64,000 nt of DNA from Acholoe squamosa (Eukaryota > Annelida > Polychaeta > Phyllodocida > Polynoidae), in NCBI GenBank assembly GCA_949317995.1, contig OX439045.1, positions 43,171,693 through 43,235,692 of the forward strand. Direction: 5' to 3'. The translations under genes and the position numbers were made by a program. The notes under the pieces are model-generated. The model saw nothing but the letters and a program-made list of their open reading frames with translations, ran no database searches and had not been told where the DNA came from. Shown here in pieces: positions 1-64,000 of this stretch. The stretch's first letter is position 1. Each line of letters starts with the position of its first letter.

Positions 1-379
1 CCTCATGCCAGACAGGCAGACTGAGAAGCCACTTGTTCAGCGATGATTAATGTATTCGTCAGAGTTTGTGGTGCTGGAATTTCCTGATCTTTATGTTTTT
101 ATTGGTAGGTCTGACGGCTCCCTGATAACGGCATCCTGTGTGTATGTTGGAGTGTGTGGCGCTAGGGGAGGAGGGGGTAGGCTATATGGATGAAATTTTG
201 CTTACTCGGCACTTTACTCAAGTTATAGAAGCGTTTTTTACTATATGCGCAGAGACGGGGATCGAAAGTTCGAAAAACGATATGGTGCAATATCCTGAAG
301 CTTTATTCGAATTGGAACTGGCATTGTAAAGGTATCGCCAACAAACAATACAGTACAACCTGAAGCTGTTTCCATAGTA
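1..379. other. Non-coding stretch, no gene seen
   Basis: Only short open frames without family motifs are present. Nothing resembles a conserved exon or RNA gene. The right edge is the TA target dinucleotide of the small foldback element that follows. Confidence 0.5.
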
Positions 380-498
380 GGGAGGTTTAGCACAAACTGC
401 GTGGGCAATAAAACGCAGACGTACAGCATACCTACAACACTGGTACGTCTGCGTTAAATGAGCTACGGGGGACGTACGTCGTGGTTGCTAAACGTCCC
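380..498. mobile_element. 119-bp foldback MITE, TA-flanked (family of 3241-3682)
   Basis: Ends are inverted copies of GGGAGGTTTAGCA and lie between TA dinucleotides (378-379 and 499-500). That arrangement is typical of Tc1/mariner-type non-autonomous elements. Internal sequence (GGCAATAAAACGCAG, CAGCATACCTACA) matches the end of the larger element at 3241-3682, so this looks like an internally deleted member of the same family. Confidence 0.7.
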
Positions 499-1798
499 TA
501 ATGATTCGAGTCTGCGTATCACTTCTGTACATGCAGTATGAATAGGGCCTATGGTTTTGGAAACAGTCGAACTCATCAGAAACTGTTGAATTCACCAGAT
601 TTACAACTGCAGCTTCGTTGATGATTATTTTCTTTCTTATTTAGAAAATAATTGTTTGATAAAAGTTCTCTTTCCGCATATATTCCATATGAGCGTGAAT
701 TGGTAAAGTTATTTTGTCGGTGAACGAATGGGAGTAGAAAACCAATGCCGAACTACATTCGCACCTTATGCTAACCTCTGGAGAGTATATTATGATATAA
801 ACCCTATAAGCCAGTCTCATTTTAATGCTGCAATGCACATGTATCATGATGTCTATATGTACAGCTGATATAGGTCAGTCCTGACAGGTATCGTAACATT
901 TATCATCACATCTCTGTGGCATGAGACACCCTGGAGGTTTGTTACGAAGGAGTAATTCAGCTCTGGCAAGTTATTGCATTTCATGCATCAGGACAACAAT
1001 ATTAGTATGATCAGTGCGCGGTCCTCAAAGGGTTAACGGTGTTGATAAAGATCCATGCTGCGCCCGAGCCGCACTTTGCAGTTCACACCTGGACTTTGCA
1101 CTTTGCAGCACCTGGCACACTAGTAACCTGTATGCGGTCATTCAGCCTACATCCTCGCCGATACAAAGGCTCTGTGGGCCAATATAAAGATCCTTTTACC
1201 TATAGAGGGTGATCCCCTCCTACTTCTCCTCATGTAGCCTTACCTTTACACAAATTACCACTTAATGGGCAGCAAAATCCTTTAATGAGTCATGAGCTGT
1301 TGAAGTGTTGGTGCAGGGACCCCCTACGAGTTGATAGTAAACAACCGGAGAAGTGGCATGATACAGCATTGTAGCTTCCGTACGCTTTTGACCAGCAGTG
1401 CATTTTTGTATCGATATGACAAATGAGCACAAATCCTTTGAAGCATCACTCTGTCCTTAAAGGGTGAAGATAGGACCAAGGTCTCCTACACAAATCACTC
1501 TGCATCCTGCTGCCAACCGGCTGCAGCCCGCTGCGTGACTGCATGCCACCAGGCTGACTTTTTCTTTTTATGGACCTCTGGTGCCTTTTTTCATGTTTTA
1601 CTTCACTGAGGACGGGCAGAAAAAGGTCTGGGATGAATGAAAATTATGAGCAAACAACAGCACATGGGGTAAATGGCTGGGACTTGGAGGGGTAGTCTCC
1701 TGGTAACCCATTAAGGTACGCATTGTGCTTGATTGCCATTTTAGTCAACATCAGGGCAATAGCTACATCCACAGGGCTACAGGTATATATCACACTGA
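499..1798. other. Non-coding stretch, no gene seen
   Basis: No convincing coding potential on either strand. A CAAAGGG|TTAA motif at about 1027-1036 resembles one end of the piggyBac-like MITEs found elsewhere, but no partner end was identified. Confidence 0.5.
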
Positions 1799-2037
1799 CC
1801 CTAAAGCTAGGGATCCACTGCCGAGAATTTCTTGTGAATTGTACTCGTGCGTGTCTTCTCGCAAAGCAGTCACAGATATCAAAATATTTTGATTTCTGCG
1901 AATCTAGTCGCAGGCCGCTCGGACGTCGCATGAAGGGAGTTGCAAGGGCAGATCCACTGATGGAACGTCTTCTGTGATAACACACACATGAGTGCAAGTC
2001 ACAAGAAATTCGCGGCAGTGGATCCGCCGCTTAAGGG
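1799..2037. mobile_element. 239-bp foldback element
   Basis: The two ends form a long imperfect inverted repeat of about 60 bp. Both arms contain GATCCACTGCCG followed by GAATTTCTTGTGA, and the outermost bases read CCCTAAAGC on the left and GCTTAAGGG on the right. The centre is CG-rich and unrelated to any coding sequence. The open frames through this stretch are by-products of the symmetry. Confidence 0.65.
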
Positions 2038-3240
2038 TTGGTACTCCTCGCTGGCCATGGCCATGATGCACCAGTGCAGTGGCAGCACACTCATTTGTGC
2101 ACAGAGGAAAGAACACTGATCGCTTTGACACATACTGCACAGGTCACAATTTGTCTCCCAGATGACATGTATGAAGGCATGTCAAATGAGGTTGACCCTC
2201 TCATATTTGGTTTGTCAACTCCATTTGACATGCGTAATAAAGACACGTCACATATTTCTGATCCATTCACCTGAGTGCTAGGTAATACTGTGAGACAATT
2301 ATGTAAGGGTCAAGAGCAGTCAATAACTATGTACCAATGGTTCAATCAAGGGAGGCCTATAATAGAAGGCAGGGGATATCATAGTCCCACAGGCCTGCAA
2401 CACTAAGGCACTTTTTCCTATCTACAGAACTCCTACTTGACTGAGGACCTCTATGCAGTCCATAAGACAAGGGCATGGAGGTGCATGGCAATGCCATATG
2501 TCTCCCTGTACTGTAGATACTGAGATTATAGATTGTGGGTTAGAATACAGTCCTTTGGTATTTTCACTGACCCACACATAAGGTGTCTAACCACTCCAGT
2601 TGGAGTATTCAGGATGGTGGGTGTCTATTTTGATATTCAATAACAAATGCAGATTTAACAACGAAATAGAATTCACTACCATTTATTGATAGTATTTACA
2701 GACCTTAGTGATCTATTCTTCATGAAAACAAAATGACACAGATACATCAAATGTCTCAAGTGTTGGTAGTACTTCTTGGTAGTGATTAGTCCTGGTACCA
2801 AAATGGTTGTTTGCTCCATCTAGTGGAATATCCTAGAACAATTATGTATGTCAAACCATCACATGTCAAGTGCCTTCGACATGGCCGTGACCCTGGTCAA
2901 CTCACAGATGACATGGCATTTTAAGGCATGTCAAATCATATGAGGATTACTGTGTGCTACAGTTGTCATGGTGACATATGTGCACATGTCCCAATGACCT
3001 GTGCTCTCTGTGTCAAATCAAGTTGACATGGGTATACATGTCACTTTGTCAGGAAGAATTTTCTCAGTGTGCATCATGGTGACAAGTTCTTTCCCCATGG
3101 TATACACCAATGAACGCAGAACTGCCTAAAAGCCTCATAGGGTTAGATAGAAAGGGCTGCTCTGTTGGTATTTAGACGTGCAAACTAGTTCAATTGCATG
3201 TAGGTTATTGTGAGGGCAAAGTCTCAGCACTGTGCCAATA
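2038..3240. repeat. Non-coding region rich in TGACATG / CATGTCA words
   Basis: At 2160-2270 and 2850-3060 the words TGACATG, CATGTCA and GTCAAAT recur in both orientations every 15-40 bp. The two blocks look like diverged copies of one repeat. No ORF with conserved content is visible. Confidence 0.4.
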
Positions 3241-3682
3241 GGGAGGTTTAGCAAGTACGACGTACGTCACCTATTCCTGATTTAATGCAGACTTAGCAGT
3301 GCTGTAGGCACGCGCGTGTACTAGTTCAATACTAAGTTGAGACTGTGTATGTGTTATCCATATATACTAAGAGAGGGTTGGCCACTCAAGGACATTTGCT
3401 GCCCTCTGGCAGATATTCTTTGAACTATTTACTATACACATAGCCATGGAAGACAGAGGTGAGGGGGGACTTTGGCAAAGTCCCCCCTCACCTCTGTCAC
3501 CAATGGCTATGCATAGGATTAGAGCTGCCAGAGGGCAGCATCAGCCCTAGAGTGTCACACCCTCTCCTTAGTATATAGATAACAACTACACGGACTCAAC
3601 TTGGTAACTAGTACACGCCCATGGCTGTAGGTATGCTGCACGGCTGCGTTATATTGCCAACGTAGTGGTTGCTAAACCTGCC
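3241..3682. mobile_element. 442-bp foldback MITE, TA-flanked
   Basis: Ends are GGGAGGTTTAGCA and its imperfect inverse, flanked by TA on both sides. The inverted symmetry continues to a centre near 3476, where a CTTTGGCAAAG palindrome closes the hairpin. Arms include GAGGTGAGGGGGGACTTTG and its complement, and a CTGCCCTCTGGCAG / CTGCCAGAGGGCAG pair. It is the full-length relative of the element at 380-498. Confidence 0.75.
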
Positions 3683-6600
3683 TATCGATAGGAATAAAAC
3701 TCCCATTAAACCGCAGGAGCATTTTGAATTTCTGCAATCTTAAAGTATTTTGACCACATGCAACCTGAAGCAACTCAATCTTCAGTTGGTTTATATTTAT
3801 TTCTTCAACGCATAGGTAATGTAGACATTAGACTCCGAATTCTTAAGTACGGTAAAGATATTCATGGAGAGCACTGCTGCATCAGGACGACGTTTATGGT
3901 ACTAAGCAGACTTTCTTTGCCTTAATGGTGTTAAAGAGAATAGCGCTATTTCATCTTACTTGAAAAAGATCTGTCCTTGTTTCATTTGCTTGGGGGCAAA
4001 ATGACGGTTCACAGCTAGTTTTGACCTATGATTTGGTATACCACTGGTTGCTGAACTTCACTTCGGTTCGAACCACTTTTACCACGCGTATATAACTAAG
4101 ATAGATTGCTGCCACGTGTATGTCACTAGGATTGATATTATAACTTATAAAGTGCAGAATGCAAGTAGGTCTAATGTTCCCAATTTTTGATGAAGTCCCG
4201 AAAGTCAAAATTAATAAATCAGTTATTGAGAATTCTAGTCCTCCTAAATCAAGCATCCTGCAGAAGGAAATCCATTTTGAACAAATTGGCTATGTTTCAT
4301 TGATTTGGGTGGAAAAAACAATGTAATATGGACCCCTAATTATAAGCTATCACGAGTTCATTTGCCGTCAGCTCTCTGGCATATCAACGTCTTTAATGGC
4401 TAGCCTGTTTTGTACTTTTTTTCTGTGAGTAGTATATGCTTCGGTCGTTTGTACCAGGCTTATTTCATATAGACGATCTATAGAGAAGGGCCAACCGAGC
4501 TCTTGCTTAATCAGATGTAGGGCTACCTTTATATTTTTTTTTTTTTTTGTAGAACTACGATGATTTTATTTCTTAATAGACTTACCTCTCCCACAATGGT
4601 AACATGGTTATCAGCACAGTCTGTAGGGTATGGAGAATCAAGTCTTGAATTTATTTCTCGGAAGATATAACTAGATTCACCTACACTATGATTAGGTTGA
4701 TATACATTAACTAAATTTCCCTTTGTGGCACTGAATGGAGAATTGGACATAAGAAGGGGGATTTGTGAGAACTGTAAGACGTGTGGGGGGAGGCAGATAG
4801 GCACTGTAGCAGGTAGGAGTCAAGAAGAAGGCAGTCAGGTAAATAGACAGGAAGACAATAAAATAGCAAGGAAGGAAGGCAGTGAGACAGAGAGAAAGGA
4901 GATGAGTCGGTAGGGAGGTGTGAGGGTCTTGCAAAAAAAAAGGAAACGTGAACTAAAAAACAAACGTGCAGGTTTTTGTTTTGCTAAATAATTTTTCACA
5001 AATTTAGATATTGCTGACATGTCCGTGCATGGTCAATCTCGCTTATACTGTATTGATAAATACTTTTACTGTAGAATGCATGAAGCAAACTGATTTTGAG
5101 TTGTAAACAATGTGCACGTTTTATGTAAATGGGTTAAAGATACCTTTTTAATACAAAAACGTGCACGTTTCAATTGATGGTTCTCCTTTCGTTGGTGGCA
5201 AGACCCTCCAGAGAGGCAACAGACAGGACAGGACAACAGAAAGATGGGGTGGGACTATTTCAAGGACATGCGAAGATAGATTGCTCATTCGGGAAGCCAC
5301 GATCTGTCATTTATTAAGATTATAAGGCTGCATATCCACTGGACATACATGGTTTGCAACTGGCCCTTCAGAAACCACACATGCAGTGTATTAATGTATT
5401 ATGTATTATGCCCGTCTGTCGTCAGAAGGCATTCACGTAGCTCAGTCATATACCAGAGGGTCAGAGTACTGCGCTAATGCAATGTGGGTTAGGTAGTAAC
5501 CAGCACAGCATTGATGCAGTCTGAAGAAAAACAGCATTGTCGTGCATCTAAGCAGTATGCCGCCCCGATAGAGTTTATATGGAAACACTCTAGGCAGAAG
5601 AAGTCAGTGTATATGTATGACTACATTTCATACTGTATGTGATCAAAAGGACTGCAAACTTGTTTATAGCACTGCTGTGGGTCCTGTGTGTAGCCCCGGG
5701 TACATCTGGTATTCCTCGGCTTCCGTTTGATTCCTAAAACTGCATTAGGTATAAATGATACTGGGCGGCTGCATGTAGCCCACGTGCGGTGCGGCCGGGG
5801 GACAGCCAATCTATTTAAATTGGCAAAGCTATGAGAGCCGCGGCCGGGATAAATTTTAAATGAGCTGCTGAAGCCTCAACAGAAAACCCTGCGAGCAACT
5901 CACTGCTATTTTTTCCAACCTCAGTCTGTCTGTATGTCCATCTCTATGCTCATTTTCATGGGTCATTTGTGAATAGATTCTAATCTTATCTTTTTTGTCT
6001 TTACTTTTGCATTTCGATCTTTCTATTTGAATTTTGCGTTGCATTGGTGTATCAAGACGACAAGGCAATATGCTTTCAAGAAGCCTTGAAATGCAAAATC
6101 CATCTTTTCTGGACATCATACTATCCTAAACCTCTTGCAAGCTGTCTCTCGCCGTCGCCTTCTCTCCCCCTATGCCCCTCAGATTCATCTGCCCCTATAT
6201 ACCGTTTCATTTTCTTAAAATGCCGTATGTCAGTGCCTCTTGATTTGTAAGACTCCAACTTCTCTCCTGCTGCCAACTAACCACCAAGGCATTCTGAGAT
6301 CAGCACAATGTGTCAACTGCTACCAATCATACTCGCCGTGTACTTATCTAAAATTTAGTTCATTGAAGACTGCAAAGTGGTTTATTCATTGTGTGTTTTT
6401 GTCACTAAAGAAGCCCTGAGAAGTCATAAATAGGGTTTGTAATCATACAACATCCTTACCCTACTGGGTTGATGCTGTGATGCAACTATATATAGTGTGT
6501 TGATCCCGTTGTCACCAGTGCATTCGTTTATGTTGTCAAATAAACATGGAGTCTTGAGGCATTGTCATTTTAGAAGGGTTAATACAGTCACACAATCGGT

Positions 6601-7017
6601 TGATGTGAGGTACTCAGCCAGACATTTTTGGCCACAGAGAGCAGCTCGAGGCCCAGATGTAATACACTTTGAGTTAGAAGCTCAAAAGTGCCCAACAATA
6701 ACTCTTTATGGATCACACAATTCCTCCATAAGTCATGCTTATTTTTCGTCATGATGCACCAATGCAGCAGCTTGCACTCAGCCATCACTGCATTAGACTC
6801 GATTAGATTGTCATGGGTACATCACTGTTAAGCCTCACTGATTCAGTGTCACATGATAAGAGGGAGCTAGCAATAAGACATGGTTGTTCACAGTGGACAA
6901 GCCTTTCGAGGCAAAGGGTCGCTTCGTACATCACTTATCACACATGAAATGACATTCAGCTGACTGTAAAAAGGTGGCCATGTGTGCTGGAGAGCTGATT
7001 TCTCAGAGAATGAGAAT
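3683..7017. other. Non-coding region with simple-sequence patches
   Basis: No gene is supported. A poly-T run lies near 4532-4550, purine-rich AAGGAAGG-type sequence at 4725-4915, and recurring AAACGTGCACGTTT words at 5105-5170. At about 5440 a weak tRNA A-box-like string (GTAGCTCAGTC) appears without a usable B box. Confidence 0.45.
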
Positions 7018-7190
7018 CAGGGGTGTCGGAATAGGGGGGTAGGGCCAGAGGGGGCCAGACTATGTTTGCCCCCCCCCCTAAAAAAAAATAAATTGTCCCC
7101 CTAAACCCTCTAAAAATCTAAAATTTTCAACGCATCCCGCCTAACCCGTGTTGCCCCCCCCCCCAAGTCATGTTGCTTCTGACACCTCTG
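7018..7190. mobile_element. 173-bp MITE, hAT-like ends
   Basis: Begins CAGGGGTGTCGGAA and ends TTCTGACACCTCTG, an imperfect 14-bp terminal inverted repeat of the CAGGGG type common in hAT-derived elements. The inside is dominated by C-runs and A-runs. Flanking GAGAAT and GAGATT may be a decayed target duplication. Confidence 0.5.
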
Positions 7191-10100
7191 GAGATTAGGG
7201 TAGAGGAGAGAATAGGAAATCGTAAGGGAGGCCAGTGAACAATCGAAAAGGAAGCGGTAAATAAATTGGTAGTTGGATATCTTAGCAGAGGTATAGAAGA
7301 CAAAGGTAGATGTACTATAGCTTTGAGAAAGTTTCTTTGCAACAACAACAAAAAAAGGAAGGGGAGGGGGAGAGAAAGGTTGCGGCAGTATTCACCAGAG
7401 AACTGGGCAAGTATTTAGCAAGATAGGGAGGGTGACAGGTTGGCAGGCATTTAGACAACCAATATAGGTAGGCAAACAAGTTAGTCTGGCCCATATGAAG
7501 GAAGGTAGGCAGATACGTAAGTAGTCAAACAAGAACCCAGGCAAACAGTTAGCGAGGCAGTTAGGGACATTGTAAGGATGAGATTGAATTCTAGAAAGGG
7601 GGATGGATAGGGTGGGGAGGGTGGGTGATGCTGGGGAGTATAGCCATCCATCAGGTGGTGGTATAATGTCTAAACAAGGCGCGGCCGGCGTCCGACAGCT
7701 GCCCGCCTGATTACATCCACCAAAGGTCACTTTCACTCACTGCCGCCAGGGGCGCTGCGGTGCTCCAGTTCAGTTCATGGTCATTTCCCACCTAGAGGCA
7801 AGCGTCCAGAGAGCAGCATTAACATTGGATTTTGCTTGAGCACGATAAGTCTGCTGAAAATCTATGGACCATTTGGGGAAATTGGCGATGCTCCCCATTG
7901 ACTGCCAATAAAATCTGCAAAATTACTGCATAGTAATATTGTGGATTACAAGTATTGGCCCCCCCTATTGTTCAGCCACTTTAAACTCTTAACCTTTATT
8001 TCACAAAAGGTCAATCGATCCAAGCTTTGTGGACTGAAGAGGATTGGTTGACATAGCGTTGCCTCTGCCCATTGCATGTAATCAGGGAATTAAGAATGCT
8101 CAATTTTGATCATCACAATTATCAGGAGACCAAGGGGTCACACCTCCTTTAAGATCATCAATTTCCCTATTTGGGAATCCACACTGAAATGACAATGTGA
8201 CTGTCTAACCCCATTATATAGCAGCACCAAGTCGGTATTATCAGATAATAAAAGAATACAAGTCTATGTGGAGGTAGTCGACCAGAACAAGGCCTAGGTA
8301 CCTAATTGTAGAGGGATCGACCAACCCTTTGAGAGCCATATCATACCCTAGGCCCAATGTTCTTGTGCTGCCATGAACCACCAATACAATTCCAGTGGGT
8401 AACTCACGCACTGTGTTGGTGTATCATGGTGACTCTGTTGAGGTTACAATGTATAAGCCCTGAAGGTCCGGTATGATGCATAAATACATCACTTGTGTGT
8501 TAAGTGCAATGGCCGCATTCCTGCATTATGATGATGAAATGAGCATAATGCAATATGTGACCATTAAAGTGCCAAAGGCTTTGTATGTGGTATAGTATTT
8601 AGGCCCTGGCCTGTATCACTATGTGGAAGGTGTACATATGTAAATGTACAGTCCCACCGGTACATGGGGGGCCTTGTTTAAACCCTATATGGATGGCATA
8701 CGTGTTGGTTCAAGGCACTTTTTCTATATTGATTGACTGGTGAGTTACCCACCAGTTGCTGATCTGGTACATCTGTTGACCACTCTTGATTGCATTATTT
8801 TCACAGGATCATTATTAATTTTGAATGCAGCCATTAACAAGGTTCGTTCTAGGGTAACATCAGACCGACAATGCTCAGCAAAACACTATGTCATCCCTCA
8901 AGGATTAAAGGGAGGTGTGGGAGGGTAAGGCTGGATCTACACCATGACGATATCTTGTAGAGAGGTGGATGGGGTAGAGTAGTAAGGATATAGATGTCCA
9001 AAGAGAACCACAAAACGAAATTCCTAAGAAGGTGCACTAGGGGTGCTTCTGGCCAATGTCAGTACATGTAATTGGAGGTTATCGCCTTGACTATAAGGAC
9101 ACTATACATGTGGCTATACTGCTGACTGCTTTCCAGTGGAATCATGATGTCCGTAGATAGCTCAAGCTCTATAAAGATAGAAATAAACTGGAACCTTGTG
9201 ATGTAAGTCACTCCTTTTCAAAAAGTGTATATTATTAAAGGTTATCAGTGGTTAATGCCAAATTTACAACTTTCTGAAATCTGATAGAAATGTAAGTTTG
9301 GATGTGCCATCTTCTACAGCAGCCTTGAGGGTGCAAATTGTGATTGGGACGGTAGTGCGTCCGTATTGATGGTTGGGATAAGGGTATTGCCTGGCCCTTC
9401 CCCCATGTAGGTTGTTAGGCATGTTGGCAGGACCTCAGTGAGGCGTGTGATAAGTTGGTTTATCGCCCACCTTGCTGCGTACAGCGTGATGGAGGTATAC
9501 ACAGCAGCAACCTAGCAAATTGGGGTAAGGTTTGCGTGAACCTGGGTGACTGTATATTGTGGTCTTTCACAAGAAAAAAAAAGGGATGCTTGAGTTTGAA
9601 GTGGGATACCACACCTTTTACACATTCCCTTTTTCACTTTACTCCGGTTGATCTGGGTGATGATGGTCTAGCTCTTGACAGGACTATTCTACTGTGCAAT
9701 GTGTGAAAATGTAACCTTCGGCAGCAAAGTAAAGGTTTCCTTATGATTTGTTGAATACATGTACACCTTTCTCAAATGACAATTCTAATTCAAAATACTG
9801 TTCATCACTATTCCACAATAGTTTGCAATGTCACCTCCAGGAGGCTTAAGTGGGGGTTCGAGCAGGCTGATCTAAGATAACAGAGGTCTGACAAATGTAT
9901 TGGTTGTGAGTCAAATTATTTAGACTGTGCTGAAAACATAGCTATAGATTAATATACACATCGTGTGCCCAACAGATGAGTAGACACGAACCCCAGCCAT
10001 TGTGACACTAATGAGCTCAATGAATGAATTACATATTTGACTGTAATTTTTTTCACTTTGTCCCTTTGAAAATGGCAAGGAGCAATATGGGAATTACAGT

Positions 10101-10298
10101 GTAACCGAAATAGGGTTTCAAATTCATGGAAACAGCAATGCTACCACTACATTAGATTACCTCATATTGCAATGCACGATTCAAAGCATGCACTTAGTGT
10201 GAGGAAGTCCTAAACCGACCCTGATATATTGTCATGGTTTCCGTGCCATTACCTTCCCCTACCATTTTGTACACTTCACTTGTCTATTGGAACATTAA
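7191..10298. other. Non-coding region, no gene seen
   Basis: Short ORFs only, none with recognisable motifs. Hairpin-forming GGTGAGTTACYCACC words (for example near 8735) and CATGATGCA words belong to a short repeat family scattered through the window. Confidence 0.45.
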
Positions 10299-10530
10299 CC
10301 CTTTGTCAACAGTATACTGCATCAGGACTTCATCCTCATTTTCATCATTGTTGCACCAAAGCCGCACCGATAAGCAATGCATTGATGCATTATTCCAACA
10401 CGTTGAAAATGCATCAACTATATATCATGGACAAGCCGCCCTTTTGGGTATTTATCAATGCTGCCTTATAAATTATTCTTGGTGCCAAAGGGACAAAGTG
10501 CATCAAAACCTCCCCCCTGTCCTTAAAGGG
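10299..10530. mobile_element. 232-bp piggyBac-like MITE
   Basis: The left end reads TTAA|CCCTTTG and the right end CCTTAAAGGG|TTAG, so the element starts with CCC inside a TTAA-type target. This is the arrangement of piggyBac-family elements. The interior carries CATCA, TGCATTGATGCA and related words shared with the copy at 28190-28444. The short ORFs here are not credible genes. Confidence 0.45.
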
Positions 10531-12158
10531 TTAGATATGATATAACCCCACATTACGCTAACGTCCAGAGGGATAATGACACTTTACCATAATGAGTATA
10601 CATGTTGCAGACATGTAGGGCTTTATTGGGGTAAGCTATGGCCATTCAGCTGACTGCTTTAGTGTTATAGAGTATGATAATGACACATTCATGGGGTAAG
10701 ATCTGGGTTGTTATACACTTTGCTGAGCTTTATAACATGAAGGTATACTGACATGTAAATAATAAAAAAAAAGGGTGATAGAAAAAAAGGAAATGAAATA
10801 GTGGGTGGAATAGACTGTTGGTTAATGCAGATATGGAACACACAATTGGGTACTTTTATCAGAGTATTTTAACAAATTGTGGGTTGTAGTGTGTGGCATG
10901 ACCTCTCAGAAACTGTTGTAATAACGTAAATATTCCAATTAGAAAGGAAATTATGATGGATTGAGCTAGGCTAGTTGATCAGGAAGTGCAAGACCCAAAT
11001 TTCTTCATCTACATTAATTACTGAGAAATGTCATCATCAATGTGGGGTTCTGATGAGAAAAGGTAATCATTCAACCAAACTTCAAATTCCCTGTATCAAT
11101 TGTGATGAAATTAAGTGCATATTGTAGGAAATATCAATTTCTTCTGTAATTATGGTAAATATTGAATTTTAGAATTTTTGTTGGTTACCATGGCAACCAA
11201 AAGTATACAAACTCAGAATTGTTAGCATATGTGTTGCCATGGTAACCAGCCAAACTGGCCAATAATGCATCAAAAAACACTGAAATTTTTTATGTCATTT
11301 TGTTCAGTATGAAAAAATGTACAAAGTCAATTTTCACAAAAAAAAAAATTATTTTTTTACATTTTTCATTATTTGTAGCTTAAATAATGAATAAATCCAT
11401 TGAAAACTTTCATGATGATTCAAATTTCTATATCAGGTTTGCAAAACTGCCAAATAAAAAGTATAAGAGGTAGAGACTAATTCTTTGGGCTCTGTGGAGG
11501 ATCCAACTCCCCCTGGGACCAGGGAAAAAATCTAAGAGTTTTAGGGTGTTTTGAGGAAGTAACAGGCTACCTAAATCGATCAAAAATCGGTCAAAACTAT
11601 GCATTAATGCGACGTTGGTAAAGGAAGAGTTAAAGGCATAATTTGAAACCCTTCACGAGGCTCAGAGGTGGATGATGGTTTGCCTGATCGTTCCTTTTAC
11701 ATATTGACCTAAAAGGCATAATGTACAGTTTGTAAAAGGCATAATGTACAACAAGCATTACCCTATACATTAGATCCATTAATCTTATTCAATGAAGATG
11801 CCCTGCATTTGACAAGAGTGTAGTAAGGTACACATTGCGAATGGCCTCTGTGTTCAGTTATACATCTCCCTTACCCCTTGTACAGCTTGGTGCATACAAT
11901 GCACCAAGCTGTACAAGGAGCTGACACTGACAGATCTCTGCCCCCTGCCCCCCCCCCACACACACACACTGACTCTAACATATAGATTGATAGGCACGTA
12001 CACAGCAACAGAAAACAGAACAGGCATGGATACTCAGCACTTGTAAATAGGTCCTTCTCAGAGGGACCAGTTTTTGTCACACTCATCTTTCTAACTGTGG
12101 ATTGTGGTATGATTTGATGTTTGTATTCAAATTAAGAAAGAATAACAAGGCTAACATC
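10531..12158. repeat. Non-coding; diverged dispersed repeat with two X-box-like palindromes
   Basis: At about 11150-11560 lies a diverged member of a dispersed AT-rich repeat family also seen at 33440-33870 and, inverted, at 42790-43250. It contains GGTTACCATGGCAACC (11183-11198) and GTTGCCATGGTAACC (11233-11247). The remainder has no supported gene. Confidence 0.4.
11876..11918. repeat. Perfect 20-bp-arm hairpin
   Basis: Left arm CCTTGTACAGCTTGGTGCAT (11876-11895) is followed by the three-base loop ACA and its exact inverse complement (11899-11918). The pairing is perfect, so it is either very young or maintained. No promoter or flanking gene explains it. Confidence 0.75.
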
Positions 12159-12244
12159 AATAGTCCACTTAGGCCTCTATCACAGGAATTGATATAGGAA
12201 ATGTTCGGCTCAATCGTGCAACAGAGGCCAAGTGGACTATCGCT
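12159..12244 (-). mobile_element. ~86-bp hairpin repeat, copy 1 (inverted orientation)
   Basis: Arms TAGTCCACTTAGGCCTCT and CAGAGGCCAAGTGGACTA pair across a loop that contains GGCTCAAT. It is the reverse orientation of the two copies that follow at 12280 and 12376, which share the same arms and the TTGAGCCATA loop motif. Confidence 0.65.
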
Positions 12245-12279
12245 GTTAGCAAGCTATGGCGGTTTTAGAATCATAAGTC

Positions 12280-12368
12280 CATAGTCCACTTGGCCTCTGT
12301 CGCATGGTTGAGCCATATACATTTTTCTATATAAATTTCTGTGACACATGCCTAGCAGGCTATCAATG
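12280..12368 (+). mobile_element. ~88-bp hairpin repeat, copy 2
   Basis: Starts CATAGTCCACTTGGCCTCTG and ends with the partly decayed complement CCTAGCAGGCTATCAATG. The loop holds GGTTGAGCCATA and ATAAATTTCTGTGACA. It lies 36 bp from copy 1 and 8 bp from copy 3. Confidence 0.65.
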
Positions 12369-12375
12369 TAAAACC

Positions 12376-12461
12376 CATAGTCCACTTGACCTCTGTTACG
12401 CGATTGAGCCATACGTTTCCTACATAAATTTCTGTGACAGAGGCCTAGTGGACTATCGATG
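12376..12461 (+). mobile_element. ~86-bp hairpin repeat, copy 3
   Basis: Same family as the two preceding copies, with arms CATAGTCCACTTGACCTCTG and CAGAGGCCTAGTGGACTATC around GATTGAGCCATAC. A fourth member is at 45084-45162. Confidence 0.65.
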
Positions 12462-12781
12462 TAAGGGGATAAAGGTAAGCCAGGTATTAAGTATTAATGC
12501 AACCCCAAGTAGTTACTGACCAGGGTTACACCTATATCAAGATGACAAATGTATACAGGTGAATTGAGTATTTGGACTGGTGGATGATGATTTAAGCTCT
12601 TTGCAACGGATCATAAAAGCATTATTAAAACCCTTACTTCTGAGACAGATATAGATAAAGGTGTAGCCCTTCAAAGAAGTTGTCTTTCTTCGAGGCTTAA
12701 CGCTCATCTGTTCCCGTGATGCACAATACAGAGATGGTGAATCCATGGATCATGTCGACCTTACAGGCTTCAGGCAATACC

Positions 12782-12898
12782 TAAAGGGGTGGTCCATCCG
12801 TCGGTTTCATCCGTATCATTTATCATTGATTTCTATGGAGAAAATGACGGATGAAGGGAGACGGATGGTCCATCCGTCGCAGTGGATGCACCCCTTAA
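12782..12898. mobile_element. ~117-bp foldback MITE
   Basis: Ends TAAAGGGGTG and CACCCCTTA are inverted. Internally CCATCCGTC and TTTCATCCGT are mirrored by ACGGATGAAGG and GACGGATGG. No coding content. Confidence 0.55.
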
Positions 12899-15800
12899 GG
12901 CTCAACATTATGAACTAATTTGTTGATGGTGAATTACTCGCCAGCACCGAATTAGTGCATGACACCAAATCAATATGAGGTGATTGTGCATTATTACCGA
13001 CTATAGATGGTTTAATAGTATATGGTGATACTGATCTTTGGGCATCTGTTATATAGTGTCTGGTGTGATCTTAGTCCTGGGTGGGTTGACCTTTTGTTGT
13101 AAGGAAACAAGAAAGAAGGGCGAGGTACCACAACACGTTAAGACTCCTTGGAGTTGTTTGTCTCTAGGGAAGGTTTGACCAAGACTCTCTTTCTAAAGAG
13201 AATTTCACAGTAAAGAGATGCCAAAAATAGCTCACTGGCCTACAGAGTAATAAGATAGGAAAGAAGGACTCGGATTTACTCTTCCCAATGGTTAAAACAA
13301 TGAAAATCTACTCAACGCCATACTAGCTGTTCAATGACCTCAAATCAAATTTGCGGCCAAATTGTGTTTGTGCATCAAATCTTGCTTCCACAGGCTTTTT
13401 TCTGATGGCTTGTTCTCACAACCATATCATTCAATGGTCCTCATAATTAGAAATATGATGTAATAGGTATTAATACAACGTACTCAAATAGATGGGCTCC
13501 CGGAGACAAGTACTGTGGAAACTCTCAAAGTATTGCCCCAATGGGATTCATGCAGGTTCATGATAAATCTGCCAACGTAGGTACGGCTAAATTCCTTGCT
13601 GAATTTATAGAAGAATTTTAACCCTAAATGTTTGGATGCACGATCCCCATCTCTGGTTTTATTTAGATCTCACATGTCAAGTGATTCATTGATAGTGCAC
13701 GTTGATTATTATGGGGCAAAAATCTAGCCGTGGTGAATAACGTGCCATTCATGTATCATGCTGACCCAGACTACTATGGAACTTGTACACTCTTGAAATA
13801 TCGATACTGTGCACCAACACAGTCCTGGTGTGTTACTCACTTGAACATCATGCGGCCCTAAAAGTGTCAATTATTTCAAAGTGCAATATTTATAGCCATT
13901 TCTTTGTGTGTGATTTAAGAACAATGTGTGCGTCTCAGTCTGCTTCCCCTTGTCTTAAGACCAATCAAAACTTTGCCAACTTTACGTCATGCCACCATTT
14001 CATGTCACGGTCATCAAGCTGAAGGACCGGCATGTCAATACCTCATCAGCATGTCAGTATATGGGCATCCTCCTTTGTTATCTTAACCCTTTAAGGTGAG
14101 CATGTTGCCTTAATGCTTCAAGTTTACATATCCGCTAACATGCCAGCACGCAGGCACTGCGTTTCAAGCTGACTTTCTTAGACTGTGTTGATGATATATC
14201 ACGATACTGCATGAGTCCAGACGCAAACAAAGAACCTCGGTCTTGAAGACTTTCAAAAGATAATGAAGTACAAAGCAAACATGGGACATCACCGACTGCT
14301 TTTTCGAGTACCTGACATTCTCCAAGTTTCCCTCCAGGACTGGTGCCATGCAAGTGGTTGTAATGGGATAAGGGCTGCAGCCTGGGGCCTGTACTAGACT
14401 GCTTCCAGGACACACATGTAAGGAACTAGAGACTGTAGAGGGGAGCTGCCGCCGAGCGGAGGGATAAGCTACAGGGAGGCTTAAAGGTAGCATGGTGCCA
14501 GTTTTGAGAGTACTGCATTAGTGCAGAAATGGATTTTATTTACCAATGCCTCCTACATACACATAAATGACATGTACATGTACTATACATGTACAGCACA
14601 CAACTTGAACTAATTTCAGGGAGAAGTGCTCAATGACTAGGAATACCTCCCTGAAGTCATGCTGCCCCACCCTCTGTCTGTTCGTGCCTCGCGGAGGTAT
14701 TCCGACCTAGCGGGATAGGGGTGGCGCCATAGTGTCTAGCTGAAGCTGGTCACCAGCATGTGCCTTACACTGGTTTCAGGGGTCAGTTATGTAATACCTG
14801 GAGGGAATCCACTATGTCCCACCCTACATAAAAAGTACTAAAAAGACTTTTAAATTAGCACAAAGTGGCTTAATAGTATCACGGACCTGAAAGTTTCAGG
14901 TCCGTGATAGTATAAAATTAATACAACTTCATAAGTATGGTTAGTCCAACTTAGTGTGGGTTATCACTCATCACACCTCCAGGTGTGGAGTCTTTACACC
15001 TACAGGTGTGGAAACTCACCCATGTATAGAGTGTCACCATAACCCCTGAAGCTGCAAATCTCGTGGGAATGCATGTAAATTAGGTCTTAGCTGGTGGCTG
15101 CAGTGCAGTCACACCTGCATGCACTACCAGCATGATACTAGCACCCACTGGTACACTTGCAACCTCGGTTATACCAAGCCCCCTTTGATAAGACGCCGAT
15201 AAGACGTCTTATGAGAGGAGGGCACAAAGTTTGGAAACGGGGAGCAGGCATAAAAGGTAGGGATGTCATTGACATCCAAATTTTTCCGATTCCGATTATC
15301 ACGATTTTTTGTCTCGATATTCCAATATATCACGATTTTCTGATGTATTTGAACACCATGTTAAACCCCATTTTGCCTGTCTCAGATTAAGGGACCAATG
15401 CTACAACATGGCAAAAGGTCACATGATTAGATAGACCTTAGATATATTGATTTAAAAATCCTTGCTAGAACAGCAGGATTACTCGGTATTTTTTACATAA
15501 AAAAAAAACTAATTTAGAATGGTAAAGATACCATTGGCTTTAGGTAGTTAATCGGTATACATTTAGATCTAGGATTAGAACTATGTTACTCATACCTGGA
15601 GGTTCATTCAAAACAGTGCAATTTTTTAATTACCCTTCTGGAATCCATTCTGCTTATATAAACAGTACATTTTTTTAACTATCCTCCTGGAATCCATTCT
15701 GCTTATATATACAGAATAAGTATTTGTTTCTCTTCTATACCTAGCACTTACACGTTGTGAGCAAAATTATGTCGATTGTTTATAGCTAGTTGCATTACTG

Positions 15801-16989
15801 GCATAATAAGCTTTGATTTGATACCGAACATGACCACCCTTGGCCATCTAGTTTTTATCCACATAAAAAAAAAACTATGTCTTTTTCTGTTGTTACCTTA
15901 TAATGGGTCTTTATATATCGATATTGAGGTCATGTCGATACGATTTTTAGCATCGAAATATTGCCGATATTTAGATATAGTGAATATCGATGATACCACG
16001 ATGTCATACAAGTTTGAATCTATGATTATTTGAGCTTACTGTATGTACTTGAAAGGTGCAGCAAAATCCAACATAGACCCAACGGCCATCCCATAATCTA
16101 CCCCTTAAGGATGCTGTGATGTAACCATATGAATGCTCTTAATCTATTTTCTTTGTCAATTTTTTTACTGAGATATGTTCATCTTTTTAGAGGTGCACCT
16201 GTACCAAATAATGCTTTTATTCCCCACTTTATAGTAGGCTAGATAATAAGTACAATATAGATACAAGCCTATTAACACCCCAGGACATATCGTAGGTATG
16301 ATATCAATGCATAGTGGAGACATCTTATGGCACATAGAGAGACTAATAGTAAAGCCAAAGTGGTAGGAATGACGACTAAGGGTAGTCATAATAGCCTGAC
16401 GACCCTAAACTGGTCACATATGACGGCGGCGGGTTTTGAATGTTACTAGTGCTGCATCGATGGTTCATGACCTGCTAGAATTGATGCACTCTTGCATGGT
16501 TGATCAGCCTGATGCACTAATGCGGCTTCGGCGAGTTACTCACTGATACTACATTATAGTATGCGACCCTCAATGGGGTAACTACCTTATAAGTAGTGAG
16601 TCTACATCTCTGCCTCTGGCAGTGCCCTGTGTGGTCAGTGTTATTTATAGCCAGCTTGTAGTGATCTCCAATTCCTAGTTTACACTGCACGATACAGGAA
16701 ACACACAAGGCTTTAACAACTCTCCACGCCAGGTGTATAATACATCAAGGGAAGGACATGAAGACAATAGAAAGAGACAGGCAACAAACAGCATTGGTGT
16801 TATGTTGACGGGGAGGGGGCTCCTTGATAGGTAGAATTGGGAGATGGGGAACGAGGGTAGGTATGTGAGAGGTGGGAGAGGATTTGGAGGGACCAAAGGT
16901 GAAATGTCTTTTACATGCTTACATGCTTAAAAGCAGAGGTATTGGAACATATGGATGTAGATGAATGATTAAGTTACAAAGACCTTAGA
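12899..16989. other. Non-coding region with palindromes and a short tandem duplication
   Basis: No gene is supported. It contains a 16-bp-arm palindrome at 14877-14909, ACACCTNCAGGTGTGG palindromes near 14977-15015, and an ATATCGAT-rich AT stretch at 15280-16010 that may be a decayed DNA transposon. A two-unit tandem duplication of about 48 bp (TCTGGAATCCATTCTGCTTA) lies at 15617-15714. Confidence 0.4.
14877..14909. repeat. Perfect palindrome around TATCACGGACCTGAAA
   Basis: Sixteen bases, one central G, then the exact complement. The same 16-mer occurs again as a half-site at 17843-17858, which suggests a terminal or recognition sequence of a mobile element. Confidence 0.65.
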
Positions 16990-17097
16990 TCCTCTCTGTC
17001 TGCCTGTTTGCTTCTCTGTCTGCCTGCCCCTCTGTTTCTCCCTTTCTCTGATCGCTTTTCTCTGAATGTGCCTCTTCCGCTGCCTGTCTGTTTCTAT

Positions 17098-17114
17098 CTC
17101 TGCTTCTCTCTGGC

Positions 17115-17153
<39 letters not shown>

Positions 17154-17170
17154 TTCTTTCTCTCTCTCTC

Positions 17171-17213
<43 letters not shown>

Positions 17214-17278
17214 CTGGCTTTCTCTCTCTCCGCCTCTGTCTGTCTATGTTTGTCTCTTTCTGTCTGTCTGTCTATTAG
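17098..17278 (+). repeat. (TC)n / (TCTG)n microsatellite
   Basis: About 180 bp of almost pure CT dinucleotides with TCTG blocks at both margins. The Ser/Leu-rich reading frames across it are artefacts of the repeat. Confidence 0.9.
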
Positions 17279-17453
17279 TGACACAATTACTTCGAAGTAC
17301 TGCCCTCAAAAAGGCCTGCAGGTGTACATGTACTGTGTGATTCTCCTTTTTACAATCAAAGTGTTATATATCTTGCCGTATGATTCGTTTGTCGTGAATT
17401 CATGCAGAATAATGGGTGTATCTGAAGATAGGAGGGCATTTTCTGACTAGTAT

Positions 17454-17461
17454 TATGATGG

Positions 17462-17492
<31 letters not shown>
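17454..17492 (+). repeat. (GAT)n microsatellite
   Basis: About a dozen GAT/GATG units. The opposite strand would read poly-His, which is a repeat artefact. Confidence 0.9.
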
Positions 17493-17557
17493 CCACTTGT
17501 AGAGCCATAGTCATAGTATCAAGATCCTTCCCCTGCACCGATCCCACTGTGTCATCA

Positions 17558-17559
<2 letters not shown>

Positions 17560-17622
<63 letters not shown>
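17560..17622. repeat. (TA)n microsatellite
   Basis: About 60 bp of uninterrupted TA dinucleotides. Confidence 0.95.
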
Positions 17623-17624
<2 letters not shown>

Positions 17625-20600
17625 TATACAGAACTATGCTTAATGACCCTGGATAGATCGTTAATATAAATTAAAATAATGTAGGCCCTAATATGGAGCC
17701 CTGAGGGACTCCACATCTGACAGAACCTTCCCTAGATATCGATCCATTTTACCAAGGACCTTTGCTTTCTATTACTGAGATAATTCTTCAACCAGACCTG
17801 AAGAAGACCCCCGACACCAATCCTATCTATTTTTTTCAGTAATATCACGGACCTGAAACACAAAGGTAGATATAGTGTAACAGCCATCATTTATACCTTT
17901 ATAGGTCTAGCCACTTTAGCTTTTATGCTTCGGTGTAACCGATAGCATAAAGGACTGGAGACTGCTGTCTTTCCTATGTGAAAGCACATTGAGGGTAAAG
18001 CACATGACCTGCAGATGATAATCATTTCTTTCAGCTGCTCGACTATTTTATGAGAGTGTTGTCTCATGGGCAACATAATGCCATATAGTTAAGTAAAGAC
18101 TATGTATTAGCCATTGGGATGTAAGTAGTACCGATCCAACACTAGAAACAAACAACCCCACTGCTTTTGTGCTCAGTATACGCTGGCTATAGACATCTCA
18201 AATTCTACAATAATATTCGAACCATTTTATATTATTTCAGAAGATCCCCATTTTCTCTTATGATATTATTGATGAATTATGCGCATTTCTTACCCATAGC
18301 CGAGGAATCTTCACTGGAGGAGAAAGTTCCCATCATCCCAGGAAGTTGTCAGTATTAGCTTCGCCCATCTGTACCCTTTCATTTGATTTGCTGCTCTAAG
18401 TCTTTGGGAAATGCATAATGCTTTACTTCAGTCATGCCCTATGAGGCAGGGTGAATGGATGCACTGGTATGGAACTTACTAGTGTTATATTCATCATTGC
18501 ATCATTGGGTCAGGATAATACATACTATTGCAGTGACAGTTACTGTCTCGGGCTGCAATCGTTCATTGTGGTAACATACGAACATAAAGTCACAAAGAAT
18601 TATGCATCCCTTCAAGGGCTGAGATGGCCGAGTTCATTCCATTGTGTACTGATGTTGAATATGATTTTAACCATTTAAGGGCTACAGGATACTTCCAGGT
18701 TCATGCTCTTTTGCCATCACCATGCACCAATGCAGCACAGGTAACGGTGGGTGTCCAACCAGCACTGTATTGGTACTCCATGCCGCTCCTGTGGGAGTCT
18801 ATCATATTGGCCTGTATAAGCGCCGGATCCTTGAATAAGCACCAGTCTTGAATAAGCGCCGGGGTAAAGGGGTATCCAAAATTCAAAATGCACTTTAATC
18901 TAAGTCTTGAATAAGCGCCGGTCTTGAATTAGCACCGGGGGTAGAGCCTACTTGAAATCTATGAGCGCCCTGGCACGTATATAGGACAATACTATATCAA
19001 ATCCAAGGAGTAGATGTAAAGCAAAATGAATGTAAAACTGGAGACAGTTATTCACTACAGCTCACGGGTACTACATTTGTACAAAGTAATGGCAAATGAG
19101 CATACAGTGACCCTTAAATGACCAACTACTGACAGACATAAAATGATTTGATTGTGCCTTTGATAACTGCCTCCTATGACTCCTGTGTTTGATGTTGCAA
19201 GCAGTTATAAATATTTGCTTATTATGATGCCAATTTACTCGAAGTTACTGTCTATTATTTCCTTACCACTGCCTTTATCAGGGACTTATTCAAACAAAAC
19301 ATGTTCTGTAATGAACAAGAAACCAAGCCAAATGTTTCCCATGCATACCTTAGTGGCCTTATATAAGGGCTACTTACCAGGATTATGTATAGTCCTCAAA
19401 TAAGTATACATTATTACATCCTGGTGACTAGAATAACATAGCGCAGTAAACACTTTGTTGTCTTTAGAGGGATAAAGATGTACAGCAAAAATTTAGTCTG
19501 CTAATATCTCAAAATTACTTCAATGAGATTTCTTTCCCTTTCAATAATAAAAAAAAAAGAGATATATAGTATCTGTTGGTAGATACAATTACATAGCTGA
19601 CACAGAGTGCTAGTTGAATAAAATCCGATGTAAACGGGGACATTATTTTGTACACTGTTCCAGCACTTCCCTAGTTTGACTGACCCTAGTTTGCAGGAGG
19701 ACTGAAGAAATGAAACCAATGAGAAGGTCATCCTATCCGGTTAATCAGATCAAACAGTGCGCATGGTACCCTTGAGAGACGATAATGATAAATGAAGGTT
19801 TCATGTTCACTTGGCATTGTCATGAAACGTTCCAGCAATGCTGACCATTTGGAGTGCATCAACATTGTGGAGTCAGCATGATACATGATTCTTGAAGGGT
19901 TACACGATAAGGTTGTACATAATTTGTGCATTGACAATTAGAAAGGCTACCCGCAGTGAGTTAAAACACCCAACACCGTCTCATCATGATGAGGCAATCA
20001 GCAGAAAACAAGTGTAAAATAGGCGTAAAGTGTCGGATGTCGGCAACCTTCACACCTGAGAGGATAGTTTTTTTTTAGTGTTTTAAACTTGATAATAGGG
20101 GGGAATGTGAGGAGGCAGTGTCTTTTACAGTATCGTTTACGGTTCGTCCTCACTCTGCAAAACAGCGAACAAACTGCCTCAAGTTTTCTGTCAACTTTTC
20201 ACTCCACAATGTTACCTCTCATGAATGATCGAACTTGATGTTTCCAAAGGAAGGGGGGAGATACTGAGAATGTACACTGATATCAGAGACGAGTATAAGT
20301 AACCAAACAGGAAAGCTTATATTACCATGGATTTTTATTTGTGATCAGTCATGTCATTTTGTTTGTTACTCTAAAAAAAAACACCAAATTAAAAAAAGCC
20401 TATTCTGTGTGATTCCTCGATCCCAGGAAAGGAAAGATGAAAATAATGAAAAGCTAAGGACCTTCACAAAAGCTTGAAGATGAGGTACCATACCTATTTA
20501 AAAAAGAAATGAATGTGAACTATCTGAAAGAGAAAAGGTATTGTTTGATTGATAGAGGGGGTCTGAATTGACAAGATATGTTAGGCATGTATACGTAATT

Positions 20601-22402
20601 CTGGTAGAAACAAATAGGAGTTTATTTATTTTCAAGTATTTCTTTAGACTGACCTCTGTGTGGATGGGTAGTACATCGGTGTAAACATATTATCTCAAAT
20701 ATGCCATGCTCACAGAATGCCAATGTAGTTCTAGATAAGGACAGTGATAAGGAAACAATAACCCCCATCCCCTCCTCCAGGCCTACACCCGCCAAGTAAT
20801 CTACATTAATGCTTACAATCTGAGTGAAGGAATGCAAAGCCCGACTCCGCTGTCCACCAACACAACAGACTCACAGGCCCAGCTAAATGATGTGCTACCC
20901 CCTTGTGTCAGAATGGAGCACTATTTCTAACCATTACATTTTATCTGCACACCCACACCACCTTGCGGGTGTGATATGACCTATCTTTGGAAACTTTTCC
21001 AAGTATAACAACAGCCGGGAACAACACTTGGATAACTATCTATGCAAGAAACCTGTCCATGCTTCAAACAGAAGGTTTGCACAGTGCATATTATGCCTGT
21101 GGGTAATTCGATAAACGCTATAAACTTAAAAAGGTAAATGAGTCATCAAAACATTAAGACTTCACATCTTCTTCTGCATTTAACATAAATATTGACTAAA
21201 GTCTGTCTTTGAATAAATTACATTAAGGAAATCTTTGATTCAGACTTGGCACTGGGGCGTTGCTGCCTTAGCTGGATAGCCTCTATGCATTTTATATGAC
21301 GGTTGTCTTTTGATCTCATTTTGTCTAACAGTTAACTATAAGAGTACTTCTGAAGGGGGTGAAAACTTGATTGAATTACAAATAGCACAATGGGGACTTA
21401 ACACAAAGCCAGGGACAGGTTTTAGCTAATATTCAGGGACAAGGTTCACCACGTGAGACTGCTGTATATCTAGTACTGTTTTGTGCTATCATTTAACCCT
21501 TTAAGGAGAACATTTTACTTAAGGCAAATGCCCCATTGTGATCACTGTGAAGTGCCATCACTACATTGATCCATCATGCTCTGCTGAACCCTCCAGGAGT
21601 GGATCAAAACCATCAGGTTAAGATAGGGACAACTGGCAAATTTCTCACCAGGATTGTATTAATGCATCATGCAAACAGGAGGGCAAATCCTATTGATGCA
21701 CCATATGACCATTTAAACATTGCCAGGGCTTGTATAAAGAGGACATGCACAATGGGACACACAGCAGTACTTCTCATTGGCCTCTGGGGGACTTTGTTAA
21801 GCTTTGTGTAACTTTCTGCTCATCAGAGGGGATGCGTATTGTGGACGTAGGCAGTACATTTTTTTGTGTATTTCACATTGTTATATGAGCCCTATTCATT
21901 CAGGGATAAGAATGAGGGATAGAGTTGAAGAAGTTTCTTCAACAGTAGAGCAGAGCAAAATAGCTCTATGTAGTCAAAGGAAACTCTACTTGGCATTTGA
22001 CAGTTACCCTGGCACAATCTAACCTTATAGTTTACATATTAATGCAGCTAAATATATCAAGAGAAATGCATCACTATACGATTCAGCAGATACTTTAAGA
22101 ATAACAAATAAATATGTTTAAATAATGATAAGATCTTTAAGGTAGACGTGAAATGGTTCAGCTTAAAGATGATAGTCAATTTGGGTAATCAACTTGATTT
22201 CAGCTGTAATAGATACATTTTGTATCTCATAGTCAGTATTAGATTAGTTCTTCCATTGCTCTGTGTCATAATTGACTGTTATACATAGTATCCACGAGGG
22301 ATTGCAGGTTATATTGCATACCAATCTAGGCAAATATGTTGTATTTTGATAGTTACCTGTCTAAAAATAATTCTAACACAAAGTTCATTCTTCTCATTCC
22401 AG
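17623..22402. other. Non-coding region, no exon recognised
   Basis: This lies upstream of the Ig-gene exons and may be their intron or further upstream sequence, but I recognised no exon in it. It holds a cluster of TTGAATAAGCGCCGG-type units at 18812-18937 (five, partly diverged; a further diverged pair sits at 23309-23340). TTAA|CCCTTTAAGG at 21493-21506 resembles a piggyBac-like MITE end without a clear partner. Confidence 0.4.
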
Positions 22403-22575
22403 ACCCGCCTATAATACGCTGTCATGACGTAACGGCACTGATAGGTCAGCGAAATGTATCTTTGACGTGTACAGTGACGTCACGTCCACGCGTTTCTGGT
22501 ATTCGCTGGTTCATAGACATGAACGGAACACACTTTGACGTCCTACTCTCAACAGCATTCTGGGCATCGCAGAAG
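22403..22575 (+). CDS. Ig-domain gene, internal exon (first half of an Ig domain)
   Basis: The exon follows a CATTCCAG acceptor and stops before a GTGGGT donor; phase in 1, phase out 0. It encodes 57 codons that look like the N-terminal half of an immunoglobulin-superfamily domain. VSLTCTV is the B strand with its cysteine, and IRWFID is the C strand with the invariant tryptophan. NVS and NGT are potential N-glycosylation sites, fitting an extracellular protein. It continues in frame into the exon at 23003. Upstream exons, including the signal peptide, were not found. An adhesion or receptor role is inferred from the fold only. Confidence 0.65.
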
Positions 22576-23002
22576 GTGGGTGCAAAAGTATATATAATAT
22601 TAAAAAGAAAATAAGGGATGACAGGACACTTGACTATTGCAGAACAATGTACAGTGATGCACGCGTACAGAATTGCTTTTGTAATAACTACAGTTACAAC
22701 GAAGTGTATTATTTTTCCACAATGCAAGAAATATAAAAAGGACTCCCACAAGTTATTGTTGAATTCAGTTGATACAGGGACAGCGTAAGAGTAATTTGTC
22801 CCTATGCCGCATTTACCCATCACCCCACGTACCTGTGTGTATATTTATTGACTCATAAAGGATCCAATTGTAGCATCAATGCAGTGCAACAATGCAGTGC
22901 TGTGCAAGCCTTGATATGCCATGGTGCCCATAGAGGGGTAGGTCTAATTTAACCCTTAACAATTTACTATTGACTGAGCTATTTCTACGTCTCTACTTTC
23001 AG

Positions 23003-23132
23003 GTACTCAACTCTACGTCACTGCAGGCTACACTCCACCTGAGTCATATTGGGCGTCGCCGATTCCGGGAATATAACATCCTGGCTAAAAACTCTGTTGG
23101 GGAGAGCACCCACGCTACACGGCTTATCCGTA
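23003..23132 (+). CDS. Ig-domain gene, second half of the Ig domain
   Basis: Bounded by a CTACTTTCAG acceptor and a GTAAGT donor, phase 0 to phase 1. It reads LQATLHLSHIG (E strand) then EYNILAKNSVGES, which matches the F-G region of I-set domains, where YxCxAxNxxGE is usual. The position normally occupied by the second disulfide cysteine is isoleucine. NST is a further glycosylation site. The 427-bp intron before it and the 1637-bp intron after it have standard borders. Frame continuity across all three exons supports a real gene. Confidence 0.65.
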
Positions 23133-24506
23133 GTAAGTTTATCTTCACACCTGTGTGCTATTTCACCATGAATAGAAAGAAAAAATTTACCCCACAAATT
23201 CCTCACAGACCTCTACAAATAACCCATGGTACCATAACGACCTCACAAGGTTGCCCTGAAGGGAGTGGTTACATGTACTTGGTATAAGCCATCAATAGAG
23301 GGTGTGTCTGAATAATTACCGGTCTTGTATAAGGGCCGGGGATAGAGGGGTATTCCGAGGTAGTAGGTTGTCCCATGGGCGCAGCCATTGCTGGAGCTTG
23401 TTTCCAGTGAGTTCTACTGATAAGACCTATCAGACGGGTACCAGTTGGCCCCCGAGAGGGCCGCAGTGAATAGTTGGGATTATCTCGTTGGCTAATAATT
23501 AATCCTGCTACATCCACATTGAAACACATTAGCTCTAGAGTGCTACGGAACTCTTGAACAGGGTGGGAGTTTCATGCAAGCTAACTCAACTTAGTCACCT
23601 TGACTAGGGAATGGTGTCATCTTGGATGGCAACAGGACTTTTCTGGTGGGTGTGCAAGCAGTTCTATGGATGTCAAAAGAATGGCGATTTGCGGGTATTG
23701 TGGGCCTATACATTTAAGGCTCTCAAAATTCAATCTAACAGTAGCCTTGAGAAGATGTTGGCCTACAGAATAAGTTGGTGAGTCAGCAAAGGAACTAGGT
23801 AGTCAGATATAAACATATTTTTCTGTGGTTATCTATAAAAAAAATAAATATCCACACAGTTGACAAGGCACTTTGACTACGGGGTCAGTAATATTTGACT
23901 AAGAAAAACTCAGACAAACAGACATGAGCTTTTAACGAGGTCTTAATTGCTATAAAATTGGACTTCCTAATTAATGATTAATATCAGATATCCTGACTAA
24001 TATTTTGAACTTCTTTCTGTGTGAAAACATTTGTCTCAAGCCTCATATGCTCTTATCCCCAAAATGATTTTATCCCTCAAATGCTCTTAGCCCTCAACTG
24101 TCCTCATCCCTTAAATCTATTTGAGGTAACTGTATTTCTCCGGTTGCAAATCTCGGGCCTTATCTCGTGGACTCCCACGGCTAACAGTCAGGTTCCCAGC
24201 ATTTTTCCCTGTTTGTGATATTTAATTTCCACTCATCTAGCTCAATTAACATACAGATCTCAGCATTCTCTGATACAGATCTTCTAGAAATAGTCATCCC
24301 ACATCCAAATATATGCAGATATAAATTGAGAAGTGTAAGGGTAATTTGTCAATGACCATAGAATGAAACATTACAAAGAGTGAAAACTGCATGGAACCTG
24401 ACTGAGAGCTGCGTGAATCCACCAGATAAGGCCGAGATTTGGTAATCGGAGAAGACTCTATAGGAATTGCTGGAAATATTATGTGTCTAACATGGGTCTA
24501 GACCCC

Positions 24507-24722
24507 TAAAATCGACAGTGTGACATGGCCTTTTCTTAAAATCGACAAGGGACATGGATTTCTAGTGACAATGACAGGCCAGAAAAAAAGATAGTGACAT
24601 GGGACATGGGCTTTTCTTAAAATCGACATGTGACATGGAGCTTAGTGACAAGAACAGGGGAAATTGCAAATTTAGTGACATGTGACATGGGCTTCTCTTA
24701 AAATCGACAAGTGACATGGGGA
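24507..24722 (+). repeat. Minisatellite inside the last intron
   Basis: CTTAAAATCGACA followed by GACATG recurs at about 24532, 24613 and 24697 (period 81-84 bp), with a partial unit at the start. It lies just upstream of the terminal-exon acceptor. Confidence 0.6.
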
Positions 24723-24769
24723 CCCCCCATCTAGACCCCCTCTAACATGTCCTATTCATACATTTTCAG

Positions 24770-25002
24770 ACTATGCTGTGCCTACTCCGACCCAGCCTCC
24801 ACCTGACCTCACAACAACAAAAACAGCCCGATACGGCGAGAGCGGAAGTCACTACATCTTCATCATTTCCGGTGCCACCAGTAGGCATGCGCCTAACACA
24901 TTCCACCAGTGGGCGCCGCCATTGCTGTCTGCACTGGTTTCCGCTTGTCACTGCCTTAGTTCTCTGAGTGTAGTTCACAGAGTGTTGAGCTGGGGGAGGT
25001 GA
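24770..25002 (+). CDS. Ig-domain gene, probable terminal coding exon
   Basis: After the acceptor CATTTTCAG the phase-1 frame from the previous exon stays open for about 77 codons and ends in TAG at 25000-25002. It begins with a Pro/Thr-rich linker (PTPTQPPPDLTTTKT), as often found between Ig domains and the membrane. A moderately hydrophobic stretch near the end (PPLLSALVSACHCLSSLSVV) could be a GPI-attachment signal or a poor membrane anchor. There is no cytoplasmic tail. The alternative frame also ends in a hydrophobic tail, so frame choice rests on splice phase. Confidence 0.5.
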
Positions 25003-26701
25003 TAGGCTGGACACCATGTTTCACAACTGCATACTCTATACATACTACACACATTGTCTGTACATACTTATAGCCTATAACTCATGTATCATTACCATAG
25101 ATAAGAAGTCTGTCTCTGTGCTTGGTCCTAGGGTAGTGTCTCACTTTGAAATTAGACGCTCAATAATCTAAAACCAAGACGAATCTTTAAATGTTACCCT
25201 CCAATGATACATTGTATCTAGTCTTAGAAATAATGGTGATATTGTGTCTTAGAGAATCACAACTAGATTCTGAACAGAAACCCATTAACTAACAATTAGA
25301 GCCCCCACTACATGTCTAATGATAAGCTGATTATGAGCAAGTTTGCTACATATCAGCCACGTAAGAGAACAGAAAAAAAACCTTACAATTCCAGTCTAGG
25401 TCTTGCTCTGGACAGGTTTATACGAATTCTGTGGCAGGTCGATGTATTCATCCAGACGTAGGCCTACATCTCTCATCCCTTTTGTGTATGGTATAATTAT
25501 GACACTCCCTTTTAACCCACCTAGAACAGCAAGGGTTAGGCATCAATATCAGTGTAATAATTACGTAAATGTATGTATATCACCTATGTTAATGGACGTT
25601 AGACTAAGCTGGAAGGTGCTTCATAAGATTCCACATGCTGCCCAGATAATAATAATAATATGTGACCGAAATCCACGTGCACAATGTGTGCTATCGCCAT
25701 TAGGCCTATCATGGAACATGCAGGCCTACCCATTATTCAAAACAACCCCACGATTGAAATGCTTGTGAATCTTACGAAAGACCCTCCAGATGGCCTCACA
25801 AAAGAGAGGTTGCTCGGTCTTAAGGTTATACAAAATGTACAGAAAACCCAATCATCAAACGTCCCCCTCTCTCTTTATATCACATTGTAACAAGTGGTTT
25901 CCTTTGGGAAGAATGTATTGCAACTCCTCTCCCTACATAGATCAATCGGGAGGCGGGGGGGGGCATGATACTGACTTTCTCTCTGCGTCAGTTCAAAGAG
26001 TGGAACTTTCTCTCTAAAGATTTAAAATAGGAACCATTACTGAACTTCCTTTGAGACATTCATGAGATCTTGATTGGGAAATATGCCTACTTCAAACAGG
26101 CAAGTGGCCTGGAGATGTTAAATTTTGTTTCCTAGGGACCTTTTATCAGGTCTTAGAAGAAGCCATTTGTATACATACATTGCTTCAGGTAACTTACGAT
26201 GTACACGCAATGTATATAAATATGCATGCTTTGATGTATGCACGTGTATAGCCCACCTACCCCTAGCTGCTAAAATAAAGATATGTAGTGCTCAGATCTT
26301 GACATTCATGTCTATGAGTATAAAGTTACAATAGAATGGAACATGTAATAGTTTGTACGGTTAAGGATGTACTGTTATCATACCGATATGTATTCATTGA
26401 AGTTAAGGAGTCAAGATACCAGCTAGACTTTCCTAATGAGATAAGAAAAGCTGAAAATGACACGAACGGTATTATTTAAGATTTGTACACACAAATCACC
26501 TTGCTAACAGGAGATGTTATTCTGGGTCAGAAAGTAAGGTTTTGAGCAGAACCTTGATAATATGAACTGACAGAAGATTATCATAATGTGGTTTAACTGT
26601 GAATGAACATAATTGGGCATCTCATCATAAAGTTATAATCGCATACAGAGCATTGGAAAAGGGACACAGACAATTGTAGTTGGCCCCTTGTACAAGGGAG
26701 C

Positions 26702-26702
<1 letters not shown>
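25003..26702 (+). other. Probable 3' UTR and downstream non-coding DNA
   Basis: Follows the stop codon of the Ig gene. The first good AATAAA is at 26274-26279, about 1.27 kb downstream, and could end the transcript. No separate gene is supported. Confidence 0.3.

Positions 26703-26770
<68 letters not shown>
26703..26770. repeat. (TA)n microsatellite
   Basis: About 68 bp of TA dinucleotides. Confidence 0.95.
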
Positions 26771-26774
<4 letters not shown>

Positions 26775-28189
26775 TATCATTATATCATTCTATGGCAGTA
26801 CAAAGAGAAATGGATTCTATAAAAGATTGTTATTCATTGTCTAGAAGAATACCGTCGTTGTAATGGGATATCATTCTAGACATGTATAGACACATAGAAT
26901 GGACCAACGTATGATTTATCTATATTTTTACGTAGATGATGTTTGTTTCTATCTATCAGAGTTTGATTTGATTTTATTGGCTATCAAATAGCCGGTGGTG
27001 TAGACAGTAGTTTATTTATAGAAGAACAAATTATTGACCCTCTACTTAAAGTCACACAGTATGTTCAGTTGGATTCAAGCAACCATGAGCAAAATGTAAA
27101 GCTGATTTATGCTTTCATTTTCTGCAATTTGAGAAAGTTAATTAGAATTGTATGGGAATCCCTCAAGATGCAGAGAAAGCATCATTGATCAGATTTAGGT
27201 TTTGATCAGGGTTTTTCTAAATGCTATAATTCATGTAATGAATTAGCATTGACATAAAGCTGGGTTTCATAATATTGACATTACACATATACATGATGCA
27301 TTACGGTAGCTGGGTTTTCTGTATAGGCTTAACCCAATATCTGCGCAATTGTACAGTGCATGTTTGAGAGATGAGTAGATAGATGGATATATACAAGTAT
27401 TCATGTTAAATAAGGTGAGCATATAGGCTAAAGACATATTGAATACAACTCAACTCCTCTAGATGGTTGAGTATGGATATTATGGAAGAGAGGAAAAATG
27501 CTGGTGGGGAAACTATTTGTGGATACGCCTAAATGTAAATATTAGAGGTAGATTTGTATATTCATTTAAATGTGAATGGACCCATGACCACCACTGGGAA
27601 AAAAAATCAGAATGACTTATTATCTAAGCTCAATTGTCCATGTCGTTTCTAATTCATGTAGATGATGTGACGTGTACATAAACTAAGTGATATTCGCAAT
27701 AAATTGTCTGAAAATGATTAGCTTAGCTGAATTTTTAGTTCATCTGGTGCCTATTGAAACCTGCATCTTTTATCGTTCAGAGTGCATTTATATTCCTGTG
27801 CTTGGTGAGGGTAGTGTCTGTGTACTCTGTGTTTTAATCCATGACGACGGGAATTTATGGACAAAGTCTCATTAGACAGACAAGTATTGTATATCTACAG
27901 GTCGCTATTGCATATTAATGGGTCTTTAAACCTTCAAGAGCAACATGATACGACAATGTACTTAACCATTTGTTGGTGTGATCTGCCCTGTATTGGGGCA
28001 TCATCGATGAGAATAAACATAAAGCCCTGTGCTGTTATGTTGTTCTTAAAGGTTTAATTTAGGCTTACATGTGTACTAGCATGGAACAAGTGGAATATCA
28101 TCATTGTGTAATAAATTCTGATTTATGAATATTTCATATTGTTATGCTCCTATTGAAGTATGTTCTTGTAGAGGGTTCGGTTTCCCTAA
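26771..28189. other. AT-rich non-coding region, no gene seen
   Basis: Only short ORFs are present and none carries a motif. Confidence 0.5.
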
Positions 28190-28444
28190 CCATTTAAAGG
28201 CAGCATGATGTTGTAATGCATGATGCATTCTTCCCTGCTGTTGTCATTATGTATAAATATAGCCCTGGTGAGTTACTCACCAAGGCTACATTAACACATC
28301 GCGCCAATTATACAGGGTTGATGCACTCCCAGGGGTGGCATGATGCGACAATGTAGTGCTGGCGAGTACCTCACCAGTGCTGCATTGGTGTATCATGCTG
28401 GTAAATGAACAAGAAGCTTGAGACATGATGTGGCCCTTAAAGGG
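28190..28444. mobile_element. 255-bp piggyBac-like MITE with internal hairpins
   Basis: The left end reads CTAA|CCATTTAAAGG and the right end CCCTTAAAGGG|TTAA, a CCC-starting inverted repeat in a TTAA-type site. Inside are two GGYGAGTNNCTCACCA palindromes and repeated CATGATGC / TGCATTGGTG words. Related words are scattered through the window. Confidence 0.5.
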
Positions 28445-28769
28445 TTAAGGGATTTCATTTATTTGTGTCTGTTTGTATACACTATGGAGGTAGAATCAAG
28501 TCAAAATGTGATATTCATCATTTTAACAAATAAAGGAATTATAATGATCATTTACTTGCATATCTATGTCTGTTGCTTATTTTCATGCCGATATTCGGTG
28601 GTGTTGCACTCCGTTATAGATTAGATTATGTGTCTCATGAATGAGATAATCATGGGTGATTTACAAAGCAAACACGTTTAGATATTTGCTAGCGTCTTTT
28701 GAACAATGCTGCAAAAAGGCTATCTCTCTATCTTTTCAAGTTATATTTACAGTAAAGTTAACTGCTATA

Positions 28770-31170
28770 GTAAAGGTCAAATCCCACACTGCAATTTTAG
28801 CTCAAACGTTTCTGCAATCTAGTTATCTGTTGTAATATGGGGCTCTCTCTTCATATTACAAGACCTATAATGGCTACAGGGGACTTAAATGGCAATGGAA
28901 CCCTTGCAGATTTGGACACAAGTTAAGATCTTTGTATTTAGATATAATTTTTCCTTTGATTAAGTGAAAAGCTTTGGCAATTTTCAGGATTCCTGTGCAA
29001 TTTAGAGAAAGTTGGATAAAATCATAGACAAATAAATATATGTGTTTGTCTAGACTTGCAACCCAAGTCCCACTATGTAGTCTAATCTTTTACCATATGT
29101 TGCGATTTTGTCTTTTCTGAGCCCATACACAGAGTTCAATCTTGGTCTTATTCTACACTCTGTATGCACACTATTGCTTCCAAATTCGATATCAATGATT
29201 AAGGCACTGTGATTTAAAACAGCTTACTTTTCTCACAAAGTCTGCATTGCAAGGCTGTGAGGTCATTTTGAATGCAACTGTGGGATTTGGAAAATGAAAA
29301 GGTCGAATCCCATGATACAATTTTGGCTAAAAGGTTTCAGCAATATCTGTTGCAATATGAGGCTCTCTACTCATATTGCAAGGCCCATAATGGCTACAGT
29401 GGGCTTTAATGGAGAGGAAATTCTTTCAGATTCAGACACAAGTTCAGATCTTTAAATCTAGATATTTTCCATTGCTTAAGTGAAGAGTTTCTGCAATCTT
29501 CAAGATTCTCTTGCAATTTACAGAAAGTTAGACTAAATCCTGGACGAATAGTCATATGTGTTCATCTTAACTTGCAACCCAAGTCCCACTATGCAATCTA
29601 ATCTTTTAACATACACTGCAATGTAGTCCATTCTGAGCTCATACACAGAGTTCAGGTCGAACCCCACGATGCAATCTGACCCTCAAAAGACCTTGCAATT
29701 ATTGTCTCTTGCACATTGTGACCCTTGCTTATGGTTATAATTGCAAGGGTTATTGCAGGTACCAAGATTGTCTTAAAACCCACTGTGAGATATAATGTCC
29801 CTTGAATCTCTGCAATTTTGGGCCACACTGCTGTGATTTTACAGCCTTCAGATATTTATTTTGGGGGTGTTACTTCACATAATTATGAGTAGGAACCTGT
29901 CATTATTACTTTCATTAAATGGTGACAATGAATCAAATACACCTCTTTAATGTTGATTCCCAATATCAGATATACATTTCACAGGGTGCAATGGCAATAG
30001 CCTATGAAATTGTACGCTCACAATCTAATAGATATCTGGACTGACCCCCCTCCATTAATTATCTGGATTACAATAATATGTCACCCAGTTTGCAAGAGTC
30101 CCCTTGCCTTTATACCTTACCGTAACTGTTTTACCTCTTGTAATATCCAAGCAGAACACTAAACTGTAATAGATTGCAAAATTGCAGAAACATTTCTGTG
30201 AAGATTGCACCGTGGGATTCGACCTTTCAAATTCAGTCTTATTCTACACTCTGCTTGGCCACGATAACTTGCAAATTCAATATAATGAGAAAGGCATTGC
30301 AATTTAAAATAGACTACGTTTCCCATAAAGTCTACATTGCAAGGCTGGGGGGTCAGTTCGATTGCAAGTGTGGGATTTGGAAGATGCAATGGTTTGTTAG
30401 AAACCTTGCAATTTACAGTAAAGGCAAGGCTCTCTATTTGCCAGACTTCCCAAGTTGCAAGAACTTTCCATGGATAGATTGCAATGTGGAATTCGACCTT
30501 AATGGCATGTTAGAAGCCTTGCAATTTACAGTAAAGGCAAGACCCCCTATTTGCCAGAGTTCCCAAATTGCGAGAACTTTCTGGGGATATATTGCAACGT
30601 GGAATTCGACCTAAAAGGATTTCAGTCAGTCATTCTTCAAAGTGTAATTTTCCTTGGCTAGAAACGCTCCCCCCACATGACATTGGTGCATTACTCGGCC
30701 CTTTGTTTCTATAGAGGAGCAGCAAGACCCAAAAAAGTGCTATCTCATTCCTTTTGACATTGCAATTACAAGCTAATATGGGTAACCCCAGTGTACACGT
30801 AGATTAAGATTGAACTATGCGTACAGTTTATGCAGACGAAATTGCAACATAGGATAAGAGATTAGATTGCAATGTGGAACTTGGATTACAAATTGAATGG
30901 ACAACCATACCTTCATGTCCAAGATTTTACTTAAGTTTCTGGAATTTGTAGCAGAATCTGGCAAATTGCAGAAACTTTTCACCTAAGCAAGGGCAAATAT
31001 CTAAATATTCAGATCTTGATCTGTCTACCAATCTGCAAGAGTTTCCTTGCCATTATACCTCCCTGTCGCTGTTATGCCTCTTGTAATATGCAGGGAGTAC
31101 ACCAAACAGATTTCTATATTGCCCAAACTTTCCAGTGAAAATTGCATCATGGGATTCGACCTTTACTGCC
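28770..31170. repeat. TTGCAA-rich block of duplicated ~500-bp and ~112-bp units
   Basis: The sequence around AACCCAAGTCCCACTATG at 29062 recurs about 515 bp later at 29575, with the surrounding 350 bp alignable. The segment at 29147-29300 (CTTATTCTACACTCTG to GTGGGATTTGGA) recurs at 30238-30390. A 112-bp unit ending TGGAATTCGACCT is tandem at 30390-30500 and 30505-30612. The words TTGCAA and GGNATTCGACC recur throughout. A 146-codon open frame across 30174-30614 reflects the repeat and is not called a gene. Confidence 0.65.
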
Positions 31171-31451
31171 TTGGCTGTGGAGCCTACACATACATTTTAG
31201 ATGTAAGTCGATTCTTTGTAGTGTTCTAAAAGTATATTTGAATCTAAGGATATGATTGAATTACTAAGAAACACTAGAGACTTTACTTATGTTGTAAAGC
31301 AGAAATTTGTTTCATTCTCTCTGTAGATAAGGTCTACTATTCAGTTTATCCTCATTAAAAATCCCCAACCACTGCTGTACTAATGAATCACAGCACTTCT
31401 TTCAGAGGTATATCAACCCTACTAGGTTGGCATGATGCATAATTCTAAATA

Positions 31452-31562
31452 GGGAATAATGCACGGGGCATGGCTGTGGGAGTGCTCTAGACTGTATTGA
31501 GATATTGAGGGGCCTTATAGTCTAGAGCATGACCACAGCCATGACCAAGTGCATTATTTCCG
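31452..31562. mobile_element. ~110-bp foldback element
   Basis: Arms GGAATAATGCAC, CATGGCTGTGG and GCTCTAGACT pair with AGTCTAGAGC, CCACAGCCATG and GTGCATTATTTCC. Related GATAATGCAC and GTTATAACAC words at 31570-31755 suggest this is part of a larger decayed element. Confidence 0.6.
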
Positions 31563-31755
31563 TTATAACACAGAAAAATCAGCCAACAACCACCTGACAA
31601 CACATAAATAATAATTGTGAAGTCTAAAGGTGAGATGAAGTTAACCTCCTTTGCTGGAAGTACATTATCCATCTAGATAATGCACGGTCAATCAGCCAAT
31701 CAGAATGCAGCATTAAGGATAATGCACTATGACTTTGCCCAGCTGTGTTATAACA

Positions 31756-32680
31756 CTGACTAATCTCTCCCCAGTGCTGAATTCATGCACCATAACAAAT
31801 AAAGGGCATGGTGGTCCATTATTGCACTTCGTGCTCCTTTAAGTACAAAAGGTTTTTTTATCAGGAGACACACAATATAAGACATGTAAAGCTGTGTTCA
31901 CCTGCTTCTCACTTTCTAAGAGTCCTAATCATATCAGAGGAAAACATGTAGGGAGGTAGCCTTTCGCTTTGTCACATGGATTCTATCCCAGAGATGGAGT
32001 GGGAGTTTAACAATAACAGAAAATTCTTCAACATAACAACAAAGAAAAATCTCTATAGGTAGGGAGAGAATACACAAATTTATATGCAACAGGTCTAAGA
32101 CATTTAAATTACTTGTCATATTCGAGGAGCTACATATTCAACGAAATGAAAATGACTTCGACACAACCCACAAGATCCTTCTACACTCTGAGTCCCCATT
32201 GTAAACGGGCTATAAAGACCACCATAGTGGCTACAGGGCAACTCACTGTTTGGTAACTGGATTTGTGTTGACAGCAACTACCACTGTTTTAAAAAAATAG
32301 GAGCAATCTACTGCAAAAGCTTGCCCCGGTCTGACAGTGTACATAATAAACACACTTTTAAACATGAAACTAGCATCTTAAGTTGTTTATATCAAGTGTT
32401 CATTTCATTGACCAATGATTTGCCATAATCCAGCTGGGCAAAGGTAGAACGCAGATCAACCCTTGGAGATGCGACTCTAGTGAGACCTGCATTGCTATGA
32501 CAGTTTTGCTATACCCTGCCAGTTACATGTAACATAACAGCCATGGACCTGCAGCTCCCCCAAACATTATCTAAATCGAACTATTAAAAGTTCAGAATAG
32601 CTACACCTAGCCGTGCCACTGGTAATCACCTGGCATGGACAAATATACACGTCTAACAAGAAATGCTCATCAACTATGAC
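31756..32680. other. Non-coding region, no gene seen
   Basis: No coding or RNA feature recognised. Confidence 0.5.
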
Positions 32681-32999
32681 ATGGGCGTAGGAAAAGGGGG
32701 GAGCAGGGGGGCCTGGGCCCCCCAATGATGAGGAGGTGGGGCCTGAGTATGTCTGGGCCCCCAAAAACAATTTGCCAAGAACTCATAAACAAATGGAAAA
32801 GCATCTAAAACTTTGCATCTCAAATTAGATTAATATGGTTATGGGATAGAGAAAATGGGGGTCAAGGCCTAAAAATTACATTTCTACACAAATTCTATAT
32901 GCGTATGTATAGACGTCCTCACACTTCAACCAACAATTCAAGATGGCCGTGGTGGGCTTCGCTGGGCCCCCAATGAAGATTTGTTTCCTACGCCTCTGT
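32681..32999. mobile_element. ~319-bp MITE with GGCGTAGGAA ends
   Basis: Begins (CAT)GGGCGTAGGAA and ends TTCCTACGCCTCTG, giving a terminal inverted repeat of about 14 bp. The inside has GGGGGGCCTGGGCCCC and GTGGGGCCTGA, both shared with the second copy at 46891-47236. Short ATGA direct repeats flank it. Confidence 0.65.
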
Positions 33000-33439
33000 T
33001 ATGAAGACAGGTTTATCAGGGAATCAAAATAGTTTCCAGAGTTTTGCCTCTCCATTGGAAGGTTGTCATGTCCAAATTGATGATTGTTACTGCAGAGTGA
33101 TTTTTTTTTGCAAGCCCATCCTCCCAATTTACTGTATACGGCTTTACACCAAATCCATTTAAGTTTTTTAACCTGTCTCTCAGTCAAGGTTATTACCTCT
33201 GTGGGGAAACAACACAAACTATCTACTCGAACTCTTAGAATTGAAATAGCTATCATTAGAGTGACCAGGCAAGCAAAAACACTCCTCTGCAGGGAAATTC
33301 TTTATCAAAGTTCATCTCAAGATCTTTAAAATGAGACATAATTGGCCTAAATATTCCCAGTGGTTATATCAGAACCCCTCCTTGAATATAGGTTGTTATT
33401 CATATTTGAAATCAAGGATTAAGCTCTAAAAACATTATT

Positions 33440-33870
33440 AATCATAATAATGTCTAAAAACACAATAAATCAGCCATTTTCATAAAAAGTACAACAATAT
33501 GGTGATTTTTATCATATATTTTGACCTAGAAGGAATTTTTCATTTCTCTTTTCAGTTTTGGGGTTTTTGGTGAATATACCTGAAAATTGGCATAAAAATC
33601 TGCACATTTTGATAATTGGAATGGTTGCTATGGCAACCAAGAACAGGCATATAGGTTGATTTTTTCATGAAAAATGTTCATTTTACCATCCAAATATGGA
33701 CCATTTATACTGAAAATGGTGCATTTTAAATGACACCATTGAATTCTGCATAAAATATTAGCTTAACATATTTTTTTAATGATTTTAGAGTAATTTTGCA
33801 GCTCCAATGCCCCCTGGTGGCCAAACGGGGAATTAAAATCCCCCGCGGAGGGGTGTTTTAGCTTGATGGG
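33440..33870 (+). repeat. Dispersed repeat carrying an X-box-like palindrome
   Basis: Aligns by eye with the reverse complement of 42790-43250: shared CCCCCTGGTGRCCAAA and ATCCCCC(G/C)CGGAGG near one end, AATTGGAATRG near the middle. It contains GGTTGCTATGGCAACC at 33623-33638. No coding potential. Confidence 0.5.
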
Positions 33871-34521
33871 TCACATATTTATCTGTTTGTCTTATCTTCC
33901 TCAGAATTGAATACATGTCTAATCCGGGCAAATAGACAGGATAATTATGTCTATAATTTCAATGTGTTTTTTAAGATCTCAAGAGAGCTCATTTAGAGAT
34001 ACAATGTTTGCAGTAATAGCAAAAGAATGATTGCAATAGTAGCAAAATAGGTCAAGTTGACTTTGCTAGCAAGTGTTTCCTATAACTCTGAGAAGCTAGG
34101 TTCGCTTGGTGGCCACATGGGCTTAATGGCTGCCTTGAAATCCAAAGATAACCACATCCCAAATGGAGTGAGTCTAGGGTCAAAGGCACGCACGCCAACT
34201 TGAGTCATTCTCCATGAAGAGGTTGTGGAGAGAAGGGTAGGAGAGTGTCAGTCACTGTAGTCCCATGTCTGCTTTGAGCCCATAGGGTTGCACTGTGTCA
34301 GCAATGTTCCATGTCTGCTTTGAGCCTACTGTCAAGCAGTCTGTACCAATATGGTGGCCCCCTAGAGTGACCTACCCTTTACTTTATATAGCTTCATTCT
34401 ACCCTGGCTCTATATTTAGATCCAGTTCTGGCCCTTGGTCAAAGAAGAAGACCGTATTACTATATCATTGTATTTGGCAAACCAGGACATACAGAAAATG
34501 CTGAAGAATTACACAAATAAT
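33871..34521. other. Non-coding region, no gene seen
   Basis: No supported feature. The phrase CCCATGTCTGCTTTGAGCC is repeated at about 34261 and 34307. Confidence 0.4.
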
Positions 34522-35342
34522 ACTGTGACGAGAACGTACAGCGCCGACCACTCCCATACCTTCGGGGGCTGCCCCAGCCCTCCCCCCCAGGATCTGCCAC
34601 TCTTCACGGGAGCCCTGTCCGCAGTTACCCCTATTTTCGCCCATGCAGCGACCTTCTTTCCCACATCAATCTCACAAATCTACACTAAGACAACTTTTAT
34701 GTCATAGTCAGGGAGGTGGACTGGAAGTTTAGGCACCCCTACCAACTTTTGTTTAGTCTGTATTCTTTAGTTTAGGGGTATATTTTGATGAAACAGTGAC
34801 AGCACTCCAGGTTCCTTCTTCACCCTGTCACTTGTGGACAGGGACTGAAGGAAACGGTCCCGCACGCGGGGCCCTGTTTCTACCCAAGCTTTGTAACATA
34901 TGCCTTATCTGCACAAAGTCACACAATTTAAAGTAGCATTATGGTTAGATATGACTTTAATTAAAGTAGCCTCTTTAGTTTTATTGACAAAATATTAGTG
35001 CAAACCACTGTATTTTTGAGTCAACTGACAGCCTGATCTGGACTGGAAAAATAGAGGCAGTGGCCAGTTTTGCCCCAAGCCAGTCCCCAAAATTGGCACC
35101 ACCAGTATGGCCAATTCTGGAGATATTTACATAATTCAAGTAGTGACTCCCACTAACTTGGGGTCATAGACCAATATGGCATTGCTGTATTTTTAAGAAA
35201 TTGTCTCATTATTCCATAAATTCAGGCTAAAATTCCAGGCAATCAGGGCAGCCCTGTCAGGGCCCTGTTGGGCCCTATGTGGTCCTGTTAGGCCCTCCCC
35301 CATTGGCTGGGGCTAGTCAGGTGGTCAGGCCCAGCCAAGCTC

Positions 35343-35349
35343 TATATAA
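35343..35349 (+). promoter_or_regulatory. TATA box of the LTR-like segment
   Basis: CTCTATATAAGCAG with CAGTC-type initiator sequence downstream, a good match to a metazoan core promoter. Confidence 0.5.
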
Positions 35350-35495
35350 GCAGTCAAGCCTGCTCAGTCAGGCAGAACCAAACTGGCTCTTACCACACAC
35401 ACTGCCAACTAGGAGCAACTCACCACCACCTCACCACTCCACTGCTAACAAGGAGCAGTCTCCACCACCTCACTGCCAACTAGGAGCAGTCTTCG

Positions 35496-35712
35496 CACCT
35501 TCCCGGGTCCACCCCCCTGGAACCGAAGAACTTTAACATGAGTCCAATCACTAAACCGAGCACTGTGTCGCACCTTCCAGGGTCCACCCCCCTTGAACCG
35601 AACAACTTTAACATGAGTCTGAGTCACTCAACCGAGCACCGTGTCGCACCTTGTGGGTCCACCCCACTGGAACCAAACACCTTTAACACTCAACCTAACG
35701 CCGTCACCCCTC
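35496..35712 (+). repeat. Tandem array A, ~76-bp units
   Basis: Three units each contain CACCTT..GGGTCCACCCC, GAACC, AACTTTAACA and ACCGAGCAC. They lie in the transcribed part of the LTR-like segment. Confidence 0.7.
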
Positions 35713-35769
35713 GGCCGGAGTCGTTCAACTGCTATGGACCATCCTTAACATGGCTGCAGGAGTCATCTA

Positions 35770-36055
35770 CTTTTATCTACGTTTGGGCTTAGCGGAGACC
35801 TGGCCCCTATCCGTAGTTTATCATGTACGTGTGGACTTAGCGATGTCCTGGCCCCCTCAACTTTAACTTTATCTATGTTTGGGCTTAGCGGAGACCTGGC
35901 CACTATCCATATTTTATCACATACGTGTAGGCTTAGCGATGTCCTGGCCCCCTCAACTTTAACTTTATCTACATTTGGGCTTAGCCGACACCTGGCCACT
36001 ATCCATAGTTTATCACATACATGTGGGCTTAGTGATGTCCTGGCCGCCCCTCACC
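35770..36055 (+). repeat. Tandem array B, ~96-bp units with half-repeats
   Basis: Three units of TTTATCTACGTTTGGGCTTAG... each hold two related half-motifs, GCGGAGACCTGGCC and GCGATGTCCTGGCC, separated by TAGTTTATCA. A second, independent tandem array in the same segment is unusual. Confidence 0.75.
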
Positions 36056-36394
36056 TTTAACTTCATTTATTTACATAGACTTTGTGGACAAATACTGAGC
36101 ACTTCTTTTATTAATAAAGTGTATTGAACTGTATTCCCCTTGTCGTCATCTGTCCTTGACCTAGTGTTAATGCCATCCTAGTGGTCCGAACTTGGAGCCC
36201 CTTTCAAGTTCCCCCATTCTACTTAAGAACACAGAGAAGTACTAGACCCCCTTTGCGGGGAATTCCGCTACAATACCTTTTGCTACAATTATTGTAGCCC
36301 ATGGAAATACAAAATTACGTAAAATTTATTGGATATTCAGAATAATCTAGAAGACATTGTATAGGCCTATGGTTTTATTCAGAGATTATAAATA

Positions 36395-36395
36395 A

Positions 36396-36444
<49 letters not shown>

Positions 36445-36447
36445 TAA
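36395..36447. repeat. (TA)n microsatellite
   Basis: AT dinucleotide run immediately outside the left member of an inverted repeat pair. Confidence 0.9.
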
Positions 36448-36519
36448 TCACGTGCGTGAACAGGTCCGGTTTTCATTCGCCTGCCCTAGGTGTGGTGTTA
36501 TATAGATCAGTGTGAGAAA
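36441..36519 (+). repeat. Left member of a 79-bp inverted repeat pair
   Basis: GAACAGGTCCGG, TTCATTCGCCTGCCCTAGG, TGGTGTTATA and GATCAGTGTGAGAAA are repeated in reverse complement at 38798-38876. Both copies have a TA-rich run on the outside. They may be the termini of a ~2.4-kb element or two solitary copies. Confidence 0.65.
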
Positions 36520-37107
36520 CGTGTCTGCCAATATGTTCCCCCCTCCCCCGTAAAAAACAAACTACAGAGCTGAATGCACGTGGCTACTTTGAATATGAAC
36601 CAGTATATTGGCTACTGGGGTAAGCCTACCTGTGATCTGTAGGGCCTGGCTTGCCCTACCCAGCACTCACTTTACAAGGAAACACTTCACAGAGCTGTTA
36701 CTTGCGGGCAAACATTGCCTACACGTGGTCAGGTAGATGCACCATGAGTTGAAATGTTGATAGTATCTTCTTATATAAAGAGATAAAGGATGATCTTACA
36801 TTCAACATGGCTCATTTGTTAAAGAACATGATAATTTTACATTCAGAATAATTCCCAAAGACATGATTAGCATGTACAGTATATGTAAACTGCATGTGGA
36901 TAAGAAATAGTCACTTTACCCTACATATATCCATAGGTCAACCTGGTACATTGGTTTGTTTTCCCACAGAGACCCATAAAATAGTAACAATGTTCTGTAA
37001 CACGCCTTATACCACGATTTCTGGCTTACACAGTGCTTTTTGGGGTCTATTCCCATCCACATATCTGTCGATATTGCACACCCTATAGGCTGTAACATCA
37101 ATTTTGG

Positions 37108-37226
37108 AAGGCGTGCGGTTATCCATGGAAGGCGTGCGGTTATCCATGGAAGGCGTGCGGTTATCCAGGATAACCGCACGCCTTCCATGTCACATGTGAC
37201 ATCTCCTTCCATGTCACATGTGACAT
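37108..37226. repeat. Triple 21-bp repeat plus inverted copy and double palindrome
   Basis: GGAAGGCGTGCGGTTATCCA occurs three times head to tail and is followed directly by its reverse complement. Then the palindrome TGTCACATGTGACA occurs twice, separated by TCTCCTTCCA. Confidence 0.85.
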
Positions 37227-37254
37227 GTTAAAACCTACGAAATTTTCAGGGCAG

Positions 37255-37320
37255 GGCAGGGCTCGAACCTACAGTCTCACATCCCAAATCCAACTCCCTA
37301 TGCACTGCGCCACAGGGACT
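37255..37320 (-). repeat. tRNA-like SINE head (minus strand)
   Basis: Read on the minus strand there is an A-box-like TGGCGCAGTGCATAGG (37297-37312) and a B box GGTTCGAGCCC (37259-37269), spaced as in tRNA genes. No complete cloverleaf can be drawn, so a SINE or tRNA pseudogene is more likely than a functional tRNA. Confidence 0.55.
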
Positions 37321-37361
37321 GGCGAGATACGCACGGTTCGAACCAGGTCTTGCTATGACAC

Positions 37362-37920
37362 GAAGCCGTGTGCGCTGTCGCTGTCCGCTGCCAGGCGAGG
37401 AGGTGTATTATACACAAACATAACTGCGAGAAGCTTCTTTTTTCGCTGTGTGCGCTGTCGCTGTCCGCTGCCGGGCGGGGAGGTGTATTATACACAAACA
37501 TAACCGCGAGAAGCTTCTTTTTTCGCCGTGTGCGCTGTCGCTGTCCGCTGCCGGGCGAGGAGGTGTATTACACACAAACATAACCGCGAGACGCAGTCAA
37601 TGGAGAAGGCGCGGTGGTCTAGCGGTTAGCACGTTGCGCTCAGCCGTCAGAGGTACATGGATCGAACCCCGGTCCGGGCGCATCTTTTTTCGCCATGTGT
37701 GCTGTCGCTGTCCGCTGCCGGGCGAGGAGGTGTATTATACACAAACATAACCGCGAGAAGCTTCTTTTTTCGCCGTGTGCGCTGCCGCTGTCCGCTGCTG
37801 GGCGACGAGGTGTATGTACACTATTTTTCGCCGTGTGCTGCTGCCAAGGCTAGCCGAGACGGGCACTGACGCTGTCCGCTGCCGGGCGAGGAGGTGTATG
37901 TACCTGTGTACATACACTGT
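37362..37920 (+). repeat. ~82-bp satellite array, interrupted
   Basis: At least six units of GTGTGCGCTGTCGCTGTCCG, CTGCCGGGCGAGGAGGTGTA, TTATACACAAACATAACCGC and GAGAAGCTTCTTTTTTCGC. The fourth unit starts after an inserted tRNA-like segment; the last two units are shortened. The GC-rich open frames that run through (Cys/Arg-rich) are set by the repeat. Confidence 0.85.
37609..37682 (+). repeat. tRNA-derived sequence inserted in the satellite
   Basis: GCGCGGTGGTCTAGCGGTTA has an A box (TGGTCTAGCGGTTAGC), and GGATCGAACCCC serves as a degenerate B box. The length is 74 bp, as in a tRNA. Only four acceptor pairs form and no proper anticodon stem is visible, so this is a tRNA-derived SINE head or pseudogene rather than a working tRNA. 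Confidence 0.55.
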
Positions 37921-38020
37921 CATGGCTGGCTTCGAGTCCCGGGAAGGGGGAATAATTTTTGTTTTCAACTTGAATTTATTGGTATAATATTGATTATTTA
38001 TTGGTTTCGTGGTATAAAAT

Positions 38021-38142
38021 AAGTAGTCAATGGATAACTCATGACTCGTGGGGGTTATCGACGATAATAAGACTCGGCCTATGGCCTCGTCTTATTATCC
38101 ATCGATAACCCCCACTCGTCATGAGTTATCCATTGGTTACTT
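38021..38142. mobile_element. 122-bp hairpin element
   Basis: Arms of about 53 bp pair almost perfectly: AAGTAGTCAATGGATAACTC, ATGAC, GGGGGTTATCGACGATAATA on the left mirror TATTATCCATCGATAACCCC and GAGTTATCCATTGGTTACTT on the right. The loop is TCGGCCTATGGCCTC, itself palindromic. Confidence 0.75.
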
Positions 38143-38797
38143 GTTCACTATAGGATGAGTTATAGATGGCTCTTACAATACCACAGGGTGGTTAGCTGTG
38201 GGCAAATAAAGTAGAGGAGGGGGCATAGGGGCCTCCCATCAACTAGCACTGGGACTAGCAAGTGCAAGTTAACATACCTCAAAGAGGCCTTCACTAGTAG
38301 TACACAGCACAGGCACACTTCTGGTTACTAGTGGTTTATAGGGCTCAGTATTGAGGCCTGGTAGGACGGTCATTGCTTGATCTGGCACCTGACGAGATAA
38401 GCACTGATAAGAACCAGCATCATGGGTACCAGGTGTTACGTAATGTACCCAAAAATGTCTGCAGTGAATACAGGACTGATTGGTTAATAATGCAATCCGG
38501 GTCAAACCTATAGGGGCTGACCATTAATTGATAGCTGGTGGTTTCAGTAGGGGAGAGAGTCTTACCTTTCTGCCAGCTCTCATATATTTTCTACCTTGCA
38601 GGTGAAAAGGGGAACCCTGGGGTTGTGTTAGTTGGTATGACAGATTGAACTTAGGGTGCACCTTGTACACAATATCTGTGTACACTGGTGATCTGCCTCA
38701 CTAGTATCTCCACTAACAACCTCTCCCAGGTAGCCCTAATGACTCAGCCCAAGGGTAACCTGTGTTTGACCTAGTCATGTGAAGGTGTTTAGGCAAT
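38143..38797. other. Non-coding stretch, no gene seen
   Basis: It lies inside the span bounded by the inverted repeats at 36441 and 38798. No transposase-like frame was found in that span. Confidence 0.45.
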
Positions 38798-38876
38798 TTT
38801 CTCACACTGATCTTTATAACACCATGCCTAGGGCAGGCGAATGAAGACCGGACCTGTTCAAGTACGTGTATATATA
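38798..38876 (-). repeat. Right member of the 79-bp inverted repeat pair
   Basis: Reverse complement of 36441-36519 with about ten differences by eye. A short TA run follows it, mirroring the left copy. Confidence 0.65.
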
Positions 38877-38950
38877 ATAGACATGACTATGAGAACAAAA
38901 CAAAGTTCAAGTAGTTTGTATTGAACCATATCAACTATAAAGATCACAAC

Positions 38951-38977
38951 GTTTCAGCTGGCTGTAGCTTTCATCAG
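38951..38977 (-). ncRNA. Hammerhead-ribozyme-like core
   Basis: On the minus strand the sequence reads CTGATGA (38971-38977), then a segment able to pair AGCT with AGCT as stem II, then GAAAC (38951-38955). CUGANGA...GAAA is the invariant hammerhead core. Such motifs are known in Penelope-like retroelements and retrozymes of animals. The flanking GUH cleavage triplet and stems I and III are weak here, so an active ribozyme is not shown. It may be the remnant of a terminal repeat of such an element. Confidence 0.4.
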
Positions 38978-39009
38978 CGATGCATATCCAACAAAAGAAA
39001 GGACTTTTA

Positions 39010-39936
39010 CAGTCCCCTTACCTAGTTGCAAGCTTATGACACATTATGAAGATTACCTAAGAGCAATGATTTGTGAAAGTAAGCTTTTACATTAATAGAT
39101 TATACATGCATTTAATGCTCTAAGCATACATATATATGCCAATGGTATGGTGTGTGCAGTTTTACTACATGGTCTAATACTGGGTTTATGAAAGTTGACA
39201 ATGCCGAATGCACATAGTAAAGGGGGAAACCTATCTAAATACTACTGTCCTCATAGACTGATAAACTGTGTTCCTTGTTCAAGTAAAACCTTGGACACAA
39301 TGACCACTTCATAGATCATCAGTAAAAATAGCCTATAGGTACATTGCAGAAATGCTTTACAGTACATCAGTTGCAATTTATGCTGAAGTATAGGAGGCCC
39401 CAAAGTCAGTCTAAACATTAGATTCATGCATTCATTAACGGTTCAAAACCTATCAGACTCTGACTCTGTGACCCTTGTACCTGAGGCCATAGACCCAGAG
39501 TCTGACTCAGACCCTTTAGTGGTATAATTACACATCTTGAGGTCGAAAATCATAGAAGGTTAGCATATGACAAATTTGAAGGTATTCCAGCCCCTACTCT
39601 TCGAATTTTAGTTTCCCCCTCTATTTCTTTGGCTCAAAGTGTCAGGCTGGATGAGATCTTCATGTTACATTTTTTACAGGTTTTGATGTTCCCATATGCA
39701 TATTTTGGGCTCCAGGGGGGTAAAATGTGCCCAAAATGACCAAAATTGTCTGGGCGAAATTGTGTCTGGGAGAATGACATTTGAGTTACAGGCCATGTTG
39801 AGGGCTTAATTTCCTACAGAAACAATCTTCATACCTCCATGAAAATCTCAGGTCCAGACTATTTTGACCTGTAGATTGAGAAAATCACATTATCATTTAT
39901 GTCAGATGTGTCCTTGCTATTGTAAAAGAAGCATAC
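39010..39936. other. Non-coding stretch downstream of the GPCR
   Basis: Probably includes the GPCR 3' UTR on the minus strand. No other feature was recognised. Confidence 0.4.
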
Positions 39937-40956
39937 TTATAAGACTTCTTTTTCTGGGCACATGTCTGGGCGAATGACATGTAAGGCCCCATATGCACAC
40001 TTTCTATGATTTGTGACCTTGAGCAACTCACTTCTAAACAAGGAGCCACTCAGCACATACAGTACAAAGTTAATAGCATGATGAGCCATACACAGCTCAT
40101 AGCAGACGGCCATAGCCAAATCCTTCACATGGGTCTGAGGTAAGACTCCTGCAAAATCCAATAAATTCAGGACATTGAAAGGCAAAGTAAAAACCATAAA
40201 GAAAACCCCACTGATAACTAGCATTCTCAACAGACAGGAGGTGTTGGGGCTTGCTGAGACGGAGATGTCACCATGAAGTTTTGCTCTCCTGATGAGTGTG
40301 GTGACTATAATTATATAACATGTAGTTATTATAATGGATGGGACTAGTGAGTACATTGCCACAGCTATAGCTCCAACAGTCATAATATAGATATAGCTTA
40401 AAGGTTGGCAGCTCTCATCAACAACATCATACATGAAGAAAACATGGAAATTAAACAATGGAAATAGAATATAGATAACACTTGTTGCAATCTTTGCTTT
40501 GGAGACAATGCATAGCTGCTTGGCCTTATGTGGTACTGTAACTGCAATGGCTCTCTCTATATTAATGTTTGCCACAAGGATCCAAGAGCTGATCCAGGGG
40601 AGGGTGAGCTTCAGCCACACATATAGTTTACAGGGCCATGTGTAGTGATTATAAGGCTTATATCCTGCTATATCCTGGATGTTGTCTATAGCTAAGGTGC
40701 ACAGAGTAAAAATATCTGTAACTGCCAGCCATCTCAAATACACTGAGATACTGATGAGTGATAATCTGCCCCTGCTTAGGACACAAATCGAGAGGATGTT
40801 TCCAACCAGCCCCAATACAGTCCCCATTAAGGGGATAATATACAATTCATGAACTGTTGGAGGAAAACCGTTTGATCTATCAGTTGATACTTCTGTTTCA
40901 TTACACAGGACCATAGTATAACTTGTGGTATTTGTGAGTCCAGTTGAATTCTCCAT
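39937..40956 (-). CDS. Class A (rhodopsin-like) GPCR, single exon, orphan peptide-receptor type
   Basis: A complete 339-residue seven-transmembrane receptor that would signal through G proteins at the plasma membrane. The N-terminus has three N-glycosylation sites (N3, N9, N19). Landmarks are N53 in TM1 (GNIL), D81 in TM2 (LAVTD), C109 at the start of TM3, E134-R135-A136 in place of DRY, C183 in the second extracellular loop, P259 in TM6 (FTLPF, no CWxP) and N296-F-V-L-Y300 in TM7 in place of NPxxY. The size is normal and the ATG is the first in frame. The layout resembles expanded invertebrate peptide-receptor-like families (FMRFamide or TRH receptor relatives), but the ligand cannot be read from the sequence. 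No introns, so a retroposed origin or a naturally intronless family is possible. Confidence 0.9.
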   Translation of the reverse strand: MENSTGLTNTTSYTMVLCNETEVSTDRSNGFPPTVHELYIIPLMGTVLGLVGNILSICVLSRGRLSLISISVYLRWLAVTDIFTLCTLAIDNIQDIAGYKPYNHYTWPCKLYVWLKLTLPWISSWILVANINIERAIAVTVPHKAKQLCIVSKAKIATSVIYILFPLFNFHVFFMYDVVDESCQPLSYIYIMTVGAIAVAMYSLVPSIIITTCYIIIVTTLIRRAKLHGDISVSASPNTSCLLRMLVISGVFFMVFTLPFNVLNLLDFAGVLPQTHVKDLAMAVCYELCMAHHAINFVLYVLSGSLFRSELLKVTNHRKCAYGALHVIRPDMCPEKEVL

Positions 40957-42789
40957 CTTCTTTGATATGCAGGTTGTTTTCTGGAGTGAACAATTTTAGT
41001 CATCTCATGAATATAGCTTTAAAAGCCCTTTATGGTGGGCGTGATCCATTATTAATCTGCTGTGTGTATTTGTTTATTATTCCTATCCTGCCCTCGCCAA
41101 TTAATATACTAGTTCAGGATGATTATTAAGACCACATCGCTCAAAATGCCAGAGAGAAAGAATTTGAAAAGAAACACCTGAAACTAGATGTTCATACTGT
41201 CATGCACTACCTCTTCCCATACAGGACTCTTGTGAAACTCGCCACAGGTCCATCAGAGTGAAAATTTAGGAGTGCATCTGCCCCATAGGGTTAACATGAT
41301 GCATGGTTGCTGCACTCATTCATTTTGAAAGGGACATAATAGATACTGTATAAAGCATTAAATGAAGCTCACCACAATTTGCTTTCCAGAAGACCTCCAG
41401 ATGACTAATGAAAATTATAAGCCTCCCTCAGCAATGAATACTCTCCAACTGCATTCCTCCTACTGCTCAGCATGACCTAACATATCAGAATAATAGATTT
41501 TTTTTTTGTGACACAACTTGGGAAAACATAACATTATGGGGATTAGTGTCATTTTTGGCCACTAGGTGGCCCATAAGTGCAAAACATACTGTATCCTCAT
41601 ACATTATCAGGGTATGTTAGCCTACTTCTCCTGGTCTGATTTTAATAAGCAACATACCAAAATGATCTCCAAGACCTTCTCGTTCCAATTCAAATAGATT
41701 TATTTTAATGGGTCCATCTATATAGTCTTGAGCAACTGCGACTGGAGTCAGTTAAACATCCCTAAATCAGCAACGGTCCCAGTTCCAGTCAATTGACCTA
41801 CACAGGTACTCTTAGGGATAGAACGATGATATGTTTGTATTGTAAAAGACACCTATGCCTATCATTTTGGATCCATCATTGTTATAATATGTCCTAAAGA
41901 CCTGCTCAAAGTTTCTGAGAAATTACAAGAAAAATGCCAACATATTTCACTTGGTTTTGCCACCTAGATTCTGTAAATAGCACTGAATCCCCATAATGTT
42001 ACCCTTTCTCGTGTTCTGTCACTGATTCTCATATACTGCTTTCTCATAGCACATCCCCCTACCTACCAAACATGCATATATAATGCATATATGCATCTAT
42101 ATAGGGTTACATCTTCTTACTCGATATCCCCCATATCACTTTCTTCTTCATGCCCACCATGCCTGACAGGTGTTGTTTGTTGGAGGAAACCCTTATAGAA
42201 GAGACACAGGTGAGCTAGGACAGGACGTGCTTGAGGAATGTAGGAACTAAACATTGACGTGACATAGGTGAAGTAACCTAGGGGCCCTTGTTTGGGAATG
42301 TCTCCTATGACAACAGCAGTCAAAGTGAAATTAAACATTTAGGATAAGTGCAATGCGAGGTGCATTGTGTGTTTAGTGTGATGTATGAGGTCTGTATGCA
42401 TGTCTTGAAGAGTATAATTTCCCCCTTCATCTACAGCTTACTGTGAGTCGTGCATGTGGCAAATTGATCTAAACTTCACATTTCGATCAGAATTCATTCT
42501 ACCATGTAAGAGAGTGCATTGACTGTACACTGAGGGTGCACATGGAGTGTGTAGGGAGGGAAAGGGAAGGTTGCAAAGAAAGCACAATCCTTCTGTAGTT
42601 ATTTTCTTAGATACGAGAATAATAAAAATAAGACAATAATAGGTTGCAATCGCTTCACAAAATGATAAGTTTTCCTCCAATGCTTCCGTAGGTAGGGCCT
42701 TGCATCATCATATCATTTGGAATTTGATAGGCATAACTCTCGAGTTTCAATTTGATAGCTGGGACATATAATTTATATCGGAGATGTAA
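40957..42789. other. Non-coding region upstream of the GPCR
   Basis: Holds the GPCR promoter on the minus strand, with no TATA box recognised close to the ATG. No other gene is supported. Confidence 0.45.
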
Positions 42790-43250
42790 CAGACCGTGAC
42801 ACAGATATGTGTGGCCCAACGGGGGAGAACGTGCCTCCGGGGGGGATTTTTAGTACTGGTTTTGGTCACCAGGGGGTAGTATATGGGTAAAACACTGACA
42901 AATATGCTAAAAATAGCTTTAGACCAATTTTTTATAAGGAATCCAGTGGTATGCTTAAAATCATTCCATTTCCACTGAAAATGTTCCATTTTTGGAACAT
43001 TGGTTGCCATGGAAACATAGAAAATTGGTAGATAAGGCTATTTCTGGTTGCCATGGAAACCACTCCCCTATTCCAATTATGAATTTTTGCCCAAATGTTT
43101 TTTGAAAATCCCTCAGGAACCCAGAACCGAAAACAGAGCTAAAAAATTACCTCTAGAACCAATTTTATGACAAAAACATCACATTCCTTTGGTTATTTTT
43201 TCGCAAAACTGTATATTTTGCATTATTAGTGTTTATGTTAGGATATAATG
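42790..43250 (-). repeat. Dispersed repeat with two X-box-like motifs
   Basis: Reverse-complement relative of 33440-33870. It contains GGTTGCCATGGAAAC at 43002-43016 and GGTTGCCATGGAAACC at 43046-43061. The GC-rich end (CCTCCGGGGGGGATTTTTAG) corresponds to the matching end of the other copy. Confidence 0.5.
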
Positions 43251-44990
43251 CATTTAGAGCTTATTTCCCATTTTCAGTTGTACACACCAACCTATGTTTG
43301 ACAAGCAATTACAGCAAAACTACTGGGGATATTTTAGCTCAAGATATCTCATTTTAAAGCCCATGACGTAAACCTTAAAAAGCCATTTCCCCCCAGGAGG
43401 CATGTTTTCCCTCACCTGGCCACATGTTATGTTTGCCCTGGCTGAAAAGAAAGATAAACGGAACATTGAATAGCATGAGACGATATTGGTTGCCAAAAGT
43501 TCAGCATAACTAGGAATAGGAGAGAAATTTTAGAATCCATCTAATAATTCTGATGTCATAATATCTGTTTGACCATGCAAGCCATGGTCCAAATCAGTTT
43601 TTCTTTTGGTTTCAAGTTACCTAGAAGCTGAGAAAATCAAATTGGAAAGAATGGATATAGGTGTTTTGGGAACACTAGTTTGTAGTGTGAATGGTGTCTG
43701 AAACTGTGATCTGGGAGTTGGTGTCTGCAGGCAGTCTGACAAGGTCAGTTCAGGCTGAGTAACAACTGGGTCTGCACACTCCAGCTAAGAGTAGGCAGGG
43801 TTGTTAGCACACTAGGGTCTGTAAATAGATCATGTCCTGAAAGAGCAGTCTGCACAGGTGCAGAGGGTTGTCTGGTTACTTTGTTAATAGCACCAATTAA
43901 GACACATGTTTGAGTTTGCCTGTACCAAAATAAAATATAAAAGGGGACCCTGGGAGGCCCCTCACAGAGGTCCCTTTTCCTGTGTTGATCCACATATGCA
44001 CATTAAATCCTCATTAGCTTGTAGGGGCTTGCATCAAATAACTTCTCCATAAGATATGTGTTGTAGGTCATACTTAGATACACCCCTATTATGCGAATAA
44101 TATTGGATGGCGAATATTGGGTTCAGTATGCACCATGAAAGGTATACCAATCGATAACTCACATTCAATAGACTAGACAGCTCAGCCTGAATTTTTTGCA
44201 GATGGTTTGTTTTTGGCATCCAGTTCACTGTCCTTCAAATAAGCCAGATAACACTCTGTAATCTAATAAGTTAAGGTCACTGTTAGACCAAAGTCACTGG
44301 GTGTGTGGGAACTCCTCTGTGCACAAAATATAGAGGCCTTACCTGTTAGCCTGCCACCTAGTGCCCTCTCCTGTACTTAGCATAATGTAATAGGGCTGTC
44401 CCGCAGATCTCAAGTGCTCCCCCACTATACTAGGGATCATGTGAATAAGAGAGGGTTTCTGACTAGCTGGATTGTTGTCCATACATATAAGTGCTCCCCC
44501 TTGGCTCAGGCAATTTATCATATATAGCAAACCGCAGAAGCCTTATTGACTGTCCCAAACAAAGAATGGCCTACCTCATCCTGACCTTGACGTCCATGTC
44601 AGTGGAGCCTTCTGTGGTGATAATGTTTTCATCTGGTGTTTCACCTGGGGTGTTTCACTAAGAATGTCCCTATATTCGTAAGTGCTCTTCCCACAGCTAT
44701 ATTCTGTATAATGTCTTTCCAAAGGGTCAGTATATTTTACAACATAGCCCTTTTCTGTGACTGGCGGACAGATAACATTTACCTTCCTACTGCCCCAGTC
44801 TTATAGTAAAAAGGTTGGGGACTTCGGAGCTTGAGCCCTGTGCATTAGCTGTTTCAGTCAATCAACAATGGACATATGTAATTCAAAGTGCAGCCAACCA
44901 TACGCACATTCACCAATTATAAACTCCACAACCACATCCAGGCATCGATTTTACAAATGATTAAAAATGCCCACTTGCACCCAGGTAGCA
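43251..44990. other. Non-coding region; isolated TATA-like promoter
   Basis: No gene recognised. TATAAAAG at 43936-43943 is followed by a hairpin of AAGGGGACC with GGTCCCTTT. This could be a solo LTR or promoter remnant, but no borders or coding sequence support it. Confidence 0.35.
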
Positions 44991-44994
44991 AGGA

Positions 44995-45057
44995 TACATT
45001 GGGCCAATGTCGGTTTACATTGGGCCAATGTCGGTTTACATTGGGCCAAGCATGGAC
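44995..45057 (+). repeat. Three 21-bp tandem repeats
   Basis: ACATTGGGCCAATGTCGGTTT is repeated twice in full and a third time in part. Each unit has the palindrome CATTGGGCCAATG inside. Confidence 0.85.
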
Positions 45058-45083
45058 AAGCATGGCCCAATGCTCCATTGCTG

Positions 45084-45162
45084 ATTGGGACTTGGCTTCT
45101 GTCGCCCGATTGAGCCATACAAATCCTAAATGAAATCTGACGGCAGAGGCCTAGTGGACTAT
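45084..45162 (+). mobile_element. ~80-bp hairpin repeat, copy 4
   Basis: Same family as 12159-12461: GGGACTTGGCTTCTGTCGCC, GATTGAGCCATAC and GCAGAGGCCTAGTGGACTAT are conserved, with a damaged left arm. Confidence 0.6.
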
Positions 45163-45621
45163 GGGTATCATAGGGGCTACAATGTCAAGCTTTTATTGGG
45201 GTTTATCTCGAAAAAAAAAAGTGAGATCATCACCCAACCTGGCCCCCGGGACCTAACCACGAGGGATTCCATGCAAAATGAGTGCCTGCAAAATTCATTT
45301 TCGCATATCAATATGATAAAGGGTGATCTATCAGTTGTTGCTTATATTTTTGGTAATGTTATGTGACAGATGTAATCCATTTAAAAAAGTCTGTCTACTT
45401 CTAAAGATGAGGGTCTCACAACAGACGTTTTTATACTGTCTTGATAGAGTGCAACAGCACTCAAAGATGCATTTCTACGCATGTAACCGCCAACAGAAAC
45501 CTTTTTTTCCTCTTTTAGATGAGTTGTGACATGTGATATGTAATTTGGAAGTAAAATGTAGGCTAACCTTTGCATGGGTGCTATGCGTTATTAACTAGAC
45601 AAAACGAGAAAAATGTAAATG

Positions 45622-45737
45622 TCCCAATTGGCAAAAACGTTTTATTCAACCAATTTTCAACCAAATAACTCATTAAGGAAACCAATAAAAACGTTTTTTT
45701 AACATAAAAAAAAACAACGTTTTTATGCCAAGTGGGG
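45622..45737. mobile_element. ~116-bp MITE with AAAACGTTTT cores
   Basis: The ends TCCCAATTGGCAAAAACGTT and AACGTTTTTATGCCAAGTGG are inverted copies. A third AAAACGTTTT palindrome is internal. Confidence 0.55.
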
Positions 45738-46890
45738 TAAAACTGCTAAGCACCGCTTTGCCTGTCAACACAGTTATCACCTTTGATGAGGTGTAGGGAG
45801 TAAATCCTCGAAGTGCAGCATATTACAACAATAATATAACCAATAATCATTATGGTTCACCAAAGCGTGATTGAACAATGCTCAATAGGTACATTAGGCC
45901 GACCCTGTGGGATCTATGGACCCTATAATAATAAGGTCAGCGTCTTGCAGCGATGCAACACAAGTGAGTTACTCTCCCAGGGCGAACAATGGAAGTAGTA
46001 GTTATAGATATCAATCATGAAAGAACCAAAAATTTAATATCGTGTTCACAAAAAGAGTGAGTAGATAATAACAGCTACACTCCCTGAAGATATTTTTTTT
46101 TTGTAAATTCATGCGAATTTTCATGTGAATCCATGCGATTTGTTGATGCCTGGTGTGATTCACATTATTAGCTGAGACTCCAAATGAAATCAGCATCAGG
46201 GGCTCCAGTAGCTAGAACACAAGAAATCATTTCTGGTGAATCTGGTTTTGACCAAAGAAGTAAACAAATCGTTCTTTGTTTCCAGAGCTGGTGCATCATC
46301 ACAACATGAACATAAATATTTAGGCATCACGATCTGTGCTGTGTTCCTCATTAAAATAATTGGTCACATTTTCAAATCTTTATAACAAATAGACACGATG
46401 GGCTATATGCTATATGCCACAATAATATGGGTTAAGTCGCAAAAGTCAGGGTGCGATAGTATAAGCCAATATTATATGGACAGGATCACTAGTAAATTTA
46501 CAACGAACAGTATTGAAACATAAAAAAACAAAACATTAAAGCTGGGACAAGATCTGAAATATATAGATTTTCCAAATTCTGCATATCTATCATCACCCCA
46601 CTTGTGAAAGTGTCCTGCCAAAATCTCAATCTATTCAGTGCATTCAAACCATGTCAAATTCAAGTATATATTTGTGTAGAAATAAAATGCTTCCAGCATT
46701 TTATTCATGTCAACAAGCAGTCTTGATTGTACCAGTACAGTGGCTCCATCTGAAGCCATAAAGCAGAGTATTCTATAATGGTGGTGAATTCAATTTGGAT
46801 GCCTGGCAGCAGAGCAGACACCATTCAGTGCTGCTGCCATGAGGCTGTGACCAGAACTAATTAACCAAGTGGTTTCCCTTCCCACCAAAG
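45738..46890. other. Non-coding region, no gene seen
   Basis: No supported feature on either strand. Confidence 0.5.
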
Positions 46891-47236
46891 ACAGGGGCGT
46901 AGGAAAAGGGGGGGCCAGGGGGGCCCGGGCCCCCAAATCCCAGAGGAGGTGGGGCCTGAATATCTCTGGGCCCCCCAATATTTGTCAAGACCCATGATAA
47001 AATGCAAAGATTTCCCCCAAATTTTTCACAAATATGGTAGCACAATGGAAAAGGGGGGGGGCCTGGGCTTAAAATCACAGGCAAAAGTCATCAAAGATAT
47101 TTTAATACATATATCTTATGTACCCATGAATAAGTGTCAGCCCACTCTAACCGATGTATTACAATCGGTATGTCAGGGCCCCCCTGGGCTTGGCCCTGGG
47201 CACCCCCAATCAAGATTTGGTTCCTACGCCTCTGAA
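46891..47236. mobile_element. ~346-bp MITE with GGCGTAGGAA ends, second copy
   Basis: Begins CAGGGGCGTAGGAAAAG and ends TTCCTACGCCTCTG. AAAGA flanks both sides as a possible target duplication. It shares GGAGGTGGGGCCTGAATAT and the CCCCCAATC/GAAGATTTG terminal segment with 32681-32999. Confidence 0.65.
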
Positions 47237-47843
47237 AGAGGATAGACCAGCTGAAACTTAAGTCCAATGATGTGCACATAATGAGCCATATCGTGCCATA
47301 ATAAGTGGCACCCTATGACTTGGGAAGGGGTATATAATCCTGTGAAATACATATCTGACAACACTATATTAGCTTTTATACCAGCTTTAAAGTCACACTG
47401 CATGTAGAGAAAAATATGCCTGAGCATGTATTACATAAGATGCTACGTACTTATATATGAGGTGGGATTTAAGGTGGGTAACTCCCATGGGCTAAAAGTA
47501 TCTAAATTCTTACCAATCTTTTGCCATGCGTCCTTCATTACATACACATTTGACTGGTGAAAAGAAAATAGGGGGGTCCCAGGCTTCTTGAAATTTGAGC
47601 GACCTTGTCATAGGATTGCATAGTGTTGGCACTAATGTTTAGAGAAAAATGTCTTAGAGTAACTACATATCTCTATAAATCACTCAGCATGTACCTTGTT
47701 ACTGGTACAAAAAATTAAGGGTATTTTGAACATATGGTCCCAGGCATATTTTAAAGGTTTTTGGCAATTTAAATAAAAAAGTAATATTAATAGTGACTAA
47801 TTGTTGAGTGGTCTATATGTGGAACCTTTAACACTGCACTCCT

Positions 47844-48070
47844 GCTGGGTGGTCTAGTGGTAACTTGTTTGACTTCTGAACTAAAGGTTGAGTGTTCAAG
47901 GCTGGCCCTGGACCAGGGTTTGCTGGTGGACTTGGCATATACCATTCTGGTGCTACTCACACCAGCAGGAAGTACCCATATGCTCAGAAGCCTGCGCAGT
48001 GGGCCTATTTGTAAGGGAGTTACCCACCTTAAAACTAGAGTGCAGGCTCAAGCTAATTTTTACTAGTGCC
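47844..48070 (+). mobile_element. tRNA-derived SINE
   Basis: The head (47844-47912) has an A box TGGTCTAGTGGTAACTTG and a B-box-like GAGTGTTCAAGGC at tRNA spacing. A body with inverted ACACCAGCAGG / CTGCTGG-type words follows. Poor acceptor pairing argues against a working tRNA. Confidence 0.45.
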
Positions 48071-49629
48071 ATTGAATGGCACAAACAATTTGGCTTGGAG
48101 GTTCAGTAACTACTTCTAAACCTGACGATACAGCACAGGTGTACCCTGGTGATTTTGCTCGGTGTTTACATAACATTGATCAGCCATATATGGCGAGGTG
48201 TCTTCAGACAGTCGTTATAGAGGCTAGCTAGCTGGGGGATTTACTAGTCACATAACAGTCTCCTACTAAGGTGCTGGTCGATATAAATAGTTTTAATTTA
48301 TACACACAGTGCACAGTCAATATCACTACTAAGGTAAGTTTAAATCTTCTACTGTGATCGGTTCACCATCAGTTGGCCGACCTTGTCTGGTCAATATAGA
48401 TCTCCAGGTTACAGTACACTGCTCCGCGGGAGATACGGCGATCAGTGCACCCTGGGGAGACACCTGAAAGTGGCTTTGTGGACAGCTGTGTAGGAAAGGC
48501 TCGATGTAGCACTGTGCGGATAGTGATGGCCGTAAGGCGCTTTACGGCTCTCGATTTAGTTGAGTGACATTGGGGCCTCCTATACTTAAGCATTGCAACT
48601 GATACAGCATTTCTGCAATGTACCATGGAACAAAAAAAAAGGTTATTTTTACTGGTGATCTCTGTGATGCAGTGCCGTGATGCAGTCACTTGGTCCAAGG
48701 TTTTACCTAAACGTCCCAGGAACACAGTCTACAGCATACTTACATAAGTGCTTGAAAATCCTCTGTTTCTAATCACTTACTATTTACTCAGTGCATTGTG
48801 GTCAATCCCCTTCCCCGAGTAAACTATATATAACATTCTACCACTGACACACAGACACCATGCACTGAGCTCTGCACTGTCATGTGAATAGCCACTCAAT
48901 CCAAGTTAACTACTTAACCCCTTCACAATACAATGTTTAGCAAAGGCTATGAATTGGGTGCCTATCCCATGAGGTGTCTGAAGGGTCTGAAAATTTTCCG
49001 TCCCCCCTTTTATTCTTTATTGGCATGTGGGCTTTTTTGCTCAAACAGGCCAAAAACCTTTTTGTCTCCCCCCCCCTAAAAGGGGTCTGAAATTTTTTGC
49101 CCCCCCAACCCACCGACCCCCCCCCCGTTGTTAAAAAATTACCACTCCCTTATGTAAGTATGAGTCTACAGATCTACTAGGAGAGGAGCATTGTCAGAGT
49201 TTAGACATGTTACAGTGGCTGATTGCCTCTTCTGACAAACAAAGCAGCGCACTACATTGACCTATGTTGTGTTGGTGGGTGGGTAAGGTGACTATATTAT
49301 ATTCATTTTTATAATCAATACATTCTTGGTTATTCAGGGCTGTGAAATCCTGAAACCGATTTCCTCTGAAGCATATTGTACCCTTCATCTCCCCAGGAAT
49401 TTTAGCCTATATTTTTTACATCAGAGGAAATTGATTAAAATTTTTAAGTAGACACTTCATACCACCTTATATGTATAAAGGGAAGCTAAGCTTAGAACAA
49501 TGAATCAGATGCTTTAATATCTCTACTTTGGCTGACATTAGATCCAACATTGGGTAAAATTCAAAGACTCCCCTGTTTTGTCATCAATAACCAATAATTA
49601 TAATGAACGGGTATAACAGGGTACACTTA
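48071..49629. other. Non-coding region left of the Ty3/gypsy element
   Basis: No gene supported. C-rich runs occur at 49060-49130. This is the presumed insertion target of the large retroelement. Confidence 0.45.
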
Positions 49630-50287
49630 TGTGGGTATTTATTGTATGCTGTATTATGTGTGTATTTATTGTATGCTATGCGAGAGAGTGCTATAGGAGT
49701 CCTGTGTAGGGTTTATGGTAGCTAGAGTTTATGGTAGCTGTGGAATGCTGCAGACGGAGATGGAGTCGACGAGATTTGGTCAGGTAGATTCTGTAGAGAG
49801 AAAGAATACGTGTGAGCCAAATACATGGCGTCTGGAAGGTGTAATGGGTTAGTGAGAGACAGGTGAGGAGTTAGTATTGTGGGAGCAGTTGAGGAGACAA
49901 CACATACTCCTGGAGTAGACGAGGATGAAGCTGTTTAGTATCTAGTATTACACTTCGCCAATGTAAGAACGGATTAAGCAGGATCTCTATGGCACCCATA
50001 CCTCTCTAGAAGCACTGGATTGTTAGAACATGAACTGCTTGTGTGAATAGACTGATGGCGTTGAAGCTGTACAAACCTGAGTGGGATTACCAATCAACTG
50101 TAACTGTGAATAACGAGTGAACAATAAATGGTGACTTGTATCGGCGTCTTGGTGTTGGTTAAAAGAATGGGCTAGGCCAACATCATACCACTAGAGTTAG
50201 TCTTCCCAATACGTGAAATCAGTGGAGCGAGCTGATAATAACTACACAAGTGAGACCACATTAATATACACATAAACACAACCCACA
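49630..50287 (+). repeat. Probable 5' LTR
   Basis: Starts TGTGGGT and ends ACCCACA, an exact 7-bp inverted terminus with TG...CA borders, immediately upstream of gag. An AATAAA at 50123-50128 would end R. The first 21 bases are nearly duplicated at 49657 (TGTATTTATTGTATGCT). No classical TATA box was seen. The 3' LTR needed for proof lies beyond the window. An alternative right border at 50294 would put TGG at 50297 two bases downstream as a primer-site start. Confidence 0.55.
50123..50128 (+). terminator. LTR polyadenylation signal
   Basis: AATAAA in ACAATAAATGG, located where R would end. Confidence 0.5.
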
Positions 50288-50295
50288 CAGCCCAG

Positions 50296-51771
50296 ATGGT
50301 GGAGAATTAGTGGTTGGGCTTATCATCGCCACACACTGACAGTAGTGAGGGTGTGGAAGTCTATACTATCATACCTGCAGCGCACACATTGCCTGGGGAG
50401 GCGGCAGTAGCACATAGTGGTGTAGCAGAGGGACAGGGTGGAAGATCCGGAGTGAGTGAAGCGGAAACTGATCAATCACGTGTCACTCTTAGATCGGATC
50501 ACACACATGTGCATGTACAATTAGGACCCAGGTCACAAGTGGTGCTATTACCTGGAGAGGAGGTGTCTAGAGAGATTGGATTTCCCGTGGCTTGGTCAGG
50601 GGAGGAGCGGGCGTCGTCTCAAAGGGATCCCAAGTCTGGGGGGACGTCTGGCCTACAATTGTCTACGGCGGCTGATTCTGAACCAGCAGGGTCGGTGGTA
50701 GTGGACAATACCTCTGAACCATTCTCAGTATTGGGGGTGGAGAACGAGCATCAGTCATCTGCGGCAGAGTCGGAGACCAGGGCTGATATTTCTAGTGATG
50801 GGCAACAGGCGGCGGTTCAGGAGCACACAGTAAGTGCCGATACAGGGGGACGGCCTGATAATCTCTGCAAGGGGTGGACAACAGAAGACAGATTGGTGAA
50901 TTATAAGTATTTTTCAACGCCCATTACTAGGAGCTCCAGTATTAATTTTAGTAAGGCTACTCCTAGGTGCCTTGAGTTTGAGGGTCCGGCAGATCAGGGG
51001 CGAGTCAGACGCGCATCTGAAGGGGATGTGGTGGATATTGGTGATGTGGATTTGAATTTTGAAGCTATAGCAATGTCATTGGGGTTGATTGAGCCAGTAA
51101 ATGAGGACGAACAGGTGGATGAGAGTGGAACAAAGGATAGTCATGAGAATGAAGGGGACGCACCTTGGGAGAATGATCCAGTAGACGGGGCATCCGCAGA
51201 AGTGGTGGCGTCAGGACGAGACGTGGACATCAGGCAAGGGGCGCTGGGACGAGGATTGGAAATTAGTGGTCAGCAATTGGGTGATTTGCAAGGGGGAATT
51301 ACACCATTATTACCCTCCGGTTTCGTGGTGATTGTTGAAGACGGAAGGAAGTTGAGTGACAAGGACTTGGTGGGTCGGGGTGATGGTGTGCGAGATGATC
51401 AGGATCAGCCAGTCTGTAATACACCAATCAGTACAAATGATGAGATTGGCAGTCGTCTAGGGGAGTCTGTGAGTAAAACAAGGGTGGATGAGGTTATTAC
51501 AGGTCTGCAGAACACTAATATTAGGGTGCGACGAAGCATAGAAAAGGGGAAGGCCATATTTAAACAGGAACAGATATATCGGCAGGCCGTTGATAGGGAG
51601 GAGCTGCTCGCGAGGCAGGAGATAGAACGGGAGCGCGTGGCACGAAGGGAGAGGTTTTTGAGCGATACAGTAAATTGGAGAAAGGTAACTGCGGAAATCC
51701 GCTCAGGCAATAGTACAGGTCGTACTACAGATGAGGGGCATTTAGAGAATGTTCTAAATAGCCATCTTTAG
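50296..51771 (+). pseudogene. gag: gag, N-terminal part
   Basis: An ATG at 50296 opens the frame nine bases after the LTR but meets TAG at 50308. The same frame is then open from 50311 to TAG at 51769, about 486 codons. This is a long acidic, Ser/Gly-rich region without a recognised domain. It ends in a charged helical stretch (residues rich in R, E, Q such as RQEIERERVARRERF) likely to form a coiled coil. It precedes the capsid domain in the same frame, so it would be a matrix-like N-terminal extension of Gag. Such an extension (over 500 residues) is much longer than usual for Ty3/gypsy. An alternative is a spliced start. Confidence 0.6.
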
Positions 51772-53016
51772 ACTGATGTTTCGGGTGACTGGGAGGATTG
51801 GTATGTTAAGAGGGCGGACGAAGAAAGAAGACGACTGAAAGAAAGGGAGGCCCAGGAGGAAGCCGCCGGGGGCTCCGTCGCTGGAGGTGCTAAGCCTGAT
51901 ATACAGAGGAACGATAGTGAAGAGGGCTCATTGGTAGACCTAGGTGAGGAGGGACAAGTAGAAGGGGATATTGCACCTATTGTTGGTTTTGAGGACGACG
52001 ACATGGCGCCTAGTCCGAATGTTAAGCTACCATCCTTCACGGGGGAGCCTGGGGAGGATTATCGGAGATATTTTAAGGAATTGAATGGAATGCAAAAGCT
52101 ATTTGGATGGTCTCCAGATCAGCATCTTGAATATGCGAAGTTGGGGTTGAAGAAGGGGGCATCGAAATGGATGGATGGTATTCCAGAAGGGGAAAAGGAT
52201 ACTTTGGACAAAGTGGTGGCTATAGTGAAGAGGGTTTTTGAGGACAAAAGACCACTGTGGCAGAAACATAGGGATTTGCACTGTCTGAAGCAAGAAAAGG
52301 GACAGTCGGTTTGGGACTTCGCATTGAAAATAAAGGAATATGATGAGTTGGACATTCCTGATGTCATCAAGCTGTCAGTCTTTGTGGGGGGTTTGCTTCC
52401 GCCCATTGATAAGGATCTGATGAAACACAACGCTGATTCTTTTGAGGAGGCTCTCAGACTGGCGTCTTATTGGGAGAATGTGGAAAAAGGGAGGACCTCC
52501 AAAGGCGTGGCGCAGCTACATATGCTCGAGTCTGAGGGGGCTCGGGATGGAGCATGTGGAGAAGATCAGTTTGATCCTAAGGAATATGCTAGGGAACAAA
52601 CTAAAGCGGTGGTGGAGATGTGCACTATGGAATATAGAAGGGGACTCAGAGAGATGGAATATGGACGGGAGAATCAGCAGGGACAATATGCTGGAAGAGG
52701 TGATAATTCACAAGGGCAGTATAAGGCGCAGACGGGCAGAGGGACTGGCATGGGAGCATATGGGCAGAACAGGCAGTTTGGTGCAGGCGGTGGAAGCCGA
52801 GGATGGAATTATCAAGGGGGACGCAGTGGAAATCAGTATAACGCGTCTCAATATTTCAATAACAGGTTTCAGGGACAGAGATACACAGGAGGAAGCAGGC
52901 AAGGCCAACAAGGGGATGATAAGGGTCAGAGAAGAGCACAGGAATATGCTAGGATGATGGGGAGATGCAGGAGGGAGTCAGAAAGGAGGAGGAGCGACTT
53001 ATTGCTTGATTCATGA
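51772..53016 (+). pseudogene. gag: gag, capsid domain and Gly/Arg-rich tail
   Basis: Same frame as the preceding segment after the TAG at 51769. It continues the charged helix and then has a typical retrotransposon capsid (Retrotrans_gag type) from about 52018 to 52500: LPSFTGEPGEDYRRYF, a WMDGIP motif and a helical region ending GLLPPIDKDLM. From about 52670 it turns Gly/Gln/Arg-rich (GRGTGMG, GGGSRGWNYQGG), as in nucleic-acid-binding Gag tails. The frame ends at 53014-53016 before the zinc knuckle, which lies in the +1 frame, so a frame break lies between about 52958 and 53003. Confidence 0.8.
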
Positions 53017-53170
53017 TTCTACCACACATTCTACAGAGGAGTGCACGTTTTTGAAGAAGTACAGGGATCAGTTATCATCTTCTCAGCAGAACAGGGACCA
53101 ACGAGATCAGGGAAATGATGCACGCAGGCCGGGAAACGGGCACAACGGCTCATTCCTACCCCAGAATTAA
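52958..53170 (+). pseudogene. gag: gag, C-terminal zinc knuckle (shifted frame)
   Basis: This frame (+1 relative to capsid) is open from 52958 and ends at TAA 53168-53170. It encodes C-x2-H-x4-H-x4-C (C at 53003 and 53042, H at 53012 and 53027), then EECTFLKKYRDQL. This CHHC pattern with its following helix is known from Gag-like proteins of some Ty3/gypsy lineages, in place of the usual CCHC. It supplies the Gag end that overlaps pol and carries the GGGAAAC heptamer in register. Confidence 0.65.
53131..53137 (+). promoter_or_regulatory. -1 ribosomal frameshift heptamer GGGAAAC
   Basis: In the zinc-knuckle frame the bases read G GGA AAC, the X XXY YYZ register needed for simultaneous slippage. 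The -1 frame is the pol frame and is open from 53120 onward, while the gag frame stops 31 bases later. GGGAAAC is a heptamer used by retroviral gag-pro junctions. Downstream GC-rich sequence may form the stimulatory structure; I could not fold it. Confidence 0.65.
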
Positions 53171-54759
53171 ATTTAATATCAGGGGATGGGTCGGGAAATA
53201 GGGGCTCAAAAGACAAAGCGCCATGGTTGGTTCAGTGTACCATCGATGAGAATACATATAAATGTTTAGTGGACACGGGCGCGTCTGATTGTTTTATAGC
53301 GCGGACAGTTGTAAGTAGTATAAGTGAGAGAGCAATTTGGGACAGGCAACCATCTCAAGTGGGGAAAGTGCGTCTGGGGGACAAGACATCATTACAAGTT
53401 TATGAGACGGTGCGACTACAATGTTTTATGGACGGTGCTTGTATATATTATGATTTTAATGTGGTGGACTCACTGGCCTATGATATTGTGCTGGGACGTA
53501 ATTTTCTCACCGACACAAGGGCACAGATTATAGCTATAGACGGAAAGGTACGTCTCTTTACTGAGGATCCGGTCTCAATTGAAGTAGCAGCGATTTTGGA
53601 CCCATGGGAAGAAAGATTGGTGACGGTGAAAGGATGGGATGTTGCAGCTGAGAGGACCAGGAGAACGGTCTTGCTGAGACCATCTAATTTGGCGGTGATA
53701 GCTGCGGATGGTGCGGTGAACTATGTGGGGAAGAAATGGTATATGAGAATTGTTAATCTCTCAGACAGGCAGGTGTACGTGGATACGACTGAGGTTATAG
53801 CATATGCAGAAGAAATAGATGAACCGGAACTTAATTTGCTGGAGATAATTGACACAGCTGACGTTGGCAGGGATAGAAAGGATGAGGCTCGGGGGATTTT
53901 GGCGCGATATGATGAAGAACAACGAGGGAATGGTCAGGATGCTCGAGGAGGGTCAATACAACGGCAGGATCTTCAGGATAGTGGTAGTGGGAGCGGTGTT
54001 TCTACATTAAGTGAGCAGGAAAGACTGGATAAAATTGAGAAGATTAGGGGCCTTGATTTGGGTGACACTATGATGACGCTGGAGGAGCAGATGGTATTTA
54101 GGGAGATGCTGGTGGTCAACATGGACACTATAGCATTTTCTATGAAGGAGTTGGGTCATTGTTCATTAGCTCCAATGAAAATAAGGGTCGATGAATCCAA
54201 AGGTCCGTGTATGGCGCGACCATACAGGTATTCTCCTCAGAAAATGGACATTATTGATGAACAGGTGAGGGAATTATTGAAGTTGGGAATTATTGAGCCC
54301 AGTGAGAGTGTCTGGAGAAGTCCGTTGGTGGTAGTGCAGAAGAAGGATGGAAAGGCTAGGTTATGCACAGACTATCGCATGCTGAATCTTATTACGGCGG
54401 ATGATACATACCCTATGCCCACAGCCAGAAGCATGTTTTTATATATGGCATACAGAAAACCTATAATTTTTACGGCCATGGATTTGCTCAGTGGGTATCA
54501 TCAGTGCGACTTACATCATGACAGCAGGCAATATTCAGCATTTGAATCACCCTCGGGGGTTTGGCAATGGACGAGGATGCCGTTTGGTATGAAACAGAGC
54601 CCATGGCAGTTTACCAAGATTATGTCATTGGCGCTAGGTGGCTTAATACCACGTACTTGTCTGGCCTACCTGGACGATATCATTATTTTTGACCCGGATG
54701 TGAACAGCCATATTACTAATGTCGGCAGGATATTGGCAGCTTTGGGCAAAGCAGGTTAA
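53137..54759 (+). pseudogene. pol: pol segment 1: protease and reverse transcriptase
   Basis: Enters by -1 shift from gag. The aspartic protease has DTGAS at 53272-53286 and, further on, YDIVLGRNFL as the flap/ALGR-like region. The RT follows with SPLVVVQKKDGKARLCTDYR, then DLLSGYHQ (first catalytic Asp), RMPFGMKQSP, and YLDD at 54667-54678. Between protease and RT lies a linker of about 200 residues. The segment stops at TAA 54757-54759, inside the RT thumb/connection region, in a spot where the frame is otherwise continuous with the next segment. Acts in virus-like particles to process polyproteins and copy RNA to DNA. Confidence 0.85.
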
Positions 54760-56112
54760 ACAGTCAAGCCGGAAAAGTGTGAGTGGGGTAAAGCGGAAAT
54801 CAAGTTTTTGGGGCACATTATTAATGCTGAAGGGGTGCAGACACAGTCTAAAGTGATCAGAAAGGTGCAGGAGTTTGGCAGACCTTATAATGAACATACA
54901 ACTAGATCCTTTCTGGGGCTTTGTAATTATTACAGAAGTTTTATTCCTAACTATGCTGTTTTGTCGATGCCTCTGAATAATTTGTTAAAGATCAAGGTGC
55001 CATTTAAGTGGACGGATGAGTGTGAGGTGTCATTTAAGAAAATACAAACAGCATTAGCAAGCACACCATTATTGGTACATCCAGAGATCGGGGGTCACTT
55101 TTATGTTCTAACGGATGCTTCGGATGGCGCGTGTGGAGCGGCCATCTGTGTGAAGAGGGACGGATTGCTGAGACCAGTGACATATTATGGGTATACATTT
55201 ACCAAGGCTGAAAGAAACTACACTATAACAGAGAAAGAAGGGCTAGCTGTTATACGAGTATTGAAGAAATTTGAGGATATGCTGACGGGAGCCAAGATCA
55301 CGATAATTACAGATCATCAACCATTAATACCTTTGCTTCAGCAAGCCAGTAAGGCTCCATCCAAGAGGTTGACTAGGTGGGGTTTGGCTATGACTGATTT
55401 TGACTATGAGATCAAGTATGAGTCGGGAGCTACTCACTACCTGCCAGATTTTATATCCAGAGTGCCATTGGCAGTGGGACAGGATACACCTGGCGTGGAG
55501 TCGGGGGAATTTGAGCCTGAGGTGGGCTGTGAGCTGCTCATGATGGAACTTGAGGGGGAGGAATTGGATAGGGAAACCTTCATTCAGGAACAGTGGAAGG
55601 ATGGATTCTGCAGGGGAATGATGAGATATTTGGCGGGAGATGAATTGCCGGTGGATGAGGAAAAGGTGCAAGGGATTTTACATAATGCTGATTTCATGGG
55701 TATGAAGGATGGATTATTATGCAAGTATATAAAACCAGCTAGGAAAAGAGGTGGACCTATAGCAGACTTAAACCCAAAAATAGTGGTACCTAAGGCTATG
55801 GTGAGCAGAGTGCTCTATCTTATGCATGATGATATCATGTGCGGGGGACATGTGGGAACAGTGGCGCTGAATACAAAAGTACAGGCTCGGTTTTATTGGA
55901 AAAATATGATGGTGGACATAGCTAGGTATGTGAGGCTATGTGAAAGGTGCGCGTTGAGAAAAAGAGCACCTCACTTTAGGGCCAAGGCAAGATCATGGGA
56001 TACGCCGGATTATCCATGGCAGGTGATACAGACAGATTTTGTTGGGCCGTTACGTAGGTCTAAGGAAGGTTATAAATATATCATGACCTTCATAGATCTT
56101 CTGACGGGATAG
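54760..56112 (+). pseudogene. pol: pol segment 2: RT end, RNase H and integrase N-terminus
   Basis: Same frame as segment 1. It opens with the RT connection (FLGHIINAEG, SFLGLCNYYRSFIP). RNase H follows with LTDASDGACGAA (Asp), TEKEGLAVI (Glu) and TDHQPL (Asp). The integrase zinc domain is H-x7-H near 55823-55850 with CERC at about 55949-55960, then the core begins with QTDFVGPL (first catalytic Asp). A TAG at 56110-56112 interrupts the conserved integrase core; no indel accompanies it. Confidence 0.85.
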
Positions 56113-56940
56113 CCAGAGGCATTTTGTACTAAAGACACGACTGCGCACACGGCAGCTGGGGTGTTTCTACGGGAGATTGTGTGTAGGTACGGCAAGGTGG
56201 AAGTGCTGTGCAGCGACAGAGGGTCCACATATATGGGTCAGGTTTTTCGTGAGGTTACAGCTAGGCTATCCACCAAACAGAGGTTTACGTCATCTAGAAA
56301 TCCGACCGGAAATGCCAGGGTTGAAAGATTGCATAAATCATTAGAGGACACGATAGGATGCTATGTGACCGAGGACCATGAACACTGGCCAGAGCTGTTA
56401 CCTATTGCATTATGGATGGTGCGCTCCAACATTAGTATGAGGACGGGGTTCTCACCATACACATTGCAATTTGGGAGGATTCCGGTGGCCATGTCCTTTG
56501 CTGAAGAAAGGCCAATGCCTAAGGTGCCATCTGAGAGGGATTGGTTTATAAGGACCAATCATAGCATACAGTTATTACAGGAGGCGGCCAATGCTCATAC
56601 TGCTAGGTATGAGGAGCAGCTCAGACGCAGACTGGATGGACGGGCGCGACCTGTATCTTTTATAGAAGGGGAGTGGGTATATTACTATGATCCGAAATGC
56701 GTGGTGAATAATACATCGAAGTTTGCTGGCAGGTACACAGGGCCACATAGGATAATAGAAGTAGTGGGGGATAACAGGGTGAGGTTGAGAGCAGTGAAGA
56801 CGGGCAAAGAGATACCTCACTTAGTAAATGTGAATAAACTAAAGAGAGCATACAAAGGGGAGGGTGAAAATGACAAAGGGGTAGCCAAAGATGAGAGGAT
56901 GGTGGAAGTGGATAAACCGGAAGTGGAATCAGAGGTGTAA
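56113..56940 (+). pseudogene. pol: pol segment 3: integrase core end and GPY/F module
   Basis: Continues the integrase frame: CSDRGSTYMG carries the second catalytic Asp, and GNARVERLHKSLED the Glu of the DDE triad. The C-terminal part has GEWVYYYDP and RYTGPHRI, the GPY/F module that follows integrase in many Ty3/gypsy elements. The frame stops at TAA 56938-56940, yet remains open beyond for another 200 codons, so the natural end of Pol is uncertain. Confidence 0.85.
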
Positions 56941-57549
56941 ATAGAGGACATAGAACGTGAGGACCCTAAAGGGGTAACTGTGGCAGAACATCCTTCATCT
57001 GGTCTGGAGGATAAAGCGCTAGCGGGCGCTGATAGAGAGGTTGAATTGAAAACGTCAGAGGACGACAAAAGTGCATGTGAGATAGAGAGAGGGGTGGCCG
57101 GAGCTGGAACACGCGCACCTATACAGGACACTGATAATGAGATAAATGGACTTGTGCGGCAAGTTAGCCGGAAGAAGCACAGACAGGAAGCTGTGGTCGA
57201 TAATTGGTGTAAGAAGAAAGGGTTACAGGATAGTGATATTGGTAGGGTCGAAAATGACCGGAAACAGGATAATGAAGAGAAAAAGAAGGGTAGAGTGAGA
57301 AATGTTGAAGTGAAGAGGCAGTTGGAAGAAGAGAGCGAGAAAGAAGAGATAGAGAGAAGACGGAGGAGAAAGGAAAGAGAGGATAGAGCTGAGAGAAGGA
57401 GGAGACAGAGGGATAGGAAGGAACAATTGGCTGCGGGGGCCATTTTGAGTGAGGAATCTAGTAGTGAACACATCATTCCAAAGGGACCGATTTCTAGGCA
57501 TCACAGGAGGGGCAGAGAGGAGCTCAGCTCGTCCAGCGATGGAGAGTAG
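56941..57549 (+). pseudogene. Charged tail in the pol frame
   Basis: In frame with integrase after one TAA, open for 202 codons to TAG 57547-57549. No ATG starts it, which argues that it is a Pol extension cut off by the TAA. Composition is extreme: the last 100 residues are dominated by Arg, Lys and Glu (KEEIERRRRRKERED) and end in a Ser-rich acidic tail (ELSSSSDGE). It is probably a long helix. Integrase C-terminal tails can target chromatin (chromodomains in chromoviruses), but no chromodomain is visible here. The 219-codon frame on the opposite strand is a composition shadow. Confidence 0.5.
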
Positions 57550-57737
57550 GGTGAGCGTAGACGGGATACTACAGGATGGGCGATAATCCTGTGGTATGGA
57601 CGTGTGTTGCTATGAGGGGAAGGGGGGGTGATGCAGGTGCCGAAGGGGGAGGGGCCGCCCGGAGGAGCAGGTCAAGCTGACTCATGAAGGTAGACGGAAA
57701 GGAGGACGATACACAAAGAAAAGGGAAAAGTAGGGCA

Positions 57738-57768
57738 AGGTAGGAAAAGAGGGGAGGGGGGGGGGTCA
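57738..57768 (+). promoter_or_regulatory. Internal polypurine tract 1
   Basis: GAAAAGAGGGGAGGGGGGGG lies in a 30-base purine run. In LTR elements the purine tract that primes plus-strand DNA precedes the 3' LTR; an internal one could be a central tract as in lentiviruses. Position only, function not shown. Confidence 0.35.
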
Positions 57769-57803
57769 ATGCAACAGGTATATGCAGGAGGAGATGCATC
57801 AGG

Positions 57804-58460
57804 ATGTGGCAGTGCGCGCACAACGAGGGACGAGATAAGACCTCACAGTCAACAGCAAGTGTTGATGGACGGATGGAAGATAGCTGGTACGAGAGTGTTG
57901 GAGAACAGCAATATCAACAATACTATAATACATGGATGATTCAAGACAACTATTGCCATAGCACTTACAATGAAGGGAGCACAGTGTCTGCAGCAAGTTC
58001 AACAACAACAGAAACAAAAGAAAAAGGATTTGGTGCGACTTCAACGTCAGGCCAGCCAAGCTCAACGCAAGAACCAATACAGGTGGTGGAAGCAGCTCAA
58101 GCCGAGGTCCTGGTAAACAGACAGGGGAATATATGGGACGACATACGTGACATCACTGTGGGACCAAATGAATGGGGCTGGCTGTTAGACGCCACTCTAC
58201 AAAGCACTGGTGGCAGAATTAAGAGAGAAGTCCAGACCAACGAAACAGCAACACAGACTGAACCAACTATATTTTATAGTAAAGATGACGAATTTGTGCT
58301 GGACACGTCAGTAAGGTTGGACGATGTATTGATAGAGGAGTATTACAGTAGACGGCAGATAACATCAAGGCTCTGTCACATCTGCGGTAGAACGACGGCA
58401 ACAGCGGCAGGAGCGGCCAAACACCTGGAACAGGTGCATGGGATAAGACATCTCATATAA
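57804..58460 (+). CDS. Accessory ORF with C-terminal C2H2 zinc finger
   Basis: A true ATG at 57804 opens 218 codons ending at TAA 58458-58460. The first half is low in structure (Gln/Tyr/Ser/Thr-rich). The middle has WDDIRDITVGPNEWGWLLDA. The end has a single zinc finger, C-x2-C-x12-H-x4-H (LCHICGR... HLEQVHG), nucleic-acid-binding in known proteins. Its stop overlaps the next start as TAATG. No counterpart in standard Ty3/gypsy elements comes to mind. A regulatory or RNA-binding role, as for retroviral accessory genes, is inference. Confidence 0.6.
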   Translation: MWQCAHNEGRDKTSQSTASVDGRMEDSWYESVGEQQYQQYYNTWMIQDNYCHSTYNEGSTVSAASSTTTETKEKGFGATSTSGQPSSTQEPIQVVEAAQAEVLVNRQGNIWDDIRDITVGPNEWGWLLDATLQSTGGRIKREVQTNETATQTEPTIFYSKDDEFVLDTSVRLDDVLIEEYYSRRQITSRLCHICGRTTATAAGAAKHLEQVHGIRHLI

Positions 58461-58462
58461 TG
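58458..58462 (+). promoter_or_regulatory. UAAUG stop-start overlap
   Basis: The stop of the C2H2 ORF and the ATG of the next ORF share one base. UAAUG is used for termination-reinitiation in influenza B and in the SART1 retrotransposon, so coupled translation is plausible. Confidence 0.5.
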
Positions 58463-58945
58463 TCCACAAGTGAGGATACAGGGAAGAGACCACCATCTAT
58501 AGTAAAGGCAGGAAGATATAGAGGACAACAGGTAGAAGATGCGCTGGATGCTATATATGGATTTGGGTATTCATTGCCAAAGATATTTAGATACAATGGG
58601 GCGACGCTACAGGACATAGTGATGCAGAAAATATCAAAATTGAAATTGGACATCGCGAGATTGCCAAGGTATTTGAGGGAACAAGTAAACAAACATCACT
58701 TTAAATATGGAGTAGGGAGTGTGACTAATGCATTCTTTTTCTCAAGAAAGTGTAAGAGGCATCGCAAGACTAGTAGAGGGAAACGATGCAGGCAGTGTAG
58801 ACAAAGAGATGAAACTTGGGAAATGTTTAAACTAAAGCAAAAGGGAAAGCATATTACCCAGGGAGTATTAACATCCAGGGCTATAGACAATGAGACGACC
58901 CTGGAGGAGGAGGATGCAACTGAAAACTTTGATAAATATAATTAG
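58460..58945 (+). CDS. Accessory ORF, basic Cys/His cluster
   Basis: Its 161 codons start at the ATG in the UAAUG overlap. Residues 25-80 look folded (VEDALDAIYGFGYSLPKIFRY, then a helical IVMQKISKLKLDIARLP). At about residues 96-111 is CKRHRKTSRGKRCRQC, a C-x2-H-x8-C-x2-C pattern full of Arg/Lys, fitting a small zinc-binding, RNA- or DNA-binding element and a nuclear localisation signal. The C-terminus is acidic. I do not recognise a family. Confidence 0.6.
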   Translation: MSTSEDTGKRPPSIVKAGRYRGQQVEDALDAIYGFGYSLPKIFRYNGATLQDIVMQKISKLKLDIARLPRYLREQVNKHHFKYGVGSVTNAFFFSRKCKRHRKTSRGKRCRQCRQRDETWEMFKLKQKGKHITQGVLTSRAIDNETTLEEEDATENFDKYN

Positions 58946-58987
58946 TAAGGATACGAGTTGATAGGAAAGAAAAGACGGGCTGTACGG

Positions 58988-59377
58988 ATGCAGAATACAA
59001 TACCCGTTAGGGGAACGTTGTGGGAGGTCAAAGAAATGTACAAAATGGCAGGTATTAATATAACGCCACCTACATTTAGAGGAGCACCAGGAGAAAAGAT
59101 AGAAGAATATTTCTACGACATGGATCTAATTAAGAAAATATATGATCTAGGGGAAATGGAATATGTGGCATTGTTATTGTGGGGCATGAAAGGTGAAGTC
59201 AAAACTTGGGTCAGAAAACTACCTGAGGAAAGTAAAAATACTGCATGGAAAATACAACAAATAACCATGGCAGTATTTGCAACCCCAGATGTGTGGAAAG
59301 AATGGGGTATAGGAAAAAAGAGACAGAAAAGATCGTGCGGGAATGATGACGCAGAAACAGAGCCAGCGGGAGAATGA
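58988..59377 (+). CDS. Truncated second capsid-like (CA N-terminal domain) protein
   Basis: The first ATG in the open frame is at 58988, giving 129 codons. Residues from about 20 align without gaps with the start of the element's own Gag capsid: PPTFRGAPGEKIEEYF against LPSFTGEPGEDYRRYF. There is then G-x-K and W at matching spacing, a P-E, and VF before the end (about 21 identities in 83 positions by eye). It stops where the capsid C-terminal half would begin and ends in a basic tail (KKRQKRS). It lies downstream of pol, so it is not part of Gag. Capsid fragments can block particle assembly (Ty1 p22, Fv1), so copy control is one possible role; this is inference. Confidence 0.6.
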   Translation: MQNTIPVRGTLWEVKEMYKMAGINITPPTFRGAPGEKIEEYFYDMDLIKKIYDLGEMEYVALLLWGMKGEVKTWVRKLPEESKNTAWKIQQITMAVFATPDVWKEWGIGKKRQKRSCGNDDAETEPAGE

Positions 59378-59386
59378 ACACGTGCG

Positions 59387-59402
59387 AAAAAGGGGGGGGG
59401 GG
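59387..59402 (+). promoter_or_regulatory. Internal polypurine tract 2
   Basis: GAAAAAGGGGGGGGGGG directly after the capsid-like ORF. It resembles a plus-strand primer tract, but no LTR follows. Confidence 0.35.
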
Positions 59403-59418
59403 CGTTGGATACTGAAAC

Positions 59419-59604
59419 ATGTATATATATATAAATAGCCTGGCTATAGGTGGAAAAGGGGGGGGGGAGAGAGAGAGCAGACATGTGCAGGTAAAGAAAG
59501 AGATAAGATGCAATGGCAAGCAAGAATGTTGGCAGTGTAGGAGTGGAACCCCAGCTATACAGACATTGGCGAGCGATAGACACAGACTGCACTCAAAAGT
59601 TTAA
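59419..59604 (+). CDS. Small ORF with CxxC, doubtful
   Basis: 61 codons from an ATG inside a TATATATATATAAATAG string, itself a TATA-like sequence. Residues near 37-60 read ECWQC... HRLH, a possible C-x2-C...H-x2-H zinc site. It spans polypurine tract 3 as a Gly/Arg-rich segment. Could be chance. Confidence 0.25.
   Translation: MYIYINSLAIGGKGGGERESRHVQVKKEIRCNGKQECWQCRSGTPAIQTLASDRHRLHSKV
59452..59482 (+). promoter_or_regulatory. Internal polypurine tract 3
   Basis: GGAAAAGGGGGGGGGGG followed by GAGAGAGAG, the longest and purest purine run of the element in this window. Confidence 0.35.
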
Positions 59605-60584
59605 CAAGACAGAACAACTAGCATGCTACGCGGACATAACCACAACAGTATAACATAGTCAACAGTTTAGATAAGTTATAAACATGAGTTCTAGTGGAAA
59701 AGCCTGGATCATAGACAACGGAAGGTTCATAGCGGTTGAGATGAATTAATGGAGATCAGTTATAATATACTGAAGGAAAGGAATCATCGCCCACTGTAGA
59801 GAGGGTAGAGATATTAAGTCTCAGATACACCCTACTCTATGGATAAGACTTAACCATCTAACACAGTTTGTAGAAAATTGTAATGGGTCGGATCCATTTA
59901 GGATGCATTCAATATAAAATATATTAGAAATACATACCTGAAGTGAAGATCTTAAGGACTAGTAGGAGTAAAGGCATCATCATCATCAGCAGATGAAGTG
60001 GGAGAAGAACTGAAGATAGTAAATAAAGCAGGTATATGAGAAAAGAGAAAGAAGTGCATCACATACAGTAGGCAACCACTATGGGGCACCTTATAAGTTG
60101 TCTAAGGGTGAATGGAAACACTAGTCGGAACCAGCAGGACCACAGTCGCGCCACACATAGAATGACTCCAGTAACAAGGTCCATAATTAAGAGACCTAAG
60201 TTTAAAGGATATATTTGTCCAGAAGTAAGGCATTCTGTTAAAGAACCAGAGCCTATAATTGTTTAATTATTGAAGAAACCCAGACTCTGAGAAATGAAAT
60301 ACAGTGTCTATAGCTGTAGATATATTCAAAAACTGTGAGTGAAATTCTTTTCTAAGAAGGTATTAGGACACATAAAATTCAGCCATATGGGTGTATTAAT
60401 GAGATCAGTTATATACCTGGGACTGTGAATGTGATCGCCGCAACTCACAAATCAGAGGAGTTCAGCGACTTTATAGAGTCAGCTTATACATATATTTTAA
60501 AAGAAAATATGTGTATAGTATCTTATTACAAGAACGAAGTGAGCGTCTCTAGGAATCAAGGTATGAATCACTAGGGAAATATAC
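59605..60584 (+). other. Region between accessory ORFs and antisense ORF
   Basis: Holds only short frames. One has 21 codons (59684-59749, MSSSGKAWIIDNGRFIAVEMN-like). One has 61 codons (60081-60266) ending KFKGYICPEVRHSVKEPEP. One is a 72-codon frame without ATG (60356-60574) preceded by an acceptor-like TTCTTTTCTAAG. Small exons of spliced accessory mRNAs are possible but unproven. Confidence 0.3.
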
Positions 60585-61859
60585 TTACTTCTGCGTGAGG
60601 GTAGAAGCTGGAGAATTCAAGGTAGGAAGGACAGGACCGCCAGGATTAGAAGACTGAGAGGTTTGTGGTCTGGCAGGAAGCTGGTATGGATGATGTCGCA
60701 CACTGGTAGCTGATGAAGACGTTAGGAGGGATATGATTGTCGATGAGCTGTGAGATAGCCGTGAGGAAGAGGCCATGGTGCTGGAGTGACAGGTTAAAGG
60801 TGAAAAGGGTGGACGTTCAGGTGAAAAAGCCAGAGTACTCCAGAAAGAGGGCGACATCACTGGAAGTAGTGGAAGTGAAGCTGCCGAGATTGAAGTGGAG
60901 GAAGACGAGATAAGCTGACCGGAAGTAGAGGAGGTCAGAACCAGCGCGGGTGTATGCAAGCTGGAAGGCGAAAATCTAGGAGCCGATGTGACGCGGGCTT
61001 CTGCAGCTGGAGCGGTCCGGATGGGAAGTTGAGGCATCAAGAGTGAAGAAGCAGCCGGAAGTGAACCGGAAGTAGTGGTGCTGGTGGAGAAGTGGTGTGA
61101 AGACGCGGTGGAATAAATGGGATTGGAAGATAGAGTTGCTCTGGAAGTCAGTGGTGTAGTAGTGGCTAGCAAAAGTGAGTGGTGGAAGGACGAAACACCG
61201 GAAGCAGCAGGTGTGTGAGAAAGCACGCTGTAATCCACATATGAAGAGTGATGTTGAGGTGGTAGTGGACGAGGAGTTGAAGGAACAGCAAAGGAAGCAG
61301 GAAGTGGATACTGGAAGGAGGTATCCACAACTAGAGGAAGGGCTGTAGAGGAAGTCGTTACTACATCAGAAGTGAAGGTGAGCGCCGCACTTGAGGTAGA
61401 GGTAGCAGGCACTATGGCACTATAGATGGGACGCGCACCCAGGGGAGACATCTGTGTAGGATTCCAGGGTGGCACGAAAGGGGTGGTCAAGTTGACAGAC
61501 GGAGGTGTGATATTGACATAAGCAGGCCGATAGGCAGGCCGATAGGCAGGCGCAGGAATAGGTGGAACAGCGGCAGTTGACTGCAAGCGGTAACTGGGGT
61601 CAGGCATCCCATCCAAGTGAATGACGCGCAGTGTCATGTCCGTCATGTGACAAGCCAAGCGTAGATGATCTCGGATGAGAGTATGTGAAGGCAATGTAGC
61701 ACCTCGCGGTCCAGTATATATTAACATGCACGGAACGACATTAGTGTCAACAGATGACAAGTCTCTACAGCCAACCACGTAGGTAAAACCGGGCTGGAGG
61801 CGATCCACCGGGAGATAGACCAAAGCACCATTGATGGAAACGCTGGTGTAACTAGCCAT
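60585..61859 (-). CDS. Antisense ORF, 424 codons, Ser/Thr/Pro-rich
   Basis: Starts with a well-placed ATG (context AAAATGG) and runs against the retroelement's genes. Residues 1-90 have mixed composition typical of a folded domain (LVYLPVDRLQPGFTYVVGC, then HLRLACHMTDMTLRVIHLDG). The rest is low-complexity Ser/Thr/Pro with a triple YRPA repeat near residues 105-117. It has no similarity I recognise. Its start lies 410 bp from the env ATG on the other strand, so a shared divergent promoter is possible. Antisense genes are known in retroviruses (HTLV-1 HBZ) and in some plant Ty3/gypsy elements. Chance is less likely because the frame is open throughout a damaged element. Confidence 0.55.
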   Translation of the reverse strand: MASYTSVSINGALVYLPVDRLQPGFTYVVGCRDLSSVDTNVVPCMLIYTGPRGATLPSHTLIRDHLRLACHMTDMTLRVIHLDGMPDPSYRLQSTAAVPPIPAPAYRPAYRPAYVNITPPSVNLTTPFVPPWNPTQMSPLGARPIYSAIVPATSTSSAALTFTSDVVTTSSTALPLVVDTSFQYPLPASFAVPSTPRPLPPQHHSSYVDYSVLSHTPAASGVSSFHHSLLLATTTPLTSRATLSSNPIYSTASSHHFSTSTTTSGSLPAASSLLMPQLPIRTAPAAEARVTSAPRFSPSSLHTPALVLTSSTSGQLISSSSTSISAASLPLLPVMSPSFWSTLAFSPERPPFSPLTCHSSTMASSSRLSHSSSTIISLLTSSSATSVRHHPYQLPARPQTSQSSNPGGPVLPTLNSPASTLTQK

Positions 61860-62269
61860 TTTGCAGTGCGAACGAGAGGGAAGTCAAGCATCGACTGAGA
61901 ATTTAATTCTAGGTATCTAACCAAGGGGATGGGAAATTGAAATAAGAAGAAAACAAAATATAGTGAAAACTATAGTAAAAAAAAAATTGAGGGCACATTA
62001 GGAGGAGTCGCTGAAACAAAGACTCCAATCCAATAAATTGGTGTTATCAGATGGAAACGACGCACAGATAGACAGGAAGGGAAGGCGCACGTGTTCAGGT
62101 TGACGGGAAAATATATACAAGGAGGGGTAAAAAGGCCATGAACTGGTGAACTATCTGACACGATAGGGCTTATTAAGTGTTCAAGACCAATAAAAACTTC
62201 CAGGAACGATCAGTTAGGAGCCGTAGTAACCCAACTCGAACTGTAACCAGAAGCCATAATAAGAAGAAA
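61860..62269. promoter_or_regulatory. Divergent spacer between antisense ORF and env
   Basis: 410 bp between the two opposed ATGs, with A-rich stretches and no ORF. On the minus strand ATTCTCAGTCG about 35 bp before the ATG resembles an initiator. On the plus strand AACTGTAACCAG before env could be a splice acceptor for an env mRNA. Confidence 0.3.
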
Positions 62270-63829
62270 ATGGCATGGCTAACTATACTATGTGTCTTAT
62301 GTTCCTTGTGGGGTGTGGTAGATGCTGGAAGGCACACTTTCGAGACTTTAGAGAGAGCCGAATTGGGTGTCATTTTGCAACCTGGCAGACGCATTTCTAC
62401 GGCTGAGCACAATCATGTGTCGCAAGTGTTTGTGTTAGGGATACCAGATAGATTACCAGAACCGGAAATGGAAAGTATTTATGAACAATGTGTGAAAAAT
62501 ATGCAGGTTATGTGTGATATTCAACATCACAACAGAACATTATTATTTGAAGATACCTGTGACAATATCAAACAGAAAGAGGAATGGTTGAATCAAATTA
62601 TTAAAAAACTGATACAAGCCCGAGAAGAGGAAGTGGAAAAGCTAATGGAAAACATACCTGAACAACAACAAGTCAAAAGATCTAAGAGAGCCGGTATACC
62701 AGGTCTGAATATTATAGGAGAGTTGTCGTACTATATTTTTGGCACTGGGAGAGCTGATGATGTAGCCAGAAATGAAAAAGATATTCAATTACTGAAGACA
62801 TCATATTATAAGATGCGTGATGTTATTAAAACATTGGCCACAAGTGCTAGCAATGGCTTGGAGGAAGTCATGGCGGAAGTGGGAGAGTTGGCGGATAGAC
62901 AGTTACAGTTGTATGAAATGGCCAAGATATCATTAAAGAGACGGAAGTTGCTGGAAAGAACTCAAACTATGCACACTGTGGCATTATATGAACTATCTAT
63001 TGTATACAACCATGAAAGCCTGCTGACAAGGGTCAAATGGGGGTATATTATACACTTATTAAATGAACTCATTGAGATAAAGGATATGGCAGCTGAGGTA
63101 AGATTGGTATCACGAAGAAAACTATCATCAAAATTGGTCACTAGAGAAGATTTGAAGGAAGCTATAGTCAACACTGAAGTATATTTGAAGGCTACATACC
63201 CACGATTTAGGGTTGCTTTTACTGATCCCGAATATTACTATGTGGTACGAGTATATCAGCACCAAGGTCGTGTGAAGATGCAGATACGGATTCCTGTGGT
63301 GTCAGAGGAACACATATTCTGTGTGTACTCTGTAAAGGTGTTTCCGGTGCCAGTACGTCTGGCCAATAAAGAAGCTGACGGGACGAGAATAGAGGGATTG
63401 CCATCAGAAGTAGCCATATCTAAGAATGGGCGATATTATATATCGGAGCCGGTGGTAAATTGGGCGTGTTGCCATGGCAACTCAATAGCAGTATGCCCAG
63501 ATATTCCACACATGAGGAAAATAGCTGAACGAGGGTGCATGGCGGCACTGATACGAAATGACAAAACGGCCATAGCAGAAACATGTGAGATCAGCTATAT
63601 AGTTCAACCAAGCTTTCCTTCATTTGCGATAGCATTGGGAAAGGGTCGTACTTTGGTATCGGGGCCCGACATACAAGGTCAGTTGATGTGTCAATCGAGC
63701 CCACCTGTTAAGGTGAACATGCATCATTACACCATACTGAACATTGGGTGTGACTGCGCATTCATGACTGCCGGGGCGTGGATGCCTTACAGCTTGGCAG
63801 GATGTGGTCATGTGAACATGGAAAACTAA
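62270..63829 (+). pseudogene. env: env, baculovirus-F/errantivirus-like class I fusion protein, 3' end broken
   Basis: The first true ATG is at 62270 (AAAATGG); the frame upstream to 62177 lacks ATG. Residues 1-19 are a signal peptide (AWLTILCVLCSLWGVVDA). RSKR at 137-140 is a furin site. It is followed by a Gly-rich hydrophobic segment and FGTG near 157-160, the arrangement of F-protein and gypsy-type Env fusion peptides. A long helical region and a Cys-rich domain follow (WACCHGN, AVCP, GCDC). No membrane anchor is present before the stop at 63829. The +1 frame is open from about 63826 to the window end, with an NVT glycosylation site, so a frame break rather than a natural end is likely. 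A product of this type would act at the membrane; the copy as written is truncated. Confidence 0.75.
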
Positions 63830-64000
63830 TGTGACTTTTGTAAATAATGACTTATTACAAATGAATAGTGTTAAGAAATTGACATGGATAAAGGCCGTAC
63901 TAAATGGTGAAACTGTAGAGGTACTGCAGGATGAAGTGTTGCCAAAGTTAGTGAAGACCAAAATGAAACACAGAGCTAGAATACAACAGTCACCAGCAGC
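63830..64000 (+). pseudogene. Probable env continuation in the +1 frame, runs off the window
   Basis: The frame shifted by one base relative to env is open from about 63826 to 64000 (57 codons, no stop). It starts with an N-glycosylation sequon and continues with ordinary soluble-domain composition. The membrane anchor and 3' LTR would lie further right. Confidence 0.45.

What the first reader, a model, noticed from the sequence alone, without database searches (positions are those of the whole stretch)
49630..64000. Ty3/gypsy element of virus-like complexity: gag, pol, env plus several extra ORFs and an antisense gene
At least 14.4 kb, with about 5 kb of coding-looking DNA between integrase and env that no standard Ty3/gypsy element carries. 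The layout recalls complex retroviruses with accessory genes, reached by a Ty3/gypsy lineage with a baculovirus-F-like envelope. If the extra ORFs are conserved between copies, this would be an undescribed complex-retrovirus-like system in an invertebrate.
Basis: partly seen in the sequence, partly recalled or inferred. Interest (0 to 1): 0.9.

Follow-up and report, generated by a model that had tools for sequence, protein, structure and literature searches.

The report
Retrovirus-like element with antisense gene
A young 17-kb virus-like jumping element, present in many copies in an animal genome, carries several extra genes besides the usual three, one of them on the opposite DNA strand, and the larger ones are being kept working by natural selection.

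Summary
The window lies in a 1.48-Gb genome. The element is a 17,030-bp Ty3/gypsy provirus; its 721-bp LTRs differ at 4 sites and the 3' LTR lies 1.9-2.6 kb beyond the window. The block between integrase and env is no local insertion: 19 of 19 other copies fetched carry block sequence, and three of its genes recur at 99-150 scored places. Three sense ORFs and the 424-codon antisense ORF have N/S ratios of 0.26-0.39 of neutral expectation in frame; the non-coding stretch gives 0.87-1.15 in six frames. One extra ORF is a copied piece of the element's own Gag. Two ORFs overlap as TAATG in 17 of 17 copies. Corrections: one supposed extra ORF is the Pol tail, about 3.3 of 5.2 kb is coding, and a baculovirus-F-like envelope has no Pfam support. 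Functions are inferred. Plant Ty3/gypsy elements have antisense genes and C. elegans Cer1 has a Rev-like protein; five answered paper searches showed no animal element combining these with env. New variant of a known kind.

The parts
49574..50294 (+). 5' LTR, 721 bp, TG...CA, with CCCC on both outer sides of the element (inside a C run)
   Evidence: same length as the 3' LTR at C11:43237575-43238295, 4 differences
50314..51768 (+). Open frame ahead of gag, same frame as gag; probably the long N-terminal part of Gag
   Evidence: N/S ratio 0.47-0.71 of neutral in 6 of 7 copies, 0.97 in L002
51931..53013 (+). gag (capsid-like part, Gly/Arg-rich tail)
   Evidence: no Pfam match and no PDB match
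53227..56937 (+). pol: protease, reverse transcriptase, RNase H, integrase (pieces, interrupted in this copy)
56941..57546 (+). Charged C-terminal tail of Pol, not a separate gene
   Evidence: the integrase frame runs on into it in 4 of 4 covering copies; ratio 0.54
57873..58457 (+). ORFx, 195 aa, acidic (pI 4.7), C2H2-like finger near its end (by eye)
   Evidence: ratio 0.33; ATG 15 of 15, stop 16 of 16
58458..58462 (+). TAATG overlap: stop of ORFx and start of ORFy
   Evidence: kept in 17 of 17 other copies with letters there, and in L049
58460..58942 (+). ORFy, 161 aa, basic (pI 9.9), Arg/Lys-rich stretch with CxxC
   Evidence: (ratio 0.26)
59036..59374 (+). ORFz, about 113 aa, duplicated Gag capsid-like piece
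   Evidence: 28% over 74 aa, E 2e-10; ratio 0.28
59375..60585 (+). Conserved, mostly non-coding stretch downstream of the antisense gene
   Evidence: about 6% divergence in L049 against 13-29% at synonymous sites of neighbouring ORFs; no frame signal
60081..60266 (+). Candidate 61-aa ORF beginning MGHLISC (myristoylation-like, recalled motif)
   Evidence: intact in 18 of 18 (window included); 14 N, 13 S, p about 0.01 uncorrected
60585..61859 (-). AS, antisense gene, 424 aa, Ser/Thr/Pro-rich after a better conserved N-terminal part
61860..62176 (.). Space between the divergent starts of AS and env; TATA-like AAAATATATA at 62108-62117
   Evidence: kept in 17 of 17 covering copies; promoter role inferred
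62177..64000 (+). env (likely start ATG 62270); continues beyond the window to L009:1205
   Evidence: (ratio 0.18)

Best explanation
It is a young, multi-copy endogenous Ty3/gypsy provirus with a complex-retrovirus plan: gag-pol-env plus a module of at least four selected accessory genes. Most likely working, inferred: ORFx and ORFy are made from one mRNA by stop-restart at TAATG and act in the nucleus on transcription (acidic finger protein) and on the element's RNA (Arg-rich protein, Rev/CERV-like). ORFz is a Gag-derived capsid piece that tunes assembly or blocks other particles. AS is made from its own promoter in the AS-env gap, reads toward gag-pol, and is a regulatory protein.
For: Shown: block sequence in 19 of 19 other copies fetched. 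N/S ratios in frame: ORFx 0.33, ORFy 0.26, ORFz 0.28, AS 0.39, env start 0.18; six frames of the non-coding stretch 0.87-1.15. The phase of variable sites switches frame at the ORF borders. AS was found at 99 scored places, 89 without a stop; ORFy at 150, 148 without. 63 of 99 AS places have ORFy upstream on the opposite strand, 62 of them at 1554-1715 bp, and 20 more have ORFx. ORFz matches Gag. TAATG is kept 17 of 17. Inferred only: all roles, promoter, reinitiation.
Against: No RNA data. No accessory ORF has a Pfam match (one sub-threshold ORFy hit at E 0.08), predicted models are poor (mean pLDDT 42.8 and 53.5) and the fold search gave nothing below E 0.38. No relatives outside this genome were found (protein database off). 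ORFx and ORFz frames are damaged in some copies, and AS is free of stops and frame-breaking indels in only 12 of the 19 copies. One sense frame opposite AS also gives 0.51-0.58; its third positions coincide with those of AS and it is full of stops. Frame 1 of the non-coding stretch gave 0.71 for the pooled copies. The tests pool related copies, so p values are optimistic.
Confidence: 0.6

Rival explanations
1. The module is mainly a counter-defence kit: ORFy, ORFx and AS suppress the host's small-RNA or transcriptional silencing rather than regulate the element's own expression.
For: Many copies and a recent insertion (LTRs 4 of 721 apart); ORFy is basic and Arg-rich; AS differs by 18-19% in L011 and L024 where the env start differs by 4-6%, as fast-evolving antagonists often do.
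Against: AS and ORFx are under purifying, not diversifying, selection overall. No sequence link to any known suppressor.
Confidence: 0.25
2. The antisense RNA, not its protein, matters: it pairs with sense RNA and limits the element; the open frame is secondary.
For: AS lies opposite sense transcripts; antisense-RNA control of LTR elements is discussed for plants and micropia (PMC7264820, passages).
Against: AS shows N/S ratios of 0.31-0.39, no stop-making change in the two most diverged copies against about 5 expected, and indels in multiples of 3 there; the neighbouring non-coding DNA gives no frame signal.
Confidence: 0.08
3. The antisense ORF is a by-product of the purine-rich sense strand and not a gene.
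For: The strand is purine-skewed from 50 to 64 kb, which thins stops on the other strand; the protein is 43% Ser, Thr and Pro.
Against: 0 of 2000 shuffles reach its length; the ratio is lowest in the AS frame, the other five frames giving 0.51-2.2; 89 of 99 scored places are without a stop.
Confidence: 0.02
4. The block is an unrelated transposon or host segment inserted into this copy.
For: None found.
Against: Block sequence in 19 of 19 other copies and fixed spacing at 62 of 99 AS places.
Confidence: 0.01

Closest known systems
Plant Retand / Grande / RIRE2 Ty3/gypsy elements
   Same: Antisense gene between pol and the 3' LTR; in Grande its promoter lies upstream of the gene (PMC11963269, PMC7264820, passages seen)
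   Different: Here an env gene lies between the antisense gene and the 3' LTR, with three or four sense accessory ORFs besides; no TRP28 domain in AS; the host is an animal
Cer1 of C. elegans (CERV protein)
   Same: LTR element of an invertebrate (Ty3/gypsy type, recalled) with an accessory protein from a spliced mRNA, needed for genomic RNA export (PMC10309623, abstract)
   Different: One accessory protein named in the abstract against at least four genes here; no sequence comparison was made
HTLV-1 HBZ / HTLV-2 APH-2 (antisense genes of complex retroviruses)
   Same: A protein gene on the strand opposite gag-pol-env
   Different: HTLV's antisense promoter is in the 3' LTR (PMC7264820, passage); AS begins inside the element, and has no recognised domain
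Errantivirus (Drosophila gypsy and kin)
   Same: Ty3/gypsy pol plus env, 4-bp target duplications (recalled)
   Different: Longer, with the accessory module (recalled comparison); no Pfam envelope match
Bdelloid rotifer LTR elements with captured ORF3
   Same: Animal LTR elements with extra ORFs (PMC5408684, abstract)
   Different: The abstract describes ORF3 types (env-like, esterase, exonuclease); it does not mention an antisense gene

Membership tests
Ty3/gypsy (Metaviridae) | RT closest to Ty3 | tested here: met
   Ty3 first in both pieces, above retroviral RT; the chain 8r0s 'Enzymatic polyprotein' is close (9.2e-29 against 2.0e-28). PDB only, no RT tree
Ty3/gypsy (Metaviridae) | Order protease-RT-RNase H-integrase | tested here: met
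   (protease matches below Pfam's cut-off)
Ty3/gypsy (Metaviridae) | TG...CA LTRs with 4-6 bp target duplication | tested here: met
   CCCC, uncertain because it lies in a C run
Troyka superfamily | CG...CG ends and 3-bp duplication | tested here: not met
   definition from PMC12440569 (part 1 of 5 and passages)
Errantivirus | Baculovirus-F-type envelope | tested here: inconclusive
   no Pfam envelope match; no PDB match; layout by eye is compatible
Errantivirus | Place in RT tree | not tested
   no reference RT set at hand
Complex retrovirus (by analogy, not descent) | Selected accessory genes besides gag, pol, env | tested here: met
Complex retrovirus (by analogy, not descent) | Spliced subgenomic mRNAs, transactivation, RNA export | not testable with these tools
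   no RNA data
Retand lineage | Antisense ORF between pol and 3' LTR | tested here: met
Retand lineage | TRP28 (PF04195) domain | tested here: not met
   AS has no Pfam family to E 0.5
HBZ-type genes | bZIP domain (recalled) | tested here: not met
   AS has no Pfam family to E 0.5
HBZ-type genes | Antisense transcript from the 3' LTR | not testable with these tools
   no RNA data

The most novel reading that the evidence does not exclude
A Ty3/gypsy lineage in an animal independently evolved a full complex-retrovirus control system: a coupled nuclear pair (ORFx-ORFy), a Gag-derived interfering protein, a small acylated protein and a dedicated antisense regulatory gene with its own promoter that governs the switch between silence and infection.
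Probability: 0.3. Interest if true: 0.9.

Novelty: new variant of a known kind. Interest (0 to 1): 0.75.

Why it matters
Complex gene sets with an antisense regulatory gene are known from vertebrate retroviruses such as HTLV. A young, multi-copy animal Ty3/gypsy element with four or five selected accessory genes, one antisense and one copied from its own Gag, would be an independent origin of that complexity. It would let one ask which functions any infectious retroelement must add. It also warns that annotation which keeps only gag, pol and env can miss selected genes.

Tried and rejected
Rejected: nested insertion of foreign DNA. Antisense ORF as a composition artefact. 56941-57546 as an extra gene. 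A candidate exon at 60353-60571: ratio 1.85, not coding. A 21-codon ORF at 59684: no signal. Troyka. Rfam families: none reach gathering score in 49500-64000. An RNA element in 60260-60590 folds better than shuffles (z -3.0), but of 101 predicted pairs 71 never vary, one has a two-sided change and 16 are broken in some copies: inconclusive; 59640-60080 is not special (z -1.4). A TATA box at 59428 is not kept in several copies.

Led nowhere: single-sequence structure models and fold search; viral contigs for ORFy and AS; genome searches with env (then 77 and repeats to 122) and with ORFz (not repeated) did not complete. In one search the row 'AS_mid' was set out of frame by my slip and is not used; the L017 rows beyond the first helix are a misalignment past a truncation and are not used. 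L019 was left out of the selection counts as rearranged. Paper searches answered: 21 (additional or antisense ORFs), 101 (antisense ORF, gypsy, envelope, animal), 103 (errantivirus, accessory), 104 (mollusc LTR elements), 110 (antisense gene, accessory proteins). Failed or timed out: 47, 48, 62, 74, 90, 93 (and one paper look-up, 92, answered later as 99). 'No animal precedent found' rests on these five listings, on passages of PMC11963269, PMC7264820, PMC12992720 and PMC12440569 and on abstracts of PMC5408684 and PMC10309623; preprints and most subscription papers are not held.
Full report
What is there. The window is C11:43171693-43235692 of a 1,481-Mb genome in 63 contigs. A rhodopsin-type receptor gene at 39937-40992 suggests an animal; the species was not identified. 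The element starts at window 49574 and ends 2.6 kb beyond the window, at C11:43238295: 17,030 bp with 721-bp LTRs that differ at 4 sites, flanked by CCCC. Its Pol pieces match Ty3 best among solved structures and hold protease, RT, RNase H and integrase domains in that order.

Copies. The query 50000-50600 gave 70 matching rows, with 32 places besides the window's own that include internal sequence. I fetched the block region of 19 of these 32. All 19 pieces carry block sequence at about 88-98% identity. L010 and L017 are covered only from about 60.0 and 60.2 kb on, because of where the piece was set; L019 has large inserts or losses; L012, L013, L018 and L026 have smaller ones, and L025 one just before the block.

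Genes under selection. For each ORF I compared changes between the window and 18 other copies (L019 left out) with random placement of the same changes (copies covering under 60% of an ORF dropped) and repeated it counting each distinct change once. Ratios: Pol tail 0.54, ORFx 0.33, ORFy 0.26, ORFz 0.28, AS 0.39 (first 120 codons 0.27, the rest 0.47), env start 0.18. The stretch 59400-60550 gave 0.87-1.15 in six frames there, and 0.71-1.09 in its first frame. Shifted frames of ORFx gave 1.3-3.3; the other five frames over AS gave 1.2-2.2 except one sense frame at 0.51-0.58, whose third positions coincide with those of AS. The phase of variable sites switches at ORF borders. In L011 and L024, 18-19% diverged in AS, there is no stop-making change where about 5 are expected, and indels are multiples of 3. 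In one search AS is free of stops and frame-breaking indels in 12 of 19 copies.

Genome-wide. AS was found at 99 scored places (1029 candidates), 78-100% identical, 89 without a stop. ORFy was found at 150 (348 candidates), 93-100%, 148 without a stop. ORFx was found at 150 (268 candidates), 88-100%; most rows have one TAA, which in the one such copy read (L049) lies at codon 16 of the query, before the ATG at 57873. Of 99 AS places, 63 have ORFy upstream on the opposite strand, 62 of these at 1554-1715 bp and one at 2255; 20 more have ORFx; 16 have neither in the lists I used, which are capped. L049, from another subfamily, has the same gene order. Genome searches with ORFz and env did not complete.

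Anatomy of the accessory module. ORFx ends in a C2H2-like finger (read by eye). Its stop overlaps ORFy's start as TAATG in 17 of 17 copies with letters there, an arrangement that suggests stop-restart translation (known cases recalled). ORFy is basic. ORFz matches the element's Gag over 74 residues at 28% (E 2e-10; phmmer 5e-10); no other pair among the 13 protein pieces matched. A 61-codon ORF (60081-60266) with a myristoylation-like start is intact in 18 of 18, window included, with a weak signal (p about 0.01, uncorrected, one of three small ORFs tried). AS and env start back to back, with a TATA-like site kept in 17 of 17 covering copies and an ATTAAA on the antisense strand downstream of AS in 18 of 18; no AATAAA lies on that strand in 57500-62400. 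Whether these signals act is unknown.

A conserved silent stretch. In L049 the region 59400-60548 differs by about 6% while synonymous sites differ by about 13% (ORFy), 16% (ORFz), 23% (ORFx) and 29% (AS). It is thus probably held back by something other than protein coding, perhaps RNA export, packaging or transcript ends. Its fold gives no clear covariation.

State of this copy. Gag-pol frames carry in-frame stops and env changes frame near the window's end. Copies differ in such damage. Env goes on beyond the window with two membrane helices; the part from the second helix on, about 240 codons, is under selection against L010 (6 N, 21 S).

How it most likely works. Sense transcripts from the 5' LTR give Gag-Pol and, by splicing or an internal promoter, the accessory pair and Env; a promoter in the AS-env gap gives the antisense mRNA. 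By analogy with CERV of Cer1 (PMC10309623, abstract) and the antisense genes of plant elements and HTLV (PMC7264820 and PMC11963269, passages), I read ORFy as an RNA-handling protein, ORFx and AS as regulators, and ORFz as a Gag-derived modulator. Only the genes' existence, conservation and selection are shown; every role is inference.

Known and new. Antisense genes between pol and the 3' LTR are known in plant Ty3/gypsy elements, and accessory or extra ORFs in Cer1 and rotifer elements. The combination with env and at least three sense accessory ORFs in an animal was not seen in the listings of the searches that were answered, which cover open papers only. I class it as a new variant of a known kind.

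Noticed in passing
L009:470-1205 (just beyond the window): Env continues into a second membrane helix and a tail of about 215 residues with RQLPEVP (SH3-ligand-like) and YVDL (tyrosine-motif-like) near its end; motifs recalled. Under purifying selection against L010.
   Followed up: partly
60588-61859 in L011 and L024 against the window: AS is 18-19% diverged while the 150-bp windows next to it are 3-5% diverged (L011 rises again to 11-13% at 62050-62350): either AS evolves fast or it is swapped between lineages as a cassette.
   Followed up: partly
G000:C5:61759837-61760319 and C3:18933602-18934252: One ORFy copy lies in an open frame of 1114 codons and one ORFx copy in one of 774; possible fusions.
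   Followed up: no
51931-53013: The Gag tail is rich in Gly and Arg; no CCHC knuckle was seen in the piece read, which may be cut by damage in this copy.
   Followed up: no
39937-40992 (-): Rhodopsin-type receptor in one open frame, nearest solved relatives ghrelin, nociceptin and somatostatin receptors.
   Followed up: no
50326 in the window against other copies: 30 of the 32 other listed places with internal sequence have about 66 bp more at this point of the 5' leader than the window's copy (capped list).
   Followed up: no
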